Source: Pseudomonas bubulae
GTDB lineage: Bacteria; Pseudomonadota; Gammaproteobacteria; Pseudomonadales; Pseudomonadaceae
Direction of reading: 5' to 3'
NCBI RefSeq assembly: GCF_037023725.1
Contig: NZ_CP146078.1
Span: forward strand, 30,903 to 94,902
Length of the DNA stretch: 64,000 bases
How positions within the stretch are numbered: position 1 is the stretch's first letter; the number at the start of each line of letters is the position of its first letter. This document shows, piece by piece, positions 1 through 64,000 of this stretch. Made by a program: the position numbers and the translations under genes. The notes below the pieces were generated by a model. The model had not been told where the DNA came from and did not search any database. It saw nothing but the letters and a program-made list of their open reading frames with translations.

Positions 1-693
1 CGGATGGCCATAATCGCCCGCGCCGGTGTGCAGGTCGAAGCACATCGCGACCTCGGCGTGTGCCAGGTGTTCGCCGAGGATCCGGTGCAGGGTCTGGTTC
101 GACCAACTTGAGCTGTTACCGCCGTAGAACAGGCCATCGGGATGGCGATACTGACCGGCCTCGACAATCGACATCACCGCCGACCAGCCCTCGCGGCTGA
201 TCCGTTCATTGAGCTGGGCATCGGCGCGCTCACGTTCGGGGCCACGCAGTTGGGTACAGGTGTAGATCGGGTGCAGAGTTTCATAAGCCGCGTTGTCGGG
301 TGGTGTCTTAGTGAAGTCCAGGTAGTTGCGGTTGAGGTCGATGTTGTCCTCGTTGACCCGACGCATCCAGGCCGTGCCCCACGGGTTGATCAAGTGGATC
401 ATCAGTACCGCGACGTCGTCGGGCAGGCTGCGCTCGCTGAAGGTTTGCAGCCATTGGCGCTGGCAATCCGAGCCGTAATAACCTTCCACGCCGTGGGTGC
501 CGCTCAAGGCCACCAACACCCGTTTGGCCTGGGGGTTGCCGAGCAGGGCCACATCTGTGCCCAGGGCCTCGGCGAACGGGCCGCGCAATGGGTGCGGGTA
601 ATGGCTAAGACGGGCGCCGACGGCCTCGGCGGCGGCGAGGAATTGTTCACGCTGCTGGGTAAAGCTGCGGTGTGATGGAAAACCGTTACTCAT
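1..693 (-). CDS. M14-type metallocarboxypeptidase (DUF2817), C-terminus off window
   Basis: The minus strand is open from ATG at 693 to the window edge, 231 codons without a stop. The translation has GTHGVEGYYGS near residue 66 (H..E zinc-ligand pair), NPWGTAWMRRVNEDNIDLNRN (shown here as NPWG and DLNRN around residues 107-124) and CFDLHTGAGDYG near the edge, the layout of DUF2817/M14 zinc carboxypeptidases. It probably trims a small peptide or N-acylated amino acid. It is the last visible gene of the amino-acid ABC transporter operon, 24 bp after the ATPase gene, so the enzyme may process what the transporter imports. The catalytic C-terminal part is outside the window and the exact substrate cannot be told. 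Confidence 0.8.
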   Translation of the reverse strand, partial: MSNGFPSHRSFTQQREQFLAAAEAVGARLSHYPHPLRGPFAEALGTDVALLGNPQAKRVLVALSGTHGVEGYYGSDCQRQWLQTFSERSLPDDVAVLMIHLINPWGTAWMRRVNEDNIDLNRNYLDFTKTPPDNAAYETLHPIYTCTQLRGPERERADAQLNERISREGWSAVMSIVEAGQYRHPDGLFYGGNSSSWSNQTLHRILGEHLAHAEVAMCFDLHTGAGDYGHP

Positions 694-716
694 GGTTGTC
701 TCCTGTCGAAATGGGG

Positions 717-1484
717 TTACTTCAGGCGGCCGGAGAGGAACTGGGTCAAGCGCTCGCTTTGCGGACTGACCAGCACTTCACCCGGCGGACCTTGCTCTTC
801 AACCCGGCCTTGGTGCAGGAACATCACATGGTTGGAGACGTTGCGCGCAAACCCCATCTCGTGGGTGACCACGACCATGGTGCGACCTTCCTCGGCCAGG
901 GCCTGCATCACTTTCAGCACCTCGCCCACCAGTTCCGGATCCAGCGCGGAAGTGGGTTCGTCGAACAACATCACTTCCGGTTCCATGGCCAAGGCACGGG
1001 CAATGGCGACCCTTTGCTGCTGGCCGCCGGACAGGTGGGACGGGTATTTTTTCTCAACGCTCGGGTCCAGACCGACTTTATGCAGGTACTGCCGCGCGCG
1101 TGCCTCTGCGTCCTTGCGCTTGACGCCCAGCACATGCACCGGTGCTTCGATGATGTTCTCCAGCACGGTCATGTGCTGCCACAGGTTGAAGTGCTGGAAC
1201 ACCATCGCCAGTTTGGTGCGCACTTTTTGCAGCTGACGCGGGTCGGCCACCCGCAGCGCGCCGTTGAGATCCTGTTTGGTGCGGATTTGCTCGTTGTTTA
1301 CCGTGATGGTTCCGGCGCACGGCTGTTCCAGGAAGTTGATGCAACGCAGGAAGGTGCTTTTGCCCGAGCCGCTGGAGCCAATGATGCTGATTACGTCGCC
1401 AGCTTTGGCCTTGAGCGATACGCCCTTGAGTACTTCGTGGTCGCCGTATTTCTTGTGCAGCTCATCTACGCTTAGCTTATACAT
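717..1484 (-). CDS. Amino-acid ABC transporter ATPase (HisP/AotP-like)
   Basis: 255-residue cytoplasmic ATPase of the polar amino-acid uptake family. Walker [10 protein letters not shown] is at residues 36-44, the signature LSGGQQQR at 151-158, Walker B VMLFDEP at 171-177, and the H-loop VTHEMG follows. I chose the ATG at 1484 (MYKLSV) because GGAGA lies 8 bp upstream; an in-frame start 27 bp earlier has no comparable site. It powers import through the two permeases encoded just upstream in the same transcript. The closest families are HisP/AotP/OccP (histidine, arginine, octopine), and the substrate cannot be separated among basic amino acids or opines from sequence alone. Confidence 0.93.
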
Positions 1485-1511
1485 GTTCGATGTCTCCAAA
1501 AGGACGGTCAC

Positions 1512-2225
1512 TCAATGCGCCTGCGGTTGCAAGAAGGCCAGCCAGCGCACTTCGCAGCGACGAAACAGCCAGACCAGGGTAAACACCATCAGCGCGTACA
1601 GCACCGCCGCCAGGCCGAAGGCTTCGAACGAGGAGTAGGTCGCAGAGTTGACGTCGCGAGCGACCTTCAATAGATCGGGCACGGTGGCGGTGAAGGCGAG
1701 AGTGGTGGAGTGCAGCATCAGGATCACTTCGTTGCTGTAGTACGGCAGCGAACGGCGCAATGCCGAGGGCAGGATGATTCGCCGGTACAGGGTGAAGGTG
1801 GACATGCCATAGGCGCGGCCTGCTTCGATCTCGCCATAGGGCGTGGCGCGGATGGCGCCGGCGAAAATCTCCGTGGTGTAGGCGCACGTGTTGAGGGCAA
1901 AGGCCAGCAGGGTGCAGTTCATGCCCTCGCGAAAAAACGCATCGAGGGTCGGTTGGTCGCGCACCACTTGCAAGCTGTAGATCCCGGTGTAGAGGATTAG
2001 CAGTTGGATATACAACGGCGTGCCGCGAAACACGTAGGTGTAGAACCATACGGGCATGCGCAGCAGCGGATTGGACGAGACTCGTGCCACGGCCAGCGGC
2101 ACGGCCAGGGTGCCGCCGATGGCGATGGAAGCGACTAGCAGCCAGAGGGTCATGGCCACGCCTGAGAGTTGGTAGCCGTCAAACCAAAGGTAGGCTTTCC
2201 AGTACTCCTGGACGATATCGATCAT
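1512..2225 (-). CDS. Amino-acid ABC transporter permease (HisM-like)
   Basis: 237-residue inner-membrane permease with about five hydrophobic helices and the EAA-loop region near residues 135-155 (YGEIEAGRAYGMSTFTLYRR) that docks on the ATPase. It is one half of a HisQM-type heterodimer. Its ATG overlaps the stop of the preceding permease gene by 4 bp (ATGA), so translation is coupled, and the ATPase gene starts 27 bp downstream. Length and topology are normal for the family. Together with the upstream binding protein it forms an importer for a polar or basic amino acid or an opine. Confidence 0.92.
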   Translation of the reverse strand: MIDIVQEYWKAYLWFDGYQLSGVAMTLWLLVASIAIGGTLAVPLAVARVSSNPLLRMPVWFYTYVFRGTPLYIQLLILYTGIYSLQVVRDQPTLDAFFREGMNCTLLAFALNTCAYTTEIFAGAIRATPYGEIEAGRAYGMSTFTLYRRIILPSALRRSLPYYSNEVILMLHSTTLAFTATVPDLLKVARDVNSATYSSFEAFGLAAVLYALMVFTLVWLFRRCEVRWLAFLQPQAH

Positions 2226-2911
2226 AGCTGCGCACCTCTGACGCCCACCGAGTAGCGGCGTTCAAGCCACATCAGCACGCCGTTGGAAACGGTGGTCAGG
2301 GCCAGGTAGATCAGGCCGCCGACCACGCTGAAGAAAAACAGGTCCATGGAGTTCTTGCCCGCGTCCTGGGTGACTTTGACGATATCGATCAAACCAATGA
2401 TCGACACCAGCGCCGTGGCCTTGATCAACACCTGCCAGTTGTTGCCGATTCCCGGTAGGGCGAAGCGCATCATTTGTGGAAACAGCACCCGCACAAACAC
2501 CTGCCGACGATTCATGCCGTAGGCCACGGCAGCTTCCAACTGGCCGGCTGGCACGGACTGAAAAGCGCCGCGGAAGGTCTCGGTGAAATAGGCACCGTAG
2601 ATGAAACCCAGGGTCAGCACCCCGGCCGCGAAGGGGTTGATGTCAATCTGTTCGGTGTCCAGCCATTCAGTCAGGTTGTTCAGCCAGATCTGCAGGCTGA
2701 AGAACAGCAACAACATGATCACCAGGTCCGGCACGCTGCGAATCAGCGTGGTGTAGCCGGCGGCCAGGTGACGCAGCAGCGGTTGTTTCGATAGTTTGGC
2801 TGATGCGCCGATCAGGCCCAGCGTGACGGCCAGTACCATGGACATCAGTGCCAGCTGGATGGTCGCCAACGTACCTTCGAGAATGAGCGAACCATAGCCC
2901 TGTAAAAGCAT
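2222..2911 (-). CDS. Amino-acid ABC transporter permease (HisQ-like)
   Basis: 229-residue inner-membrane permease, partner of the HisM-like protein. The EAA loop is visible around residues 135-155 (GQLEAAVAYGMNRRQVF). The start MLLQGYGS at 2911 is preceded by GGAGAG at 7-bp spacing; a longer reading frame extends 21 codons upstream through a GC-rich hairpin and is unlikely to be translated. The gene is separated from the binding-protein gene by 116 bp holding that hairpin, so it is probably expressed at a lower level than the binding protein. Confidence 0.92.
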   Translation of the reverse strand: MLLQGYGSLILEGTLATIQLALMSMVLAVTLGLIGASAKLSKQPLLRHLAAGYTTLIRSVPDLVIMLLLFFSLQIWLNNLTEWLDTEQIDINPFAAGVLTLGFIYGAYFTETFRGAFQSVPAGQLEAAVAYGMNRRQVFVRVLFPQMMRFALPGIGNNWQVLIKATALVSIIGLIDIVKVTQDAGKNSMDLFFFSVVGGLIYLALTTVSNGVLMWLERRYSVGVRGAQL

Positions 2912-2928
2912 GTTCTGTCTCTCCGTTG

Positions 2929-2957
2929 GCAAGGGCGGCCCGGGGGCCGGCCCTTGC
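2929..2957. terminator. Intercistronic GC-rich hairpin after binding-protein gene
   Basis: GCAAGGGC and GCCCTTGC form the arms of a strong stem (29 bp overall) between the binding-protein gene and the first permease gene. There is no U-tract, so it looks like a partial terminator or mRNA-stabilising hairpin. Such hairpins commonly set a high binding-protein to permease ratio in ABC operons. Role inferred. Confidence 0.5.
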
Positions 2958-3027
2958 GCGAAATGGATGGGCAAGGCGCCGGATCACCAAGCCGCGAGCG
3001 TTCCGGCACCGGTCAAGCGCAGGGCTT

Positions 3028-3798
3028 TTAGTTGTAGATGTCGAAGGTGAAGTACTTCTTCTGGATGGTGTCGTAGGTGCCGTTCTTGTGCATTTCGGCC
3101 AGTGCCCGGTTGATGGCTTCCATCAGCTGCGGCTCGTTCTTGCGCAGGCCGATGGCAATGCCTTCGCCCAGCAGTTCCTGGTTGTACACAGCGTCGCCGG
3201 CGAAGGCGAAACCGGTGTTCTTAGGCGTTTGCAAAAAACCCAGTTCGGCCACGGCGGCATCGGTCAGGCTGGCGTCGATACGGCCGCTGACCAGGTCCGG
3301 ATACAGCAAGTCCTGATTGGGGTAGGTGACCATGATCACCCCTTTAGGCGCCCAGATTTTTTTGACGTACGTCTCTTGGGTAGTGCCTTGGGCTACGCCG
3401 ACGCGCTTGCCTTTCAGGGATTCTGGCGTAGGCAGCAGACCGCTGTCCTTTTTCGCGATCAAACGGTTGGGGGAGTTATAGAGACGGTCGGAGAAGTCCA
3501 CGTTTTTTTTGCGCTGGTCGTTGATGGTCATTGCCGACAACACGGCATCGAACTTTTTCGCCCGCAGCGCCGGGATGATGCTGTCGAATGCGTTTTCCAC
3601 CCACACGCACTTGACCTTCAGCTCGGCGCAAATGGCGTTGCCCAGGTCGATGTCAAAGCCCACCAGTTGACCGTCGGGGTTTTTCGATTCGAACGGAGCG
3701 AAGGTCGGATCGACGCCAAAGCGAATGACGCTTAAATCCTTGGCCAGGACGCCGGTGGAAGCCAATGCAAAGACGGTGGCGAGGACAAATTTTTTCAT
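3028..3798 (-). CDS. Periplasmic amino-acid-binding protein (HisJ/AotJ-like)
   Basis: 256 residues with a clean signal peptide, MKKFVLATVFALASTGVLA, cut before KDLSVIRFG. The mature protein is a family 3 solute-binding protein: RFGVDPTFAPFESKNPDG and GFDIDLGNAICAEL near the N-terminus, and GVAQGTTQE and YPNQDLLYPDLVSGRIDA for the ligand-binding lobes. It delivers the ligand to the HisQM-like permease. It is the first gene of a five-gene minus-strand operon (binding protein, two permeases, ATPase, carboxypeptidase), read away from the LysR regulator at 4179. Confidence 0.93.
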   Translation of the reverse strand: MKKFVLATVFALASTGVLAKDLSVIRFGVDPTFAPFESKNPDGQLVGFDIDLGNAICAELKVKCVWVENAFDSIIPALRAKKFDAVLSAMTINDQRKKNVDFSDRLYNSPNRLIAKKDSGLLPTPESLKGKRVGVAQGTTQETYVKKIWAPKGVIMVTYPNQDLLYPDLVSGRIDASLTDAAVAELGFLQTPKNTGFAFAGDAVYNQELLGEGIAIGLRKNEPQLMEAINRALAEMHKNGTYDTIQKKYFTFDIYN

Positions 3799-4178
3799 TG
3801 TTGTTTTTCCTTTCTCTGACGGATCGAACGCTAACGATGTATTACAGAAAAATCTTTATATGATAGTACCTGTATATACATAAATGCAAAATGCAGGCCA
3901 ATTCACGGAAAATTCCTGCAAGGTGCTGTTTTTCGCGGTGCTGATAAGCCCGGGGTGGCTGAGTCGCCGGGCCACTATGGTTTTTTGTTACGCATGGTTA
4001 CATCAGAGGCTGCACCGTATCGGGTCTTGCGCAACAACATGGGGCGTCTCCTGACCGGGACAGGTAAATACCCGCCAAAGCCAGAATACGAGGCTTTTCA
4101 TATAAAAAAAATGTCGAAAACTGTGGCTTGCTATAGCTCAGCTAAAGTATAAAACCGTCGATTGCTATGGAGATGATG
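3799..4178. promoter_or_regulatory. Divergent promoter region between transporter operon and LysR gene
   Basis: 380 bp without a convincing gene. The part next to the binding-protein gene is AT-rich (around 3840-3890, with TATATGATAG and TGTATATACATA), as expected for the operon promoter and a LysR-type operator. A 65-codon open frame at 3955-4152 has no ribosome site and is treated as chance. Exact -35/-10 boxes are not assigned. Confidence 0.5.
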
Positions 4179-5108
4179 ATGAACAGCTTGCCTTCCCTGC
4201 GCGCGCTGCAGGTTTTTGAAGCCGTGGGACGTTTCGGCGGCATTGTCGAGGCCGCCAAGCGTCTGGGTATCTCGGCCGGTGCCGTCAGCCAACAAATGAA
4301 ACTGCTGGAAGACACCCTGGGCTTGAGCCTGACCTTGAAGGTCGGCAAGCGTATTCGCCTGACCGCCGCCGGCCAGCGTTATCACGATAGCTGCGCAGCG
4401 GCATTCGAGAGCCTGCGCATCGCCCAGGTCGAGGTCGAGCGGTCGAAAAACGCCAGCAACCTGCGCATCAGCGCTTTGCCGTCATTGCTGTCGGATTGGT
4501 TGGCACCGCACATCTATGCCTGGCAGGACGAGCACCCGGAACTCAATTTGTTTCTCGATGGCAGTCACGCCGAACCTTCGCCAGAGGGCTACGACATCGA
4601 TTTTCGCTTCACCTACGGCGACTACGTGGCCACTGAAAACGCCATCGAACTGTTTCGCGATTGCGTGGTGCCGGTGTGCAGCCCTTGGTTGTTGCGGCCT
4701 GATGTGCTGCTCAACAAACCGGCAGACCTGCTGGCATATCCGCTGCTGTCCATCGACTGGCTACCGAAGTTTGCCTCGCCGCCTTCGTGGCGTGACTGGT
4801 TCAAGGCCCAACAGGTGGACTGCGAAAGCATTCGCGATGGCTACCGCGTGTATTCCTTGTCTGCCATGGCAATCCAGGCCGCATTGGCGGGGCAGGGTGT
4901 GGTACTGGCGCAATACTCAATGGTGGCTGATGCGTTGTCAGATGGGCGTTTGATCAGGCCGTTTGCCCGGGCCTTGCCCTTGCCGTCGGCGTATTTTTTG
5001 GTGGGTGCCAAGGGCGCGTTCGACAAGGCCCACTGCCGCGACTTCCACCGTTGGATTGTGGCGCGCGGGCGTGAGCAAATGGTGATCAATCAGCGGTTGC
5101 TGGCGTAG
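4179..5108 (+). CDS. LysR-family regulator (GcvA-type)
   Basis: 309-residue LysR-type regulator. Residues 1-60 hold the winged HTH (SLPSLRALQVFEAVGRFGG, AAKRLGISAGAVSQQMKLLE), and the remainder is an effector domain of GcvA type (DFRFTYGDY, PVCSPWLL, QAALAGQGVVLAQYSMV). Three ATGs sit in a row; the one at 4179 (MNSLPS) is best because GGAG lies 6 bp upstream. Being divergent from the amino-acid ABC operon, it most likely controls that operon in response to the imported substrate. Confidence 0.88.
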   Translation: MNSLPSLRALQVFEAVGRFGGIVEAAKRLGISAGAVSQQMKLLEDTLGLSLTLKVGKRIRLTAAGQRYHDSCAAAFESLRIAQVEVERSKNASNLRISALPSLLSDWLAPHIYAWQDEHPELNLFLDGSHAEPSPEGYDIDFRFTYGDYVATENAIELFRDCVVPVCSPWLLRPDVLLNKPADLLAYPLLSIDWLPKFASPPSWRDWFKAQQVDCESIRDGYRVYSLSAMAIQAALAGQGVVLAQYSMVADALSDGRLIRPFARALPLPSAYFLVGAKGAFDKAHCRDFHRWIVARGREQMVINQRLLA

Positions 5109-5114
5109 CCGTCA

Positions 5115-5597
5115 CTAGGCTGCGCTTGAGCTCAGGTTTTCGTCGGACAGTTCGCTGTTGGAGCGCCGGCACAGGTAGTACTGGCGGCCGTCATCCACGT
5201 GCAGGTCGAACAGCTTTACCAGTTCGCCGCTGGCGACATCGGCGCCACCAACGGCTCGCGCAGCAGCGAGCAACCCAGGCCGGTCAGCGCCAGTTGCCCG
5301 TCTTCGAGCAGCAAGCCATTGAGCGCACTGGCGTGCTTGACCTCGGCGACTTGAAACCATTCGGCCCAGGTGCCGCGTTCTTCGTCGTGCAGCAACGGCA
5401 GTTGGCTCAAGGCCTGGGGCGAGTCGATGGGGGCGTGGCGCTGAAGGAATTCGCGGCTGCAATAGGGCGAGACGGCACCCGAGATCAGCGGCTCGCTGTG
5501 ATTGCCCGGCCAGTGGCTGGTTCGCTGGAATAGCTGCGGTGGTTTGCGTAGGTGACGTTGATGTCCAGTTCCGGGTTTTGCGCCAGGAACTCGACCT
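5115..5597 (-). pseudogene. Broken LysR-family regulator, C-terminal half only
   Basis: The minus strand encodes the effector-domain part of a second GcvA-like regulator, spread over three frames: LAQNPELDINVTYA (5550-5595), then SEPLISGAVSPYCSREFL to GCSLLREPLVA (about 5230-5500), then GELVKLFDLHVDDGRQYYLCRR to the stop (5115-5225). At least two frameshifts are therefore present. The DNA-binding N-terminus is missing because an IS3 remnant abuts the gene at about 5598. It cannot make a working regulator. Confidence 0.7.
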
Positions 5598-5738
5598 GTA
5601 GTGGTCAACTGATCCCGGACACTGAATTGAGTTTTTCCTCAGCGACCGCAGGCTCTAGCCCTCCGTTGAACTGGTGCGGTCGCCGCCAGTTGTATCGCTC
5701 CATCAGGAACCGGCCGATATCCTGTTGCGCTAGCGCAG
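5598..5738 (-). mobile_element. IS3-family fragment (end plus transposase C-terminus)
   Basis: The minus strand reads QQDIGRFLMERYNWRRPHQ followed by FNGGLEPAVAEEKLNSVSG and a stop, the typical end of an IS3-family OrfB with its YN..RPH..NGG..P motif. The stop lies next to a terminal sequence beginning TGTAGTGGTCAACTGATCCC. Only about 140 bp of the element remain. It joins a truncated LysR gene on one side and a truncated SDR gene on the other, so it marks a deletion or recombination joint. Confidence 0.7.
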
Positions 5739-6379
5739 CGCTTAACGAGCTGCGCGCCGAAGGATTTGAAGTTGAAGGCCGGCCAACTGACCTCACTGAT
5801 GAAAGTCAGGTACGTGAATTCAGCCTATGGGCAGAGTCAGTCTGGGGGCGGGTCGATATTCTGGTGAACAATGCCGGTATGGCCATGCAAGGAAGCCCGG
5901 AGGTTTTCTCGGAATTGGTAACGATGGAACTGCATGACTGGAATCTTTCAATGGCCAGGAATTTAACGACCGCTTTTCTTCTGACTCGGGCCGTTCTGCC
6001 CGGTATGAGGGCGCGAAGTTACGGACGCATTGTCAATATCAGTTCCACCACGGGCACTAGGGGAAGCAATCCGGGAGAAGCCGGTTATAGCGCGGCCAAG
6101 GCCGCGATGGTTGGTATGAGCATGGGACTTGCACTTGAAGTCGCCAAGCAGGGGGTTACCGTCAACAGCGTGGCGCCCGGATGGATCACCACCGGGTCAT
6201 CCACGCCTGTTGAAGCAGAAGCGGGGCGCTTTACCCCGATCGGGAGAACAGGCAGCCCCCGCGAAGTGGCCGCTGCAGTTGCGTTTCTGTCTTCGCCTGA
6301 CGCCAGTTACATCACGGGTGAAGTCCTCGTGGTAGATGGCGGGAACTGTTTGATCGAGAACAAGGCCCCTCACGGCTGA
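5739..6379 (+). pseudogene. SDR-family oxidoreductase lacking its N-terminus
   Basis: The plus frame encodes an SDR body: VDILVNNAGMAMQG, INISSTTGTRGS (catalytic Ser region), YSAAKAA (catalytic Tyr and Lys), VNSVAPGWITT and the C-terminal SYITGEVLVVDGGN. The first 40-50 residues with the TGxxxGIG dinucleotide-binding motif are absent: upstream of ALNELRAEGF the sequence becomes IS3-derived. The frame happens to stay open through the IS remnant, but no start in it would restore a Rossmann fold. Best read as a 5'-deleted pseudogene. Confidence 0.7.
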
Positions 6380-6431
6380 GGCCAAGACGCAGACGGTTTA
6401 TTCTCTTTTGGCCGGAAGTAAAACAGAGTGT

Positions 6432-6920
6432 TTAACTCCTCCAACTGGCGCTTACGTCGCCAGTATTGCGTGGGGCACCAATTTCGCCGTGCTTCATGTG
6501 TATCTCCTTTTGGGCTTGTCGCGTGAAACGCTCCAGGTCAACTGTGGCCGGTTGACCGTTATGGGTGAACGTCAGCGGCTCGGCCTGCGGCTGCTGCTGG
6601 AAGCGCTCCAGGTTGATCGTGGCTGGTTCACCGTTGTGGGTGAACGTCAGCGGCTCCGGGGCTACTGGACGCTTTACTTCGACCGGGGCTGGCTGTTCGG
6701 CCTGCGGTTGTGGCTTAAAGCGCTCCAGGTCAATCGTGGCCGGTTGACCGTTATGTGTTAACGTCAACGGCTCGTCCTGCACCGGCTGCTGGAAGCGCTC
6801 CAGATTGATCGTGGCTGGTTCACCGTTGTGGGTGAACGTCAGCGGCTCGGGGCCGCCACTTTCTCCGTGCTTCATATGTATCTCCTTTTCGTCTTGTGAC
6901 ACTTGTGTTCCGTCGCGCAC
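6432..6920 (-). CDS. Tandem-repeat protein of unknown function, distal to traC
   Basis: 162 residues if translation starts at GTG 6920 (AGGAGG just upstream); 147 from ATG 6875, which has a textbook AAGGAGATACAT leader. Four copies of a unit like EPLTFTHNGEPATINLERF are separated by Gln/Pro-rich linkers. The block around the start (AAGGAGATACA(T/C)ATG followed by codons for KHGE) recurs in the same frame near the 3' end, where it could start a 21-residue peptide. No enzyme motif, signal peptide or membrane segment is seen. It starts 9 bp after the traC-like stop, so it is probably co-transcribed with Tra1. I do not recognise the family. Confidence 0.65.
   Translation of the reverse strand: MRDGTQVSQDEKEIHMKHGESGGPEPLTFTHNGEPATINLERFQQPVQDEPLTLTHNGQPATIDLERFKPQPQAEQPAPVEVKRPVAPEPLTFTHNGEPATINLERFQQQPQAEPLTFTHNGQPATVDLERFTRQAQKEIHMKHGEIGAPRNTGDVSASWRS
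6520..6860 (-). repeat. Four in-frame coding repeats (~60-75 bp units)
   Basis: The DNA for the EPLT(F/L)THNG(E/Q)PAT(I/V)(N/D)LERF units is repeated at roughly 6806-6860, 6726-6780, 6602-6660 and 6525-6580 on the minus strand. Units 1 and 3 are most alike, as are 2 and 4, suggesting growth by duplication of a two-unit block. Confidence 0.8.
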
Positions 6921-6928
6921 GACACCTC

Positions 6929-9900
6929 CTAGCGGTTAATGACGCGACGGGTTTGCTGCTTGTCCTCGATGCCTTGGACGCGCTCCTGGATGGGCTGCTG
7001 TACCTTGACCTGGTGCTGCTCGATGACCTTGGCAACGGCGTTGTTCACTTGGCGTTCCAACCCCTCGCGCTCGAGTGAGCTTTTTGTTGCAAGGTCGTTG
7101 AAGTCAGTAAGCCGTTTCATTTTGTCCAGGGCTGCAAGCTGCGCATCGCTGAGCATTTCTGCCTTCAACGTCGCTGCTCGCTTAGATTGCGCAGGATCGC
7201 CGACCGAAGGGCCATCTTGGCTAATCAACGCCTTGAGTTCTCCAGCCGCTTGCGTGTGCTTGCGATAAGCCTGGGGGGTGATTGCCGGCAGCGTGTCGGG
7301 GTAAACAACCTCTCCAGGTGCGAAGGTAGGGAATATGGCTTTCCCTCCTACTGCCTTGGCTGCTTCAACTGCTTTCGTTCGGCCAGCATTAGTACCGTGG
7401 GTCATGACCTGGTGCCGATCGTCGTCGCCGGCGATGACGATCGGCTTATCAGGGAATTTCGCGTGCAATGCTTTCGCCACGGCCGGCAGATTGCCGGAGT
7501 CGAAAGCGGCCACGGTTGCATGGCCAAGACTGGATGCCAGTGTGCTTGCTGTGGCATAGCCTTCGGCAATGACGATAACCGGTGCCGCTGCAAGAGCATC
7601 AAGGCCACCCAACGGGTGAAAACATCCCTCCTTCCGACCATCCTTGGCAAAGCGCTTGGTGCCGTCTTTCTGGATGTATTGGGCTGTCCACTGCTTGCCG
7701 TTTTCGTCTATGGCCGGAATCACTGTTTCTTTGCCGGCTTTGTCGGTTAGGACGCCAGACAAGGGCTGGATTCCTTTTGCACTCATATACGGGGTCAGCT
7801 CGACCACGGGCACTAGGTTTTCCATGCTGCGAGTTACTTTCGCTGCCACGGCTTCATGCGTTTTGAGCAACGCGGCTTCCCGGGCCTGTAGCTTGGTTGC
7901 AGCCTCGGCCTGCAAGGTTGCTTTTTGCTCGTCGGTAAGGGAATAGCCTTTGCTTTTCCACTTCATATCGACGCCGGTTTTGTTGTTTATCAAAACGCCT
8001 GCGGGATGACCGTCTAAATGAGCAACATAGAAGCCGTCTGTTGCGCCTGTTCTGCCACCAACGACAGGAACACGGTGTTTTTTTCCATCCATGATGGGAT
8101 GGTTATCTTTCCCTCCTGGAATCAGGCCCACGGCCTCCATAGCGCCAATGAACTCTTCACGAACATCCAGTGCCGGCGACTGTTCGTTGCTGATATTTTC
8201 AGGCTTCCAACGGGCCAGGGCGGCTGTATCTCCATCTGGTCCGATGTACCAGGACTTCGCAGCCTTATCCCAAGCGGCTCCAGCGGCTTTGGCAGCCGAT
8301 CTTTCGCCGTAGGGAACCGCCAGGTACTCGCGTGCGGATTTAGGCGTGGATGCCACTTGCGGGGCCTCTGTACGCTCTTGCGCGGTTTCCGCGGCTTCCA
8401 CCTTCGGGGCCGGATTCAGCCAATGAGCGAACGCCTCTTTGTCGAGGTCGGCCGGGATGTACCAGGACTTTTCCTGCCGATCCCATTTGGCTCCCAGTTC
8501 CCTAACCTGCTCCTTCTCCTTGAATGGAACATGAAGGTAGGTTTTATCCGTGACCGGTGCCTGGTGGCTCTGCGCGGCCTGTTCTATTACGGCCTCGCTT
8601 TCTTTAGCCACCAAAACCGGTCTGTCGATGGCACTCGCCTCAACCTGGGCATGGCTATTGATCGCCGCCAGTCGGTCGGCCTGATCTTGTGCTTCTTCCT
8701 GGGTTCCGTAATCAGCCAACCAAACGGCCTTGCCTTCCTGGTCGCGGGCATACAGACCGTAAAACTCCGGCGCCTCATCGCCTTCAACCATGTGAACGCC
8801 TTCCTTGTCAGGATCTGTAGCAATACCCACGACCTGAGTTTCACCCGACCAATCACCCGGCAATTCGTAGCCCAACGCCTGCCCACTGGTGACGCCAAGC
8901 AGGCGTCCAAAACTTGCCTTTAATTCAGGCTTCGGCTCGCTGCGTACATTGCGCAGTGCGGTCGCAACCATCTGCTCGTTAGGGTTTAGCGGCATTGGCT
9001 CAGGCGCAACATTAACGCTTTCCTGCACCTGGTCACGCTTCGCTACATCAACACGGCGGCGCTGTTCATCGACAACGATTTCTTGCGCACGCTGGATTTG
9101 CTCGGCAACGGTGTCCACGTCATTAAACATCGCCTCCATCGCTTCTTCGTGCTGCGCCCAAAAAGCATTGTCGTTGGCCAGCGGGTGCATGGCGGTCAGC
9201 ACCTGGTCAAAGACTTGCAACTGATCGTCAGTCATTCGCCGTGCTACTTGGTCAAGGTCTGCGCGCTCGATGGCACGCAAAGCCCAATCCTCAGCTTGAA
9301 TGTTCGGGCGCTCTGGCTGTGCTGGGATCTGCATACTGGCCCCCTGCTCGTCCGGCTCATCCTGGAGCCTTTGAGGTTGTTGCGTTTGGCCCTGCGTCTG
9401 GATCTGCTGCTGCTCCAGGCCGAGAACAAAGCTCTGGATTTTTTCTGCGTCAGAGGCTGCGCGGAAAATCTCCAGCGGGTCGTTCTGCAGAGCCTTAATC
9501 CAGGACTGAACATAGGATGCGTGCTGGCCTGGGTCATGCCCAATGCCCAGCTCGTCACCGAGGATCATGCTTGCGATTTCAGCGCGCAATTCTTCTTTGG
9601 CGTACCCTTCCGACCCGAACGGATGTGACAAGTCCCGATCAAGGCGCGAGCCGTGGCCCGTCCAGTGGCCCAGCTCATGAAGCGCCGTTGCGTAGTAGTT
9701 ATCGGCGCTGGGGAATTGGGCCTTGTCTGGCAACTGAATGTTGTCAGTAGATGGCCTGTAATACGCCCTATCGCCACCGTGCCGAATATCAGCCCCGGAG
9801 GCTTGCAGGATCGTCTCTGCACGCTCCAGGGCATTCCACGTCTGGGCTGGTTTTTGATAAAGAGGCAAGCCGTCGATCTGCTCTGCGTTGAAGACGTTCG

Positions 9901-10909
9901 CCATGAACATTTTCGGCCGCTCCAGGCGCACGCGAACCTTGACCGGATCGCCCTTACCGTCCAGCACTGGTTTGTTGTTCTCGTCGCGCTTGGTTTGTTC
10001 TTCTTCAAACTTCCAATACTGGATGGATGTGCTTTTTTCGCCCTTGCGTACCTGGGCGCCGGCTGCTTTGGCCTGGTTGAACGTCAACCAGCGCTGATCG
10101 TCGCGGCCCTGAGAAAGCAAATGAATGGCGTTGATACCCTTGTACCGTTTTCCGGTAGTAGGGTTGAAGGGCATCATGCCGCCGCCGTCTCCGGCCTTCC
10201 AGGGCATCTGCCAAGGGGCCGTGCCTTGCTTTAGCTGCTCGATCAGCTTTTCGGCCACGACTTCGTGGAAAGGTTTTTTAGCGTCCATGGTCTGTTCCCG
10301 CTTGAACTGGGCATGATCTGATTCAGGGAAATTTTGTTGCGACCGGCTGCGGTCGCGCATCCCTTCGGCAACCATCGTGGTGACGTTGATTAGGTCGCGG
10401 ATCTGCATCGGGCGCGAGCGCTCGATGCAGGTTTCGCGAAAAGATCGGGTGCCCTCGATGACATTGCCGCGCGTCTGCGGCTCGATGGCTTCACACGCAA
10501 AGGCAAACACTTCCTCGGCTTTAAGCGAGTCGTTGGCCTCTGGATAGAGCTGAGCTACTTCGGCCCAAAGTTCGGACATTCCAGGTTCATTGCGGGCCTC
10601 AATAATCCCGTCTAGGACTGCTCGTTTTTCGGCGGGGTTGAAGGTGTTGATCCCAAAGTGTCCAAGGACTTCGTGCCTAAGAGTTTCTTTAAACTCGTCT
10701 TCGTTACGAAAATTGGAAGTGGCGAAGTCTGCTTGTCGGCTTCCGGGACGAAATGAACCGAGGATTCCTCCAACGGCTTCTCTTGTGGCTTGCGGTCCAT
10801 AAAGTTCCTCCTGGGTTGCTCTGAGCTTGTAGCTAATTGTGGACGCTACCGGGTAGGTAGCGCAGAACTCAATTACTAACGCCTTGGCATCATCGACGGA
10901 TAACGTCAT
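6929..10909 (-). CDS. traC: TraC-type primase fused to zincin and ArdC antirestriction modules
   Basis: 1326 residues; start ATG at 10909 with GGAGG 9 bp upstream. An N-terminal zincin-like segment has HEVLGHFG near residue 77. An ArdC-type module (ssDNA-binding N-domain about 205-330, metallopeptidase HELGHWTGH near 411) follows. A long linker leads to two DUF5710 repeats (about 786-830 and 858-898, each with a KSWYI core). A Toprim-like primase domain carries EGYATA near 1113 and an AGDDD acidic motif, the hallmark of RP4 TraC. RP4 TraC primes the incoming strand and is itself sent to the recipient. The fusion would let one protein prime and oppose restriction (inference). It occupies the traC position in Tra1. 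Confidence 0.88.
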   Translation of the reverse strand: MTLSVDDAKALVIEFCATYPVASTISYKLRATQEELYGPQATREAVGGILGSFRPGSRQADFATSNFRNEDEFKETLRHEVLGHFGINTFNPAEKRAVLDGIIEARNEPGMSELWAEVAQLYPEANDSLKAEEVFAFACEAIEPQTRGNVIEGTRSFRETCIERSRPMQIRDLINVTTMVAEGMRDRSRSQQNFPESDHAQFKREQTMDAKKPFHEVVAEKLIEQLKQGTAPWQMPWKAGDGGGMMPFNPTTGKRYKGINAIHLLSQGRDDQRWLTFNQAKAAGAQVRKGEKSTSIQYWKFEEEQTKRDENNKPVLDGKGDPVKVRVRLERPKMFMANVFNAEQIDGLPLYQKPAQTWNALERAETILQASGADIRHGGDRAYYRPSTDNIQLPDKAQFPSADNYYATALHELGHWTGHGSRLDRDLSHPFGSEGYAKEELRAEIASMILGDELGIGHDPGQHASYVQSWIKALQNDPLEIFRAASDAEKIQSFVLGLEQQQIQTQGQTQQPQRLQDEPDEQGASMQIPAQPERPNIQAEDWALRAIERADLDQVARRMTDDQLQVFDQVLTAMHPLANDNAFWAQHEEAMEAMFNDVDTVAEQIQRAQEIVVDEQRRRVDVAKRDQVQESVNVAPEPMPLNPNEQMVATALRNVRSEPKPELKASFGRLLGVTSGQALGYELPGDWSGETQVVGIATDPDKEGVHMVEGDEAPEFYGLYARDQEGKAVWLADYGTQEEAQDQADRLAAINSHAQVEASAIDRPVLVAKESEAVIEQAAQSHQAPVTDKTYLHVPFKEKEQVRELGAKWDRQEKSWYIPADLDKEAFAHWLNPAPKVEAAETAQERTEAPQVASTPKSAREYLAVPYGERSAAKAAGAAWDKAAKSWYIGPDGDTAALARWKPENISNEQSPALDVREEFIGAMEAVGLIPGGKDNHPIMDGKKHRVPVVGGRTGATDGFYVAHLDGHPAGVLINNKTGVDMKWKSKGYSLTDEQKATLQAEAATKLQAREAALLKTHEAVAAKVTRSMENLVPVVELTPYMSAKGIQPLSGVLTDKAGKETVIPAIDENGKQWTAQYIQKDGTKRFAKDGRKEGCFHPLGGLDALAAAPVIVIAEGYATASTLASSLGHATVAAFDSGNLPAVAKALHAKFPDKPIVIAGDDDRHQVMTHGTNAGRTKAVEAAKAVGGKAIFPTFAPGEVVYPDTLPAITPQAYRKHTQAAGELKALISQDGPSVGDPAQSKRAATLKAEMLSDAQLAALDKMKRLTDFNDLATKSSLEREGLERQVNNAVAKVIEQHQVKVQQPIQERVQGIEDKQQTRRVINR

Positions 10910-10924
10910 TGAATGTCGCCTCCG

Positions 10925-11083
10925 TTATTGGTCGCCGCTGCTGTCAGCGGCGTCCTCGACGCTCAAGGCGTCTTCCGTGAAACTGCCGGCCTGGTCGGCT
11001 TCGTCGGGGTCAAACTCGACCTCAAAACCAGGCACCATTACGTCGGTCAGCTTTTCGTTAAGTGCTTCATTTTGGTCACTCAT
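10925..11083 (-). CDS. Small acidic protein between traC and traE (TraD position)
   Basis: 52 residues, ATG at 11083 with GGAG upstream, stop at 10925, 15 bp before the traC-like start. The sequence begins [20 protein letters not shown] and is strongly acidic ([22 protein letters not shown]), with no membrane segment. Its ATG comes 2 bp after the stop of the topoisomerase gene, so the genes are translationally coupled. It holds the position of RK2 traD, but it is shorter and I cannot show homology. Function unknown. Confidence 0.65.
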
Positions 11084-11085
11084 GG

Positions 11086-13173
11086 TCATGCTCCTTTCGC
11101 AACGGCGGGCTTGGCGATGTTTGCCTTGGCCAGATTCGGTTTGCCTTTGAAATCGGGATAGCTAGCGGTGCAAGTTGGGTACCCGCTGCACGCCCAAAAA
11201 TGAGTATTGGGCTTCTTGCCATCGCGGCGAATCAGGCCCTTCTGGCATTGGCTGCATTTGTAAATGGTGGAGACTTTCGGCGCCTGCTTGGCTCCGGCGA
11301 TTTTTACTGCACCCTGGTTGGCTTTAGCTACCTGGTCGCGGATAAGCGTTTCTTGCTTATCCATGAATGCCTGCATATCACCGCCGCCCTGCTCGATGGC
11401 GAGCAACATGCGCTCATACATCGCGGTCAGCACTGGGCTTTTCACGACTTCTGGCAAAGCGTCGATCATGCTGCGGCCCAGCTCGGTACTGACCAGGGCC
11501 TTGCCCTTGTCGGCCAGGAAGTTGCGGCGTTTCAATTCTTCGATGATTGAAGCGCGAGTAGCTGAGGTGCCGATTCCGTCACCGTCGCGGAGCATTTTCT
11601 TATGCTCTTTGTCGTCCACGTACTTGTGGATGTTCTCCATCGCCTGGGTCAAAGAGCCTTCGGTGAATCGGGCCGGTGGCTTGGTCTTGGAGTCGCGGCG
11701 CATAGCTTTGAGGCAAGCGGTCTGATCGCCAGTTTTCATACTCGGCAGGCTTTGCGACCCTGCGTCTTCGCCATCGCCTTCGCCTTCCTCGGAGTCGTTG
11801 GAAGCGTCAACGCCGAAAGCGTCTTTCCAGCCATTTTTTGTTACCACGTTACCGTGAGCAAAAAACTGTTCGCCGGAAACATCCAGCTCGACAGCGGTAT
11901 TCAGATACTCATGGACGGGGTAAAACTGAGCCAGGTAGTAACGAACGATGAGGTTGTGAATGGCTCGTTCTTCACTGCAGAGCTTCGACGCATCACCTGC
12001 CTGAACGGTTGGAATGATGCCGTGGTGCGCAGTGATTTTTGTGTCGTTCCAGGTCTTGGATTTGATTTTTGGGTTGGCCCCGTCAATCAGACTTTCCAGC
12101 TCTGGCACTACACCTTTGAGCGCTTCCAGGATGGCCGGCGCATCAGCAAATTGCGACTCGGGCAAATAGGCGCAATCAGTACGCGGGTAGGACGTGAGCT
12201 TGTGAGTTTCATACAGCGATTGGCAGGTGGCCAAAACTGTAGCGGCGCTGTAGCCAAAGTGTTTGGACGCCAGAACGGTAACGTCTGTAAGCGACAGTGA
12301 TTTTGGCTGTGCTTTCGTCTTCGGCTCTTGCTTGTAGCTTGTGATTTTGCCGGTCTGTCCGGACAACGATTTGACCAGGGCATCTGCCACGGCGGTATTG
12401 GTCAAGCGACCTTCTTCGTCCAAACCTTCCTGATCTTCGTGCGGCCTCCAGTCGGCCAGAAACTGACCGCCTTCGTGCTTGAAGGCTGCACGGATTCCGT
12501 GAAACGGAATCGCCTTGAAGCCTTCAATCAGACGGTCACGCATAACAACCAAATTCAAGGTCGGTGTTTGTACTCGACCGACTGTCAGCAGTGCCCGCGA
12601 GCCGCCTCGGATCGCGCGCAGCGTGAATGCACGACTAAGGTTCATCCCAATCAGCCAGTCAGCGCGCCCGCGCGCTTCCGCTGCATCTGCGAAGCCCGCA
12701 TATGCCTTGTTGTCTTTGAGGGAGTCCAGACCCCGGCGCACGGACACTGAATCAAGCGCACTGCACCAGTAACGCATTACTGGTTTGTTGTTGCCGAACA
12801 GCAGTCTTACCGGCTGATCGACAAGCAGTTGCCCTTCCCTGTCCGGGTCGCCGGCATGAACAATTTGATCGGCTTTCGCGTAGAGCTTGGCAACAATGTC
12901 CAATTGCTCCTGGGCGTCGTCGCGCGGGTTGTATTGCCATTCTTCCGGGATAATTGGCAGATCTTCGATACGCCAGATTTTTTTCCCGTTCTCCGCGCGC
13001 GGTGCGTCTGCGGCAGTGTAAGTATCAGGGTCGGCCTGCTCCAGCATGTGCCCGAAAAACCAGGTCACTATGTCAGAACCGCACTCGATGTAGCCCCTGC
13101 CCTTTCCGGTTTGGCCCAGCTCGGCGGCGATTGCTTTTGCTACGGATGGTTTCTCTGCGATGAATAGACGCAT
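11086..13173 (-). CDS. traE: DNA topoisomerase III, plasmid TraE type
   Basis: 695-residue type IA topoisomerase. The N-terminal Toprim domain starts [20 protein letters not shown] and has [12 protein letters not shown] (Mg-binding acidic triad). The active-site tyrosine lies in [15 protein letters not shown] near residue 325. The C-terminus has a zinc ribbon, [12 protein letters not shown]...CSGYPTC. It can decatenate or relax single-strand-containing DNA during transfer. The position between traF and traD/traC and the length match TraE of IncP-1. It is also called TopB in many annotations. Confidence 0.93.
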
Positions 13174-13177
13174 AGGA

Positions 13178-13729
13178 TCATTCTCCTTTCCAGGTCAGTA
13201 CAGGCCGAATCACCGACGTGACCTGGCTGCGAGTAATCGGGCCGAAATAACGGCCATCGAAGGATGTAGGGCTGCTATCTGACATAAGCAAAAGCTCTGA
13301 GGCGCCCAGCGTGTAACGCTCCGAGGAAAGCTGTGGCAGTGGACGGCCTACACCGTCTTCGGCTACAGGTTTGCTGTAGGGAAGGACTTCACCGTTGACC
13401 GTCACGCCCTGCGGTGTCACGGCGATGGTGTCGCCTTTAGCAGCTAAAATTTTCTTCATCAGGTGGCCGAAGTTTCCAGGGCAAAAACCGGCGTCGATGT
13501 ATCCCCGCTCTTTGGCGTCCACAAAGACTTTCCGCTCTGGCGGGCAGAACATCACATAAGCGCCTTTAGTGATTGGCGCGTCAGTAATCCAGTACAAGCC
13601 AAGCTCTAGGCTCTTACTCGTATTGAATCGACCACCTGCTGCGTAGATGCCGCCTGCGACTACCCCCACGCCAATACTTGCAGCGAGGGTGATACCTGCG
13701 ACGATCCGAAGGCCCTTGCGCATAGTCAT
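13178..13729 (-). CDS. traF: TraF conjugative signal peptidase / pilin cyclase
   Basis: 183 residues, S26 peptidase family, with one N-terminal membrane helix (IVAGITLAASIGVGVVAGGIY) and catalytic domain outside. The serine is S38 or S40 in TSKSLELGLYW, and the lysine is in KILAAKGDTIAV around residues 90-96; RP4 TraF uses Ser37/Lys89. It is expected to trim and circularise the TrbC pilin encoded at 35993, whose junction is conserved. The gene overlaps the traG stop by 4 bp. An internal ATG at codon 3 is an alternative start. Confidence 0.88.
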   Translation of the reverse strand: MTMRKGLRIVAGITLAASIGVGVVAGGIYAAGGRFNTSKSLELGLYWITDAPITKGAYVMFCPPERKVFVDAKERGYIDAGFCPGNFGHLMKKILAAKGDTIAVTPQGVTVNGEVLPYSKPVAEDGVGRPLPQLSSERYTLGASELLLMSDSSPTSFDGRYFGPITRSQVTSVIRPVLTWKGE

Positions 13730-15669
13730 ATGGCAATGGCCTCCTTAGCCGTTGGTTCGTTTTGCAGGCGCAGCCTGTCGGTGTCCTTTGGTTCCTCGAC
13801 GGCCGCGCGTGCGGTAAATGTCGGGTCTTGGAAGTACAGAGGCTGCTCGCCATAAATGGCCGGGAAGCCTGCGACGTAAACGACCATATCCCCCGCCTGG
13901 GTAATCTGGCCTTCCGAGTCTTTTTTAGGGCCAGGCATGCGCAAGCATTCATCATCGGTCAGCAATGGCCGCTGGACTTCTTGCATCGTCCTGGATACTT
14001 GTCCCATGAACACACCAGCGCGCTTGCCGCTGGTAGTGATTTGCTCCTTCACGACCGTAGTAACGCCGGTCAACTTGGAAAGGTGCTGTGCGGTTTCGAT
14101 CCGGTTAGGTGGATAGGCATTCTGTACGTGGCAGTTAGAGGTAATCGTTTCGTCAGGGCCGTAGCCTGTTTCGCGGCTCTTGAGCTGATTAATATCCTGG
14201 CAAATCAGATAGAACTTGATCCCGTAGCCAGCAACGAATGCCAGCGACTCTTGCAGGATTTCCAGCTTCCCGAGGCTTGGGAGTTCGTCAATCATGCCAA
14301 GCAGGCGATGTTTGTAATTCTTCTTGGAACGAACGTAGGAAAGGGCCTGCTGTTTGAACCCGAGTCGATCTAGGAAGCGAAGCCAGGCCGGCATTTCTGC
14401 CTTGACGCGCTCAAACTCCATTTTGTCTGCGAGCAAGCGAACAATCATGTTGACCTGGACGCGCACCAGTGGCCGCAACCGAGCCTTGTCGTTTGGTTGG
14501 GTAACGATGTACAGGCTTACCGGGCTGTCATGGTTCATCAGGTCTTTGATGCGCCACTGCGACTTGCTGACGTTACGCGCTACAACTGGATCACGATAAA
14601 GGGCCAGATACGATTTCGCGGTAGACAGAACTGAGCCGGCTTCTTCTTCCGGCCTATCCATCATGTCGCGTCCAGCCGATCCAATGACCGGATGATTCTC
14701 GCCATTGACGTGACTGTACTGCGTCATTTCCATCCATAGCTCGCCAACGTCCCTGTTGGGATCGGCAAGCATGGTATCGACGTAAGGAAGCGTAGCCGGA
14801 GTGCCTTCGTGCTTTGCCTTGTACAGAACGTGCAGAATCATGCCGACCAGGAGGGCTTGCGACGTTTTCTGCCAGTGGGATTCAAGGCCCTTGCCGTCTG
14901 GGTCGACAATCAGGGTCGCCAGGTTTTGAACGTCGCCAACCTCGTACTCGGTTTCAAGGCGAATTTCATCAAGCGGGTTCCAGTATGCGCAACCTGTCAG
15001 GCTGGCCGGCTCAAAGCGAATAACCTTGTTACCGGCGTGTTCCTTTCGCCAGCCGGCCGTCATGGCCCATAGCTCGCCTTTTAGGTCAGTGACAACGCAA
15101 CTGTGGGGCCATGAAAGGAGTGTCGGAACAACCAGGCCGACACCTTTACCCGAACGAGTCGGGGCATAGCATAGGACGTGTTCAGGCCCGTTGTGACGCA
15201 GGTACTGGAGCTTGCCGGACTTGTCACGCCAGGCTCCAACATAGACGCCGCCATCGCGGCCATCGTTGCCCAATAAACTAGCGTCCTCAATGTCCTTTTT
15301 GTTAGCCCAGCGAGCCGAACCGTGTAGGTGTTCGTTAGCTTTGGATGAGTTTGAGGCGATCACCTTTGCGGCTGCGGTGACGATCAACCCCCCGGCCGCG
15401 ACCAGCGTGCCGACACTGCCGGCTGCGGTCAGCGCATCGGGATAGATGCCGTTCCACTTGTGCCACCAATCAAAAATCGCCCAAGGCGCATACAGGTGGT
15501 TGTAGTTCGCACCAAGAACAGCTTGGTACTCAAATTTCCATGCAAAAAATTGGGTAGCGGCCGCCGATCCGGCGACAAAACTTGCAAGGCCAAGGGCGGG
15601 TACAACCTTACTTTTCCCTGGCTTCTTGCCTCTGGTTTGCGGCCCAACCGCATTATTGGCTTTACTCAT
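13726..15669 (-). CDS. traG: TraG type IV coupling protein (VirD4 family)
   Basis: 647-residue inner-membrane ATPase that links the relaxosome to the secretion channel. N-terminal hydrophobic segments (LGLASFVAGSAAATQFFAW and a second near 60-85) are followed by Walker A APTRSGKGVG near residue 167 and Walker B LLGMIDELPSLGK near 456. Strong ribosome site AAGGAGCAG precedes ATG 15669, which overlaps the traI stop by 4 bp. Order traI-traG-traF is that of IncP Tra1. Confidence 0.94.
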   Translation of the reverse strand: MSKANNAVGPQTRGKKPGKSKVVPALGLASFVAGSAAATQFFAWKFEYQAVLGANYNHLYAPWAIFDWWHKWNGIYPDALTAAGSVGTLVAAGGLIVTAAAKVIASNSSKANEHLHGSARWANKKDIEDASLLGNDGRDGGVYVGAWRDKSGKLQYLRHNGPEHVLCYAPTRSGKGVGLVVPTLLSWPHSCVVTDLKGELWAMTAGWRKEHAGNKVIRFEPASLTGCAYWNPLDEIRLETEYEVGDVQNLATLIVDPDGKGLESHWQKTSQALLVGMILHVLYKAKHEGTPATLPYVDTMLADPNRDVGELWMEMTQYSHVNGENHPVIGSAGRDMMDRPEEEAGSVLSTAKSYLALYRDPVVARNVSKSQWRIKDLMNHDSPVSLYIVTQPNDKARLRPLVRVQVNMIVRLLADKMEFERVKAEMPAWLRFLDRLGFKQQALSYVRSKKNYKHRLLGMIDELPSLGKLEILQESLAFVAGYGIKFYLICQDINQLKSRETGYGPDETITSNCHVQNAYPPNRIETAQHLSKLTGVTTVVKEQITTSGKRAGVFMGQVSRTMQEVQRPLLTDDECLRMPGPKKDSEGQITQAGDMVVYVAGFPAIYGEQPLYFQDPTFTARAAVEEPKDTDRLRLQNEPTAKEAIAI

Positions 15670-18182
15670 CTGCTCCTTCCTTTTTTCGTAACTGCGCCCT
15701 TGTCATTCAAGGTGACTGCATCACCCAACGAATAACGCTTGATACGGCGGGCGGTGGCCGCATCGACTGGCAACACAATGATTTCTTCGTCGCGCTTCAA
15801 AAGAGCCAGGGTTTCCCCTTCTATTTGCCGGGTTCCGGCAAACAAAGCGGCGCCTTTATCGTCCTGAGTATAACGCCTATGATTCGGTATATCGAATCCT
15901 TTAGCCAGTTTTGAGGTGCGTTCAGCAATGTATTTATCGGCTGCCGACTTCGGTTGAGTCGGCATGGTTTTCTCAGGCACAGGCTTTGGCATCGGTGGCC
16001 GTGGCATTCCTGGAACACTGATAGGGCCATCTACGGGCAGCTCGCGAATCTTGGACATAGGCTGCAACCGTCTTCGCAACATGGCCGGTGGCTTGCCACC
16101 GACCGGGACAACGCCAGGCTTGTTGGTTGCACCAGGGCCACGTGGTTTTTTCCCTACCCTTCTTCCTGCCCCAGAAACACCCCGTCGCATGCCTCCAGCA
16201 TGTTCGGCTCCTTCGTGCTGCACGTTATGAGGAACATCACGCGGCAATAACACTTCACTTCTTTCGGGGAGGCGAACCACACCGAGTTGGGACAGCTCTC
16301 GCAGACCGTTCCCGGACAAGGCCGGCGGCTTGGGTCCAACCCCTCCAAGACCGGACTTATTTGTTTGTCCTGGTCCTCGTCGAATTCCGGTTCTGGCGTT
16401 TCTTCCGCCACGCTTTGTTCTAGATCCGCCATCACTGCTGCTAGCTGATCTTCTTCGCTCATCGGCACTTCGGTTTGGTCTACTTGATCGGTCATTGCCG
16501 CTCTCCTTACTTGTTAAACGCACCAGCTCTTGGCGCCGCGCTTCCAGCGCAGCGTCATTGAAGGTGATGTTGAGTTTTGAAGTCGCCGCGACACGGGCAA
16601 TCTTCTCTTTGAATTCGTCACTGCCGTTGACGGCGATGTTCTGGCCGTAACGGTGAACAGCCATCCGCAATACGGCCTCCAGCCCAGCGCGATTAGAGCC
16701 GCGCGCCACTTGGAGCGCTTCGCCATCGTCGCGAATGGCAGAGCCAGCAAAGCGGTGAATTACCGTGCCGTCTTTGGTAACGCTGTCCACCTTTAAAGGC
16801 ATAGGGCTTAAGCGCTTTGCAGGGCCACTACCGGCAACGGTGTCGCCAGCGCGGGGCTTGGCAGTCTTGCGCGTGCGAAGTGCCTTCAGCGCCTGCTGAT
16901 CGCCTTCCGTGGCCTTTGCCTGGAGCCAGTCAGCCCATGCTCTTTTTGAATACTCGCCGTGGATAGATTGCCGCTCGGCCAGGTACTGGGTATTGGCTTT
17001 CTGGATCTCGGCATGAAGGGCTTTGCTGACCAGGGCGTATAGGAGTTTTTTGTTGACGCCGGGGCCGCTGAGCATTTTTATCGCTGCGCGCTTGAGTCGG
17101 CCCGTGCGCTTGGCGGCCTCCACAGCCTTGTCTTTGCTATTCTTTGCGGCCCCCCACGCTGTGGCGCGAGCATGAACCTTGATGCCCTGTTCGGCCTTGT
17201 AGCGGGCATACAGCTCGGTTGTCGCCGCACTCCCAGCACTATGAATCGGCCGACCTTCGTAACGCTTGCCTGGCTCGCCCTCGATTGCCCCCAGTTGTGA
17301 CAGAGTGCTAAGCCGACCTTTACGCATGGGAGGTGGCTTACCACCTACCGCCACAACAGGGGGAGCTTTACGATTATGCAAACCCGGGCCGCGCTTTGCT
17401 GTCGCCTTCTTTTTGGCGTCCCCTTCAAATGCCCCTAGACGCTTTTCAAGGTTCGGCTTTGACAGATTTCGGGAAACGGAGCTGGCCTTTACCCCTACTC
17501 CGCGGCCATCTGTGATTACCAGACCGTTGCCGCGCTCTTGCAGCTCCAGACCGTTCTTGCGTATGACTTCATGCAAGTCATTCCAGGTATGGGCCTGAGT
17601 CAGTTGGTCTGCGCATTCGCGCTTGATCCAGCCCAACAAACTTTCGATACCGGCGTGCTGCTCCATATCGTCTGCACGGTTTTCACTGCCACGCTTTCGG
17701 CCAGTGTGATTCGTGACTTGCAACCCATGTTCACGCTCAAGAATCGCCGCCATATCACCCATAGTCTGATAGGCACGATACGGCTCGTGGATGGTGTGAC
17801 GCTCGGGGTGAATCTTGTTGATTGCGACGTGAATATGCAGGTTGTCAGTGTCATGGTGAACCGCGCTAACGCGCTGATGCCCTCCAAAGCCAATGGCGGC
17901 ACATATGCGATTTTCCACATCACGCAAAACATCTGCGGATGGCTGCTCACCAGGCGCAAACGAGATAAGCAGGTGGTAGGTCTTATCACCCTCCGCGCGC
18001 TGGTTTCTTTGTTGAACATGCAGGGCCTCAGTAATGGCCCAGTCCAAGGACTCGCTTTGGAAGTTCGTCAAACGAACCTCGCCAACCCGCTCCTGCTTTT
18101 CTTGCGAATTGGTGATGTATTTGGCTAGGCCGGCAAAGCTGCTTAGCTTCGCTTCCTTCATCGGAACATGACGCGCGATCAC
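15666..18182 (-). CDS. traI: TraI relaxase (MOBP, IncP type)
   Basis: 838 residues, starting GTG at 18182; the N-terminus MIARHVPMKEAK aligns with RK2 TraI and fixes this start although no clear ribosome site is seen. The nicking tyrosine should be Y22 (AGLAKYITN). Motif III is HHDTDNLHIHVAINKIHP near residue 110. The C-terminus ends in an LPD-like segment (ALLKRDEEIIVLPVDAATARR). It is longer than RK2 TraI (about 730 residues), partly from three copies of a Gly-Lys-Pro-Pro linker motif. It cleaves oriT between 18723 and 18724 and leads the strand into the channel. A second gene, traH, is overprinted at 16154-16495. Confidence 0.94.
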   Translation of the reverse strand: MIARHVPMKEAKLSSFAGLAKYITNSQEKQERVGEVRLTNFQSESLDWAITEALHVQQRNQRAEGDKTYHLLISFAPGEQPSADVLRDVENRICAAIGFGGHQRVSAVHHDTDNLHIHVAINKIHPERHTIHEPYRAYQTMGDMAAILEREHGLQVTNHTGRKRGSENRADDMEQHAGIESLLGWIKRECADQLTQAHTWNDLHEVIRKNGLELQERGNGLVITDGRGVGVKASSVSRNLSKPNLEKRLGAFEGDAKKKATAKRGPGLHNRKAPPVVAVGGKPPPMRKGRLSTLSQLGAIEGEPGKRYEGRPIHSAGSAATTELYARYKAEQGIKVHARATAWGAAKNSKDKAVEAAKRTGRLKRAAIKMLSGPGVNKKLLYALVSKALHAEIQKANTQYLAERQSIHGEYSKRAWADWLQAKATEGDQQALKALRTRKTAKPRAGDTVAGSGPAKRLSPMPLKVDSVTKDGTVIHRFAGSAIRDDGEALQVARGSNRAGLEAVLRMAVHRYGQNIAVNGSDEFKEKIARVAATSKLNITFNDAALEARRQELVRLTSKESGNDRSSRPNRSADERRRSASSSDGGSRTKRGGRNARTGIRRGPGQTNKSGLGGVGPKPPALSGNGLRELSQLGVVRLPERSEVLLPRDVPHNVQHEGAEHAGGMRRGVSGAGRRVGKKPRGPGATNKPGVVPVGGKPPAMLRRRLQPMSKIRELPVDGPISVPGMPRPPMPKPVPEKTMPTQPKSAADKYIAERTSKLAKGFDIPNHRRYTQDDKGAALFAGTRQIEGETLALLKRDEEIIVLPVDAATARRIKRYSLGDAVTLNDKGAVTKKGRSR
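16154..16495 (-). CDS. traH: TraH-like protein, overprinted inside traI
   Basis: 113-residue frame lying wholly inside traI on the same strand in another frame. Its ATG at 16495 has an excellent AAGGAG at 8-bp spacing, which the traI frame has no need for. The product starts MTDQVDQTEVPMSEEDQ, is acidic in the first half and has a Cys-rich second half (CPGTVCESCPNSVWF, VKCYCRVM). RK2 traH is likewise nested in traI. No clear transfer function was established for RK2 TraH, to my knowledge. The TraI segment covered is a non-enzymatic linker that can tolerate overprinting. Confidence 0.7.
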   Translation of the reverse strand: MTDQVDQTEVPMSEEDQLAAVMADLEQSVAEETPEPEFDEDQDKQISPVLEGLDPSRRPCPGTVCESCPNSVWFASPKEVKCYCRVMFLITCSTKEPNMLEACDGVFLGQEEG

Positions 18183-18199
18183 GGCAGGCCCAGCCAGAT

Positions 18200-18212
18200 T
18201 TTAGCGGCTAAA
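18200..18212. promoter_or_regulatory. KorB operator TTTAGCGGCTAAA before traI
   Basis: Perfect 13-bp KorB site in the 34-bp gap between the traJ stop and the traI start. KorB bound here could repress a traI promoter or act over distance. Sequence match seen; binding inferred. Confidence 0.85.
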
Positions 18213-18216
18213 AAAA

Positions 18217-18594
18217 TCATAGTTTTTTGACCGACTCGTACATGACTGCCTGGGTGTCCTCAATACGCTTGAGCAACGCGCGCACTGTCCCCTCCGTCAA
18301 GGCATGGCCGGCTGCGGCCAGTTTCTTGTCGTCTGTAAGCCAAAGTTTTAGTAGGCCGCCAAGTCGCCCCAGGTCGGCATTTACTTTCACCAGGTCGCCA
18401 ACGAGCTGGCTATCCAACGTGCTTTTTATCTCGTACCCAATACCCACATTGAGCAAATAGCTCGACACGGTAAGGCCGACCGCCTGGGCGTTTTCAGTGA
18501 TTTTTGCGCGCTCACTTGGCAAGCAATACACCTTCAAAGGCGGGCTGCTTTTCCGCGTTACGGTCTTTTGATTCGATGGCTCTTGATCTGGCAT
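18217..18594 (-). CDS. traJ: TraJ relaxosome DNA-binding protein
   Basis: 125 residues from ATG 18594 (MPDQEPSNQ); a TTG 45 bp upstream could extend it, but it lies in the oriT-proximal DNA that matches untranslated sequence in RK2. The core SPPLKVYCLPSERAKITENA, then GLTVSSYLLNVGIGY (ribbon-helix-helix type) and the C-terminal NADLGRLGGLLKLWLTDD match RK2 TraJ closely. TraJ binds the inverted repeat next to nic and recruits TraI. It is divergent from traK, with oriT between them. Confidence 0.9.
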   Translation of the reverse strand: MPDQEPSNQKTVTRKSSPPLKVYCLPSERAKITENAQAVGLTVSSYLLNVGIGYEIKSTLDSQLVGDLVKVNADLGRLGGLLKLWLTDDKKLAAAGHALTEGTVRALLKRIEDTQAVMYESVKKL

Positions 18595-18639
18595 TTGCTT
18601 CTCGCTTCTGTCGGCGGCAGCCGGCGCCTCGCAGAGCAA

Positions 18640-18780
18640 GATCCCCCGTTGAGCACGAAGTGCGAATAAGGGGTAGTGAAGGAGGAGCCGCCCGGAACGG
18701 GTGGGCCTACTTCACCTATCTTGCCCGGCTAATCGCCGTTGATACTCCAAAACAATACCATGCTCAGCGCCGTTCCCGTA
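18640..18780 (+). other. oriT: oriT with IncP-type nick site
   Basis: Between divergent traJ and traK. CACCTATCTTG/CCCGGCTA at 18713-18731 closely matches the RK2 nic region CACCTATCCTG/CCCGGCTG, placing the nick between 18723 and 18724 on the plus strand. Upstream, GTGAAGG (from 18676) and CCTACTTCAC (to 18715) form the TraJ-type inverted repeat, with a CCCGGAACGGGT stem inside. GCGAATAAGGGG and the GAGCAAGATC segment near 18632-18675 also resemble RK2 oriT. Confidence 0.9.
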
Positions 18781-18918
18781 CCGTTTTTTCGGTATAAACG
18801 ACGTTTTCCGCTCGCAATCGAGCGCAAAGCACGGTAAAACAACGGTGTGTGACAGAAAGGAACGGCAGAATTATGGAAAAACAACGGTAAAAGCACGCTA
18901 GAGGAACGCGAAAAGACT

Positions 18919-19329
18919 ATGGCTAAGAATCTGTCAGAGCGGATCGCTGACCGGATGCGCAATAAGAAAGCCACGGTAGGAGCGCAGAACCGGGGGGCTT
19001 TTCTCGCGCTGAAAGCCGAGATTATTCAGGCCCTTGATGACCGATGGCCGGTCAAAACAATATGGGAAACGCTGCATGAGGAAGGAAAGGTGACGTTCAG
19101 TTACCAGGCTTTCCGTAACTATGTGAACAGCTTGATCCTGGAATCCAAGCAAGGCGCGGCACCGAAAGCTCCAGTCGAGGAAGCACGCCCTGGAAGCCAG
19201 GCCAGCAACGAGAAAAAGACTGTGCCGGCCACTCCGCGCACTCCTGCACCGAAAGCAAATCCAGTCAAACCACCGGCACCGACTGGCTTTAACTTCGATG
19301 CAAAACCTAACAAAGAGGACTATCTGTAA
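18919..19329 (+). CDS. traK: TraK oriT-binding protein
   Basis: 136 residues, basic N-terminal half (KNLSERIADRMRNKKATVG), then TIWETLHEEGKVTFSYQAFRNY (DNA-binding core) and a Pro/Lys-rich tail ending PTGFNFDAKPNKEDYL, the same tail pattern as RK2 TraK (134 residues). TraK wraps the DNA on its side of oriT and stabilises the relaxosome. Its stop overlaps the traL start (TAATG), giving a coupled traKLM operon read away from oriT. Confidence 0.9.
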   Translation: MAKNLSERIADRMRNKKATVGAQNRGAFLALKAEIIQALDDRWPVKTIWETLHEEGKVTFSYQAFRNYVNSLILESKQGAAPKAPVEEARPGSQASNEKKTVPATPRTPAPKANPVKPPAPTGFNFDAKPNKEDYL

Positions 19330-20057
19330 TGGCAAAAATCCACATGATGCTCCAGGGCAAAGGCGGTGTAGGCAAGTCGTTTGGCTGCTCGGCCTTGGCG
19401 CAGTTTTACTCGTTCAGTAACCGCGAAGTGACGTGCATTGACACCGACCCTGTGAATGCGACGTTTGCCGGTTATGAGGCGCTTAACGTGCAGCGCCTTG
19501 AAATCATGAACGATCAGAAGCAAATCAACCCTCGGAACTTCGATAATCTGATCGAGACAATCGCCACGACCGACCGTGACATCATCATTGATAACGGCTC
19601 ATCTTCCTTCGTACCACTGACCCACTACCTCATCAGTAACCAGGTGCCAGCTCTAATTAAGGATATGGGGCACGACCTCATCATTCACACGGTCGTTACT
19701 GGCGGGCAGGCTCTGTTTGATACGGTTTCCGGCCTTGGTCAACTTGCGAGCCAGTTCCCACAAGAAGCTGAGTTTGTTGTTTGGCTCAATCCGTTTTGGG
19801 GGGCAATTGAGCATGATGGTAAGCCCTTTGAGCAAATGAAGGCTTATAAGGACAACAAGGCGCGCATCACCTCTATTGTCCACGTTCCCAACCTTGACCC
19901 GGACACGTTCGGTCAAGACCTCAGCAGAACACTCCAGGATCGCGTCACCTTTGACCAGGCACTGGCAAACCCTGAGCTCACGGTTATGAACCGCCAACGC
20001 CTGAAATTGATCCGCACCCAACTGTTCGGCCAACTGGAGACTGCGGGGGTACTCTGA
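19329..20057 (+). CDS. traL: TraL ParA-like ATPase
   Basis: 242 residues with a deviant Walker A QGKGGVGKS at residues 9-17, CIDTDPVNATF, and an RK2 TraL-like body (HYLISNQVPALIKDMGHDL, VHTVVTGGQALFDTVSG, WLNPFWGAIEHDGKPFEQ). A cytoplasmic P-loop protein of the ParA/MinD group. In RK2, traL is not essential for transfer but is conserved in the leading operon. It overlaps both neighbours (TAATG at the start, TGATG at the end). Confidence 0.9.
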   Translation: MAKIHMMLQGKGGVGKSFGCSALAQFYSFSNREVTCIDTDPVNATFAGYEALNVQRLEIMNDQKQINPRNFDNLIETIATTDRDIIIDNGSSSFVPLTHYLISNQVPALIKDMGHDLIIHTVVTGGQALFDTVSGLGQLASQFPQEAEFVVWLNPFWGAIEHDGKPFEQMKAYKDNKARITSIVHVPNLDPDTFGQDLSRTLQDRVTFDQALANPELTVMNRQRLKLIRTQLFGQLETAGVL

Positions 20058-20494
20058 TGGCCGACGACCTAGAAAGCCTCCGGCAAGAAATCTTTCGCGT
20101 CCACGGCATTTCTGTAGGCAAGGATGATCCGATCATGATTCTGTTCACCCTGAACAACCGGCTTTTAGCCGAGGGTGCCAAGGCTCAAGAGGAACAGCTT
20201 GAACAGTTCAAAAGCGAGCTGGAAGGGATTGCCTACCAGTGGGGTAATGACGCAAAGGAAAAAGCTGAGCGCATCCTGAACGCCTCGCTGACGGCCAGCA
20301 AGGAAGCTATGGCAAGTCTCATGAAGGCAAGCGCGAGTGAGGCGGCAAAGGCCATGCAAGCCGAATTCGACAAGGCATTGCGCAGGGCTGAGGCTCCTGC
20401 GCAAACCGCGCGAAACCTGGTTGTTCTCAACGTCGCAGCGTCCGTGATAACTCTGGCCGCCGCGCTCCTGGTTGTCTGGTCTTCGCTGCACTAG
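20057..20494 (+). CDS. traM: TraM membrane protein
   Basis: 145 residues, the same length as RK2 TraM. A soluble helical body (RQEIFRVHGISVGKDDPIM, LNNRLLAEGAKAQEEQLEQF) is followed by one C-terminal membrane helix (LVVLNVAASVITLAAALLVVW). It is the last gene of traKLM, with a bidirectional terminator 19 bp after the stop. Accessory role in transfer known in RK2; mechanism unknown. Confidence 0.85.
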   Translation: MADDLESLRQEIFRVHGISVGKDDPIMILFTLNNRLLAEGAKAQEEQLEQFKSELEGIAYQWGNDAKEKAERILNASLTASKEAMASLMKASASEAAKAMQAEFDKALRRAEAPAQTARNLVVLNVAASVITLAAALLVVWSSLH

Positions 20495-20513
20495 CTGGCC
20501 AGTGGCCACGCAT

Positions 20514-20544
20514 AAAAAAACCGGCCCTTGGGCCGGTTTTTTTT
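20514..20544. terminator. Bidirectional terminator between traM and kfrC
   Basis: CCGGCCC-TT-GGGCCGG stem with A7 on one side and T8 on the other, between the converging ends of traM and kfrC. It can stop transcripts from both strands. Confidence 0.95.
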
Positions 20545-20553
20545 GACTTCCCG

Positions 20554-21192
20554 TCAACTGACCGAGCGATTCAGATTGAGTGATTGAGTCTGGCCCCGCC
20601 CTACCGTTGCAGACTGCTCACGCTCGATCTTGATCCGCTTTTCTTGATCCTTCTTGCGCATGAGGGCTTCATGGGCGCGCTGCGCTGCGCGCATTTCATC
20701 CCAACCCTCGGCCAACTCCGGTTCAGCGTGGCGCAGCTTTCGGGCCGCCAGTTCCTCTACGCGGGGGCCGTGAAGACCCATGCCGTCTTTGATTTCTCTC
20801 ACGCCTTCAAGGCGCCCATGAAGGCGCTGTAAAAGCGCTTGCTGCTGCTGAACCTGACTCTGCCAACTCGCCCTGGTGCTGGGCATCGACAGAATGCCTG
20901 GCTGCTTGGCCTCGATCTGATGGAGCTTTGCCTCCTGCTGCTCAATAACCCCCTCTAAGCGATCCTCGATGCGCTCCACCTGATCGTGTTTTGCCTCAAC
21001 CTGAGCCGCTAGGGCGGCGGCGTATTGGGACTCCAAAGGGGAGGTCTCTAACAGCACCTGCTGCTCGCTATGGGCGTCTTCTGCTTGCTGTTCCAGGGCG
21101 TCAGCCTCTGGAACTACTGTTCCTGCCGATTTGGCTGGAACGTCCGACAGGGGCTTTACGGGCTTATGCGTCTTGTCGTTAACAGCATTCAT
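20554..21192 (-). CDS. kfrC: KfrC-like coiled-coil protein
   Basis: 212 residues, almost all helical and charged, with a long Glu/Gln-rich coiled coil (ALAAQVEAKHDQVERIEDRL, EQQEAKLHQIEAKQ, QQQQALLQRLHGRLEGV). RK2 encodes KfrA-KfrB-KfrC in this place; KfrB and KfrC join the KfrA network that aids plasmid segregation. Assigned by position and composition. ATG 21192 has GGAG at 7-bp spacing, and a KorB site lies 14 bp upstream. The gene converges on traM. Confidence 0.65.
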   Translation of the reverse strand: MNAVNDKTHKPVKPLSDVPAKSAGTVVPEADALEQQAEDAHSEQQVLLETSPLESQYAAALAAQVEAKHDQVERIEDRLEGVIEQQEAKLHQIEAKQPGILSMPSTRASWQSQVQQQQALLQRLHGRLEGVREIKDGMGLHGPRVEELAARKLRHAEPELAEGWDEMRAAQRAHEALMRKKDQEKRIKIEREQSATVGRGQTQSLNLNRSVS

Positions 21193-21205
21193 AAGGACAC
21201 TCCAT

Positions 21206-21218
21206 TTTAGCGGCTAAA
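21206..21218. promoter_or_regulatory. KorB operator between kfrB and kfrC
   Basis: Perfect TTTAGCGGCTAAA, one base after the kfrB stop and 14 bp before the kfrC start, overlapping the kfrC leader. Confidence 0.85.
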
Positions 21219-21219
21219 A

Positions 21220-21573
21220 TTAGCGCTTCACCCCCCTACTCTGCGTTTGCGCCGGGGTATCCACCTGGGCGCGACCGGACTCCGCGCTATAGGTGATGGT
21301 TTTTGCGCTACCAATTTCAGGTACTTTATCGAAATCTGAGCGCTTATGCTGCACAAAATCGCGTCCGCTTTGTTGGTAAATACTTTCCTTGTCGGCGTGT
21401 AGGATCACGCCACTGTGCGCAGCCGTTTTGTCGGCCTGCTGGGACAAGTAAATGTTGTAAATGGCCGGTTTCAACGCTCCGGCTTTCTCCACATTCACGG
21501 TTTCCCACTTACCAGGCGCTTTCTCATCCTGAACGAGCTTCTGTCCGTTCATCACAAGTAGGCGCTGCTTCAT
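21220..21573 (-). CDS. kfrB: KfrB-domain protein
   Basis: 117 residues. KQRLLVMNGQKLVQDEKAPG, AGALKPAIYNIYL, HSGVILHADKESIYQQSG and DFDKVPEIGSAKTITY match the KfrB (upf54.8) family of IncP plasmids as I recall it. Cytoplasmic, no membrane segment. ATG 21573 has GGAG at 6-bp spacing. It pairs with KfrC in partition-related assemblies; the usual partner kfrA is missing upstream. Confidence 0.75.
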   Translation of the reverse strand: MKQRLLVMNGQKLVQDEKAPGKWETVNVEKAGALKPAIYNIYLSQQADKTAAHSGVILHADKESIYQQSGRDFVQHKRSDFDKVPEIGSAKTITYSAESGRAQVDTPAQTQSRGVKR

Positions 21574-21620
21574 TTATCGCTCCGTTAATCGCTGCTTTGG
21601 CGATAACTAAAAAAGTGTGT

Positions 21621-21637
21621 CGGGGCCAGCGGCCCCG
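21621..21637 (-). terminator. Hairpin terminator after the DUF3800 gene
   Basis: CGGGGCC-AGC-GGCCCCG stem. On the minus strand it is followed, after GACACAC, by a run of six T. It lies downstream of the DUF3800 gene and ahead of kfrB. Confidence 0.75.
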
Positions 21638-21789
21638 AATCCTCCGATTTTTATATCGTTGGAATCATTCTAGCCACTCTAACTCGATAAATAAGTTTTA
21701 TTTACAGGGCATTAATGCCGCAAGTCATTATTGCGCTTAGTTTTTTTGTTTTTTTGACGGCAGGAATTTGTCAGATGGGTTTTCGATCC

Positions 21790-22629
21790 CTATTTACCCG
21801 CCAATGCACCTTCAACATCAGGCATGGCTTCCTCGGTTTCTTCCGCTGGGATCTCAGCAACTTTCTGATGCTCCAGGCCGCTGCACGGCATGGCAACCTC
21901 AGTAATACGAGCAGAGAAGTATTTGTCGAAGGGTTCCCAGTCCTGATACTCATCAGGAGACACCGCCATCGCTGTTAATCGACCGATCAAGCCGCAGATC
22001 CAGTCAGCACATTGGAGTGTCTGAAACAGGTAGCTTTCGCCTTGCAGCGGTGGCTCGATCATTGTCCGGCATTTTTCCGAGGCGTCTTCGAACATGGCCA
22101 GTGTGCAGGCCTCTACGTTCTTCTCGCGCCATTCGTTCCCGGCCTTCTGCTCATCGAGTACCAGAATGAAGGTCGAGCCTTGCTGAGCGCAAAAGCGGTC
22201 GATCTTGCGTACCGATTGCAGCAACTGACGTTTGAAAGTCGCCGTAGAATCATGGGCGATAGGATCTGTTGTTTTGTGTTCACCGGTATAGAACAGGTGC
22301 CCGCCGATGCTTTTGATGTGATTCAGGAGGCGGAAGGTTGACCGTCTAAGGGTTTCGTACTTCGTGACGTTCCGGAGGGAATACAGCTGCGAACCCTTCT
22401 TTTCCCACTGATAGGCAGGCAGGTTTTTGGGGTTGTCATTGACCAAATCCCAAGCCAGTAGCTGGCATTTCAGCTTGTAGAAATAGATTGCGAATTCACG
22501 CACCTGATCGGCAGGGAGCAGGAGGCCACCGAGGCCAAAGACAGGGCTTGTCTTATATTGTGGGTGATTGCGAGAGACGTATTGGCCGACGTGCCCGAAT
22601 TCGTCCAGGTACGCGACGTAATGCGTCAT
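21790..22629 (-). CDS. DUF3800-like protein in the kfrA position
   Basis: 279 residues from ATG 22629 (MTHYVAYLDEFG), with AAGGA about 11 bp upstream. A longer frame to 22731 runs through a GC hairpin and is less likely. The N-terminal YLDEFGHVG, the central TFILVLDEQ and the C-terminal LQCADWICGLIGRLTAM fit the DUF3800 pattern, an RNase H-like fold proposed for nucleic-acid enzymes often found on mobile elements and near defence genes. Its own terminator (21621) and flanking short repeats suggest a self-contained insertion. Function unproven. Confidence 0.65.
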   Translation of the reverse strand: MTHYVAYLDEFGHVGQYVSRNHPQYKTSPVFGLGGLLLPADQVREFAIYFYKLKCQLLAWDLVNDNPKNLPAYQWEKKGSQLYSLRNVTKYETLRRSTFRLLNHIKSIGGHLFYTGEHKTTDPIAHDSTATFKRQLLQSVRKIDRFCAQQGSTFILVLDEQKAGNEWREKNVEACTLAMFEDASEKCRTMIEPPLQGESYLFQTLQCADWICGLIGRLTAMAVSPDEYQDWEPFDKYFSARITEVAMPCSGLEHQKVAEIPAEETEEAMPDVEGALAGK

Positions 22630-22764
22630 AGTGACCGGATTCCTTGCCTCAGAAACACGAAAGCCCGCTTGCTTGCGCATCGCGGGCCTCGGAAGGTAGG
22701 CACGAAGGTCTAACCCCTCATGCGTTGACATAATTATTATTCGGCTATGACGGCCCCGTCAATC

Positions 22765-22800
22765 AAATTGACAAGAAAATTGGCAAGAAAATTAACAAGA
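22765..22800 (+). repeat. Three 12-bp direct repeats downstream of korB
   Basis: AAATTGACAAGA, AAATTGGCAAGA and AAATTAACAAGA in perfect 12-bp register, in the gap between korB and the DUF3800 gene. It may be a protein-binding array or part of the promoter of the DUF3800 gene; TTGACA-like sequence is included. Confidence 0.7.
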
Positions 22801-22844
22801 AGCTGTGAGCGCGGCACCTGAAACCAGGCGCGCGCCTTGAATGC

Positions 22845-23876
22845 TTAGCCTTCGACCAGGGCAACCATTTTTGCAGTAGTAAGATCAGCCTCGAATTCCT
22901 CGCCGCTGATCTCGTTCTTGAACCAGGCCAGGCCGGTTTCAGTTGGGCGCTTGGTCTGGATCAGCCGGCAAAGGTCGCCGTTGATTTCGACCTGGACAAT
23001 AGCCTTCTTGATCTTGGTAGGGTCTGCTTCTTTCGGCGTCTTCTTCCCGCCATCGCCGGCCCCTTCCTCTCCGCCTTCATCGTCGTCATGCTCGGCGTCC
23101 GTCTTGCCGTTGAATGCGTCGATGGTATGAGGGTCGCGCTCGGTCCCCTCATCCAGAAACTCCCGCAACAGCTTGACGGAACCGCGTGTGATTTCCTGGT
23201 TCTCGTCTGCCAGCCAATCGGCCACCTCTTGAGGCTTGGCCTTGTGGGCAGTCAACAGCTCGTTGACCAGGGTAATGTCAGCGATACGACCGCTATCGAA
23301 CGCCTGAGCGATTACAGGAGGCAGATCGAGCAAGGCTGCGTATTGCGTGATGTATGCCGGCGACTTGCCCCAGCGCTTGGCGATTTCGCCTTTCTTCATG
23401 CCCGACGCCATGCGCTGGGCAATGAGCTTGGCAATTTCTCGCGCTGTGTGACCCTCGCGCTGGATGTTCGCCACCACCTGGTCATCGGGGACAAAGTCGT
23501 TGTCCACGATTGCACGGACGGTCGTCTTATGTGCCCATTTGGAGCCGCGATAACGCCGCGCTCCATCGTTGATGATGTAGTGTCCTGGCTTGTCCGGGTT
23601 CTCCCGCACCGAAATTGGTTGCTTCACACCGCGAGCTTTAATGGTTGCACCGATTTCGGCAATCATTTCAGGGCGAAAGCCTGGGTTGTCTTCCAGCCGC
23701 GGCTGATGGGGATCTTCGTCAATCAGAGTAAGGTCCAGCTCCTTCAGAGCGCTTTCCTCGGTGGCCGCCTGAGTCTTCAGGAGGCCCGAAAGTTTCATAC
23801 CACCCAATCCCATTCCGCTTGGCTTCTTCGGCGTCACAGCGGCTTCCTGGGGCTTCTTGTCGGTATTGGCGCTCAT
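22845..23876 (-). CDS. korB: KorB repressor / ParB-type partition protein
   Basis: 343 residues. LIDEDPHQPRLEDNPGF, RGVKQPISVRENPDKPGHYIINDGARRYRG and NIQREGHTAREIAKLIAQRM form the ParB N-domain with its CTP-site motifs. HTH around residues 158-180 (KKGEIAKRWGKSPAYITQY). An acidic linker (DAEHDDDEGGEEG) leads to the SH3-like C-terminal dimer domain. It binds TTTAGC(C/G)GCTAAA sites, of which nine perfect copies and one variant exist here, repressing tra, trb, kor, kle and trf genes and acting with IncC in partition. The ATG overlaps the incC stop. Confidence 0.95.
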   Translation of the reverse strand: MSANTDKKPQEAAVTPKKPSGMGLGGMKLSGLLKTQAATEESALKELDLTLIDEDPHQPRLEDNPGFRPEMIAEIGATIKARGVKQPISVRENPDKPGHYIINDGARRYRGSKWAHKTTVRAIVDNDFVPDDQVVANIQREGHTAREIAKLIAQRMASGMKKGEIAKRWGKSPAYITQYAALLDLPPVIAQAFDSGRIADITLVNELLTAHKAKPQEVADWLADENQEITRGSVKLLREFLDEGTERDPHTIDAFNGKTDAEHDDDEGGEEGAGDGGKKTPKEADPTKIKKAIVQVEINGDLCRLIQTKRPTETGLAWFKNEISGEEFEADLTTAKMVALVEG

Positions 23877-24961
23877 TGGATGACCTCCATCTTTTCAAAC
23901 ACGTACTGAGTCATTACACAAATCTCTTTTGTCGCATCACGCGCAGCGGTTTTCTTGATTTCCCACACGGGAATTTGATTACCCAGCGCCTCAGCAATGC
24001 TGTCACGTTGGCGGATGTCAAAAGGCATTACCAAGTCGGCATAGGCATCGCGCAAGATCGCCATGTTTTCAACGTGACGCGGAATCTTGACGTTGTAGCG
24101 GTTCGGCAGCATTCCAATGAATTGCAGGGTCGGGTTTGCTTCGCGCAGGTTCTGAATGACGGCAACCATTTTTTCCATGCCCTGCAGGCTGTATGGCTCC
24201 AGCTCCACCGGAGACATAACAAAATCAGCGCTCAACAGTGCCGATGCCATTACGTTGCTGAGGAATGGCGGCGTGTCGATCAGGCAAACATCGAAATACT
24301 GCGAAAGCGCCTCAACATGGGTGCGCAGCAGCGTTGCAGCGTCTTCCAGGTCAAGCTTTTCAATGTTGGCCAAGCGATCATCATTGTGAATCAGGGTGAT
24401 ACCCGAATTATCGCGGTCGGCAAAAAAAGACAGTACAAGGTCTGGCGAATCATCAAACATCTGGCTAGCGAACAGGCCGCACGCATGGGCCTCCAGGGTG
24501 TAGCTCGCGTTGCCCTGTGGATCGAGGTCGATCACAACAACGCGCAAGCCACGGCGCGCACCATCGAACGCTAGGTGGCAGGTCGTCATGGTCTTCCCTT
24601 GCCCCCCCTTCTGAATCGCATTTGCCAGTGTCTTCATTTTCATTTTCAGGATTCCGTTTTTTTGTGTGTCTGTTCCCACTTCTTCACAATGAATGCCTGG
24701 TGCGCTGGCAGAATCGCCGTTACCCGCTCGTAACCTCTCGGGACTGCACTCTGCTCCTGGAACGCTGACCACACTCGCCGTACTGCCTGCGAGATTGCCC
24801 CCGCCGTCAACTCCAACTCCTGCGCGTAGTGCGCTTGAGGTTTGCCCAATACCAAAACCCCGTGCGCTATCTCCAGCGTCTGAGGCGATACATTCAGGTC
24901 TTTGGTTGTTTCCGCAAACTGGGCCTCGGTCATGGTTTTTTTGGTCATGGATCATACCCAT
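23873..24961 (-). CDS. incC: IncC partition ATPase (long and short forms)
   Basis: ParA-family ATPase. The short form starts at ATG 24637 (MKTLANAIQKGG, 254 residues), the long one at ATG 24961 (MGMIHDQKNH, 362 residues). RK2 IncC also has two forms, and its long form starts similarly (MGVIHEE). Walker A is QKGGQGKT, with Gln where KGGVGKT is usual; VVIDLDPQGNASYTLE and CLIDTPPFLSNV follow. The N-terminal extension of the long form is read in a different frame through the whole of korA. Acts with KorB in segregation and potentiates its repression. Confidence 0.92.
   Translation of the reverse strand: MGMIHDQKNHDRGPVCGNNQRPECIASDAGDSARGFGIGQTSSALRAGVGVDGGGNLAGSTASVVSVPGAECSPERLRAGNGDSASAPGIHCEEVGTDTQKNGILKMKMKTLANAIQKGGQGKTMTTCHLAFDGARRGLRVVVIDLDPQGNASYTLEAHACGLFASQMFDDSPDLVLSFFADRDNSGITLIHNDDRLANIEKLDLEDAATLLRTHVEALSQYFDVCLIDTPPFLSNVMASALLSADFVMSPVELEPYSLQGMEKMVAVIQNLREANPTLQFIGMLPNRYNVKIPRHVENMAILRDAYADLVMPFDIRQRDSIAEALGNQIPVWEIKKTAARDATKEICVMTQYVFEKMEVIQ
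24646..24948 (-). CDS. korA: KorA global repressor
   Basis: 100 residues, like RK2 KorA (101). HTH: GKPQAHYAQELELTAGAISQ followed by AVRRVW. The C-terminal dimerisation segment GYERVTAILPAHQAFIVKKW is shared with TrbA (34379) and the KlcB-like protein (26237). It binds TTTAGCTAAA palindromes found upstream of korA, kleA and trfA/trbA. The first gene of the korA-incC-korB operon, embedded in the long incC frame. Confidence 0.95.
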   Translation of the reverse strand: MTKKTMTEAQFAETTKDLNVSPQTLEIAHGVLVLGKPQAHYAQELELTAGAISQAVRRVWSAFQEQSAVPRGYERVTAILPAHQAFIVKKWEQTHKKTES

Positions 24962-25018
24962 AATTAGCTCCGCACCTGGCAAGTTGATCAAAGCGGTGTC
25001 CGCCGCTGCATGCCAAGA

Positions 25019-25084
25019 AGTTTAGCTAAACTATAGTGTCAGGTCAATGATTTTAGCCGCTAAAATCCATTTATTTAGCTAAAC
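25019..25084 (-). promoter_or_regulatory. korA promoter with KorA and KorB operators
   Basis: Minus-strand promoter TTGACC (25042-25047), 17-bp spacer, TAAACT (25019-25024). The KorA palindrome GTTTAGCTAAAC (25020-25031) covers the -10 box, as in RK2 korAp. The KorB site TTTAGCCGCTAAA (25052-25064) lies just upstream of -35, and a second KorA-like site ATTTAGCTAAAC is at 25073-25084. Autoregulated control node for korA-incC-korB. Confidence 0.9.
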
Positions 25085-25088
25085 AAAA

Positions 25089-25106
25089 AGGCCCTGTAGG
25101 GCCTTC
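25089..25106 (-). terminator. Terminator after kleE
   Basis: AAGGCCCTGTAGGGCCTT stem; on the minus strand it is followed by a short T-run. It closes the kle operon ahead of the korA promoter. Confidence 0.85.
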
Positions 25107-25131
25107 GTTCACTTCGCGCGGTGATATTGAG

Positions 25132-25467
25132 TTACTTAACGCCTTTGGGCTTGAACACCGACACAAAGAAGGTGAGTGCCACCAGGGCCGCGAAGTGCAG
25201 GGAAAATGTCCATCCTGCGTGGCTACCTGGCGTGTCCCAGTGCCAAACCATCAAAACCCCTTGAAACACTACGTCGAGAGCCAGAAGCCAGCGCAGAACC
25301 GGCCAGGCAAGCGCGACAACAAACCACAGAACCTTAACAACCCCCGAAAAAGCCTTTTTAGTCGCACCTGGCCCACTAGGTGCCTTTAGGGGTGCTGACT
25401 CAGGAACAGCGTCAAGGGCCTGTTGGGCACCTTCGCTACCTGGAAACTTGTATACGTTGTTAGCCAT
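25132..25467 (-). CDS. kleE: KleE membrane protein
   Basis: 111 residues from ATG 25467, with GGGAGGGG at 7-bp spacing. Short polar N-terminus (MANNVYKFPGSEG) then two or three hydrophobic helices (VLWFVVALAWPVLRWLLAL, LVALTFFVSVF) with the GWTFSLHFAALVAL motif and KPKGVK tail of RK2 KleE. A small inner-membrane protein of the kle stable-inheritance operon; molecular role unknown. The kleB, C, D and F genes of RK2 are absent. Confidence 0.8.
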   Translation of the reverse strand: MANNVYKFPGSEGAQQALDAVPESAPLKAPSGPGATKKAFSGVVKVLWFVVALAWPVLRWLLALDVVFQGVLMVWHWDTPGSHAGWTFSLHFAALVALTFFVSVFKPKGVK

Positions 25468-25578
25468 AACTTGACCCCTCCCATGCGATTGCATGAACAT
25501 GCTACCTGCAAGCACCTGGCTTGGGCTTGATGTGTCCGCATCGGGTCAAGTGCCCCGGAGCAATCCGGGGCGCTTCAA

Positions 25579-25842
25579 TCACCTTGGCGGATAAGCCAGG
25601 TTTTTTGCCTTTTCGACCGCTTCCGCTGAAAACTTCCCTTTGGCGTCACCTTCCAAGCTGCAAGCCGACAGGTTAGCCCGCTCTCTTAGCTGTTCCGCTT
25701 GGCGGATCAGCAGTTGAGCCTTGCGCGTTGCTTCTGCCGCCTGGCGAGTCAACTCCTGAATGGTGTCTCGGCGCTGCTGCAGGTCGGTGGTTTCAACCCC
25801 TGGCAGTAGATCAATCCAAGGCATAATACGCTGTTGATTCAT
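25579..25842 (-). CDS. kleA: KleA-like helical protein
   Basis: 87 residues. MPWIDLLPGVET near the N-terminus and a heptad-like helix (QQRRDTIQELTRQAAEATRK, AQLLIRQAEQLRERANL) resemble RK2 KleA/KleC. Soluble, basic and coiled-coil in character. The first gene of a short kleA-kleE operon under a promoter with KorC-, KorA- and KorB-type sites. RK2 kle genes are thought to support stable maintenance in some hosts. Whether this is KleA or KleC cannot be fixed by eye. Confidence 0.65.
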   Translation of the reverse strand: MNQQRIMPWIDLLPGVETTDLQQRRDTIQELTRQAAEATRKAQLLIRQAEQLRERANLSACSLEGDAKGKFSAEAVEKAKNLAYPPR

Positions 25843-25960
25843 CGGGTTCCGACTCCGGTCATTGACCTGGGCAAATTGCCTGGCCTTGAATTACATTATA
25901 GGGCTTAAAGTCCTATTTTTCCAGATTTATTTAGCTAAAGATCGGATTTTAGCCGCTAAA
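25843..25960 (-). promoter_or_regulatory. kleA promoter-leader with KorC, KorA and KorB sites
   Basis: -10 TATAAT (25895-25900, minus) overlaps the KorC-like dyad TAGGGCTTAAAGTCCTA (25899-25915). ATTTAGCTAAAG (25929-25940) is a KorA site and TTTAGCCGCTAAA (25948-25960) a KorB site. The transcribed leader has a small hairpin (CCTGGGC-AAATT-GCCTGG, 25866-25882). The same cassette recurs before klcA and before the 113-residue gene. Confidence 0.85.
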
Positions 25961-25964
25961 ATTC

Positions 25965-26240
25965 TTATTTCTGGTGTCCAACCCATATGCGCTCTATGCC
26001 CGCCATATCGGCCAAAATAGCCCAAGCGGCATAGGGAATAGGTGCATCGCCTCCTGTCCAGCGGCGGATCTGTCTGCCACCATGAATGCCTAAAAGTTTT
26101 GCAGCGTCGGCCCCACTAAGACCTCTTGGTGGATCAATTCGCAAAAGTATTTCCCGAACTTCTTCCGGGGTAGGCTGCTCCCAACCAGCCGCAGGCCGGA
26201 AACACTCCGGCCTAATGTCAAACCTGACAGTGTCAGTCAT
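25965..26240 (-). CDS. korC: KorC repressor
   Basis: 91 residues. RPECFRPAAGWEQPTPEEV, then LSGADAAKLLGIHGGRQIRR and WTGGDAPIPYAAWAILADMAG, the pattern of IncP KorC with its central HTH. Expected to bind the TAGGGC(T)TAAAGCCCTA dyads that overlap the -10 boxes of three nearby promoters. Its ATG overlaps the klcB stop (ATGA), giving a coupled klcB-korC pair as in RK2. Confidence 0.82.
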   Translation of the reverse strand: MTDTVRFDIRPECFRPAAGWEQPTPEEVREILLRIDPPRGLSGADAAKLLGIHGGRQIRRWTGGDAPIPYAAWAILADMAGIERIWVGHQK

Positions 26241-26803
26241 TCGCTGTCTCTCTTTTCTGTTCTGGTGTCCATCCGGGCTTTTGCCCTAGCCTGGTTGAGT
26301 CTTGTCTTTGCCGATTCAGCCCATTTCCGAACCTGGAACGCCTGGTGTGCAGGCAACACGGCATCGACCAACACAAAACCTGGGGGAATGCTCTCGTCTA
26401 ATTTAGACAGTTCCCTATCCAGTATCTCAAGAATGCTTAGGTCATAGGAAATATGAGCCTCATGCAATTCCATCGTGTGCCTACAGGCATTAAGTGGATT
26501 GCCGGAATAGCAAACCATCAGGTCATAATACCCCACTTCATCCAGCCCCCGGCGCTTGAGGTCGTCGTGCTTAGCGATGGATCGAGCAAGCGTTGCGCGG
26601 TATGTCTGTACTCGTGTTTCTAACTTCAACTTTCGCTTAATTGGCTCGCTCGTCAGACTGTCTAAATCAGCGCTAGTGTCGGGCACTGTACCCGCTGGTC
26701 GCGGCCCTACATCCTTTCCCCACGGGTACTGCGCCAGTAACTGAGCTATCGCCTCCTTGTCGGCTTCGTCCCGTACCTGGCTGGCCTTTTCGTTGAATGT
26801 CAT
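26237..26803 (-). CDS. klcB: KlcB-like protein with KorA/TrbA-type C-terminal domain
   Basis: 188 residues. A helical N-terminal two-thirds with no visible HTH (EAIAQLLAQYPWGKDVGP, LKLETRVQTYRATLARSI, YYDLMVCYSGNPLN) is followed by PPGFVLVDAVLPAHQAFQV and RKWAE, the dimerisation motif of KorA and TrbA. Between klcA and korC, where RK2 has klcB, which I recall also shares this C-terminal motif. It could form heterodimers with KorA or TrbA and tune them (inference). The ribosome site is weak; a terminator separates it from klcA. Confidence 0.68.
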   Translation of the reverse strand: MTFNEKASQVRDEADKEAIAQLLAQYPWGKDVGPRPAGTVPDTSADLDSLTSEPIKRKLKLETRVQTYRATLARSIAKHDDLKRRGLDEVGYYDLMVCYSGNPLNACRHTMELHEAHISYDLSILEILDRELSKLDESIPPGFVLVDAVLPAHQAFQVRKWAESAKTRLNQARAKARMDTRTEKRDSE

Positions 26804-26817
26804 TGGTCTGTCCCAGT

Positions 26818-26846
26818 AGAAAAAGCCCGGTGGTTAACCGGGCCTT
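26818..26846 (-). terminator. Terminator between klcA and klcB
   Basis: GCCCGG-TGGTTAA-CCGGGC stem followed on the minus strand by TTTTT. It should make most klcA transcripts monocistronic. Confidence 0.85.
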
Positions 26847-26850
26847 TTGA

Positions 26851-27285
26851 TCAGTCAATGGTGGTCAAAATGGCCTGCGCTTCCGCGTGCTCCAGCGCGA
26901 ATTCTCGCAACTTGTGGTAAAGGTCGATGAACCGATCTGACTCGTTTTCAGGGATGCGTGCCGCCAAAAGACGGCCCAATACGAAAAGCATCAGCGTGAC
27001 CCCAGCAGCCTCTGCACTCATGCGCTCGGAGCAATAATTATCTGCGACCACCACATGCTGCTCTTTGTCAGTGTCCAACGCTGCAAAAAAGCCGCCGTTA
27101 CTGAAGGTGTAAAAATTCCAGTACCCGCCCTGGTAGTCCTGCACCAAACGATCGGCATGGACGTACAGCAGGTTTTCACCGGCCATGAAGTATTTGCCGA
27201 AGTAGGTAGGAAAGAAGTCGAGGCGGTCAGCATCTGCAACGATGGTGGCGGTAACGGGGGGGCTTTCTTGATCTTGAATAGTCAT
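26851..27285 (-). CDS. klcA: KlcA antirestriction protein (ArdB family)
   Basis: 144 residues (RK2 KlcA about 142). FFPTYFGKYFMAGENLLYVH, GGYWNFYTFSNGGFFAALD, and SAEAAGVTLMLFVLGRL are the ArdB/KlcA signature. A cytoplasmic inhibitor of type I restriction in vivo that does not mimic DNA, unlike ArdA. Transcribed alone from a promoter covered by a KorC-like operator, so it should be expressed in a burst when the plasmid enters a repressor-free cell. Confidence 0.93.
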   Translation of the reverse strand: MTIQDQESPPVTATIVADADRLDFFPTYFGKYFMAGENLLYVHADRLVQDYQGGYWNFYTFSNGGFFAALDTDKEQHVVVADNYCSERMSAEAAGVTLMLFVLGRLLAARIPENESDRFIDLYHKLREFALEHAEAQAILTTID

Positions 27286-27364
27286 CGGATTATTCCGGTA
27301 TTGACCTGGGCTACATGCCCGGCCTTCAGAAACAAGTATAGGGCTTAAAGCCCTATACCGTCAA
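27286..27364 (-). promoter_or_regulatory. klcA promoter-leader with KorC-type operator
   Basis: -35 TTGACG (27359-27364), 18-bp spacer, -10 TATACT (27335-27340). The perfect dyad TAGGGCTTAAAGCCCTA (27339-27355) fills the spacer. The leader repeats the hairpin (CTGGGC-TACAT-GCCCGG). Confidence 0.85.
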
Positions 27365-27370
27365 ACAGTA

Positions 27371-27712
27371 TTAGTGGATTCTGTCGTTCCGCGAGTAATT
27401 TTCGCAGGGACTTACCACCCTCAAAATGGGCCGCTGCGAAGGCTTGGCATCCTTCGCCTGGAGCTGCGCCAGACGCTCTACAGACGCCGCCAGACGATCT
27501 TTAAGGGCCTGGACTGCGCTAGTCCACTGATCCAAATCGAAAGCGGTGGCACGTTTGCAGGAGAGCAGAGCACTCTCGTCCAACACGCGATTGGCGACTT
27601 CTTGCCAGCCCTGAACCTCACGCACTCCAACGCAAGCAAGGTAGTGACTGTTTGCCAGGCGGAAAAGGCGATCAGTTTCAGTGCGCAGAACAGCAACTTT
27701 GACAGTATTCAT
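27371..27712 (-). CDS. Unknown small protein under a KorC-type promoter
   Basis: 113 residues from ATG 27712. VKVAVLRTETDRLFRLANSH, GWQEVANRVLDESALLSC, then a helical stretch KDRLAASVERLAQLQAKDAK. No membrane segment or enzyme motif; not recognised. The start context (GGAA ... CCG ATG) is the same as that of klcA, and its leader is the third copy of the klcA/kleA cassette, so it is probably expressed with them on entry into a new host. An antirestriction or establishment role is a guess from regulation only. Confidence 0.6.
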   Translation of the reverse strand: MNTVKVAVLRTETDRLFRLANSHYLACVGVREVQGWQEVANRVLDESALLSCKRATAFDLDQWTSAVQALKDRLAASVERLAQLQAKDAKPSQRPILRVVSPCENYSRNDRIH

Positions 27713-27792
27713 CGGATGAATTCCGGTAAATGACCTGGGCAAACTGCCCGGCCTCTGCATATCATTGTAGGGCTTTAAGCCCTGTATTGCAA
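27713..27792 (-). promoter_or_regulatory. Third KorC-type promoter-leader
   Basis: -35 TTGCAA (27787-27792), 17-bp spacer, -10 TACAAT (27764-27769). Operator TAGGGCTTTAAGCCCTG (27768-27784) is one base off the dyad. Leader hairpin CTGGGC-AAACT-GCCCGG. Confidence 0.82.
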
Positions 27793-27813
27793 ACAATTTT
27801 CGTGACTGGTTAC

Positions 27814-27828
27814 TGACACTTGGGGGGC
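27814..27828 (+). repeat. Orphan oriV-type iteron, left of HTH-array gene
   Basis: TGACACTTGGGGGGC, the same 15-mer as at 31532 and 31620 in oriV, 90 bp before the start of the gene at 27904. Confidence 0.85.
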
Positions 27829-27903
27829 TTTCTGGCAATTCCCTTTGGTGTTCAACCTGCCTTGCACTCTCGAATTAGAACGAAAATACTGTCCATTTTT
27901 TGA

Positions 27904-28677
27904 ATGGCTAAGGGTCATATGGCTGTCGATTGGAAGAACATAGGCTTACCGAGATGGTATGACTGCAAGCTGGGACGCTTGAAAGACCAGGCCCTGGCAC
28001 GGCTTGTTGGAACAACGAAAGGCCGAATCCGCGCCCGACGCCTGGCGTTAGGAATTGCGGCATGTTCGGTCAATCAAGTAATTGAGCCTTTCCGTCACTT
28101 GCTAGGGGTCGAATCAGATCGCGTTATTGCCGCTCGATGCGGCGCGTCCATTTCCAGCGTGACAACCTATCGCGAATCTCTAGGCATCCCGCCGAAGCCT
28201 CGGCCAGTCCCACTTACAAGAAAGCAACGCATCCCCTTAGATCACCCTGTGAGGCCTTACAAGGCGCTTCTCGGCCTTGTCAGTGACCAGGACATTGCGA
28301 ATCTTGCAGGCGTGTCTCTCGCCACAGCCAAGGCATTACGGGAGACATTCGACTTCAAGCCTGCAGCGCCATTGCCAGAAACGCCGGAACGGGTCTCGAT
28401 ACCGAATTATCAAGGCCCGTGGCTTGGGTACGAGTCGTTGTTTGGAAGCATGTCTGCGGCAAAAATCAGTAGGGCAGTGGGGGTGCCTTTCTCAGTCGTT
28501 GAACAGCGACAGGCGTTCTTCGGTGTCACGCCATATCAGCGCGTATCGCGCGTAGATCGCTACGAGCATCTAGTAGGTGTCGTTCCTAACAATGTGCTGG
28601 CAAAGCTTGCAGGCGTCTCACCAGCTCGCATTGCGGACATTCGCAAACGCAAAGATTCAAAACGCGAACCGTCTTAA
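27904..28677 (+). CDS. Protein of five repeated HTH-like units
   Basis: 257 residues (252 from ATG 27919, which has AAGGG just upstream). Five units of about 30 residues with pattern LG..sD..iA...Gvs...V...R..LGI lie at about 22-51, 65-95, 121-151, 179-208 and 221-250; unit 2 reads GVESDRVIAARCGASISSVT and unit 3 GLVSDQDIANLAGVSLATAK. Each looks like a two-helix HTH core. The linkers are Pro/Arg-rich and the net charge is basic, so a multi-site DNA-binding protein is likely. It is the only plus-strand gene in the region and is bracketed by two iteron copies, the second overlapping its stop. Not recognised. Confidence 0.7.
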   Translation: MAKGHMAVDWKNIGLPRWYDCKLGRLKDQALARLVGTTKGRIRARRLALGIAACSVNQVIEPFRHLLGVESDRVIAARCGASISSVTTYRESLGIPPKPRPVPLTRKQRIPLDHPVRPYKALLGLVSDQDIANLAGVSLATAKALRETFDFKPAAPLPETPERVSIPNYQGPWLGYESLFGSMSAAKISRAVGVPFSVVEQRQAFFGVTPYQRVSRVDRYEHLVGVVPNNVLAKLAGVSPARIADIRKRKDSKREPS

Positions 28678-28689
28678 CACTTGAGGGGC
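28675..28689 (+). repeat. Orphan iteron overlapping the stop of the HTH-array gene
   Basis: TAACACTTGAGGGGC; its TAA is the stop codon of the gene at 27904-28677. It matches the oriV iterons at 32179 and, inverted, 32889. Confidence 0.8.
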
Positions 28690-28714
28690 CAATTCACCTG
28701 GCCAGCCCATCTAA

Positions 28715-29425
28715 TTACGCTGCCGGTGCCGGTGCCGCTTTTTGACCCGTGAAAAGCTCTCGGTACCCGCGCATGAAATACTTGTTCGGCTCCTTTTTCT
28801 TGACGTCTTCTGAATGTTCACGCGACAGGTTCGCGAGCAGCCCGCAGTTGATCAAAAATGCGTTTGCCCTGGGAATCCGCTTCTCAGCCACTCCGGTCTT
28901 TTCGCTGATGGTTTCGAACGATGCCATTGTGAACATCGTCTTGTTGTCTCGTGCAAAAGCAAAGTAGAGAAATAGCTTAAGCGCATCGAGCTCGCAGACG
29001 GACCGTTTCTGGAACATCTGAAAAGGCTCGATATGAGTGCTCTGCAAGACGTTATAAAGCGGCCTTGCCGGCAACTTGCACCAGTTGCCACTGAAGTCGT
29101 AACCCGCAAACACGTACCTGCATTTGCGACCTTCCTTTTCGCTTTTGATCCTGCCTGCAACAACCAGTCCTTCCAAGCCGGCAGCGACGAGCTGCCGGCT
29201 CAACCCTGTAATTCCCATCAGACGGGTGTAAGTCATCTCGGCTATCAGCTTGCAGCCGTCATCCCTCCATTTTTCTTCGGCCTGGGTCAGGAGAGCGATG
29301 TACAGCTGCAATGCCGCAATCGCGGTCGATCGAGAAACCTTGACTTGGTTTGACCAGCCAAAATCTCGCAGCCCTCCCTCCTTGATCCATATCGCTGGCA
29401 TTCGCACCCAAGGCAGCAATCTCAT
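28715..29425 (-). CDS. Unknown protein, possible winged-helix DNA-binding
   Basis: 236 residues. An N-terminal region with TAIAALQLYIALLTQAEEKW and YTRLMGITGLSRQLVAAGLE looks like a MarR/Rep-type winged helix; the second half (DALKLFLYFAFARDNKTMF, ISEKTGVAEKRIPRANAFL) resembles a second winged helix as in plasmid initiators. Ala/Pro tail. ATG 29425 has AAGGAG upstream and overlaps the stop of a 44-residue membrane-peptide gene. No confident family. It might regulate replication or be a helper initiator, given its place beside oriV. Confidence 0.6.
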   Translation of the reverse strand: MRLLPWVRMPAIWIKEGGLRDFGWSNQVKVSRSTAIAALQLYIALLTQAEEKWRDDGCKLIAEMTYTRLMGITGLSRQLVAAGLEGLVVAGRIKSEKEGRKCRYVFAGYDFSGNWCKLPARPLYNVLQSTHIEPFQMFQKRSVCELDALKLFLYFAFARDNKTMFTMASFETISEKTGVAEKRIPRANAFLINCGLLANLSREHSEDVKKKEPNKYFMRGYRELFTGQKAAPAPAA

Positions 29426-29556
29426 TTCCCAGCTCCTTGCATTCCGATTACGACGATAGCAGCGAACACTGCTAGTGAAAGAACCAACGGTACTAAGCGA
29501 TCTGCGTTAGTAGCGAGGCGTTCCAATGCTTCTACTACTTTGCGAAAACTGTTCAT
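29422..29556 (-). CDS. 44-residue single-pass membrane peptide
   Basis: ATG 29556, stop TGA at 29422-29424 overlapping the next ATG (ATGA). The product MNSFRKVVEALERLATNADR has an amphipathic head followed by a membrane helix (PLVLSLAVFAAIVVIGM) and a short GAGK tail. Translational coupling to the downstream gene argues that it is real. The AT-rich DNA upstream (29630-29720) is a likely promoter. Function unknown; it could tether its partner or be a small toxin-like peptide. Confidence 0.55.
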   Translation of the reverse strand: MNSFRKVVEALERLATNADRLVPLVLSLAVFAAIVVIGMQGAGK

Positions 29557-29874
29557 TAGCCAGATCTCAAATGACTTGTGATGCGGCCTTTGTAACGATC
29601 TGGCGAACCTCTCTCTAGAATAAGGTGATCGAAATTTAAAAAAAATATATTTAAAAACCTATATAAAACAGTTAGTTATTAGCTTTTTTAAAAGTCTTTA
29701 ATATTCACTTATTGGTTCACGAACGGTAGATTTTCGACTGAAATCCTGAAAAGTCCAACTAACCGTGCGTCAGACGGGCAGCTCGCACCGCGTCAGAATA
29801 GGATTGCCTTCTGCTTTTTCTGGCGCTCCCGCGTCAACCTGGGTTTAGTTTCATTGCTCCAAAAACCCAAAGTC
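29557..29874. other. AT-rich promoter region and Tn3-type terminal repeat remnant
   Basis: 29635-29720 is very AT-rich (runs of A and T, TATATAAAAC) and probably holds the promoter for the membrane peptide and DNA-binding gene. At 29832-29869 the minus strand has a 38-bp degenerate Tn3-family terminal repeat with the core TTGGAGCAATGAAAC, resembling the repeats at 31410, 31804 and 32028. No gene seen. Confidence 0.55.
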
Positions 29875-29892
29875 TGAATCGCCCCGGGTTTT

Positions 29893-30774
29893 CTAGACAC
29901 TCTCAAGGCTCGCTGCGTAACGCTTTTCAAACTCTACCGGTGACAGCTGATTGTTGAAACTGTGGCGTCGTTTTGGGTTGTAAAACATCTCGATGTAATC
30001 GAACACATCATCTCGAGCATCCTGGCGTGTAGTGTAGATTTTACGCTTGATCCGTTCCCGCTTCAGCAACTGGAAAAAGCTCTCCGCCACAGCGTTGTCG
30101 TGGCAATTACCTCGACGACTCATGCTGGCTACCAGGTTGTTAGCTTTCAAGAAGCTTCGCCAGTCTGAGCTGCTGTACTGACTGCCTTGATCCGAGTGGA
30201 TCATCACCTCTTGCTTCGGCTTACGTCTCCAAACCGCCATCAGCAGTGCATCAATGGCTACGTCGCTGGTCATCTGCGACTTCATTGACCAACCAATGAT
30301 CTGGCGTGAAAACAGATCGAGCACCACGGCCAAATACAGCCAGCCTTCATATGTTCGGATGTAGGTAATGTCTGTGACCCAAACTTTGTTGGGTTCTCTG
30401 ACATCGAATTGGCGCTTCAGTAAGTTCGGTGAGGCAACGGCTGGCTTACCACCGTATTTTCCAGGCCTCCGTCGATACCCAGTCTGAGAACGTAAACCTT
30501 CAAGGCGCATCAACCTAGCCACCCGGTGACGGCCACAGCTCTCACCAACCTCTCGCAGGTCATCATGGATCTTTCGATAGCCATAAACGCCACCGCTTTC
30601 CAGCCAGGAGTGTTTGATCAATCCAAGCAGTCGCTGATCGTCCTTGGCTCGCGCAGATTTTGGTTCTGACAGCCACGCGTAGTAGCCGCTGGGATGAACC
30701 TTGAGCGTCAGGCAAAGCCGTCGAATCGCGTAATGACCCGCTTGCTGCTTAATAAAGGCGTACTTCAGCCGCAC
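29893..30774 (-). CDS. IS3-family transposase OrfB (DDE integrase)
   Basis: The frame is open for 293 codons. N-terminal HTH_21-like segment (YAFIKQQAGHYAIRRLCLTL), then the DDE domain: VWVTDITYIRT (first D), VMIHSDQGSQYSS (second D), and SFFQLLKRERIKR (E), with the RRHSFNNQLSPVEFEKRY ending. Normally produced as the C-terminal part of an OrfAB fusion by -1 frameshifting. Intact. Confidence 0.93.
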   Translation of the reverse strand: MRLKYAFIKQQAGHYAIRRLCLTLKVHPSGYYAWLSEPKSARAKDDQRLLGLIKHSWLESGGVYGYRKIHDDLREVGESCGRHRVARLMRLEGLRSQTGYRRRPGKYGGKPAVASPNLLKRQFDVREPNKVWVTDITYIRTYEGWLYLAVVLDLFSRQIIGWSMKSQMTSDVAIDALLMAVWRRKPKQEVMIHSDQGSQYSSSDWRSFLKANNLVASMSRRGNCHDNAVAESFFQLLKRERIKRKIYTTRQDARDDVFDYIEMFYNPKRRHSFNNQLSPVEFEKRYAASLESV

Positions 30775-31043
30775 TCCTTGGCAAAGTACGCGGCGGCCTT
30801 TTTTAAGATGTCTCGCTCCTCCGTCACCCGTTTCAGCTCGGCACGTAGACGACGAACCTCAGCGCTCTGATCATCCTCCTCAACGCGCTGTTCCTGGGGC
30901 TTGGTGTAGCGCTTAACCCAGGCATAGAGGCTGTGCACAGACACACCCAATCGTGCAGCCACCTCCGAGACAGGAAGCTGCTTTTCGGTCACTTGCTTGA
31001 CCGCCTGGATTTTGAATTCTTCGGGATAACGCTGGTTGCTCAT
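30765..31043 (-). CDS. IS3-family transposase OrfA
   Basis: 92 residues. RYPEEFKIQAVKQVTEKQLP, VSEVAARLGVSVHSLYAWVK form the HTH, followed by a leucine-zipper helix (AEVRRLRAELKRVTEERDIL). AGGAGG precedes ATG 31043. Its end overlaps orfB by 10 bp. The run AAAAAAG (30798-30804, minus strand) is a typical -1 slippery site, so OrfAB fusion transposase can be made. Confidence 0.92.
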   Translation of the reverse strand: MSNQRYPEEFKIQAVKQVTEKQLPVSEVAARLGVSVHSLYAWVKRYTKPQEQRVEEDDQSAEVRRLRAELKRVTEERDILKKAAAYFAKECG

Positions 31044-31105
31044 GGCACCTCCTAATGGGCCTCATTTTAAGGCTTGGAGGTGTCTACGAAACTAGGGGCG
31101 ATTCA

Positions 31106-31282
31106 CGACTCAAAGCGCTGCTTGCTGAGATGGATGCCAAAAAGCAGCCATCAACGCCCATCCCAACTGATGATTTGAAAATCAAAATCCAGACCGTACG
31201 GAGCGTAATCTGTGTCCCCACAGTTATGGGTGGATACACCTACCAATACCGCGAGGAGCTACGTGTGCGAAAGGACGAGTGA
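31106..31282 (+). pseudogene. Possible 3' remnant of a gene cut by the IS3 element
   Basis: Beyond the right IS end the plus strand stays open for 58 codons (RLKALLAEMDAKKQPSTPIP to YREELRVRKDE) and then has two stops. The composition is protein-like but no family is recognised, and no matching 5' part is visible left of the IS. Low-confidence remnant. Confidence 0.3.
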
Positions 31283-31409
31283 TAGCCGACATCAGAGCCT
31301 TGGCTAAGCCAGCGTCTTGATATCGTTGCAGGTCGAGGATTGGGGGATTCTTCGAAAAGGGGAATCCCCTTTCAGGGGGCTGAGCGAGGGTTTGCCGGCA
31401 GGCACTGGG

Positions 31410-31447
31410 CTTAAGTGCACTTTCTGTTCCATTGCTCCCCAAACCCC
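31410..31447 (-). repeat. Solo Tn3-family 38-bp terminal repeat
   Basis: Minus-strand GGGGTTTGGGGAGCAATGG then AACAGAAAGTGCACTTAAG; outer end at 31447. The last 21 bases are identical to the terminal repeat at 62440-62477. About 25 bp inside the repeat resemble the inside of the miniature element at 31804, so this may be the surviving end of a related element. Confidence 0.75.
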
Positions 31448-31531
31448 AACATCTACGGCCTCAACCTGACAGGCCACGGTCTTAACGTACGATTTTTTCC
31501 GAATTCTGTAGGCTCCCCATCAATAACAGCC

Positions 31532-32193
31532 TGACACTTGGGGGGCCGATTTGATCTGCTCTGTCAGGACCAGGCAAACAACACAGACCAGTTCTGCACG
31601 GATCTGCATTGAGCCCTACTGACACTTGGGGGGCTTTTTTGTTTTGGACTCACACGCGGCCAGCACCAGGTCAACACGAATAAGCCAAGGCTAGCAGGAT
31701 CTGCATCAACAATTACATAACAGTTGGGGGGCTTTTTGACCTGGACGCACACGCGGCCAGCACCAGGTCAACACCAACAAGCCCCGGCTGGAAGGATCTG
31801 CATGGGGTTCGGGGAGCAATGGAACAGTAAACGCACTTAAGCCCAGTACCTGCCCGCAAACCAGCGCTCTGTCTGGGGAGTACGATAAAACCACCGTTTT
31901 ATGAAACCGCTTTAACGAACATCAGGAAGGACCGTAAACATCCGAAAAGCGGTTCGATAAACTCGTTTCGACAATCAGAGTTCTCCAATCAACAGTCACA
32001 TACGAGTAAAGCGAACTCTAATTCGTGCTTACGTTGGTTTTCGGTTCCATTGCTCCCCAAACCCCTGCATCAACACTCGCATAACACTTGGGGGGCTTTT
32101 TGACCTGGGCACACGCACGGCCAGCACCAGGTCAACACCAACAAGCCCCGGCCGGTAGGATCTGCATTGATATTCTGCCAACACTTGAGGGGC
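31532..32193 (+). repeat. Five plus-strand iterons within ~97-bp tandem repeats
   Basis: TGACACTTGGGGGGC at 31532 and 31620, TAACAGTTGGGGGGC at 31718, TAACACTTGGGGGGC at 32082, CAACACTTGAGGGGC at 32179. Spacing is 88, 98, 97 (after subtracting the 267 bp of the inserted element and its target copy) and 97. Each unit also has an ACCTGG...CCAGCACCAGGT hairpin and ends GGATCTGCAT. Confidence 0.9.
31804..32065. mobile_element. 262-bp Tn3-derived miniature element (TIME-like)
   Basis: 38-bp inverted repeats at 31804-31841 and 32028-32065 (outer GGGGTT(C/T)GGGGAGCAATGG), flanked by a perfect 5-bp duplication TGCAT (31799-31803 and 32066-32070). No coding capacity; the interior has AT-rich dyads (TAAAACCACCGTTTTA, 31886-31901) that may be res-like. 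This fits the non-autonomous Tn3-family inverted-repeat miniature elements described in Pseudomonas. It splits one of the ~97-bp iteron repeats. Confidence 0.9.
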
Positions 32194-32326
32194 TTTTTAT
32201 TGTAATGGGCAGCGCGATGCACGATCCGACCACAGACCGAGAACCCACCTCCCTTCTGGGGTACCCATCATGGGTCTTTAACGCGCAGGAAGCCTTCTAG
32301 TCTTGCGGTTCCTTAGAAGCGGCGAT

Positions 32327-32494
32327 GCAAAGGGGGTTTTTTCCCTTTGCGTAGCGAAGCGATCAAGGCGGAGCGTAGCGACGTTGACTGCCTCCTGGGT
32401 GAAGGACGCTTGCGGCCGAGGGGCGCAGCCCCTGGGGGGATGGGAGAGCCGCTTGCGGCTCGGGAGGGATCGAGAAGGGGGGTCTCCCCCCTTC
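32327..32494. repeat. Four GC-rich stem-loops in oriV
   Basis: GCAAAGGG...CCCTTTGC (32327-32350), AGGGGC-GCA-GCCCCT (32419-32433), GAGCCGC-TT-GCGGCTC (32446-32461) and GAAGGGGGG-TCT-CCCCCCTTC (32474-32494). RK2 oriV also has a GC-rich stem-loop segment beside the iterons. Confidence 0.85.
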
Positions 32495-32606
32495 GGCGCG
32501 GTTGGTTAAAACAGGGGTTATATAAGAGGGTTTAAAGAAAGGGTTAGGCATACCGCGAAAAGCCTCGCAAACCGTTGATTTTAAAGGGTTAACTACCAGA
32601 ATGGCA

Positions 32607-32904
32607 GCCCCTCAAGTGTCGGTAGCCTGGCCCCTCAAGTGTCGGTACTTCTGCCCCTGATGTGTTAGGTCGGTCGCCCCTGATGTGTTAGTAGGCAGCC
32701 CCTCAAGTGTTAGTACAAAATGACGGTTATCCACGCGGTTATCCACAGAAACGGTGGATAACGCCCTGCTGGGCGCCGCGATTTCGCTCATAAAGGCTTG
32801 ACCTGATGCCCAGCTCACGGTTTTAGCGATTCTGAGGCCGAAAAAAGGGGGGCTTAGCCCCCCAAGTGTTAAGTTCTGCCTTTCACTGGCCCCTCAAGTG
32901 TTAG
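32607..32904 (-). repeat. Seven minus-strand TrfA-type iterons
   Basis: GCCCCTCAAGTGTCGG at 32607 and 32630, GCCCCTGATGTGTTAG at 32653 and 32676, GCCCCTCAAGTGTTAG at 32698, then GCCCCCCAAGTGTTAA at 32857 and GCCCCTCAAGTGTTAG at 32889. The first five repeat every 22-23 bp, two helical turns, as in the RK2 core cluster. Confidence 0.93.
32727..32761. promoter_or_regulatory. Three DnaA boxes in oriV
   Basis: TTATCCACG (32727-32735), TTATCCACA (32739-32747, perfect) and inverted TTATCCACC (32753-32761), just beyond the five-iteron cluster. Host DnaA loading site for strand opening. Confidence 0.88.
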
Positions 32905-32939
32905 GAGTTGCCCGAATTGTCCCGCATTTGTCCCCTCCA

Positions 32940-34124
32940 CTAGCGAACGCAGTGGATGAAATCCTTCTCAACCCATGTTTTCTCAACCAGACCGATTTCC
33001 TCCAGCTCTTTGCATGCCTCCCTCGACTGCTCGGCCCATTTCTTCTTGCGGGTAGACTCTGATCCGCAGATGAGGCGGAACGTCTCCAGCTTGAGTGGGT
33101 AGGGGGTTGCGTGCGTCACGAAATAATCGAACATCCGGCGAGCGGTAGGGGAAAGGGTTCGGTATTTCGACCACATAACTTTCGAGTAATGATCATTGGC
33201 AAACAACACGACCAGATACGGGTCAAGCTGGGCCTTGCACACAGCTCTCTTTTGACCGTTTTTCTCTATGTCAAAGTCGCCTAGCAGTGAAAGGTTTTTA
33301 AGGGTGCTATGCCGTGGGGATTTGATCGAAAAGCACGTCGCTTTGAGCCGCTTTAGGCAACTTAGCGCACGGTTGTAATAGAACTTGTTAATGTGCCAAC
33401 CAAGATCGATGCAGAGCTGATAAAGCGTGAATTCCACATCCCGGCCCAGCGGCGAATGCTTCGCGTACTCTAGGATCTGCTGCCAAACCAATTCATCATC
33501 GTCTGCGCGCAGCTCAATCCCTGTGTACGTGATTTCAATCTCTTGGTTGTAGTGGTAAATCAACTTGTCTTCGCATGCTGATCTCTTTTGCCCCTTGTTC
33601 CTGGTAGTGAAGACAGCCGATCGGCCCCAGTCATTCGGGATAGCGCGTAGGTCGTCGTCCCACGGGGCTACTTGAAATAGCGACATTTCCATTTGTTGCA
33701 TTTCAGTGATGGCCGCTACCATCTTTTCGTTGTTCTTCCGCTCTTGTACTGCATCCGCAATATCGTCAATCGGCGTCCGGGGTGATTTCTTGGATGTGCC
33801 TTTTGTGGGAATGCCGGCAAGCTCTGGTTGCTTGCGTGTACTAAGGGCGGCGTCCAGGTGGTCGGCTACGGTGCGTTTCTTGGGGCGAGCGACTACCGCG
33901 GCCGGCGCATCGCTTGCGCCTGGCGACGGTGTAGGGGCATCGAAATCAATCATGCTGGACTCAGCTACTGCTGTAGCTATAGCAGGAACCGATTGGACTC
34001 CAGGCAGGGAAGTCGCTGCAACATAAACAGATTTTGCAGCCTGCAACGCTGCATCTTCGGGCGACAGCCCGGTTTTCACCAGCTCCGCAATGTGCTTTCG
34101 AGCGGCGTTTGTTAGGTCGGCCAT
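32940..34124 (-). CDS. trfA: TrfA replication initiator
   Basis: 394 residues from ATG 34124 (AAAGGAG upstream, MADLTNAARK). The C-terminal two-thirds matches RK2 TrfA in order: MQQMEMSLFQVAPWDDDLRA (its SLF is the beta-clamp contact), AVFTTRNKGQ, ITYTGIELRADDDELVWQQI, YKTLSPTARRMFDYF (here YRTLSPTARRMFDYF), PLKLETFRLICGSESTRKKK. The N-terminal 130 residues differ. It binds the oriV iterons. RK2 makes a long and a short TrfA from two starts; internal Met codons near residues 118 and 125-130 could allow that here. No ssb gene precedes it, unlike RK2. Confidence 0.94.
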   Translation of the reverse strand: MADLTNAARKHIAELVKTGLSPEDAALQAAKSVYVAATSLPGVQSVPAIATAVAESSMIDFDAPTPSPGASDAPAAVVARPKKRTVADHLDAALSTRKQPELAGIPTKGTSKKSPRTPIDDIADAVQERKNNEKMVAAITEMQQMEMSLFQVAPWDDDLRAIPNDWGRSAVFTTRNKGQKRSACEDKLIYHYNQEIEITYTGIELRADDDELVWQQILEYAKHSPLGRDVEFTLYQLCIDLGWHINKFYYNRALSCLKRLKATCFSIKSPRHSTLKNLSLLGDFDIEKNGQKRAVCKAQLDPYLVVLFANDHYSKVMWSKYRTLSPTARRMFDYFVTHATPYPLKLETFRLICGSESTRKKKWAEQSREACKELEEIGLVEKTWVEKDFIHCVR

Positions 34125-34378
34125 TGTCACTCCTTTACATATAAACAGCCGGCTAAATCCGGCCATGTCCACCCCGTGCCGTGCAAATCTTACTCGCCTG
34201 TGCCTGCAGGATCACGCGCAATAGAAAAATAGCGTTTACCGAAACTACGCACAAAATGTAAGATGGCCGTTATACGGGAAGACGATTTGCTAACCAATGG
34301 ATACTTTAGCTAAAGAATCTTCGGCGGTCAAGAATTTTAGCGGCTAAAATTAGCCCTGCATCGAGGCATCGACTGACT
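34125..34378. promoter_or_regulatory. Divergent trfA/trbA control region
   Basis: Holds a perfect KorA palindrome CTTTAGCTAAAG (34304-34315) and a KorB site TTTAGCGGCTAAA (34336-34348). RK2 has its KorA- and KorB-regulated divergent trfA and trbA promoters here. CATAAT (34381) near the trbA start is a possible -10 element; the other boxes are not assigned. Confidence 0.8.
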
Positions 34379-34744
34379 GTGCATAATGCAATTTTTTTTA
34401 CTAACGTCCTGCGATTGCTGGGCGAGCGAGGCATGACCAAGCATGAGCTTGCCAAGCTCACAGGTGTCTCTATTTCTGTTCTATCTGAGATTACAAACGG
34501 GAAGGGCAACCCCACCCTAAAAACCTTGTCGGCCATTGCCGACGCCCTGCAAACGCCCTTGCCCATGCTTCTAGAGTCCACCGACTTAGATAGCAAGGTT
34601 CTGGACGATGCCGCAGGAACTCATATGCCATCAAGCCTGCCGCCCGGCTACTGTCGTTATTGCGCGACACTGACCAATCACCAGGCGTTCCAGGTGCGTA
34701 AGTGGCACGAGTACAATCTTGCAAAGATCCGGGATAAGTCGTAA
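34379..34744 (+). CDS. trbA: TrbA transfer repressor
   Basis: 121 residues, equal to RK2 TrbA. XRE-type HTH (GMTKHELAKLTGVSISVLSE, ITNGKGNPTLKTLSAIADAL) and a C-terminal KorA-like dimer segment (PPGYCRYCATLTNHQAFQVR KW). Represses tra and trb promoters. Start is TTG-like or ATG context is poor: the frame opens at 34379 with GTGCATAATGC, so a slightly later start is possible. Confidence 0.88.
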   Translation: MHNAIFFTNVLRLLGERGMTKHELAKLTGVSISVLSEITNGKGNPTLKTLSAIADALQTPLPMLLESTDLDSKVLDDAAGTHMPSSLPPGYCRYCATLTNHQAFQVRKWHEYNLAKIRDKS

Positions 34745-34763
34745 CGCGCCATAACAGCAAAAT

Positions 34764-34776
34764 TTTAGCGGCTAAA
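34764..34776. promoter_or_regulatory. KorB operator between trbA and trbB
   Basis: Perfect TTTAGCGGCTAAA 20 bp after trbA. The 240 bp to trbB also include a weak hairpin with T8 (34786-34807) that may end trbA transcripts, and the trbB promoter, whose boxes I cannot fix. Confidence 0.8.
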
Positions 34777-35018
34777 ACCAAGGCTCCTAGCAAGGGGTCT
34801 TTTTTTTCAGCCTGAAATTGGTGTTTGCCACAACCGGTCGCCTGCTTGGTGCAAGCGGTCGGTGTTTCATGAGCAGCGCGGGATGCGCAGCGATAAAGTC
34901 ACGGAAGGCAAAGTGAAGTTTTGTATCATTGATAAAAACGATGCTGAGTTATTGCCCTTAACTAAGTTTCGGTATATCGTTTGCCACATTCGCACCTTTG
35001 ACGAATTTGGAGCAAACG

Positions 35019-35981
35019 ATGAGTGAACATAACGGCGACTTGGAAACGATCAAAAAGCGCGTTACTGAGCGCCTACGCCGCGACTTGGGGCCTTTGGTTG
35101 AGGGCGCGCTTAACGACCCAAAAACTACCGACATCCTGCTGAATGCAGATGGGCAGCTCTGGCTGAAACGCTTGGGTGAGCCAAGTCGTGTTATTGGGGA
35201 GTTGGAGGCATGGCGCGCAACTTCTGCTATGAAAACGCTCGCCGGTTTGCTCGGTAAAACCATCGGGGCAAAAGAGCCAATCCTTGACGGCGAATTGCCT
35301 TTCGGCAACGAGCGTTTTGCCGGCCAGCTTCCGCCAGTAGTTTCGTCTCCGTGCTTTGCGATCCGTAAACCCGCCATCAAGGTCTTTCCGCTCGACAGCT
35401 ATGTCGAACAGGAAATCATGACCCAAGCGCAATGCGACGCCATCAAGAAGGCTGTACGCGAACACAAGAACATTCTTGTGATCGGCGGAACCGGCTCGGG
35501 CAAGACAACGCTCATCAACGCCGTCATTCAAGAAATGGTCGATAACGATCCGAATGAACGTGTGTTCATCATTGAAGACACGGGCGAAATCCAGTGTTCC
35601 GCCGTCAACTGTGTTCAGTACCACACCACGCTTGAAGTCAGCATGACTGACTTGCTCAAAACGACCCTTCGGATGCTGCCTGACCGAATCATCGTCGGTG
35701 AAGTCCGTGGTGCAGAGGCGCTCGACCTCTTGGACTCCTGGAACACCGGCCATGACGGCGGCGCGGGCACGCTCCACGCAAACACTGCCGAATCTGCCTT
35801 GCAACGCCTCAAGTCCCTTATCACCCGTAACAAGCTCGCTCCAACAGATATTGAACCGCTGATTGCTGAGGCGGTTCACGTAATCGTGCAAATCAACCGG
35901 AAATCAGAAGTCCGCCGAGTAGAAGCGATTCTCGAAATCGTCGGATATGAAAACGGCAACTACATCACCAACACCCTCTAG
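35019..35981 (+). CDS. trbB: TrbB secretion ATPase (VirB11 family)
   Basis: 320 residues, the RK2 length. ATG 35019 has GGAG at 7-bp spacing. Walker A GGTGSGKTT at 156-164, the Asp box IIEDTGEIQ, LRMLPDRIIVGEVRGAEALD (Walker B region) and a His box GGAGTLHANTA. A hexameric cytoplasmic traffic ATPase for pilus assembly and DNA transfer. First gene of the trbB-trbP operon. Confidence 0.95.
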   Translation: MSEHNGDLETIKKRVTERLRRDLGPLVEGALNDPKTTDILLNADGQLWLKRLGEPSRVIGELEAWRATSAMKTLAGLLGKTIGAKEPILDGELPFGNERFAGQLPPVVSSPCFAIRKPAIKVFPLDSYVEQEIMTQAQCDAIKKAVREHKNILVIGGTGSGKTTLINAVIQEMVDNDPNERVFIIEDTGEIQCSAVNCVQYHTTLEVSMTDLLKTTLRMLPDRIIVGEVRGAEALDLLDSWNTGHDGGAGTLHANTAESALQRLKSLITRNKLAPTDIEPLIAEAVHVIVQINRKSEVRRVEAILEIVGYENGNYITNTL

Positions 35982-35992
35982 GAGTAACACCC

Positions 35993-36427
35993 ATGCAAAA
36001 CAACACTTCCCGCGTTAACAGCAAGGCACTTTTCGCCGCAGGTGCAGCGCTGATGATGCTTCTTAGCGCTCATCCCGCATTCGCGTCCAGCACCGCTGGG
36101 GGCGGCCTTCCTTTCGATGACTGGTTTACAACCATCCGCTCGTCCATCACTGGACCATTCGCCTTTACCGCGTCGATTGTCGGCTTGGTTGGTGCCGGTG
36201 CCACGCTGATTTTCGGCGGCGATATGAACGGCTTCCTGCGCACCTTGATTTTCATCGTCCTGGTCTTGTGCTTCATCGTCGCGGCACAAAACACCTTGTC
36301 GGCCATCACCGGCCAAGGCGCTGAAATCACCGCTGCGCAGGATGTGGCCGCGAAGTCTGCCGACTGGATCACCAGCAAGGTCGAGGCCATTCGCTCGGCT
36401 ACTGCTCGCTTGGTAGTGGGAGCGTAA
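35993..36427 (+). CDS. trbC: TrbC prepilin, precursor of a cyclic pilin
   Basis: 144 residues (RK2 145). Long signal sequence ending AHPAFA before SSTAGG, two membrane helices (FAFTASIVGLVGAGATLIFG, LRTLIFIVLVLCFIVAAQNT), then ITGQG-AEITAAQ. RP4 pilin is joined head to tail at a Gly followed by AEIA, so the G-AEI junction predicts that TraF makes a cyclic pilin here too. The C-terminal ~35 residues would be removed. Confidence 0.92.
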   Translation: MQNNTSRVNSKALFAAGAALMMLLSAHPAFASSTAGGGLPFDDWFTTIRSSITGPFAFTASIVGLVGAGATLIFGGDMNGFLRTLIFIVLVLCFIVAAQNTLSAITGQGAEITAAQDVAAKSADWITSKVEAIRSATARLVVGA

Positions 36428-36432
36428 TTCCT

Positions 36433-36744
36433 ATGGCACTACGCAAGATCCCTATTCGTCGGGCCGGCAATCGCCATAACCTTTTCATGGGTGGGGATCG
36501 TGAAATGGTTATGTTCAGCGGTCTGCTCGCCGCCATCCTTATCTTTGCTGCGCAAGATTGGTTGGCCTTCCTCCTGGGCGTGGGCATGTGGTTCGCCTCG
36601 CTCTGGATGCTGCGCAAGATGGGCAAATCTGACCCTCTTATGCGCTTTGTCTATCTGCGCAACCGCCGATACAAACCCTTTTACCCGCCGCGTGCCACTC
36701 CCTTCCGCGAAAACGGCACCTCTCAAGGGAAGCAATACAAATGA
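36433..36744 (+). CDS. trbD: TrbD inner-membrane protein (VirB3 family)
   Basis: 103 residues, same size as RK2 TrbD. ALRKIPIRRAGNRHNLFMGG and a hydrophobic hairpin (VMFSGLLAAILIFAAQDWLA, FLLGVGMWFASLWML) followed by a basic tail. It partners TrbE; its stop overlaps the trbE start by 4 bp. Confidence 0.9.
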   Translation: MALRKIPIRRAGNRHNLFMGGDREMVMFSGLLAAILIFAAQDWLAFLLGVGMWFASLWMLRKMGKSDPLMRFVYLRNRRYKPFYPPRATPFRENGTSQGKQYK

Positions 36745-39293
36745 TTGAATCACTGCTCATCGCAATTGCGGTCGTGGGCGTCCTGTTGGTGCTGTTTTTG
36801 CTCTCGCAGGTACGTAAGGTCAATGAAGACCTTCGACTTAAAAAACATCAATCCACCGAAGCCGGCCTTGCCGATCTTCTCAATTACGCGGCTGTCGTCG
36901 ATGACGGCGTGATTGTTGGCAAGAACGGCTCTTTCATGGCGGCGTGGCTGTACAAAGGATCTGACAACGCCAGTGCAACCGATGTAGAGCGGGAAATGAA
37001 CTCGTTCCGCATCAACCAGGCGCTGGCCAACATGGGCAGCGGCTGGATGGTTCACGTCGATGCAGTCCGTAGGCCGGCTCCGAACTACAGTCACCCCAGC
37101 CAATCGAATTTCCCTGATCCGGTATCGGCAGCAATTGACGAAGAACGTCGCCGTACCTTTGAGGGGCTGGGCAATCTGTACGAAGGCTTCTTTATCATCA
37201 CGGTAACGTGGTTCCCGCCAATGCTTGCAGAGCGCAAGTTTGTCGAGCTGATGTTCCATGACGATTCAGACAAGCCAAACAAAAAAGCACGCACGCATCA
37301 CTTGATCGACTTCTTCAAAAAAGAGGTCAAAAACATCGAATCTCGCATGTCCTCCGCTGTATCCATGGAGCGCCTGCGCGGTCAAAAAATCATGAATGAG
37401 GACGGGTCAACCGTAACTCATGATGAGTTCCTGCAATGGCTCCAGTTCTGCGTTACGGGTATCAATCATGCCGTGATGCTGCCGACCAATCCGATCTACA
37501 TCGACAACCTGATTGGGGGCAAGGAGCTGTATACCGGCGTAACGCCAAAGTTAGGCCGCAAGTTCATCCAGGTAGTCGCCATTGAGGGTTTCCCTCTGGA
37601 GTCCTCGCCTGGAATCCTGACGCGCCTTGCTGAGCTGCCTGTTGAATACCGCTGGTCAAACCGTTTCATCTTCATGGATCACCATGAGGCAGTTTCGCAC
37701 CTGGAGAAGTTTCGCAAGAAATGGAAGCAGAAGATCCGGGGCTTCTTTGACCAGGTATTCAACACCAACGGCGGCACCGTCGATGAGGATGCCGTTTCTA
37801 TGGTGGCCGATGCTGCATCGGCTATTGCTGAAACCAATAGCGGCATGGTTGCGCAAGGCTTCTATACCAGTGTCGTAGTGCTGATGGACGAAAGTCGGTC
37901 AGTGGTGGAAACGGCAGCGCTCCAGCTTGAAAAAGCTATCAACGGGATGGCGTTCACCGCTCGCGTCGAAACCATCAACACCATGGATGCCTTCATGGGT
38001 TCACTGCCAGGTCACGGCGTAGAGAACGTGCGCCGGCCTCTCATCAATACGATGAACCTGGCCGACTTGATCCCGACAAGCACCATCTGGACTGGCGAGA
38101 ACTTCGCACCTAATCCACTGATGCCGCCTAACTCGCCGCCGCTGATGCACGGGCTTACAAGTGGTAACTCGCCTTTCCGAGTCAACATCGATGTGCGCGA
38201 CTTGGGTCACGCCATCATGTTTGGCCCGACTCGGGCAGGTAAGTCTACGCACCTGGCAATTCTCGCCATGCAATGGCGCCGTTACTCCAACGCCAGGCTA
38301 TTTACCTTCGACAAGGGTATGTCGATGTATCCGAGCTGCAAGGCAGCCGGGGGTTCTCACTACGTTGTGGCAGGTGCTGGCGAAAAGCTCGCTTTCGCTC
38401 CCTTGTCCAACCTGGTGACTCGCTCGCGCCGTGCCTGGGCAATGGGCTGGGTTGACGACCTGCTGGCATTGAACGACATCAAAACCACGCCAGAACAGCG
38501 CAACAAAATCGCCGAAACCATTCTTGAAATGGGCAAGGTCGAGGAAGAAACAGGGCGTCCGGGAACGCTGTCTGAATTCACCGCAATGGTTCAGGACAAT
38601 GACATTCGGGCGGCACTCAAGGACTACACCGTTGATGGTCTGATGGGTCACTTGCTCGACGCAGAAGTGGATCAACTCTCTATTTCCGACTTCATCACTT
38701 TTGAAATTGAACACCTGATGGACTTGGGGGATCGCTATGCGCTGCCTGTCTTGCTTTACCTGTTTATGCGAATTCAAGAAGCGCTGGATGGCCGGCCAAC
38801 CCTGATTATTCTCGATGAGGCTTGGCTAATGCTGGGTCACGATGTGTTCCGCGAGAAAATCCGCGAGTGGCTTAAAACCCTGGCAAAGAAAAACTGCCGC
38901 GTACTGATGGCAACTCAGAACCTTTCTGACGCCTCTCAATCAGGGATTCTGGACGTCATTGTTGAGTCCACTGCCACCAAAATCTACCTGCCGAATATGT
39001 ATGCGCGTGATGAAGCAGCGACCGCGCTTTACCTCCGCATGGGCCTCAACTTGCGCCAGATTGAAATCATCGCTACTGCGCAGCAAAAGCGCGATTACTA
39101 CCTGGTATCTGAGAAAGGCCGCCGCCTATACAGCCTTGCACTAGGCCCGCTGGCTCTCTCCTTCGTCGGTGCGACCGGCCCAGACGACATAGCAATCATC
39201 AAGAAGTTAGAGGAACAGCACGGCGATGCGTGGGTGCATGTGTGGCTCCGCGACCGTGGCTTGAGCCTTGATAACTACAGGAGTGCAGCATGA
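36741..39293 (+). CDS. trbE: TrbE secretion ATPase (VirB4 family)
   Basis: 850 residues (RK2 852). An N-terminal membrane helix (LLIAIAVVGVLLVLFLLSQV), Walker A GPTRAGKSTH near 494-503, Walker B PTLIILDEAWLMLG near 685-698, and RVLMATQNLSDASQSG (sensor region). The largest channel ATPase; energises pilin and substrate movement. Overlaps trbD and trbF by 4 bp each. Confidence 0.95.
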   Translation: MIESLLIAIAVVGVLLVLFLLSQVRKVNEDLRLKKHQSTEAGLADLLNYAAVVDDGVIVGKNGSFMAAWLYKGSDNASATDVEREMNSFRINQALANMGSGWMVHVDAVRRPAPNYSHPSQSNFPDPVSAAIDEERRRTFEGLGNLYEGFFIITVTWFPPMLAERKFVELMFHDDSDKPNKKARTHHLIDFFKKEVKNIESRMSSAVSMERLRGQKIMNEDGSTVTHDEFLQWLQFCVTGINHAVMLPTNPIYIDNLIGGKELYTGVTPKLGRKFIQVVAIEGFPLESSPGILTRLAELPVEYRWSNRFIFMDHHEAVSHLEKFRKKWKQKIRGFFDQVFNTNGGTVDEDAVSMVADAASAIAETNSGMVAQGFYTSVVVLMDESRSVVETAALQLEKAINGMAFTARVETINTMDAFMGSLPGHGVENVRRPLINTMNLADLIPTSTIWTGENFAPNPLMPPNSPPLMHGLTSGNSPFRVNIDVRDLGHAIMFGPTRAGKSTHLAILAMQWRRYSNARLFTFDKGMSMYPSCKAAGGSHYVVAGAGEKLAFAPLSNLVTRSRRAWAMGWVDDLLALNDIKTTPEQRNKIAETILEMGKVEEETGRPGTLSEFTAMVQDNDIRAALKDYTVDGLMGHLLDAEVDQLSISDFITFEIEHLMDLGDRYALPVLLYLFMRIQEALDGRPTLIILDEAWLMLGHDVFREKIREWLKTLAKKNCRVLMATQNLSDASQSGILDVIVESTATKIYLPNMYARDEAATALYLRMGLNLRQIEIIATAQQKRDYYLVSEKGRRLYSLALGPLALSFVGATGPDDIAIIKKLEEQHGDAWVHVWLRDRGLSLDNYRSAA

Positions 39294-40021
39294 GCATTTT
39301 CAATCGCCGCAAAGACGCGGAAACAGAAGTAGCCGGCGCAACTTTAGCCGCTAAAGAGAAAGTCAATAATCCGTATCTCAATGCTCGCCGTTCGTGGAAT
39401 GGTCATGTGATGGGAGTTATGTCTTCTCTCCAGGTATGGCAGACCGTGGGGATCGTTTCCTTGCTAATTGTCATGGGGGCAGTAGGCGGCATTGCTCACA
39501 TTGGCGCGCAATCAAAGATCATTCCTATGGTGTTCCAACAAGATGCCTCGGCCAACACGGTTTCCGTGACTTTGCTGGATCGGGTGCCTGATGCAGTTCT
39601 GACCGACTATCAAGCAGCGGTGACAAACTTCATCAGCAACACACGGTTGGTAACTCCAGATGTAAGCCTCCAGCGAAAAGCCGTGCTGGCCTCTTATGCG
39701 TACCTTGCCCCGCAAGATCCGGCAACGATGAAGGCCAATGAATTCCTCAATGGCTCCCCTGAGCGGAACCCGTTCAAGCGCGCGGAAAACGAAACCGTGT
39801 CGGTTGAGATTCGATCTGCTCTGCCACAAACCAAAGACACCTGGCAGGTGGATTGGACTGAGACAGTTCGCAGCCGTGACGGCTCGCTCAAAGGCAAGCC
39901 GTACAACATGCGAGCGCTCATCAACGTCTATCAAAACAAAGATTTGTCAGTAGACAAAAACACTTTTGTGAACGGGCACTTCATCTTCATTCGCGACTTT
40001 AACTGGTCGAAACAACTTTAA
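39290..40021 (+). CDS. trbF: TrbF channel protein (VirB8 family)
   Basis: 243 residues. Short cytoplasmic head, one helix (VGIVSLLIVMGAVGGIAHI), and a periplasmic VirB8 domain (NPFKRAENETVSVEIRSALP, TWQVDWTETVRSRDG). A KorB-type site TTTAGCCGCTAAA at 39343-39355 is embedded in codons encoding LAAK in the cytoplasmic head. Confidence 0.92.
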   Translation: MSIFNRRKDAETEVAGATLAAKEKVNNPYLNARRSWNGHVMGVMSSLQVWQTVGIVSLLIVMGAVGGIAHIGAQSKIIPMVFQQDASANTVSVTLLDRVPDAVLTDYQAAVTNFISNTRLVTPDVSLQRKAVLASYAYLAPQDPATMKANEFLNGSPERNPFKRAENETVSVEIRSALPQTKDTWQVDWTETVRSRDGSLKGKPYNMRALINVYQNKDLSVDKNTFVNGHFIFIRDFNWSKQL

Positions 40022-40041
40022 TCCTGGGGCGGACACTCCAT

Positions 40042-40938
40042 ATGAAAAAGACACTGATTTCCTCGTTAATTGCCGGCGTTCTTTTGCCAGGTTTTGTACA
40101 AGCCGCCGACAGCCAAGCGGATATGGCAAACAAGTATTTTGCCCCGGACACTGTGAAGCTGACCCCGCAGGAGCAAAAAGCTATCGGGATCGGCAAAAAA
40201 TGGCAGACCGGCCAAGCGACTAGCAACGCGACACCAGGCGGCGACGGCGCCATTACCTTCCTATATGGCAGTGGGCAAACCCAAGTGGTCTGCGCTGTCC
40301 TCCAGGTCTGCGATATCTCCTTGCAGCCTGGTGAGCAGTTCAACACGCTGAACGGTGGCGATCCTCGTTTCACCGTTGAGCCTGGCATCAGCGGCTCCGG
40401 TGCAGACCAAACCGTTCACTTGATTTTGAAGCCGCTCGACGTGGGCCTGGATACCGCGCTGGTCGTGATGACCGACCGCCGTACTTACCACTTCCGTCTG
40501 CGTTCAACTCGCAATGAAAGCATGCCTTACGCGCGCTTCATGTATCCCGAAGATGCTGCTGCCAAGTGGGCATCGATTCGGAATGCCGAGGCTAAAGACC
40601 GTCACGACAACACTATTCCTCAAACCCGGGAATACCTGGGCAACTTGGACTTTAACTACTCCATCGACGGCAAGGCGCGCTGGAAGCCGGTGCGTGTCTA
40701 CAACGACGGCACGAAAACCATCATTGAAATGCCCGATGGCATGCGTCAAAGCGAGTCTCCAACCCTGCTGGTAGTACGTCGCGACGGCGGCATCTTCCGA
40801 GATGCTGAAACGCAAATGGTCAACTACCGCGTCCAGGGCAATCGCTATGTGGTGGACACGATTTTCGACAAGGCAATTCTCGTTGCCGGCGTCGGGTCGA
40901 GCCAGGACAAAATCACCATTGAGCGGGAGGCCAAGTGA
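40042..40938 (+). CDS. trbG: TrbG channel protein (VirB9 family)
   Basis: 298 residues (RK2 297). Signal peptide MKKTLISSLIAGVLLPGFVQA, then VirB9-type beta domains: FLYGSGQTQVVCAVLQVCDI, QPGEQFNTLNGGDPRF, RTYHFRLRST, and the C-terminal RPTLLVVRRDGGIF-like segment. Part of the outer-membrane core with TrbH and TrbI. Confidence 0.93.
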   Translation: MKKTLISSLIAGVLLPGFVQAADSQADMANKYFAPDTVKLTPQEQKAIGIGKKWQTGQATSNATPGGDGAITFLYGSGQTQVVCAVLQVCDISLQPGEQFNTLNGGDPRFTVEPGISGSGADQTVHLILKPLDVGLDTALVVMTDRRTYHFRLRSTRNESMPYARFMYPEDAAAKWASIRNAEAKDRHDNTIPQTREYLGNLDFNYSIDGKARWKPVRVYNDGTKTIIEMPDGMRQSESPTLLVVRRDGGIFRDAETQMVNYRVQGNRYVVDTIFDKAILVAGVGSSQDKITIEREAK

Positions 40939-41399
40939 TGCGCAAAGTTCTCCTAATCACGGCACTGATCGCCGGCTTGAGTGGGTGCGCAACAAATTCC
41001 CCATACGGGAATTATTCGGCAGCCCCGGCCGCGCATGACAAAACCATGGCGAACGACACCGTTGCGCACCTGGTCACGATGTATCCGCCTGCGCGGACTC
41101 GTTTGAACATCATGCAGCCCACCGAAGATGCCTACGGAACGGCCTTGATAGCGCTTCTGCGCGCCTGCGGCTACTCCGTGAACGAGTACGCGCCGGAGGC
41201 AGCCAAGAAGGCGCAGCCGGCCACTCAGGCGGCATTCGCTCCCGGCGTAGACCTGCGCTATGTCGTTGACTCGCTCGCACCTGCCGCAGACCTGTACCGG
41301 GTCACGGTGGTGGTGGGTAGTCAACCGATCAGCCGAGCCTACATTCCACAAAAAAACGGGACTGTCGCAGCGGCGGGTTCCTGGGCGCGTAAGGAGTAA
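40938..41399 (+). CDS. trbH: TrbH lipoprotein (VirB7-like role)
   Basis: 153 residues. MRKVLLITALIAGLSGCATN is a lipoprotein signal with lipobox LSGC. The body (HLVTMYPPARTRLNIMQPTE, YGTALIALLRACGYSVNEY) matches TrbH. The ATG overlaps the trbG stop (TGATG); a GTG one codon earlier is an alternative. It anchors the core complex in the outer membrane. Confidence 0.88.
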   Translation: MRKVLLITALIAGLSGCATNSPYGNYSAAPAAHDKTMANDTVAHLVTMYPPARTRLNIMQPTEDAYGTALIALLRACGYSVNEYAPEAAKKAQPATQAAFAPGVDLRYVVDSLAPAADLYRVTVVVGSQPISRAYIPQKNGTVAAAGSWARKE

Positions 41400-41404
41400 T
41401 TGCC

Positions 41405-42820
41405 ATGGCTGACACCGACCAAATGTCGCCGGATTCGTCGCCAGGCGCTTCCAGCAAAAAAACCGGCGTGCGCCGGGTGAACAATGTGCCTTTGATGATT
41501 GGCATTGCGGTTCTCGCGCTCTTTATGGGCCTTATCGCAATGGTGGCCGTCAAGCGTTCCAATCAAGCCAACGTGGAACATGCAGCGACCACGCAAGGGA
41601 AGGGCGGGGATAGCTCTCTGATGGCTGCCGATATCGTCGGAGGTCGCGCAGACGGCTTGATCGCAGAAGCCAAGACTGAGCCGCCGCTTTTGCCTCCGGC
41701 CGATCCGCAAGCGCCTACTGCGCCTAATGGGGTGTCTGTAGCTCGCGTAGATAATCCGAACGCGCCACCGCAACCACCACGCGGTAACGGCGGTCAACGC
41801 TCGCCGGAAGATCAAGAAGACGAACAACTGCGTCAACGGAAAATGCAGCTTTTCCAAACCGCAGTGGGAGCCAAAACGGCAATCACACTGCCGGATATGA
41901 GCCGTGTCGGCACCGGCACGACTGCTGATGCTCCGCAAACCCCGGATGAAATGGTTGATCGCATTGCGCAGGTCCGTCGGCAAATCGACCAGCAGCGCGC
42001 GACCGATCCAAATGCGGCCTATCAGGCCCAGCTTCGCCAGGTACAAGGGAACATCGGCAGCGGGGGTAGTGGTGGCGGTATGGGTGGCGGCCGTTCGGGC
42101 GGATCGTCGGGCATGATGCTCGCATCGTCGTCCAGCGACACCGGCAAGGACTACAGCACTTTTGACGGCAAAGGCAAAAAAGATCGTTGGGCGTTGGACT
42201 CCAAAATGGAAGCCCCGACTACACCGTTCGAGATTCGGGCCGGTGCTGTCATTCCTGGAATCATGCTGAGTGGCATCAACTCTGATCTGCCAGGCCAAAT
42301 CATGGCGCAGGTATCGCAGGACGTGTACGACACGGCCACCGGCAAATACCTGCTTATTCCTCAAGGGACGCGCATGGTCGGCACCTACTCCAGCGATGTT
42401 GCCTTTGGACAAGAAGGCGTACTGATTGCCTGGCAGCGTCTGGTATTTCCTGATGGCAAAGCTTTGGACATTGGAGCTATGCCAGGCGCAGATATGGCCG
42501 GCTACTCCGGCTTCCGAGATAAGGTGAATCATCACCTGTGGCGGGTCTACGGATCGGCTCTGTTCATGGCCGGCATCACCGCAGGCGCTTCCATGGCAAC
42601 TGACCAAGGCAACAGCAACTCTTTTGGCGACCAGCAACCTTCGGTTAGCAGCGAATTGAGTTCAGCCCTTGGGCAGCAACTGGGCCAAGTGTCTGCGCAA
42701 ATTATCTCTAAAAACCTGAACATAGCCCCGACAATCGAAATTCGTCCTGGCTATCGCTTTAACATTGTCGCTGTAAAAGACGTGACATTCACCAAGGCTT
42801 ATCAGTCGTTTGACTACTAA
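41405..42820 (+). CDS. trbI: TrbI channel protein (VirB10 family)
   Basis: 471 residues (RK2 463). N-terminal helix (VPLMIGIAVLALFMGLIAMV), a Pro/Gln/Gly-rich periplasmic linker with GGGSGG stretches, and the VirB10 C-domain (FEIRAGAVIPGIMLSGINSD, LPGQIMAQVSQDVYDTATGK, LIPQGTRMVGTYSS, RPGYRFNIVAVKDV). Spans both membranes as the channel scaffold. Confidence 0.94.
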   Translation: MADTDQMSPDSSPGASSKKTGVRRVNNVPLMIGIAVLALFMGLIAMVAVKRSNQANVEHAATTQGKGGDSSLMAADIVGGRADGLIAEAKTEPPLLPPADPQAPTAPNGVSVARVDNPNAPPQPPRGNGGQRSPEDQEDEQLRQRKMQLFQTAVGAKTAITLPDMSRVGTGTTADAPQTPDEMVDRIAQVRRQIDQQRATDPNAAYQAQLRQVQGNIGSGGSGGGMGGGRSGGSSGMMLASSSSDTGKDYSTFDGKGKKDRWALDSKMEAPTTPFEIRAGAVIPGIMLSGINSDLPGQIMAQVSQDVYDTATGKYLLIPQGTRMVGTYSSDVAFGQEGVLIAWQRLVFPDGKALDIGAMPGADMAGYSGFRDKVNHHLWRVYGSALFMAGITAGASMATDQGNSNSFGDQQPSVSSELSSALGQQLGQVSAQIISKNLNIAPTIEIRPGYRFNIVAVKDVTFTKAYQSFDY

Positions 42821-42836
42821 CCGCAAGGAGCAAGTT

Positions 42837-43619
42837 ATGTTTTCTAAGAATTCAATTTTAGCGGCTAAAGTTTTCGCACTTTCCACGACAGTTGCTTTTT
42901 TGGTTTGCCAACCAACTTCGGCAGATATTCCAGTAGCTGACGGCTTGAACCTGAGCCAAACAACTGTCACAGCAGTGAACCAGGTTGCGCAAGTGACAAA
43001 GCAGATTGAGCAATACAAAACCCAATTGCAGCAGTACGAAAACATGCTACAGAACACCGTCGCACCGGGTGCTTACATCTGGAGCGAAGTTAATAGCGTA
43101 ATTAACAAGGTTGTGTCTGCCCAACAAACCCTTGATTATTACAAAAACCAATCGGGGTCGATTGACCGGTACTTGTCACAATATGAAAACGTCAATTATT
43201 ACCGGAATTCGCCATGTTTCCAGATTGGCGGATGCTCTGATAGCGAGCGGGAAGCTCTGGAGACACGCCGCGAAAATAGCTCCGATGCGGTGAAACGGGC
43301 AAACGCGGACGTAATCAAAAGTGTCGATCAGCAACAACAGACGCTGAACACTGATGCCCAAAAGCTGCAACAGCTCCAATCTCAAGCCACGACCGCAACA
43401 GGCCAGATGCAGGCACTTCAAGCTGCTAACCAGTTAGCCGCAGCGCAGGGCAATCAGCTTCTGCAAATCCGTGGAATGTTGCTGGCACAGAATCAGGCCG
43501 CAGCAACCTTGGCGCAACAACAAGCCGACCGCCAGGCTCAAGAAGACGCCTCGTCTACGAAGCTTCGCGAAAAATCCAATATCACCAGGACTGAGCCGTC
43601 TACCTGGTCGTTTAAGTAA
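42837..43619 (+). CDS. trbJ: TrbJ channel protein (VirB5-like)
   Basis: 260 residues from ATG 42837 (AAGGAG upstream). Signal peptide MFSKNSILAAKVFALSTTVA, then a helical Gln-rich body (VAQVTKQIEQYKTQLQQYEN) with one Cys pair (NSPCFQIGGCSD). VirB5-like minor pilus or adhesin component. A KorB site (42857-42869) lies in the signal-peptide codons. Confidence 0.9.
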   Translation: MFSKNSILAAKVFALSTTVAFLVCQPTSADIPVADGLNLSQTTVTAVNQVAQVTKQIEQYKTQLQQYENMLQNTVAPGAYIWSEVNSVINKVVSAQQTLDYYKNQSGSIDRYLSQYENVNYYRNSPCFQIGGCSDSEREALETRRENSSDAVKRANADVIKSVDQQQQTLNTDAQKLQQLQSQATTATGQMQALQAANQLAAAQGNQLLQIRGMLLAQNQAAATLAQQQADRQAQEDASSTKLREKSNITRTEPSTWSFK

Positions 43620-43632
43620 CTAAGGGGTATTT

Positions 43633-43836
43633 ATGCAAATCAAACGCCTTGTAACTGCGTCCCTATTAGTTCTCCTTGCAGCCGTTAGCGGCTGCAAGGA
43701 GGAAAAGGACGAAGTAGCCAGTCCAAATTGCTCCAATCCCGCAATTGCCAGTGATGCGTCCAAGTGCCCACGCCAGGACGGCAATATTACTCGCAGCCAG
43801 CCGAAAACCTGGTCCATGGATAGCGAGAAAAAATGA
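43633..43836 (+). CDS. trbK: TrbK entry-exclusion lipoprotein
   Basis: 67 residues (RK2 69). Lipoprotein signal MQIKRLVTASLLVLLAAVSG before C, then a short charged, two-Cys body (CKEEKDEVASPNCSNPA, SKCPRQDGNITRSQPKTW). RK2 TrbK blocks entry of related plasmids. Its C-terminal motif (NITRSQPKTWSM) echoes the TrbJ end (NITRTEPSTWSF). Overlaps trbL by 4 bp. Confidence 0.85.
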   Translation: MQIKRLVTASLLVLLAAVSGCKEEKDEVASPNCSNPAIASDASKCPRQDGNITRSQPKTWSMDSEKK

Positions 43837-45350
43837 TGAAAATGACCAAGCCAGGAAAAGCCACTTGTGCGGCGGCACTAGCCGTACTTGGCTTGTTTCT
43901 CATCCCCGAAGTAGCGCTTGCGGCTGCTGACACCGGAATCATGGATTCGGTGATGGGCAAATATCAACAAGCTGCAAGCGCCTGGGGTGCCAGGATGGTG
44001 TCCTATGGCTCCTGGATTTTTTGGGGGCTAGCTCTAATAAGCATGGTTTGGACTTACGGCATGATGATCTTGCGTAAAGCGGACATTGGTGAGTTCTTTG
44101 CTGAAACCATTCGTTTCTTTGGAACACTGGGCTTCTTCTACTGGATTCTATTGAATGGCCCTGCAATATCTGACGCCGTTATCAAGAGCATGTGGATGAT
44201 GGGTTCAGCCGCAGTAGGGGGAGCGTCGAGCTTCACGCCCTCTGGAATCACCGATATTGGCTTTGACATCTTTTTCAAAGCTCTTGATGAATCATCGTCG
44301 TTCTCTCCGGTAGACAGCGCCGCTGCAATTATAATAGCGGGCTGTGTCCTGGTCGTGCTGGCACTTGTGGCCGTAAACATGCTTTTGCTGTTTGTTTCAG
44401 CGTGGATTCTTATGTACGGCGGAGTTGTTTTTCTTGGCTTCGGCGGCTCCCGCTGGACTTCCGATATAGCTATCACCTATTACAAAACAGTCCTGGGGAT
44501 TGGTGCTCAGCTCATGGGGATGGTGCTTCTTGTTGGTATCGGTAAGACCTTTATTGACCAGGCATACGCCGGGATGAGCGAAGGCATCAACCTAAAAGAG
44601 CTGGGCGTGCTGGGTATCACCGCAGTGGTACTGCTGTATCTAACTAACAAAATCCCCCCAATGCTGGCCGGGATCGTTGGTGGTGCGTCTACTGGTGGGG
44701 TCGGTGGCTTTGGTGCCGGTGCAGCCATGGGCGCCGCCGTCGCCGCCGCTGGTATCGCTGCAGGTGTTGCCAGTGCAGGTGCGTCTATGGCCTTGGGCGG
44801 CGCCGCTAACCTCGCAGGCGCAGGATCTGCACTCAAGGCCGCTTTCCAATCCGCCCAAGAGAACATGGGCGGTGGCGGTGGTGGCAGCGGCGAAGGTGGC
44901 GGCGCTGGTGACACTGGCAACATCGGCGGATCTGAGGGCGGCGGTGGCGGCAGCGGTGGTGGTGGCGGCTCTAGCTTTGGTCAGGCTATGGGCACAGCTG
45001 GACGCTTCGCGGCCGATATGGCTGGCAGCTTGGCAAGTGGCGCGAAAGAGGGTCTATCTGCAAAAGCATCCTCGATGGCAGCAGCAGCTAATGAGCGAGT
45101 CAGCAACACCGTGGGCGGAAAGCTCGCATCTGAAATCAATGGTACTGCCGGCCAGGCTCGCGCAGACCAACAAACCATGGCGCAGGCTGCCGCGATCAAT
45201 CAGCAACAAGCTCTCCAGGAAGCCCGTGACGTGGTTGCTCAACACTCCAGTCCAGCGGCGGACGTAGCCCCTCAATTCGACGGCGACAGCGTGGGTAGTG
45301 GCAGCAACAACAATGATGAAATTAACGCATTCGTTAACGGAAAAGCATAA
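43833..45350 (+). CDS. trbL: TrbL polytopic channel protein (VirB6 family)
   Basis: 505 residues. Signal-like start, then five or six membrane helices from about residue 45 to 320, followed by a long Gly/Ser/Ala-rich tail (GGGGSGEGGG stretches) that ends in a hydrophilic segment (QFDGDSVGSGSNNNDEI). VirB6-type inner-membrane pore component. Slightly shorter than RK2 TrbL (528). Confidence 0.92.
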   Translation: MMKMTKPGKATCAAALAVLGLFLIPEVALAAADTGIMDSVMGKYQQAASAWGARMVSYGSWIFWGLALISMVWTYGMMILRKADIGEFFAETIRFFGTLGFFYWILLNGPAISDAVIKSMWMMGSAAVGGASSFTPSGITDIGFDIFFKALDESSSFSPVDSAAAIIIAGCVLVVLALVAVNMLLLFVSAWILMYGGVVFLGFGGSRWTSDIAITYYKTVLGIGAQLMGMVLLVGIGKTFIDQAYAGMSEGINLKELGVLGITAVVLLYLTNKIPPMLAGIVGGASTGGVGGFGAGAAMGAAVAAAGIAAGVASAGASMALGGAANLAGAGSALKAAFQSAQENMGGGGGGSGEGGGAGDTGNIGGSEGGGGGSGGGGGSSFGQAMGTAGRFAADMAGSLASGAKEGLSAKASSMAAAANERVSNTVGGKLASEINGTAGQARADQQTMAQAAAINQQQALQEARDVVAQHSSPAADVAPQFDGDSVGSGSNNNDEINAFVNGKA

Positions 45351-45360
45351 GGACATAAAC

Positions 45361-45660
45361 ATGAAAAAAGTTATTAGTGCCACGTTAATTACTATCGCTT
45401 TAGCAGCCCAAGCCGCACCGGCTTTCGCTAAAGACCCATGCGAAACCGTTCTTTGTATGGCCGGAATGCTGCAAGGGCAGGGCACCGTTGACGGCTGCGA
45501 CGGCCCGGTTAAGGACTTCTTCAGCATTGTCAAAAAGAAGCATGGCAAGTTCAAACCTGATGCAACTCAGGATGCCCGTAGGGAGTTTGTCAACCAGTGC
45601 GAAAGTGACAATGGCTGGGGTGACAAGATTGCCGATAAATACGGCAAAGTTCGGATGTGA
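45361..45660 (+). CDS. trbM: TrbM, short form
   Basis: 99 residues. Signal peptide MKKVISATLITIALAAQAAP, then AFAKDPCETVLCMAGMLQGQ, and a Cys at VNQCESDNGW: the TrbM core of a secreted Cys-rich protein. RK2 TrbM is about twice as long (195), so the C-terminal half is missing, yet the frame is clean and the spacing to trbN (10 bp) is operon-like. Role in pilus assembly or phage sensitivity in RK2. Confidence 0.82.
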   Translation: MKKVISATLITIALAAQAAPAFAKDPCETVLCMAGMLQGQGTVDGCDGPVKDFFSIVKKKHGKFKPDATQDARREFVNQCESDNGWGDKIADKYGKVRM

Positions 45661-45670
45661 GGTAAGACAT

Positions 45671-46327
45671 ATGCCATTTCTTGATCTGCCACCACAAATG
45701 CAAGAGCGCGTCGTTTGCTCCGTTACGGCCGCCATCAAGTACGAGGTTCCCGCGAACCTGGTTCTCGCCGTGGCAGAAAAAGAAGGCGGCAAACCAGGCC
45801 AGCGGGTGAGAAATTCCAACGGCACTGATGACGTAGGAGCTATGCAGTTCAATACCGCCTACCTGCGCGATCTAGAGCGTCAATACGGCATTACGGCTGA
45901 TGACGTTGCGCAGGCGGGTTGCTACTCCTATGACCTGGCCGCGTGGCGGTTGCGTGGTCATATCCGCAATGACTCCGGCGATTTGTGGACACGCGCAGCT
46001 AACTACCATTCACGCACGCCCCAATACAATGCGCCGTATCGGGCCGATCTGATGAAAAGGGCTGAAAAGTGGGGAACCTGGTTGTCTGAACGCTTCGTTA
46101 CCTACGATCCGAATGCAGCCGGCGCACCGGCCATCGTCGCCGGCACGGCACCGGTCGAGGGGACGCCAAAGGAAAAGGCTGTAACCATTACTCAAGCCGC
46201 GATCACGGCAATGGCTGAACCTGTCCAGGCGACACCGAAAAAAGTCACTGTGACTCACCATCGTGTCTACAACCAGGCAGCCGAACGCGCATTGGCAGAT
46301 ATGTACGCACCTGGAATGGTGAAATAG
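45671..46327 (+). CDS. trbN: TrbN lytic transglycosylase (VirB1-like)
   Basis: 218 residues from ATG 45671 (GAGGTAAG upstream). LAVAEKEGGKPGQRVRNSNG holds the catalytic Glu; DDVGAMQFNTAYLRDLERQY and WTRAANYHSRTPQYNAPYR complete the fold. No cleavable signal is evident. Opens peptidoglycan for the channel. The C-terminal 60 residues are low-complexity. Confidence 0.9.
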   Translation: MPFLDLPPQMQERVVCSVTAAIKYEVPANLVLAVAEKEGGKPGQRVRNSNGTDDVGAMQFNTAYLRDLERQYGITADDVAQAGCYSYDLAAWRLRGHIRNDSGDLWTRAANYHSRTPQYNAPYRADLMKRAEKWGTWLSERFVTYDPNAAGAPAIVAGTAPVEGTPKEKAVTITQAAITAMAEPVQATPKKVTVTHHRVYNQAAERALADMYAPGMVK

Positions 46328-46337
46328 GGTAGGGGCC

Positions 46338-47069
46338 ATGAATCAGATAGCAGCTCGCATCGCTTCCTGGCCTCGGCCGGAAATTGCCAATGGCACCATC
46401 GAGGCGCTGAAATGGCTCGCCCTGGTGCTGATGATTGGCGATCACATCAATAAATACCTCTTGAACGACACCGTAGCCTGGCTGTACGACGCTGGCCGCC
46501 TGACAATGCCGTTGTTCGTGTTTGTTCTGGCGTACAACCTGGCTCGTCCTGGAGCACTTGAGAGCGGCGCCTATCGTCGCACTATGATTCGGCTGGCTGT
46601 TTTCGGCGCCTTGGCTTCACCGGCATTCCTGGCACTCGGGGGCCTGGTCAACGGTTGGTGGCCGCTGAACATCCTCTTTACCCTGTTCGTCCTGACCGCC
46701 ACGCTTCGCCTGCTCGAAATGGGCCGTCCTCAAGGCTACCTGGCTGCTGGGTTGGCCTTTGCTCTGGGCGGTAGCCTGGTTGAATTTTGGTGGCCAGCTC
46801 TGGCCTTTGGCGTAGCGATCTGGATCTACACAAAACAGCCATCAGTGCCGGCACTGATTCTGGCATTTGTGTCTTGCGCTGCACTTGGATACATCAACGG
46901 CAACCAATGGGCGCTGGCCTCGATCTTGATCCTGTTGGTTGCGCCATTCGTGGCCCTGCCGTGCCCTCGGCTACGTTGGTTCTTCTACGCTTTTTATCCC
47001 GCTCACTTGACCCTGATCTGGCTAGCAAGAATTCCATTGCGACAAGCTGGGTATTTATTCTTTACATGA
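46338..47069 (+). CDS. trbP: TrbP membrane protein (TraX-like)
   Basis: 243 residues, about seven membrane helices. GTIEALKWLALVLMIGDHIN and LTMPLFVFVLAYNLARPGAL are the TraX/TrbP signature with its conserved D-H. F TraX acetylates pilin; RK2 TrbP is linked to pilin maturation but is not needed for transfer in all hosts. The last conserved gene of the trb operon. Confidence 0.88.
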   Translation: MNQIAARIASWPRPEIANGTIEALKWLALVLMIGDHINKYLLNDTVAWLYDAGRLTMPLFVFVLAYNLARPGALESGAYRRTMIRLAVFGALASPAFLALGGLVNGWWPLNILFTLFVLTATLRLLEMGRPQGYLAAGLAFALGGSLVEFWWPALAFGVAIWIYTKQPSVPALILAFVSCAALGYINGNQWALASILILLVAPFVALPCPRLRWFFYAFYPAHLTLIWLARIPLRQAGYLFFT

Positions 47070-47071
47070 TT

Positions 47072-47084
47072 TTTAGTCGCTAAA
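47072..47084. promoter_or_regulatory. Variant KorB-like site after trbP
   Basis: TTTAGTCGCTAAA, one change from the KorB consensus, 14 bp before the start of the next gene. May weakly control it. Confidence 0.55.
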
Positions 47085-47097
47085 GGAAACACCAACA

Positions 47098-47691
47098 ATG
47101 GCACTATCAGACGCAGAAATCGGCATGTTCTCCATAAATCTGAGAAAGACCATCACGGGTTTTTTCTTAGAAAAGAATCAGGCCGGCGAGCCTGGTTATA
47201 TCCTCGAAATGAACGACTCAACACTTGCAACCATGTTGCTTACATCGCATCCAGAATCGTTGGATGACAAAAGCCCGGACGGCTATGCAGCGTTGCCCGT
47301 TGAGGACAAGCACAGCGTTATCGAACGCGCTTTGCAAGCCCTGACGCCTGGTACCGGGCTGACGTTCGACCAGCCTGAAAACGGCCTGTGGGTTCGCGTG
47401 TCGCTGGCACATGAGGGCCGGACACCTCTAAGCCAGGTCGAGGACTACCGCTGGATTAGGCTTACCTCGATTGACCAGGTGATTCCAAAGGTCGCATTAG
47501 GGTCGGGGCAGGATAGTCGCGGGTGGGGATGGAACCTGATGGTGAAGACAAACGGCGGGGATACCTACTACGCAAGCGATAGGACGTACCGGGGGGAACT
47601 GATCCAGTACCCACAAAACGTACTGATTTCAGCGATCAACTCTGCGGTAAAGGCTGAGATTCAGTCCGATGCGCTGCCCAAACTCGTTTAA
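47098..47691 (+). CDS. Hypothetical protein after trbP
   Basis: 197 residues, soluble. MFSINLRKTITGFFLEKNQA, GLTFDQPENGLWVRVSLAHE, DYRWIRLTSIDQVIPKVALG and YYASDRTYRGELIQYPQNVL are regular protein-like sequence with no motif I know. AAGGA about 10 bp upstream of the ATG. It holds the place of upf30.5 in RK2 but is not obviously related. Its 3' end overlaps a resolvase remnant on the other strand by 56 bp, so its C-terminus may have been altered by that junction. Confidence 0.6.
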   Translation: MALSDAEIGMFSINLRKTITGFFLEKNQAGEPGYILEMNDSTLATMLLTSHPESLDDKSPDGYAALPVEDKHSVIERALQALTPGTGLTFDQPENGLWVRVSLAHEGRTPLSQVEDYRWIRLTSIDQVIPKVALGSGQDSRGWGWNLMVKTNGGDTYYASDRTYRGELIQYPQNVLISAINSAVKAEIQSDALPKLV

Positions 47692-48043
47692 CCTGCGCCT
47701 CGCTGCAACCGGCCAGCCTTGCTGTTTCTGCAATGGTTTTGCCGGCTTTTCTCAAGGCCACAATACGGCCGTGTAGCGACTTGTTAACGCGGCGCCCTTT
47801 GTACTTCCCCTCTTGCTGCGCCAGGCGAATACCCTGCCGCTGCCGCTCCCTTCGATTCTCCCAGTCGTCACGCGCGAGCTGTAGCGTGACTTTCAATAGC
47901 AGCTCCTGCATCTGCTCCAGAATGACTTGGGCAACGCCTGTGGTGCTATCGCTCAGGTCGCTAAGATCGACCACACCAGGCACCGCAAAGCGTGCGCCCT
48001 TGCTGCGGATTGTTGAAAAAGACGACCCAGCCTGGCGCCCCAT
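47636..48043 (-). pseudogene. Serine recombinase remnant, catalytic domain missing
   Basis: The minus strand carries FAVPGVVDLSDLSDSTTGVA, LQLARDDWENRRERQRQGIR, GKYKGRRVNKSLHGRIVALR and an HTH (AGKTIAETARLAGCSEAQVK), i.e. the long helix and DNA-binding end of a resolvase/invertase. The N-terminal domain with the catalytic Ser is absent and the sequence changes at about 48040. RK2 has its parA resolvase on this side of trb, so this may be a multimer-resolution gene cut by later insertions. Confidence 0.75.
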
Positions 48044-48218
48044 GCATTGAGTGGTGAAAACGTCGTTTTGGCATGCAGCTACGTCAAATCTGAGCCGAAC
48101 GTACTACGCAGCTCGCAGATTTCAAACTCAAGCGAGTATTTTTTTGACGTGGAATCCGAAGCCGACTTTTTCAACACAATCGGCCAAAAGCGGCCTCCTA
48201 TAGCCAAGGGTTACACTC

Positions 48219-49284
48219 CCTGAATTCAACACATAAGTGCAACGCTCACCCCTGTATGCACTTCGTACGGCGTCTTCCAGCCCAAGCGCTTGCGCGGGCG
48301 TAGATTGATCCTCGCTACTGTCCGATTGACGGCTTCGACGGTCAGCTTGCTGAAGTCGCTGCCCTTGGGGAAATACTGGCGGAGCAGACCGTTGGTGTTT
48401 TCATTGGTGCCACGTTGCCAGGATGAATAGGGGTCTGCAAAAAAGACCTGGCACTGGCTCCGTAGCGCGATGCGTTCATGCCCGGCAAACTCCCTTCCGT
48501 TATCCAGCGTCAGCGTGTGAGCGGCATGGCCCTGAAGCATCAGATTGATCGCCCGCGTTACCTGCCGGCGCGTTCTGCGCTTGACCGGATAGGCGCTCAG
48601 ATAGCCGCTTTTGCGATCAACCAGGGTCACCAGGTTACCGCCCAGTCCATGTACCGTATCGCCCTCCCAGTCCCCCAGGCGCTCGCGGCTTTCGACCTCG
48701 GCTGGGCGTTCACTGATTGACACGCGATTACGCAGCTGCCCGCGCCGATCGTGGCTTCCATAGCGTTTCCGGTAGCGCTTTCGGCGATGTCGCAGATAGG
48801 TATAAAGCTCACCACCGGCGCGCTGTTCGGCGGCAATGAACCGATAAATCCACTCATGGCTGACCGCCCGGCTTGGCTGCTCCTGCTTCAACCGCTGGGC
48901 GATCTGCTCCGGACTCATGCCATGCTTGAGCCACACCGGGAGATGATGGCTGAGCCATGTCGCCGGCTTGCAAAACTTGCGCGCACCCGCTCGACGAGCA
49001 TCACTTTCATGGGCCGCAGAAACAGCCTTGTAGATATTCTGGGTGCTGTTGCGGCGAACCTCGCGACTGATCGTCGAGGGATGCACGCCGACCCGCTTTG
49101 CAATGCTCGCCTGGCTCTCTGCGGCGCTCAAGCCAGCCTCAATCTGGTAACGTTGTCCCTGAGTCAGCTGCCGGTAATGCGTAGTCATCTGCGCTTGAAT
49201 CCTTCGGTGTGAGAGCCTGGATTCTACCGGTGGCTGGCTCTCTGCCTCTCGTTTCAAGCGTTGCGCTTATTCTATGAATTCAGG
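48219..49284 (-). mobile_element. IS30-family element with 3-bp target duplication
   Basis: 27-bp imperfect inverted repeats starting CCTGAATTCA at both ends, flanked by CTC (48216-48218 and 49285-49287). One transposase gene fills it. About 180 bp between the recombinase remnant and the left end show no gene. Confidence 0.88.
48226..49188 (-). CDS. IS30-family transposase
   Basis: 320 residues from ATG 49188 (MTTHYRQLTQGQRYQIEAGL). N-terminal HTH (SIAKRVGVHPSTISREVRRN), DDE domain with LGDWEGDTVHG (D), TLTLDNGREFAGHE (D) and WQRGTNENTNGLLRQYFPKG (E), which is the IS30 signature. Intact, so the element is probably mobile. Confidence 0.94.
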   Translation of the reverse strand: MTTHYRQLTQGQRYQIEAGLSAAESQASIAKRVGVHPSTISREVRRNSTQNIYKAVSAAHESDARRAGARKFCKPATWLSHHLPVWLKHGMSPEQIAQRLKQEQPSRAVSHEWIYRFIAAEQRAGGELYTYLRHRRKRYRKRYGSHDRRGQLRNRVSISERPAEVESRERLGDWEGDTVHGLGGNLVTLVDRKSGYLSAYPVKRRTRRQVTRAINLMLQGHAAHTLTLDNGREFAGHERIALRSQCQVFFADPYSSWQRGTNENTNGLLRQYFPKGSDFSKLTVEAVNRTVARINLRPRKRLGWKTPYEVHTGVSVALMC

Positions 49285-49610
49285 CTCAGTTTTATCGACC
49301 ACCTGTTGATCGTGGTCTGTCTTCGCTAGTGGTGTTGGCGGCAAAAAGCAGAAGTCGTGTGATTACAGCTGAGGGGTTGGGCGCGAAATGTAGGCCTATG
49401 ATTTTTATGTATTTTTAAAAAGCTCGTAATTGGTAGCGCGGAGCCATCTAGAATTCTATACTATTTATTTATCGCCGAAATCAGACTAATAACTATTACG
49501 AAAAACCCGTTGAATGATGCCTCGTCTTGATTTTTGAACATTCAACGCACTAACTAAAATAGAGCTTTATGGGGTTGTAAGCCGGAAACCCAGAAATTTC
49601 CGTCAGCCGA
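49285..49610. other. Gene-free gap with a possible Tn3-type terminal repeat
   Basis: 326 bp, AT-rich in the middle (49430-49560), no gene seen. At 49571-49608 GGGGTTGTAAGCCGGAAACC begins a 38-bp stretch that resembles a Tn3-family end pointing right, which would make the five genes that follow its cargo. No partner end is recognised. Confidence 0.4.
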
Positions 49611-49982
49611 TCAACATGGCTTGTCTCGCGCTTGGTCGATGAGTTCCTGCATCGCCCGCATGACTTCTTCGTGGGTGTACGACTTGGCGTTGGGGTCGTC
49701 GGCCTCTCGGAGAGCTTCCTCGACCTCGCGGGTCATCCGCGCATATTCTTCCGGCCACAGCGCTTGCTCCATGCGCAGCGACGCCTGCCCAAGCAGGTGC
49801 AGCAGGCCGAACAGCCGCATGTCATTGGTGGCGACGACGTGCTCTCGAATCCGCTCCTGGATCACCTCGCAGGCCCGATGCGCCTCTGGCGTCGCCGTGC
49901 CCTCGTAGCCGGCTGGGAGTTCTGCTTCTTCAGCGATTCGCGCCCAAGCGATAGCCAGCGCCTCGATGGTGGACAGGTTCAT
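49611..49982 (-). CDS. Hypothetical protein of TA-linked gene block
   Basis: 123 residues from ATG 49982, which overlaps the stop of the preceding gene (ATGA). Helical and acidic: IEALAIAWARIAEEAELPAG, NDMRLFGLLHLLGQASLRM, MTREVEEALREADDPNAKSY. No known motif. Last of five minus-strand genes (toxin-like, HTH, three unknown), tightly packed and probably one transcript. Confidence 0.6.
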   Translation of the reverse strand: MNLSTIEALAIAWARIAEEAELPAGYEGTATPEAHRACEVIQERIREHVVATNDMRLFGLLHLLGQASLRMEQALWPEEYARMTREVEEALREADDPNAKSYTHEEVMRAMQELIDQARDKPC

Positions 49983-50305
49983 TTGCTCATCCACTTGCGC
50001 AGCAGACGCTTTTTCAGGGAGGCGCGCTCTTGCGGATTGCGTCCCTTGTGGTTGGCAATGCGATCCGCCGTGGCGGCCTGGCGCTTGATGGGCCAGTAGG
50101 AGCGGCCATCCTTACCCATCGACCAGACGTTGCTGACCTGGTTTTCCAGTAGAGGCAGATGGGCGCATAGAGCTTCCGGCGACGCGCTGGCCAGCGCGGT
50201 GCGCTCGTGAGTTCGCCAGCGCTGATGCCAGAGTTTCTTGTCCTCGCGCTCGCTACGGCAGGTCGTGTGCCCAACGATGGGCGTTTTGCGGCGGCTGCGG
50301 CTCAT
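49979..50305 (-). CDS. Basic hypothetical protein of TA-linked gene block
   Basis: 108 residues, highly basic: MSRSRRKTPIVGHTTCRSER, DKKLWHQRWRTHERTALAS, NPQERASLKKRLLRKWMSK. Such sequences are common, unnamed, in Pseudomonas mobile DNA. It may bind nucleic acid. Start at ATG 50305; ends in a 4-bp overlap with the next gene. Confidence 0.6.
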   Translation of the reverse strand: MSRSRRKTPIVGHTTCRSEREDKKLWHQRWRTHERTALASASPEALCAHLPLLENQVSNVWSMGKDGRSYWPIKRQAATADRIANHKGRNPQERASLKKRLLRKWMSK

Positions 50306-50328
50306 GATGTGGTTGTCTCCAAGAACAT

Positions 50329-50664
50329 TCAGGACAGGCTTTCTGGGTAGAGCGCCGTCAACCGGGACAGGGTTTCTTGCACTTGTTCCAGCGAGGTCAT
50401 CAGATGATCAACCTGATCCTGAAGATCCACGGCGAGATCAAATAGCTCAGCCACTCGGCTGCGTGATCCCTCGTTGAACGCGGCCATTGCCAGTTGATGC
50501 AGCTTCAACAGGTCGGTGCGCAGTTGCGGAGGTGCGCCGTCTGCGCTGTCATTCAAATCGCCGCGCAGCACGTCCACGGCATCGACTGCACGCAGCAGTG
50601 CCGTGGTATCGAAATTCTCGGGAGTCAGTTCGTCCCATTCGTCGTCGGTGATGCGGGCTGCCAT
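50329..50664 (-). CDS. Hypothetical acidic helical protein
   Basis: 111 residues from ATG 50664 (GGAG 8 bp upstream). MAARITDDEWDELTPENFDT, VDVLRGDLNDSADGAPPQLR, LAVDLQDQVDHLMTSLEQVQ: acidic, probably coiled-coil. No family recognised. Follows the antitoxin gene by 14 bp. Confidence 0.6.
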   Translation of the reverse strand: MAARITDDEWDELTPENFDTTALLRAVDAVDVLRGDLNDSADGAPPQLRTDLLKLHQLAMAAFNEGSRSRVAELFDLAVDLQDQVDHLMTSLEQVQETLSRLTALYPESLS

Positions 50665-50678
50665 CAGGAGGGCTCCGA

Positions 50679-51014
50679 TTAAGCGGTTGCGAGCGTTAGA
50701 TGCCCGATCGGCTCGGCTGCTGGCCGTACCTTGATTTCGATGTCGTAGCCGAGGCGATTCAGACAATCCATCAGCTTGCGTTCGGATAGATTGGTGAAGT
50801 CGCCGCGCATCATGCCCGACACCTTCGGTTGCGGGATGCCCATGCGTTTGGCCGCCGCTTGTTGAGTCAGCCCAAGGGCGCGCATGGCCCTCCTGATCTC
50901 GACCACCAGGCCGGTCTTGATCTTGAGCTTTTCAGCGTCAGGCAGTCCAAGGTCGGCAAAGACGTTGCCCGAGCTGCGCTGAACCTCGACGCCTTCAATG
51001 ATTCGTTTTTGCAT
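50679..51014 (-). CDS. HigA-type antitoxin (XRE HTH)
   Basis: 111 residues. HTH: IRRAMRALGLTQQAAAKRMG then IPQPKVSGMMRGDFTNLSER, with the KLMDCLNRLGYDIEIKVRPA ending usual for antitoxins paired with Gp49/HigB-like toxins. It overlaps the toxin gene by 20 bp and lies downstream of it, the HigBA order. Expected to neutralise the toxin and repress the operon. Confidence 0.85.
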   Translation of the reverse strand: MQKRIIEGVEVQRSSGNVFADLGLPDAEKLKIKTGLVVEIRRAMRALGLTQQAAAKRMGIPQPKVSGMMRGDFTNLSERKLMDCLNRLGYDIEIKVRPAAEPIGHLTLATA

Positions 51015-51372
51015 TTCGTAGCTCCTGTGCCAATACCTCGGCCACCTTCAGCCGAGCGCGGATGATGTCCATGTCGGCCTTTGGCGTGGCGATTCCGCTC
51101 TTGCTCTTCTTCTGGAAGCAGTGCAGGACGAACACCGCTTCCGCAAACTTGACCGTGTATACCGCTCGATAGGTGCCGCCGGCATCGTCTTCGACGACCT
51201 CCAGCACGCCGGCACCACCGAACCCCTTGAGCACCTTTGCTGCGTCATCCTGATCGCCTATCTGCGCCAACGAGAGCGCGTAACCGAAACGGCGACGCAC
51301 GTCGGACGGCAACGCCATCAAATCCTTGTGGCTGCTCGCGATCCATTCGAGCGGTTTTTCTTTGTTTGTCAT
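50995..51372 (-). CDS. HigB/Gp49-like toxin (RelE superfamily)
   Basis: 125 residues. LEWIASSHKDLMALPSDVRR, GAGVLEVVEDDAGGTYRAVY, FAEAVFVLHCFQKKSKSGIA and the closing IRARLKVAEVLAQEL match phage-derived Gp49-like/HigB mRNA interferases. ATG 51372; an AT-rich promoter with TATACCTG lies just upstream. Serves as addiction module for the mobile segment. Confidence 0.86.
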   Translation of the reverse strand: MTNKEKPLEWIASSHKDLMALPSDVRRRFGYALSLAQIGDQDDAAKVLKGFGGAGVLEVVEDDAGGTYRAVYTVKFAEAVFVLHCFQKKSKSGIATPKADMDIIRARLKVAEVLAQELRNAKTNH

Positions 51373-51427
51373 GACGGAATTTTATACCTGTTCAGGTAAT
51401 GATGTAAACGCGGCAACCTCAAGGAGG

Positions 51428-51453
51428 TGTCGTAAAACATTTGTTTTGCGACA
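51428..51453. other. res-like palindrome beside the Tn402-type end
   Basis: TGTCGTAAAACA-TT-TGTTTTGCGACA, 11 of 12 pairs matched, the form of a serine-resolvase subsite. It ends 24 bp before the Tn402-type terminal repeat at 51478. Tn5053/Tn402 elements are known to target res sites. Confidence 0.65.
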
Positions 51454-51620
51454 GGCTGTCAGCCGCCGCTGTGCTACTGTCATTTTCAGAAGACGACTGC
51501 ACCAATTGACGGGGCGTAACGCCAGGTGTGCAGTCGGCTCCTGACCACGCAATATCAGAAGTCATCTGCACCAATCTCGACTATGCTCAATACTCGTGTG
51601 CACCAAAGCGAGGTGTGAGC

Positions 51621-53300
51621 ATGGCGTCAGACACATTACCAATTGCCGAGCAGGGCGTGGCCACCCTGCCCGATGCGGCATGGGCACAGGCCCGGCACCG
51701 GACCGAAATCATCGGGCCGCTGGCAGCGCTTGAAGTGGTTGGGCATGAAGCCGCCGATGCCGCTGCTCAAGCGCTGGGCCTATCCAGGCGGCAGGTGTAT
51801 GTCCTGATCCGGCGTGCCCGGCAAGGTGCTGGGTTTGTGACGGACCTGGTTCCCGGCCAGTCCGGCGGCGGAAAAGGCAAGGGACGCTTGCCGGAATCAG
51901 TTGAGCGCATCATCCGCGAGTTGCTGCAAAAGCGCTTCCTGACCAAGCAGAAGCGTAGCCTGGCGGCGTTCCACCGCGAGGTCGCGCAGGCTTGCAAAGC
52001 GCAAAAGCTACGGGTGCCGGCGCGCAACACTTTGGCCCTGCGGATCGCCGGCCTCGACCCGCTCAAGGCCACTCGCCGCCGGGAAGGTCAGGATGCGTCC
52101 CGCAGCCTGCAAGGTGTCGGTGGTGAGCCTCCCGCCGTGACCGCGCCACTGGAACAAGTGCAGATTGATCACACGGTCATCGACCTGATCGTGGTGGACG
52201 AGCGCGACCGGCAACCGATTGGCCGTCCGTATCTGACCATCGCCATCGACGTGTTTACCCGCTGCGTGCTCGGCATGGTCGTCACGCTGGAAGCGCCGTC
52301 ATCTGTTTCGGTCGGCCTGTGCCTTGTGCATGTCGCCTGCGACAAGCGTCCCTGGCTGGAGGGTCTGAATATAGAAATGGATTGGCCGATGAGCGGCAAG
52401 CCCAGGCTGCTCTACTTGGACAACGCGGCCGAGTTCAAGAGCGAGGCGCTGCGCCGTGGCTGCGAGCAGCACGGCATCCGGTTGGACTATCGTCCGCCAG
52501 GGCAGCCGCACTACGGCGGCATCGTGGAACGGATCATCGGTACGGCGATGCAGATGATCCACGATGAATTGCCAGGGACGACCTTCTCCAACCCTGACCA
52601 GCGCGGGGACTACGATTCCGAAAACAAGGCCGCCCTGACATTGCGTGAGCTGGAGCGCTGGCTCACGTTGGCGGTGGGCACCTATCACGGCTCTGTGCAC
52701 AACGGCCTGCTTCAGCCGCCGGCGGCGCGCTGGTCAGAAGCCGTGGCGCGTGTCGGTGTACCGGCTGTCGTCACCCGCGCCTTGGCTTTTTTGGTCGATT
52801 TCCTGCCCATCATTCGCCGTACTCTGACTCGCACCGGCTTTGTCATCGACCACATTCACTACTACGCCGATGCGCTCAAACCGTGGATCGCACGACGCGA
52901 CCGCTTGCCCGCTTTCCTGATCCGGCGCGACCCGCGTGACATCAGCCGTATCTGGGTGCTGGAACCGGAGGGGCAGCATTACCTGGAAATCCCCTACCGT
53001 ACCTTGTCGCACCCGGCTGTCACCCTCTGGGAACAACGGCAGGCGCTGACGAAATTGCGGCAGCAGGGACGCGAACAGGTGGATGAGTCGGCGCTGTTCC
53101 GCATGATCGGGCAGATGCGCGAGATCGTGACCACCGCACAGAAGGCCACGCGCAAGGCGCGGCGCGACGCGGATCGACGCCAGCACCTCAAGGCATCGCC
53201 TCCGCCGTACAAGCCGATTCCGCCGAAAACGGACGTTGCTGATCCGCAGGCAGACAACCTGCCTCCGGCCAAACCGTTCGACCAGATCGAGGAGTGGTAG
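51621..53300 (+). CDS. tniA: TniA transposase (DDE, Tn402 type)
   Basis: 559 residues, the Tn402 length. N-terminal HTH region (AAQALGLSRRQVYVLIRRAR). Integrase core: VQIDHTVIDLIVVDERDRQP (D near 183), RLLYLDNAAEFKS-type second D near 268 and PHYGGIVERIIGTAMQM (E near 303). Start ATG 51621 follows GAGGTG. Acts with TniB and TniQ at the terminal repeats to form the cointegrate. Confidence 0.95.
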   Translation: MASDTLPIAEQGVATLPDAAWAQARHRTEIIGPLAALEVVGHEAADAAAQALGLSRRQVYVLIRRARQGAGFVTDLVPGQSGGGKGKGRLPESVERIIRELLQKRFLTKQKRSLAAFHREVAQACKAQKLRVPARNTLALRIAGLDPLKATRRREGQDASRSLQGVGGEPPAVTAPLEQVQIDHTVIDLIVVDERDRQPIGRPYLTIAIDVFTRCVLGMVVTLEAPSSVSVGLCLVHVACDKRPWLEGLNIEMDWPMSGKPRLLYLDNAAEFKSEALRRGCEQHGIRLDYRPPGQPHYGGIVERIIGTAMQMIHDELPGTTFSNPDQRGDYDSENKAALTLRELERWLTLAVGTYHGSVHNGLLQPPAARWSEAVARVGVPAVVTRALAFLVDFLPIIRRTLTRTGFVIDHIHYYADALKPWIARRDRLPAFLIRRDPRDISRIWVLEPEGQHYLEIPYRTLSHPAVTLWEQRQALTKLRQQGREQVDESALFRMIGQMREIVTTAQKATRKARRDADRRQHLKASPPPYKPIPPKTDVADPQADNLPPAKPFDQIEEW

Positions 53301-53302
53301 CC

Positions 53303-54211
53303 GTGGACGAATATCCCATCATCGACTTGTCACACCTGCTGCCAGCGGCACAGGGGCTGGCTCGGCTGCCGGCGGACGAGCGCATCCAGCGCCTTCGCGC
53401 CGACCGCTGGATCGGCTACCCGCGCGCGGTCGAGGCGCTGAACCGGCTGGAAACCCTGTATGCGTGGCCAAACAAGCAACGCATGCCCAACCTGCTGCTG
53501 GTTGGCCCGACCAACAACGGCAAGTCGATGATCATCGAGAAATTCCGGCGCACGCATCCGGCCAGCTCCGACGCGGACCAGGAACACATGCCGGTGCTGG
53601 TCGTGCAGATGCCGTCCGAACCGTCGGTGATCCGCTTCTACGTCGCGCTACTTGCCGCGATGGGGGCACCATTGCGCCCGCGCCCACGGCTGCCGGAAAT
53701 GGAGCAACTGGCGCTGGCACTGCTGCGCAAGGTCGGCGTGCGCATGCTGGTGATCGACGAGCTGCACAACGTCTTGGCCGGCAACAGCGTCAACCGGCGG
53801 GAATTTCTCAACCTGCTGCGCTTCCTCGGCAATGAGCTGCGCATCCCATTGGTCGGGGTCGGCACGCGCGACGCCTACCTGGCCATCCGCTCGGATGACC
53901 AATTGGAAAACCGCTTCGAGCCCATGATGCTGCCGGTGTGGGAGGCCAACGACGATTGCTGCTCACTGCTGGCCAGCTTCGCCGCTTCGCTTCCATTGCG
54001 GCGACCCTCGTCGATTGCCACGCTGGACATGGCCCGCTACCTGCTCACACGCAGCGAGGGCACCATCGGCGAACTGGCGCACTTGCTGATGGCGGCGGCC
54101 CTCGTCGCCGTGGAGAGCGGCGAGGAAGCGATCAACCACCGCACGCTCAGCATGGCCGATTACACCGGCCCAAGCGAGCGGCGTCGGCAATTCGAGCGGG
54201 AACTGATGTGA
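53303..54211 (+). CDS. tniB: TniB transposition ATPase
   Basis: 302 residues from GTG 53303 (VDEYPIIDLSHL), the Tn402 length. Walker A LLVGPTNNGKSM at about 65-75, Walker B MLVIDELHNVLAG near 148, RIPLVGVGTRDAYL (sensor). AAA+ target-selection helper like TnsC/MuB. Two bases separate it from the tniA stop; its own stop overlaps tniQ. Confidence 0.95.
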   Translation: MDEYPIIDLSHLLPAAQGLARLPADERIQRLRADRWIGYPRAVEALNRLETLYAWPNKQRMPNLLLVGPTNNGKSMIIEKFRRTHPASSDADQEHMPVLVVQMPSEPSVIRFYVALLAAMGAPLRPRPRLPEMEQLALALLRKVGVRMLVIDELHNVLAGNSVNRREFLNLLRFLGNELRIPLVGVGTRDAYLAIRSDDQLENRFEPMMLPVWEANDDCCSLLASFAASLPLRRPSSIATLDMARYLLTRSEGTIGELAHLLMAAALVAVESGEEAINHRTLSMADYTGPSERRRQFERELM

Positions 54212-55425
54212 AGCCAGCGCCACGCTGGCCACTGCATCCGGCACCCAGGGAAGCCGAAGCCCTGTCTTCGTGGCTCAACCGCGTGGCCCTTTGCTATCAC
54301 ATGGAAGTGTCCGAGCTGCTGGAGCACGATCTTGGTCACGGCCAGGTTGATGACCTGGACACCGCGCCACCACTGGCGCTGCTGGCGATGCTCTCCCAGC
54401 GGAGCGGTATCGAGCTGGATCGGCTGCGCTGCATGAGTTTCGCCGGCTGGGTGCCTTGGCTACTGGACAGCCTTGATGATCAGATTCCAGCCGCATTGGA
54501 AACCTATGCGTTCCAGCTCTCGGTACTGCTGCCGAGACTCCGCCGTAAGACGCGATCCATCACGAGCTGGCGTGCCTGGCTGCCCACCCAACCGATACAC
54601 CGCGCCTGTCCGCTCTGCCTGAACGATCCGGAGAACCAAGCCGTACTGCTCGCGTGGAAGCTGCCCCTGATGCTGAGCTGCCCACTGCATGGCTGCTGGC
54701 TGGAATCCTATTGGGGCGTGCCAGGGCGGTTTCTCGGCTGGGAGAACGCCGACGCCGAACCGCGCACTGCCAGCGACGCGATTGCGGCGATGGACCAGCG
54801 TACCTGGCAGGCACTGACGACCGGCCACGTGGAGTTGCCGCGCCGACGCATCCACGCCGGATTGTGGTTTAGGCTGCTACGCACGCTGCTCGATGAGCTG
54901 AACACCCCGCTTTCGACGTGCGGCACCTACGCGGGGTATCTCCGCCAAATCTGGGAATGCTGCGGGCATCCGCTGCGTGCTGGGCAAAGTCTGTGGCGAC
55001 CGTATGAAACCCTGAACCCGGCAGTACGGTTGCAGATGCTGGAGGCGGCGGCAACGGCAATCAGCTTGATTGAGGTGAGGGATATAAGCCCGCCAGGCGA
55101 GCACGCAAAGCTATTCTGGTCCGAGCCCCAAACCGGGTTCACCAGTGGCCTGCCGGCGAAAGCGCCGAAGCCCGAACCCGTCGATCACTGGCAGCGTGCA
55201 ATCCAGGCCATTGATGAGGCCATCATTGAAGCACGACACAACCCCGAGACGGCACGCTCGCTGTTCGCGTTGGCTTCCTATGGTCGGCGCGACCCCGCTT
55301 CCTTGGAACAGTTGCGCGCCACCTTCGCGAAGGAAGGCATCCCCCCGGAATTTCTGTCACATTATGAGCCTAGCCTACCCTTTGCATGCCTTAGACAGAA
55401 TGACGGGTTAAGTGACAAATTTTGA
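54208..55425 (+). CDS. tniQ: TniQ transposition protein
   Basis: 405 residues from GTG 54208, overlapping the tniB stop. WPLHPAPREAEALSSWLNRV at the N-terminus and zinc-binding CPLCLNDPENQ, LSCPLHGCWLES are TniQ/TnsD features. It directs the transpososome to target DNA, res regions in this family. Ends beside the res region. Confidence 0.94.
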   Translation: MKPAPRWPLHPAPREAEALSSWLNRVALCYHMEVSELLEHDLGHGQVDDLDTAPPLALLAMLSQRSGIELDRLRCMSFAGWVPWLLDSLDDQIPAALETYAFQLSVLLPRLRRKTRSITSWRAWLPTQPIHRACPLCLNDPENQAVLLAWKLPLMLSCPLHGCWLESYWGVPGRFLGWENADAEPRTASDAIAAMDQRTWQALTTGHVELPRRRIHAGLWFRLLRTLLDELNTPLSTCGTYAGYLRQIWECCGHPLRAGQSLWRPYETLNPAVRLQMLEAAATAISLIEVRDISPPGEHAKLFWSEPQTGFTSGLPAKAPKPEPVDHWQRAIQAIDEAIIEARHNPETARSLFALASYGRRDPASLEQLRATFAKEGIPPEFLSHYEPSLPFACLRQNDGLSDKF

Positions 55426-55439
55426 CGTGCAGAGCTTCC

Positions 55440-55486
55440 CGATGCAAACTGTCACATAATCGAACGTATATGTGACAGGACAAAAT
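55440..55486. other. res site of the Tn402-type element
   Basis: TGTCACATA...TATGTGACA (55447-55477) forms a resolvase dimer subsite just before tniR. Related half-sites TGTCACATTATGAG (55356) and GTGACAAATTTTG (55411) lie at the end of tniQ and may be the other subsites. Confidence 0.7.
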
Positions 55487-56101
55487 ATGCAAATTGGCTA
55501 CATGCGGGTATCCAAGGCTGACGGCACCCAGGGGACGGACTTGCAGCGCGATGCGCTGGTTGCTGCCGGCGTCGATCCGGCCCACCTCTATGATGATCAG
55601 GTGTCCGGCAAGCGCGAGGACCGCCCCGGTCTGGTCGCATGCCTCAAAGCGCTACGGCCAGGTGACACGCTGGTGGTCTGGAAGCTCGACCGGCTGGGTC
55701 GGGACCTGCGTCACCTCATCAACACCGTGCACGATATGACCGGGCGCGGTGTCGGGCTAAAAGTGCTGACCGGACATGGCGCTGCCATCGACACCACGAC
55801 GGCAGCTGGCAAGCTGGTCTTTGGCATCTTTGCGGCACTAGCCGAGTTCGAGCGCGAACTGATTGCCGAGCGCACCATTGCCGGCCTGGCGTCGGCGCGG
55901 GCGCGCGGTCGAAAGGGCGGGCGTCCGTTCAAGATGACCGCAGCCAAGCTGCGGCTGGCCATGGCCGCGATGGGCCAGCCAGAAACCAAGGTGGGTGACC
56001 TGTGTCTGGAGCTTGGAATCACACGGCAGACCCTGTACCGGCACATTTCGCCCAAGGGCGAGTTGCGCCCCGATGGCGAGAAGCTGCTTGCCCGCACGTG
56101 A
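55487..56101 (+). CDS. tniR: TniR serine resolvase
   Basis: 204 residues. Catalytic Ser9 in MQIGYMRVSKADG, VVWKLDRLGRDLRHLI, FGIFAALAEFERELIAERT and a C-terminal HTH (VGDLCLELGITRQTLYRHIS). Resolves tni cointegrates at the adjacent res. Intact. Confidence 0.94.
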   Translation: MQIGYMRVSKADGTQGTDLQRDALVAAGVDPAHLYDDQVSGKREDRPGLVACLKALRPGDTLVVWKLDRLGRDLRHLINTVHDMTGRGVGLKVLTGHGAAIDTTTAAGKLVFGIFAALAEFERELIAERTIAGLASARARGRKGGRPFKMTAAKLRLAMAAMGQPETKVGDLCLELGITRQTLYRHISPKGELRPDGEKLLART

Positions 56102-56132
56102 CACGATGAGTGCCACCTACGCCATCGGCTTA

Positions 56133-57005
56133 GAGCCGCTAACACCACCTATCCACGAAGCGTGCGCAGATGATCGCGGCTGCCAACTTCAAAAGCGCTT
56201 CGTGGATGTCAAGGCGCCTTTCAAAGCGGATTCGCAGTTTGCCAAAGCCAGCAAACCATCCGTGCATCCTCTCCACTACCCAGCGATGTTTGCCCAGCCT
56301 TTCGCTGCTTTCAATGCCGCGCCTGGCAATGCGGCTGGATATGCCTCGCTGCCTCAGATGGGCACGGCAGCGTTTGTAGTCATAGCCTTTGTCAGCATGC
56401 AGCTTCGCTGGTCGCTTGCGAGGTCGACCCTGCAGGCCTGCAACGCCAGGGATCGCATCCAAGCACCGCTCGAACATCATGGAGTCATGTCTGTTCGCCC
56501 CGCTGACAAGAACCACCAGCGGGATGCCTCTGGCGTCTACGACGATGTGCCGCTTGGAGCCGAGTTTTCCTCTGTCGGTGGGGTTCGGGCCTGTTTCCTG
56601 GCCCCCCGGGGGCTTGGTACCGAAGAGCCATCAATACTGGCCCGGCTCCAATCGATCTGGTCGTGTTCACGCAAACGCATCAGCATGGCCTGGTGCAACC
56701 TCTGCCAAACCCCTGCTGCGCTCCAATTCCGAAGTCGCCGCCAGCAAGTCATGCCGCTGCCATAGCCAAGGGATTGTGGGAGGTCTTCCCATGGAATGCC
56801 GGTATGCAACACGAACAAGATGCCGTTGAGGGCGGCCTCATCGCTCACTGCGAGCTTGCGTGCGCCACCTTTGGCGGAGGGAGTGAAGGTGGGGATCAGG
56901 GGCTGCAACTGCAGCCACAGTTCTTTGCTAACGGGTTGTCTTGCCATGAGGGCATGAAGCATAACTGCTTCATGCGGGTCTCTTGGGCAGTGGTGTTAGC
57001 GACTC
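56133..57005 (-). mobile_element. IS5-family (IS427-type) element inside a Tn21-type end
   Basis: 873 bp, imperfect ends GAGCCGCTAACACCAC and GAGTCGCTAACACCAC, flanked by TTA duplications (56130-56132, 57006-57008). The target TTA belongs to the CTTAG end of a Tn21-like terminal repeat, so the IS landed in that repeat. Confidence 0.88.
56139..56947 (-). CDS. IS5-family transposase, two frames joined by frameshift
   Basis: Frame 1 (56947 down to about 56600): ARQPVSKELWLQLQPLIPTF, GARKLAVSDEAALNGILFVL, TGIPWEDLPQSLGYGS, ASIDGSSVPSPRG. Frame 2 (to 56139): VLVSGANRHDSMMFERCLDA, LHADKGYDYKRCRAHLRQRG, KHRWVVERMHGWFAGFGKL, the DDE domain end. The switch lies in a C5G6 run near 56605-56615, the place where IS427-group elements use programmed -1 frameshifting. 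So it is probably functional, not broken. Confidence 0.85.
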
Positions 57006-57042
57006 TTAGAGTGCTTTATTTTCCGTTTTCTGAGACGACCCC
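57005..57042 (-). repeat. Tn21-type 38-bp terminal repeat
   Basis: Minus-strand GGGGTCGTCTCAGAAAACGG then AAAATAAAGCACTCTAAG; one base differs from the Tn21 end (GCACGC). Outer end at 57042, inside of the element to the left. It cuts a small secreted-protein gene on its right. Confidence 0.88.
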
Positions 57043-57128
57043 ACATAGGGCGAAAAGTCGCCGGCCGTGACGGCCAGTGGCAGGACGAGGGCGCTGGCGA
57101 GCAGAGCGCCGGTGAGTGCGATTTTCAT
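57006..57128 (-). pseudogene. Small exported-protein gene cut by the Tn21-type end
   Basis: ATG 57128 with AAGGAGAACACG upstream. MKIALTGALLASALVLPLAV-TAGDFSPY is native (signal peptide plus the first mature residues); from GGGGTC on, the codons are the terminal repeat, ending in a stop at 57006. 40 residues in total, of which 28 are native. It follows ahpD by 27 bp and was presumably co-transcribed with it. Confidence 0.7.
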
Positions 57129-57155
57129 CGTGTTCTCCTTATATGCCTATGGAGA

Positions 57156-57689
57156 TCAGACGGCGACCACGGGGAAATCCACCGTGGTGTCGGCGATGTG
57201 GTTGGTGTAGTTGGTGAGCGTGTTCAGCGCGACGTTGGCGATCACTTCCAGTATCAGGCCGTCGTCGAGCCCCGCGCGGCGGTAGTTGGCCATGGCGTCG
57301 GCCGACACCACGCCGCGTTGCTCGACCAGCGCGCGGGCAAAGCCGGCGATTGCATCGTCAAGTGCGTTGGCCGCCTGGCCGGTGCGGGCCGCGGCGATGG
57401 CCTCTGCCGACAGTCCGGCACCTTTGCCGATCAGGGTGTGTGCGCTCAGGCAATACTGGCAGCGATTGGCTTGACCGGCAGCGAGCGCAACGATCTCGCG
57501 CTGGGAGGCATTCAGGCGGCCGGTGCCCAGCGTTTCGGACAAGCCGAGGTAGCCATTGAGCGCCGCCGGCGCGTGGGCCAGCGTGGCGAACAGGTTCGGC
57601 ACCATGCCAAGCTTGGCTTTGACGGCCTTGAGTGTGGCAGCGGTAGCGGCGTCAGCGGTGTCGATGGTCAGGGGGGCGATTTGGGTCAT
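57156..57689 (-). CDS. AhpD-like alkylhydroperoxidase / CMD-family protein
   Basis: 177 residues from ATG 57689 (GGAGATAG upstream). The core QANRCQYCLSAHTLIGKGAG holds the CxxC and the His of the AhpD active site; PNLFATLAHAPAALNGYLGL and LNTLTNYTNHIADTTVDFP complete a carboxymuconolactone-decarboxylase fold. Likely a thiol peroxidase against organic peroxides, cytoplasmic. Divergent from an AraC-type regulator at 57807, a common pair in which the regulator controls the peroxidase. Confidence 0.9.
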   Translation of the reverse strand: MTQIAPLTIDTADAATAATLKAVKAKLGMVPNLFATLAHAPAALNGYLGLSETLGTGRLNASQREIVALAAGQANRCQYCLSAHTLIGKGAGLSAEAIAAARTGQAANALDDAIAGFARALVEQRGVVSADAMANYRRAGLDDGLILEVIANVALNTLTNYTNHIADTTVDFPVVAV

Positions 57690-57806
57690 GTCTATCTCCG
57701 TAGTGGGTGAGGTGCAAGAGCACGTGGGCATGATCGCCCTTTGTTTGGTACGATATGGCACGTAAAGTATCAAATACGTAACCTATCGTCTTATATGGAG
57801 AGTGGA

Positions 57807-58649
57807 ATGGCGGATCGACTGGCCGGCTTGCTCCGGCACTACTCGCTTTCGGCGCGCGTTTTTCACAGCGGCGCCTTCTGTGGGCAGCATCATTACGCGG
57901 CGCCGCATGGCTATATCCATCTGGTGCGGCGCGGCCCGATTACGGCGCGTTCGCCCGTGCATGAAGATCTGCTGGTTACCGAGCCGAGCCTGCTGTTTTA
58001 TCCGCGCGTGGCGTCGCATCGTTTTGTCGCCGCCCCCGGCGATACCGCTGAGCTGTTGTGTGCGGAGGTCGACCTGGGCGCTTCGACGGGCAATCCGTTG
58101 GCCATGGCCTTGCCGTCGATGCTGCTGATTCCGTTGGCGGACTTGCCCGGCCTCGGGCCGACGCTAGAGTTGCTGTTTGCCGAAGCCGAGCGCGACCAGT
58201 GCGGTCGGCAGGCCGCCATCGACCGCTTGTACGAGTTGCTACTGATCCAGTTGCTGCGTTATCTGATGGATGGGCGGCTTGGCGCCACCGGACTGCTGGC
58301 GGGCCTGGCCGACCCGAAACTCGCGCGCGCCATAACCGCCATGCACGATGCGCCGCAGACCGCGTGGTCGCTCGAGGCGCTGGCGGCGAAGGCGGGCATG
58401 TCACGCGCGCGCTTCGCCGCCGCGTTCAAGGACGCGGTGGGCGTCACGCCGGGCGACTATCTGGCCGACTGGCGGATGAACGTCAGTTGCACCCTGCTCA
58501 AGCAGGGGCGGCCGGTGGCGGTGGTGGCCGACCGCGTCGGCTACGGCAGCCCGAACGCTCTGGCGCGCGCCTTCCGCGTGCGCATGGGCTGCGCCCCGCG
58601 CGACTGGCTGGCGCAGCAGCGCGGTGACGCGGCGCTCAGCGGTTCGTGA
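57807..58649 (+). CDS. AraC-family regulator with cupin_6 sensor
   Basis: 280 residues from ATG 57807 (GGAG at 6-bp spacing; ATG 57795 possible). N-terminal cupin-type sensor: ADRLAGLLRHYSLSARVFHS, GAFCGQHHYAAPHGYIHLVR. C-terminal double HTH: WSLEALAAKAGMSRARFAAA, FKDAVGVTPGDYLADWRMN, VVADRVGYGSPNALARAFR. The 117-bp gap to ahpD holds AT-rich promoter-like DNA. Probably activates ahpD under oxidative or electrophile stress. Confidence 0.9.
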   Translation: MADRLAGLLRHYSLSARVFHSGAFCGQHHYAAPHGYIHLVRRGPITARSPVHEDLLVTEPSLLFYPRVASHRFVAAPGDTAELLCAEVDLGASTGNPLAMALPSMLLIPLADLPGLGPTLELLFAEAERDQCGRQAAIDRLYELLLIQLLRYLMDGRLGATGLLAGLADPKLARAITAMHDAPQTAWSLEALAAKAGMSRARFAAAFKDAVGVTPGDYLADWRMNVSCTLLKQGRPVAVVADRVGYGSPNALARAFRVRMGCAPRDWLAQQRGDAALSGS

Positions 58650-58718
58650 GTTTGAGTTCGATTCGCCGGTTCTTGGCGTAGGCGGCGCCGGTGTTGCGCT
58701 CGTCGAGCGGGTGAAATT
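58636..58718 (-). pseudogene. C-terminal scrap of an OmpA-family protein
   Basis: Minus strand: PLDERNTGAAYAKNRRIELK LTNR and stop at 58636-58638, the typical end of an OmpA/MotB peptidoglycan-binding domain. The rest is missing; the sequence changes at about 58718. Its stop overlaps the araC stop, so araC and this gene were convergent neighbours in the source genome. Confidence 0.65.
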
Positions 58719-58836
58719 CGCATCACGCCGGAACAACTGGCGGAACTCCAGGTGGCGATCCGTCAACGGCTGGTCAGTCTGTTCGTGCGGCGCGGCCGGC
58801 TGGACAAGGCTGAGTCAGTGGCGCAGGTAGCTGGAT
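58716..58836 (+). pseudogene. Unidentified coding fragment beside the Tn402-type end
   Basis: Plus strand: RITPEQLAELQVAIRQRLVS LFVRRGRLDKAESVAQVAG, then a stop. The LFVRRGRL part recalls IS91/ISCR transposase tails, but this is weak. It joins the OmpA scrap on one side and the terminal DNA of a Tn402/class 1 integron-type end on the other (from about 58840). Confidence 0.35.
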
Positions 58837-58977
58837 GACGCTGTCCCGCCCTGAGCCGACGCTCACAGGCGGGGATTTCCAGTGTCGTCATTGTCGGCTA
58901 TTGGCCGGCAGCAGCCCGTCGTTGCCTGATGGATCCAACCCCTCCGCTGCTATAGTGCAGTCGGCTTCTGACGTTCA

Positions 58978-59002
58978 GTGCAGCCGTCTTCTGAAAACGA
59001 CA
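58978..59002 (-). repeat. Class 1 integron-type IRi end of the Tn402 element
   Basis: Inverted TGTCGTTTTCAGAAGACGGC at the outer end 59002. Inward DNA (58926-58977, ATGGATCCAACCCCTCCGC with the CAGAAGCCGACTGCAC sub-repeat) is what lies at the integron end of Tn402 and class 1 integrons, but no intI follows. Confidence 0.85.
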
Positions 59003-59077
59003 GGCGCGCTCCTGGACGTGATGAACAACTCCCACGGATCAGGTGATGCGCCCCTGAAACCGCGTGTGTAGAGGGGT

Positions 59078-59710
59078 TGTTGCCGCTGACCGAAAACTGA
59101 CCCAGTAGAGGCTGTTCTGCCGACTGAAAACTGACCCAGGTGTTCAACTGCTTCTGCTCAATTTTTGAGCAGGAGAACACAGGGTGATCAGTATGGAAAT
59201 GATGGGCAAAATTCGCCGGATGTATTTCCGCGACAAGCTGTCGCTGCATGAGATAGCCAAGCGCACCGGGTTGGCGCGCAACACGATTCGCAAGTGGGTC
59301 AGAGCACCTGAGGCCAAGCCGCCGGTCTACCAACGCCGCGCGATCTTCAACAAACTCAGCCCTTTTCACGCCACGCTGGAGCAGGCGCTAAAAGCCGATT
59401 CGCTGCGGCCCAAGCAACAGCGGCGCAGTGCCAAGGCGCTGTTGGCGCAAATCAAAGCCGAAGGTTATGACGGTGGCTACAGCCAGCTCACCGCGTTTAT
59501 CCGTGCCTGGCGAGGGGGACAGGGCAAGGCGTCGCAGGCCTTTGTGCCGCTGACCTTTGCTCTTGGCGAGGCGTTTCAGTTTGACTGGAGCGAGGAAGGC
59601 TTGCTGGTCGGCGGCATTTACCGGCGTATGCAGGTGGCACATCTGAAGCTGTGTGCCAGCCGTGCGTTCTGGCTTGTGGCGTATCCGAGCCAGGGCCATG
59701 AGATGTTATT
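59078..59710 (+). mobile_element. Truncated IS21-family element (left end and istA 5' part)
   Basis: From about 59078, two copies of GAAAACTGACCCAG mark IS21-type terminal repeats. istA starts at GTG 59184: KIRRMYFRDKLSLHEIAKRT (HTH), GLARNTIRKWVRAPEAKP, and the start of the DDE domain (GEAFQFDWSEE, then LVAYPSQGHEML). It is cut at 59711 by a Tn501/Tn1721-type end, so the second catalytic Asp, the Glu and istB are lost. Confidence 0.85.
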
Positions 59711-59748
59711 GGGGAGCCCGCAGAATTCGGAAAAAATCGTACGCTAAG
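59711..59748 (+). repeat. Tn501/Tn1721-type 38-bp terminal repeat
   Basis: GGGGAGCCCGCAGAATTCGG then AAAAAATCGTACGCTAAG. Outer end at 59711, element to the right. Agrees with the Tn1721 end as I recall it. Confidence 0.88.
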
Positions 59749-60012
59749 GTTTTCCGGGCAATCGTAGCGGCCTGAACTTCCCGATCTCCAGCCTGCGGCT
59801 CTGCCGCCAGACGTAATCGCCAGTCAGGTTGATGTGCTCCCAGCCCAGCGGCAATAGGTATTGCAGCAGCTCGCCGCCCACCGACTTGCCAGCCTCGACC
59901 AGCCCCAAGTGATGCACTCCAGATACATCGTGTTCCATAGCGCGATGGCCGTCACCAAGTTTGGGCTTCTGGCTCTGTAGCGCTGCGGCTCGAAGTTCCG
60001 ATCCTGATTTTG
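59744..60012 (-). pseudogene. Tn3-family transposase remnant (C-terminus)
   Basis: Minus strand: [15 protein letters not shown] in one frame (about 59930-59965), then [20 protein letters not shown] and [14 protein letters not shown] in another, the usual end of Tn3-family TnpA, stopping inside the 38-bp terminal repeat. About 85 residues and at least one frameshift. The rest of the transposase is gone at about 60012, where unrelated chromosomal-type DNA begins. Confidence 0.78.
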
Positions 60013-60026
60013 CCTAAAACTGGACA

Positions 60027-61331
60027 CTAGCTATTGTCTTTGAACAACGTCGATACGGTACGGGCAACATGGTCTGCACCGTCACTGATTTCACGCATAA
60101 TAGTTGTTACAGTTGCGATCTGATCGTTGTTTTCTTCGGCGCTTCTAGCGATGCTGTTCATATCTATATTCAGTTGCTGAGTAAGCTTTCCGTTAGCAGT
60201 TACCACATTCTGGATTTCCACGGTGGCACTGCTAGTTCGAGCTGCCAACTGACGAACCTCGTCGGCTACTACAGCAAAGCCTCGGCCCATTTCACCCGCT
60301 CGGGCAGCTTCAATTGCGGCGTTAAGTGCTAGTAAGTTAGTTTGTTCTGCCACGCCTTGGATGATGGTAACAATTTTCTCGATATCTTTAGCCTGAGCAT
60401 TTAGCTGTGTAATCGAAATAACCGCACCGTTTATTAAATTAAATGTACCCTGAGATAGTTCAATTGAACTAGCAAGGGACTCCATGCCCCGCACGGAAAT
60501 TTGAGATGTCTCCTCGGCGGTGGTGAAGGAAAGCTCTGCGGCCTGGCGGATTTCATCAGCCTTATGCTTCTGCGAGCTGACGTCGGTGGCAAATTTTAAC
60601 ACTTTCACAACCTGGCCGGCTTCATCAATGACGGGGTTGTAGGTGGCCTCAAGATAGGTGGTCTCTCCCGATGCGGTCTTGCGCTCAAATTGCCCGCTGA
60701 AAAAAGTTCCTCCCTTTAAACTCTGCCAAAAATTTGGATTTTCTTGATAAAAATTATCGAAACAGAACATTCGGTGGTGTCGACCCTTGATATCGCTGAG
60801 GCGATAACCCATAGCACGGAGGAAATTCTCATTTGCATGCAGGATGTCACCGTTAGGTGTGAACTCGATCTCCGCCATCGAGCGGGAGATGGCTGCATGG
60901 ACGGCTCTTAGTGAGAGTAACTCGTTTTCTCTCTGAGTGACATCTGAGCCAATCTTAATGATTTCAATAACTTTTCCATCTTGATTTTGAACTGGAATAT
61001 AAGTAGCCTCAATCAATACTAAGTTACCGTCTTTGCGCAGCCGCCTAAATAAACCTGATTGAAGATGGCCGTCAGCCAATTTCTGCCAGAAGCGCGAATA
61101 ATCAGCTGTGTTAGCATAATTCTTTTCGCAGAAAATTCTGTGGTGCTGCCCTGCTATTTCTTCGAGTTTGTAACCAAGCATCTCTAGAAAGATATTGCTC
61201 GCATAGATTACGCTCCCGTCTGGCCTGAATCTGATTTCCGCGACATTTCGACTTATTGAATCAAGCTGCCGCTGTAGTTCTGAGAGCTTATTTTCTGTGT
61301 CCAGCAGTTGTTTGTTTTTATTGAAAAACAT
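60027..61331 (-). CDS. BdlA-like soluble chemoreceptor (PAS-PAS-MCP)
   Basis: 434 residues from ATG 61331 (AAAGG 8 bp upstream; ATG 61337 also possible). No membrane helix. PAS 1 (about 20-130) and PAS 2 (about 145-255) each have the haem/FAD-type motif HHR(I/M)FC. An MCP signalling hairpin follows, with [20 protein letters not shown] and [12 protein letters not shown] at the tip. Pseudomonas BdlA, a biofilm-dispersion sensor, has this build and size; energy-taxis receptors of Aer type are the alternative. The gene is flanked on both sides by transposon ends, so it may be passenger DNA. Confidence 0.85.
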
Positions 61332-61726
61332 AATCATTACCTTTGTGCAAATAAAATAATACTTGGGGCCCAATTTATACTGGTCTTAGTCTGCGAATCT
61401 TCATGGGAGACGGGACTAATCAGAGCCCTCGCTCTTGGATAACATTAGACGCTCGCGCGCAAAATTCCACCCATTCCGATAAGGCGGCGTATAGAGCCTT
61501 AGCGGCATCTGAGGTTGGCGCGTACTTATCTCTGTCGCAAGCCCATCTGGTGAACCGCTTCAGGGTATGCAGGCATCGTAGTCAGTGTCTGAGGGTCGGT
61601 TGAGGTCAATTTTGACTTCAAGAATCTAGACGTGGAGGGGAGGCCTCATGCCCGGCAAGACTTTAATTTCCATTGGCATGAGGCGCATGTTATTCGTGAA
61701 CAGGCAAGATCCAAGTTTAAGCTTGT
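61332..61726. other. Intergenic region with an inverted repeat
   Basis: 395 bp. GCCTCATGCC (61643-61652) and GGCATGAGGC (61675-61684) form a stem with a 22-nt loop, possibly the end of the DM13 transcript. The AT-rich part next to 61340-61380 is the likely promoter of the chemoreceptor gene. A 66-codon open frame at 61403-61603 has no ribosome site and is not called. Confidence 0.5.
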
Positions 61727-62203
61727 TTACTGATATTTTGCGGAGCCGATGAACTTAGAGAAATGCTCGCACCATATTTGGACCGTTGTAAACTCGTTGA
61801 CGTTGACGCTTGCAGGAATGGTTTTCTTGAAATTCCCGAAGTTTTTCAATTCGCCAATCAGAATTGCTTCTTTCTTTATGTCCAAAAACGATTCTTTGTC
61901 GGTGGCTTGTTTCTTTGTCAGGTAAATTTTGTAGTCTGGACCAGGTGCTACATCACCTTTAAATACAATTTCGTTATCCGTAACAAAAAGTTGTCCATTC
62001 GCCCAGTGAAGGGCGTCGCTGCCTTTCTGATCTTTCTTGAACTCTCCGCTATACTTTGCCACCTTTTGCACTTCTTCAATTTCGGCGATGGTGGCGTTTT
62101 CTTGTGCTGTCAAAATCGGAAGTATATAGATCCCTAGCCCAACTCCCGCGCCAAACAGAGCCAGGTGGGACGCGAGCAGAATTATTTTTAATTGCTTTTT
62201 CAT
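61727..62203 (-). CDS. Membrane-anchored DM13-domain protein
   Basis: 158 residues from ATG 62203 (GAGG upstream). One N-terminal helix (IILLASHLALFGAGVGLGIY) anchors an extracytoplasmic domain: GSDALHWANGQLFVTDNEIV, FKGDVAPGPDYKIYLTKKQA, and the ending FTTVQIWCEHFSKFIGSAKY. This is the DM13 domain, with its single conserved Cys in IWC, proposed to act in redox chemistry. Substrate unknown. Lies 0.4 kb upstream of the BdlA-like gene on the same strand. Confidence 0.85.
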   Translation of the reverse strand: MKKQLKIILLASHLALFGAGVGLGIYILPILTAQENATIAEIEEVQKVAKYSGEFKKDQKGSDALHWANGQLFVTDNEIVFKGDVAPGPDYKIYLTKKQATDKESFLDIKKEAILIGELKNFGNFKKTIPASVNVNEFTTVQIWCEHFSKFIGSAKYQ

Positions 62204-62439
62204 GGGTTGCCTCATGCAGTGAGTTATTTGGTGTGTCCATCACAATAGGTTAGCGCAACCGCTTCTTGAGAGCATAGCTCTTTATAGTTGGAAAATTAGC
62301 GATTTGCAGCCATGTGTCATATTGAGCTATACCCTAACCGGACGTCAGGCAAGGCCGCTCCGAGTCGTCAGAATAGAGTGGTCTTTCGCATTCGTTGACA
62401 CATGCCCGCGAAGGTCATAGATTTCAGCCTGACAGAAAT

Positions 62440-62477
62440 GGGCTTTGAGGCACAACGGAACAGAAAGTGCACTTAAG
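62440..62477 (+). repeat. Tn3-family 38-bp terminal repeat, left end
   Basis: GGGCTTTGAGGCACAACGG then AACAGAAAGTGCACTTAAG. The inner 21 bases are identical to the solo repeat at 31410-31447. tnpR starts only 23 bp inside it. Confidence 0.8.
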
Positions 62478-62500
62478 CCGCCTTCAACCAAGGAGACATC

Positions 62501-63061
62501 GTGCAGGGGCACCGCATCGGCTACGTCCGGGTCAGCAGCTTTGACCAGAACCCGGAACGCCAGCTGGAACAAACCCAGGTGAGCAAGGTGTTCACCGACA
62601 AGGCATCGGGCAAGGACACCCAGCGCCCCCAGCTCGAAGCGCTGCTGAGCTTCGTCCGCGAAGGCGATACAGTGGTGGTGCACAGCATGGATCGGCTGGC
62701 CCGCAACCTCGATGACCTGCGTCGCTTGGTACAGAAGCTGACTCAGCGCGGCGTGCGCATCGAGTTCCTGAAGGAGGGCCTGGTGTTCACTGGCGAGGAC
62801 TCGCCGATGGCCAACCTGATGCTGTCGGTGATGGGGGCCTTCGCTGAGTTCGAGCGCGCCCTGATCCGCGAGCGGCAGCGTGAGGGCATCGCCTTGGCCA
62901 AGCAGCGTGGCGCGTACCGGGGCCGCAAGAAAGCCCTGTCCGATGAGCAGGCTGCTACCCTGCGGCAGCGAGCGACGGCCGGCGAGCCCAAGGCGCAGCT
63001 TGCCCGCGAGTTCAACATCAGCCGGGAAACCCTCTACCAGTACCTCCGCACGGACGACTGA
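62501..63061 (+). CDS. tnpR: Tn3-family resolvase TnpR
   Basis: 186 residues from GTG 62501 (GGAGACATC upstream). Catalytic serine in GYVRVSSFDQNPERQLE, VVVHSMDRLARNLDDLRRLV, GEDSPMANLMLSVMGAFAEF, HTH KAQLAREFNISRETLYQYLR. Resolves cointegrates of the transposon that begins here. No room for the usual three-subsite res upstream, between it and the terminal repeat. Confidence 0.93.
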   Translation: MQGHRIGYVRVSSFDQNPERQLEQTQVSKVFTDKASGKDTQRPQLEALLSFVREGDTVVVHSMDRLARNLDDLRRLVQKLTQRGVRIEFLKEGLVFTGEDSPMANLMLSVMGAFAEFERALIRERQREGIALAKQRGAYRGRKKALSDEQAATLRQRATAGEPKAQLAREFNISRETLYQYLRTDD

Positions 63062-63064
63062 CAC

Positions 63065-64000
63065 ATGCCGCGTCGCTTGATCCTCTCGGCCACGGAGCGG
63101 GACACCCTGCTTGCGCTGCCGGAAAGCCAGGATGACCTGATCCGCTACTACACCTTCAACGACTCCGACCTGTCGCTGATCCGCCAGCGACGCGGCGACG
63201 CCAACCGCCTCGGCTTCGCCGTGCAGCTCTGCCTGCTGTGCTACCCCGGTTACGCGCTGGGAACCGACAGCGAGCTGCCCGAGCCGGTCATCCTGTGGGT
63301 GGCGAAGCAAGTCCAGGCCGAGCCGGCGAGCTGGGCAAAGTACGGCGAGCGCGACGTGACCCGTCGCGAGCATGCCCAGGAACTGCGCACCTACCTGCAA
63401 CTGGCCCCGTTCGGCCTGTCCGACTTCCGCGCCCTGGTGCGCGAGCTAACCGAGCTGGCCCAGCAGACCGACAAAGGCTTGCTGCTGGCCGGTCAGGCCC
63501 TGGAGAGCCTACGGCAGAAACGACGCATCCTGCCGGCGCTGAGCGTGATTGACCGGGCCTGCTCGGAAGCCATTGCGCGAGCCAATCGGCGGGTCTACCG
63601 CGCCCTGGTCGAACCTCTCACCGACTCGCATCGGGCCAAGCTGGACGAGTTGCTTAAGCTCAAGGCCGGCAGCAGCATCACCTGGTTGACCTGGCTGCGG
63701 CAGGCACCGCTGAAACCCAACTCCCGCCACATGCTTGAGCACATCGAACGGCTGAAGACATTTCAGCTGGTGGACTTGCCCGAAGGCCTTGGCCGGCACA
63801 TCCACCAGAACCGCCTGCTCAAGCTGGCCCGCGAGGGTGGGCAGATGACGCCCAAAGACCTTGGCAAGTTCGAGCCGCAGCGACGTTATGCGACCCTGGC
63901 CGCCGTGGTACTGGAGAGCACTGCAACCGTGATTGATGAGCTGGTGGATCTGCACGACCGCATCCTGGTCAAGCTGTTCAGCGGCGCGAAACACAAGCAT
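63065..64000 (+). CDS. tnpA: Tn3-family transposase TnpA (partial, runs off window)
   Basis: 312 codons, open at the window edge; a full TnpA has nearly 1000. N-terminus [59 protein letters not shown] is the Tn3-family DUF4158 region. Starts 3 bp after the tnpR stop. The DDE domain is beyond the window. Intact so far. Confidence 0.94.

Follow-up and report, generated by a model that had tools for sequence, protein, structure and literature searches.

A TraC1-type DNA primase on an IncP-1-like plasmid of Pseudomonas bubulae carries an exchangeable zincin-like header

An open reading frame (ORF) of 1326 codons in the window (the whole stretch of 64,000 nucleotides analyzed here, part of contig 3 in a 5.26-Mb genome) encodes, judged by its sequence, an R751-type TraC1, the DNA primase of a conjugative plasmid with an IncP-1-like backbone. 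The reading that we consider probable is that of an R751-type TraC1 primase that is delivered to the recipient and carries an exchangeable N-terminal header, most likely a protease acting after entry. This reading builds on the observed domains, the fold class, the orthology, and a reversal of distances between header and primase. The protein is ordinary for IncP plasmids and is no new antirestriction device; its ArdC part is usual for such proteins, and the header has been explored less.

Domains and plasmid context of the TraC-like protein

The single 1326-residue frame that the earlier note had placed at positions 6929 to 10909 is real and lies on the minus strand (Table 1). Its annotated product is a "zincin-like metallopeptidase domain-containing protein," and several unrelated domains are joined in this one mobile-element protein, as is characteristic of polyvalent proteins. 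Domain searches of each segment, which matched ArdC-N, DUF5710, and Toprim, recovered much of what had been read from the letters alone, i.e., an ArdC-type module made up of ArdC-N (E, 2.4e-32) followed by a HELGH zincin, two DUF5710 repeats (residues 789 to 831 and about 861 to 904), and a Toprim-bearing DnaG/T7-gp4-type core with the EGYATA motif (residues 1015 to 1199). Within the 1326-aa protein, the ArdC-like (DUF1738) region precedes the primase. DUF5710 copy 1 forms a strand-helix-strand-strand-helix unit in the predicted structure, and no role for DUF5710 was found in the literature. The claimed N-terminal HEVLGH zincin stood as to its fold, residues 1 to 205 being modeled confidently as zincin-like (pLDDT, 92.7), but the header had no Pfam-A match, and its motif is HExxxH, not HExxH. 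The two HExxH motifs that had been claimed are thus reduced to one, HELGH at residue 411, which is the only HExxH in the ORF.

Table 1. Features of the TraC-like ORF and its plasmid surroundings (positions in the window)
Feature	Positions	Strand	Basis
traC-like primase ORF, 1326 codons	6929..10909	-	Single frame; annotation WP_271351101.1
N-terminal header, residues 1-205, HExxxH zincin-like module	10295..10909	-	
HEVLGH motif (HExxxH), residues 79-84	10658..10675	-	
AEE, residues 131-133, candidate third metal ligand (glutamate helix)	10511..10519	-	
QQNFP, residues 191-195, conserved motif ending the header	10325..10339	-	
In-frame ATG, Met208, at header/ArdC junction	10286..10288	-	
ArdC-N ssDNA-binding domain, residues 215-315	9965..10267	-	Pfam, E 2.4e-32
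MPTase-PolyVal zincin of ArdC module, residues 362-486	9452..9826	-	
HELGH, residues 411-415, in ArdC-module zincin	9665-9679	-	
DUF5710 copy 1, residues 789-831	8417..8545	-	Domain match and model
DUF5710 copy 2, about residues 861-904	8198..8329	-	Domain match and model
DnaG/T7-gp4-type primase core, Toprim and EGYATA, residues 1015-1199	7313..7867	-	
IncP-type DNA-processing genes, whole block	11086..18182	-	
Topoisomerase III	11086-13173	-	
traF	13178-13729	-	
traG coupling protein	13726-15669	-	
traI relaxase	15666-18182	-	
Antirestrict-family (KlcA-like) gene, 144 aa	26851..27285	-	PF03230, E 1.5e-24
trb/type IV secretion genes trbB to trbL, TrbM, transglycosylase, TraX	35019..47069	+	Annotation; Pfam for three

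A protein with 100% identity is encoded by plasmid NZ_CP146075.1 (94,902 bp, circular) of P. bubulae S2-2023-2 from spinach leaf wash. The genes before the traC-like ORF are, in order, traJ, traI, traG, traF, and the topoisomerase III gene; that is, the ORF occupies the tra-operon position after traI, traG, traF, and the topoisomerase, as assessed against the R751 and PB5 orders. This tra gene order, an Antirestrict-family gene, kle and partition genes (by annotation), and the annotated trb run, whose coordinates were converted from the annotated record, together point to an IncP-1-like backbone. The presence of the Antirestrict-family (PF03230) gene on the same plasmid bears out the earlier note's separation of KlcA from TraC. 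MOB-suite labeled the plasmid "mobilizable," the trb genes seemingly having been missed.

R751 TraC (NC_001735.4, L004, 1448 aa) has the same order of HEVLGH header, ArdC, two DUF5710 copies, and Toprim primase, with identities to the P. bubulae protein of 46% in the header, 75% in ArdC, and 68% in the primase; R751 TraC is longer by 122 aa, most of which fall between ArdC and DUF5710. TraC1 of the IncP plasmid PB5 (1061 aa), which we take as a stand-in for RP4 TraC1 on the basis of its IncP typing and its length, has no header: its first residue falls one before the Met208 equivalent, and it aligns with the window protein through ArdC, the DUF5710 pair, and the primase to the C terminus. TraC of pHNEP124 (1319 aa) is also header-less. 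Because these header-less proteins start within 1 to 3 residues of the Met208 equivalent, the header appears to have been added to the N terminus of an RP4-type TraC1. A newly acquired ArdC fusion was rejected, the fusion being common to R751 and the header-less IncP TraC proteins; by this comparison, IncP TraC1 has long had ArdC as a fixed module.

Among the 28 locus ORFs that combine a header with ArdC, the KKPF motif directly follows the junction in 27, being absent in L029, and an in-frame ATG lies a few codons before KKPF in all 29 rows compared (27 locus ORFs, the window, and R751), many of which are near-identical. A good Shine-Dalgarno-like stretch stands at this ATG in L034, L012, and L057 and a weak one in the window, whose junction was not among the internal starts preceded by any of the Shine-Dalgarno strings used in the search. 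A header-less TraC product made by internal initiation at the junction ATG is possible. In PB5, a short TraC2 product is annotated from an internal start after the ArdC part; no internal start with the searched Shine-Dalgarno strings was found near the PB5 TraC2 position in the window ORF, the nearest being TTG 544.

The header as a conserved and exchangeable module

In the model, helix 127 to 139 carries AEE, so that HExxxH is followed by a glutamate on a conserved helix. Among the matches listed, HExxGH was kept in 177 of 177 modules of >150 aa from protein-search homologues, these being 112 distinct sequences drawn from 182 listed homologues, many of which are almost identical to the window protein. 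The AEE stood 46 residues from the second histidine in 171 of the same 177 modules (among the matches listed), and E132 and E133 were present in 64 and 65, respectively, of 66 non-redundant modules. Conservation extended to the QQxFP at the end of the header (Q191 in 44/55, F194 in 45/53, and P195 in 47/52).

Foldseek alone, with the header against the PDB, gave no match below an E value of 0.001. In a viral fold library, the header matched phage "large polyvalent protein" domains, with Escherichia phage PTXU04 first (E, 1.6e-6), and PHROG 616 matched the module of locus L043 (E, 5.9e-20). An internal duplication of one zincin found no support: the hhalign probability between the header and the ArdC zincin was 0.6%, inside the range of 20 column-shuffled controls (0.05 to 7.1%), and the header accordingly has no detectable sequence kinship with the ArdC zincin. 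The available text of Iyer et al. 2017 (PMC5512222) describes a group of polyvalent metallopeptidases (MPTases) with an HEXXXH motif, which the header resembles in its motif, its conjugative and phage host proteins, and its multi-domain setting, the likeness being to the description of the group and not to a member list. That paper was the only one listed in the open-access literature searched to combine HEXXXH, conjugative, and metallopeptidase; we found none there (subscription journals lying outside) on a header common to TraC, zeta toxin, and BID proteins. The zinc site of dipeptidyl peptidase III (M49), as described in an excerpt of PMC5667867, likewise combines HEXXGH with a downstream EE motif. 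However, the second M49 motif, EEXR(K)AE(D), differs from the EEVFAF of the header, and no M49 protein appeared among the matches listed in Foldseek/VIA fold searches; kinship with M49 is possible.

Distances from the window protein were reversed between header and primase. The header was 69 to 72% identical to that of the P. syringae plasmid pHelB and 46% identical to that of R751, whereas the primase was 33 to 36% identical to that of pHelB and 68% identical to that of R751. For eight P. syringae-type rows, which lack ArdC, the identities were 56 to 76% in the header and 35 to 38% in the primase; header identity was 72 to 76% in five of the eight, two of which share one header sequence. In column bootstraps, pHelB was closer to the window than R751 was in 2000 of 2000 replicates for the header and in 0 of 2000 for the primase. 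At a border about residue 205 to 210, pHelB identity collapses and R751 identity jumps to 15/15. In the header tree, rows of the P. syringae type were interspersed with relatives of the window protein, with weak support, and since none of the groupings was rejected in four AU tests (p, 0.07 to 0.29), the case for exchange rests on the distance reversal and the sharp border. The header occurs on both MPF_T (R751) and MPF_I (pHelB) plasmids. As far as these sequences indicate, headers have been swapped between plasmids, and the header is a separate, exchangeable unit.

The family was collected by protein searches with header residues 1 to 205 (286 proteins, the best 120 of 286 being taken), with the header of a zeta-toxin protein (51 proteins), and with a stand-alone 232-aa protein (11 proteins). 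In addition, 58 header loci were found in genome contigs and 27 in viral contigs; 6 of these 85 (L067, L073, L083, L088, L090, and L091) were dropped for want of a motif-bearing frame at the match, and the HExxxH count of the loci is biased, because they were found and framed by HExxxH itself. The resulting 266 proteins (79 locus ORFs, 182 listed protein-search hits, and 5 window or annotated records) include redundant entries and, by the way they were selected, are all related. Architectures were assigned by our own segment searches with few segments. Among the matches listed for the 266 proteins, 112 had header-ArdC-DUF5710(one or two)-Toprim, 40 had header-(DUF5710)-Toprim-LPD7, 31 had header-zeta toxin, and 7, 5, and 3 had header-ArdC, header-Toprim, and header-LPD7, respectively; 50 had a header with no partner among the segments used. 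One metagenomic protein (P0171, on a 1.9-kb contig) had header-BID (PF17841; E, 1.2e-8). The best module was N-terminal in 226 of the 266, internal in 33, and C-terminal in 7 (among the matches listed). More than one header match was found in 17 proteins, 16 of which hold two separate HExxxH motifs; those with three matches consist of two modules and a fragment. Related headers also stand alone, as in a 232-aa Teredinibacter protein, or lie inside giant phage proteins. The header is uncommon in genomes: of 369 sampled from the class, 8 carried it, and of 398 from the phylum, 16 did (the window's genome being included in both). Of the genome places, 7/9 and 13/19, respectively, lay in frames of 1,700 residues or more. 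A total of 238 plasmid records carried the header.

Proposed action of the protein and competing readings

TraC1 would be synthesized in the donor cell and leave it through the type IV secretion system (T4SS), with or alongside the T-strand; the ArdC-N part would grip single-stranded DNA, and the C-terminal DnaG/T7-type Toprim core would prime complementary-strand synthesis in the recipient. Translocation and priming in the recipient are probable by analogy with RP4 and the literature: RP4 TraC1 is described in the available sections of PMC8744291 as co-transferred, as priming the T-strand, and as needing its N-terminal part for transfer, and the earlier note's statement that RP4 TraC reaches the recipient agrees with that source.

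The main idea of the earlier note, that a delivered ArdC module shields the DNA before any plasmid gene is expressed, is already in print. An ArdC-like region at the N terminus of RP4 TraC1 was reported in 2000, and Belogurov et al. 2000 proposed that ArdC rides the T-strand and shields the DNA (both as recounted in the available parts of PMC7213743 and PMC8744291). Such instant protection is possible by analogy, but we regard it as doubtful for the P. bubulae protein and do not favor it. The module is intact, with HELGH present, and the model would gain from the co-transfer of RP4 TraC1 and the need for its N-terminal part (PMC8744291). TraC1 antirestriction is termed "a reasonable hypothesis" in a passage of PMC7213743, which also remarks that it would be redundant with KlcA. 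Furthermore, restriction of pB10 was unaffected by deletion of klcA or klcB according to the available text of PMC11602122, whose list gives klcA alone for RP4 and pB10; another protecting factor on such plasmids is possible because those deletions had no effect. Among the closest known systems is R388/pSa ArdC (PDB 6i89 and 6sna), with ArdC-N and an HExxH zincin, matched over residues 212 to 493 (E, 6e-46); R388 ArdC is a free 297-aa protein, whereas ArdC in the window is one module of a primase. As reported in sections of PMC7213743, R388 ArdC counters type I restriction, yet its overexpression in the donor did not complement, while expression in the recipient was effective; that paper also reasons that type I enzymes act on the double-stranded stage, i.e., late. 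The metal-ligand mutant E229A was as active as the wild type (PMC7213743), and an HExxH mutation in the ArdC half would therefore probably have no effect. In addition, the plasmid has its own Antirestrict-family gene (PF03230), and RP4 klcA is induced about 120-fold in transconjugants by RT-qPCR (available text of PMC7314908).

For the header, HExxGH...AEE would form the putative metal site, and it may act as a protease after delivery, either on a recipient protein or on the carrier itself. From the modeled fold and the conserved motif, a delivered protease acting after entry is the most likely role, proteolysis being what we infer; stand-alone copies, two-copy proteins, presence in phages, and strict motif conservation favor it. 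Self-processing, in which the header, the ArdC zincin, or both would cut the carrier after entry and free the primase, is possible though somewhat unlikely. Iyer et al. 2017 proposed self-processing for polyvalent MPTases and, in the same excerpt, give phage P1 DdrB as processed and as having a C-terminal MPTase (PMC5512222). The conserved QQxFP at the header/cargo boundary would suit such cutting, but QQxFP or a near form also occurs in 4/4 stand-alone proteins without cargo, and the junction ATG (29/29 rows) could yield a header-less protein by translation instead.

A header that the coupling protein recognizes purely as a docking or transport signal, with a structural metal site, would account for its N-terminal position in most of the collected proteins (226/266 among the matches listed) and for the conjugative typing of 217 of the 238 header-bearing plasmid records. 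One protein (P0171) also pairs it with BID, the core of a T4SS signal in Bartonella (per an excerpt of PMC5675462). This role is nevertheless improbable and the least likely, because RP4 TraC1, whose N terminus is the ArdC-like region, moves without a header (available text of PMC8744291) and because headers lie inside giant phage proteins, where a T4SS is not expected. The service of the header on both MPF_T and MPF_I plasmids and the retention of HExxGH in all 177 modules (among the matches listed) also argue against it.

Within the favored reading of a post-delivery protease, the target may be shared, since the header recurs on primase, toxin, stand-alone, and phage proteins. As an extension that we hold to be rather unlikely, mobile elements in general might then use the header as an "entry protease" that attacks a host factor in trans and is traded as a cassette. 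It would be carried on any injected protein (primase, ArdC, zeta toxin, BID, or giant phage proteins), the host factor would be one that conjugating plasmids and phages both must disarm, and MPF_T and MPF_I plasmids, whose secretion systems are unrelated, would trade the cassette, its downstream border falling at the original traC start. These findings raise the question of which substrates are cleaved by metallopeptidase domains carried on the proteins that mobile elements inject, and the stand-alone headers of 230 residues are a convenient protein for assays and crystallography.

The N-terminal header on other carriers

The HExxGH header of the traC-like protein was also found in front of other domains. 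Two zeta-toxin-family proteins carried it, both encoded on Pseudomonas plasmids, and these proteins could be delivered effectors. No antitoxin-annotated gene was present near either gene in the stretches viewed; genes for TrbA, a transglycosylase, and a topoisomerase lay some kilobases away. Furthermore, in one metagenomic protein, P0171 (491 aa), the header was paired with a Bartonella-type BID domain (PF17841, E = 1.2e-8). Sixteen large proteins, whose lengths (2,222 to 4,153 residues) are of the phage type, each contained two distinct HExxxH modules within a single polypeptide; these are the proteins of loci L044, L072, and L089 and 13 more.

Coordinates of the features discussed
Feature	Location	Strand	Remark
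Zeta-toxin-family protein with header	L003 8968-10503		Pseudomonas plasmid
Zeta-toxin-family protein with header	L120 4980-6494		Pseudomonas plasmid
Two HExxxH motifs	L044 residues 1131 and 1386
Repeat-protein gene	window 6432-6920	-	directly downstream of traC-like primase ORF
trbB to trbL, TrbM, TraX run	window 35019-47069	+	annotation
intI1, class 1 integron integrase	window about 58065-59078		annotation, coordinates converted
VirB11 and TrbI/VirB10-like genes	NZ_CP146075.1 (L002) 37544-39478		outside window

Repeat-protein gene

The gene next to the traC-like ORF encodes a product of 147 to 162 aa, which is built of EPLTFTHNGEPATINLERF-like repeats and gave only weak family matches. Its DNA contains a 150-nt direct repeat (6511-6660 and 6703-6852, 89%) and a 48-nt repeat (6472-6519 and 6850-6897, 85%). 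The latter holds a ribosome-binding-site-like stretch and an ATG, so that the translation start of the gene itself looks duplicated.

Secretion and integron genes

MOB-suite typed the window plasmid as mobilizable only, despite its annotated trb run. On NZ_CP146075.1, a 94,902-bp plasmid carrying an identical TraC protein, the VirB11 and TrbI/VirB10-like genes may represent an additional, fragmentary secretion system; a transglycosylase gene lies alongside, and a dioxygenase/ABC-transporter block adjoins. In the part of the window plasmid past the trb genes, intI1 is accompanied by qacG2 and tni genes.
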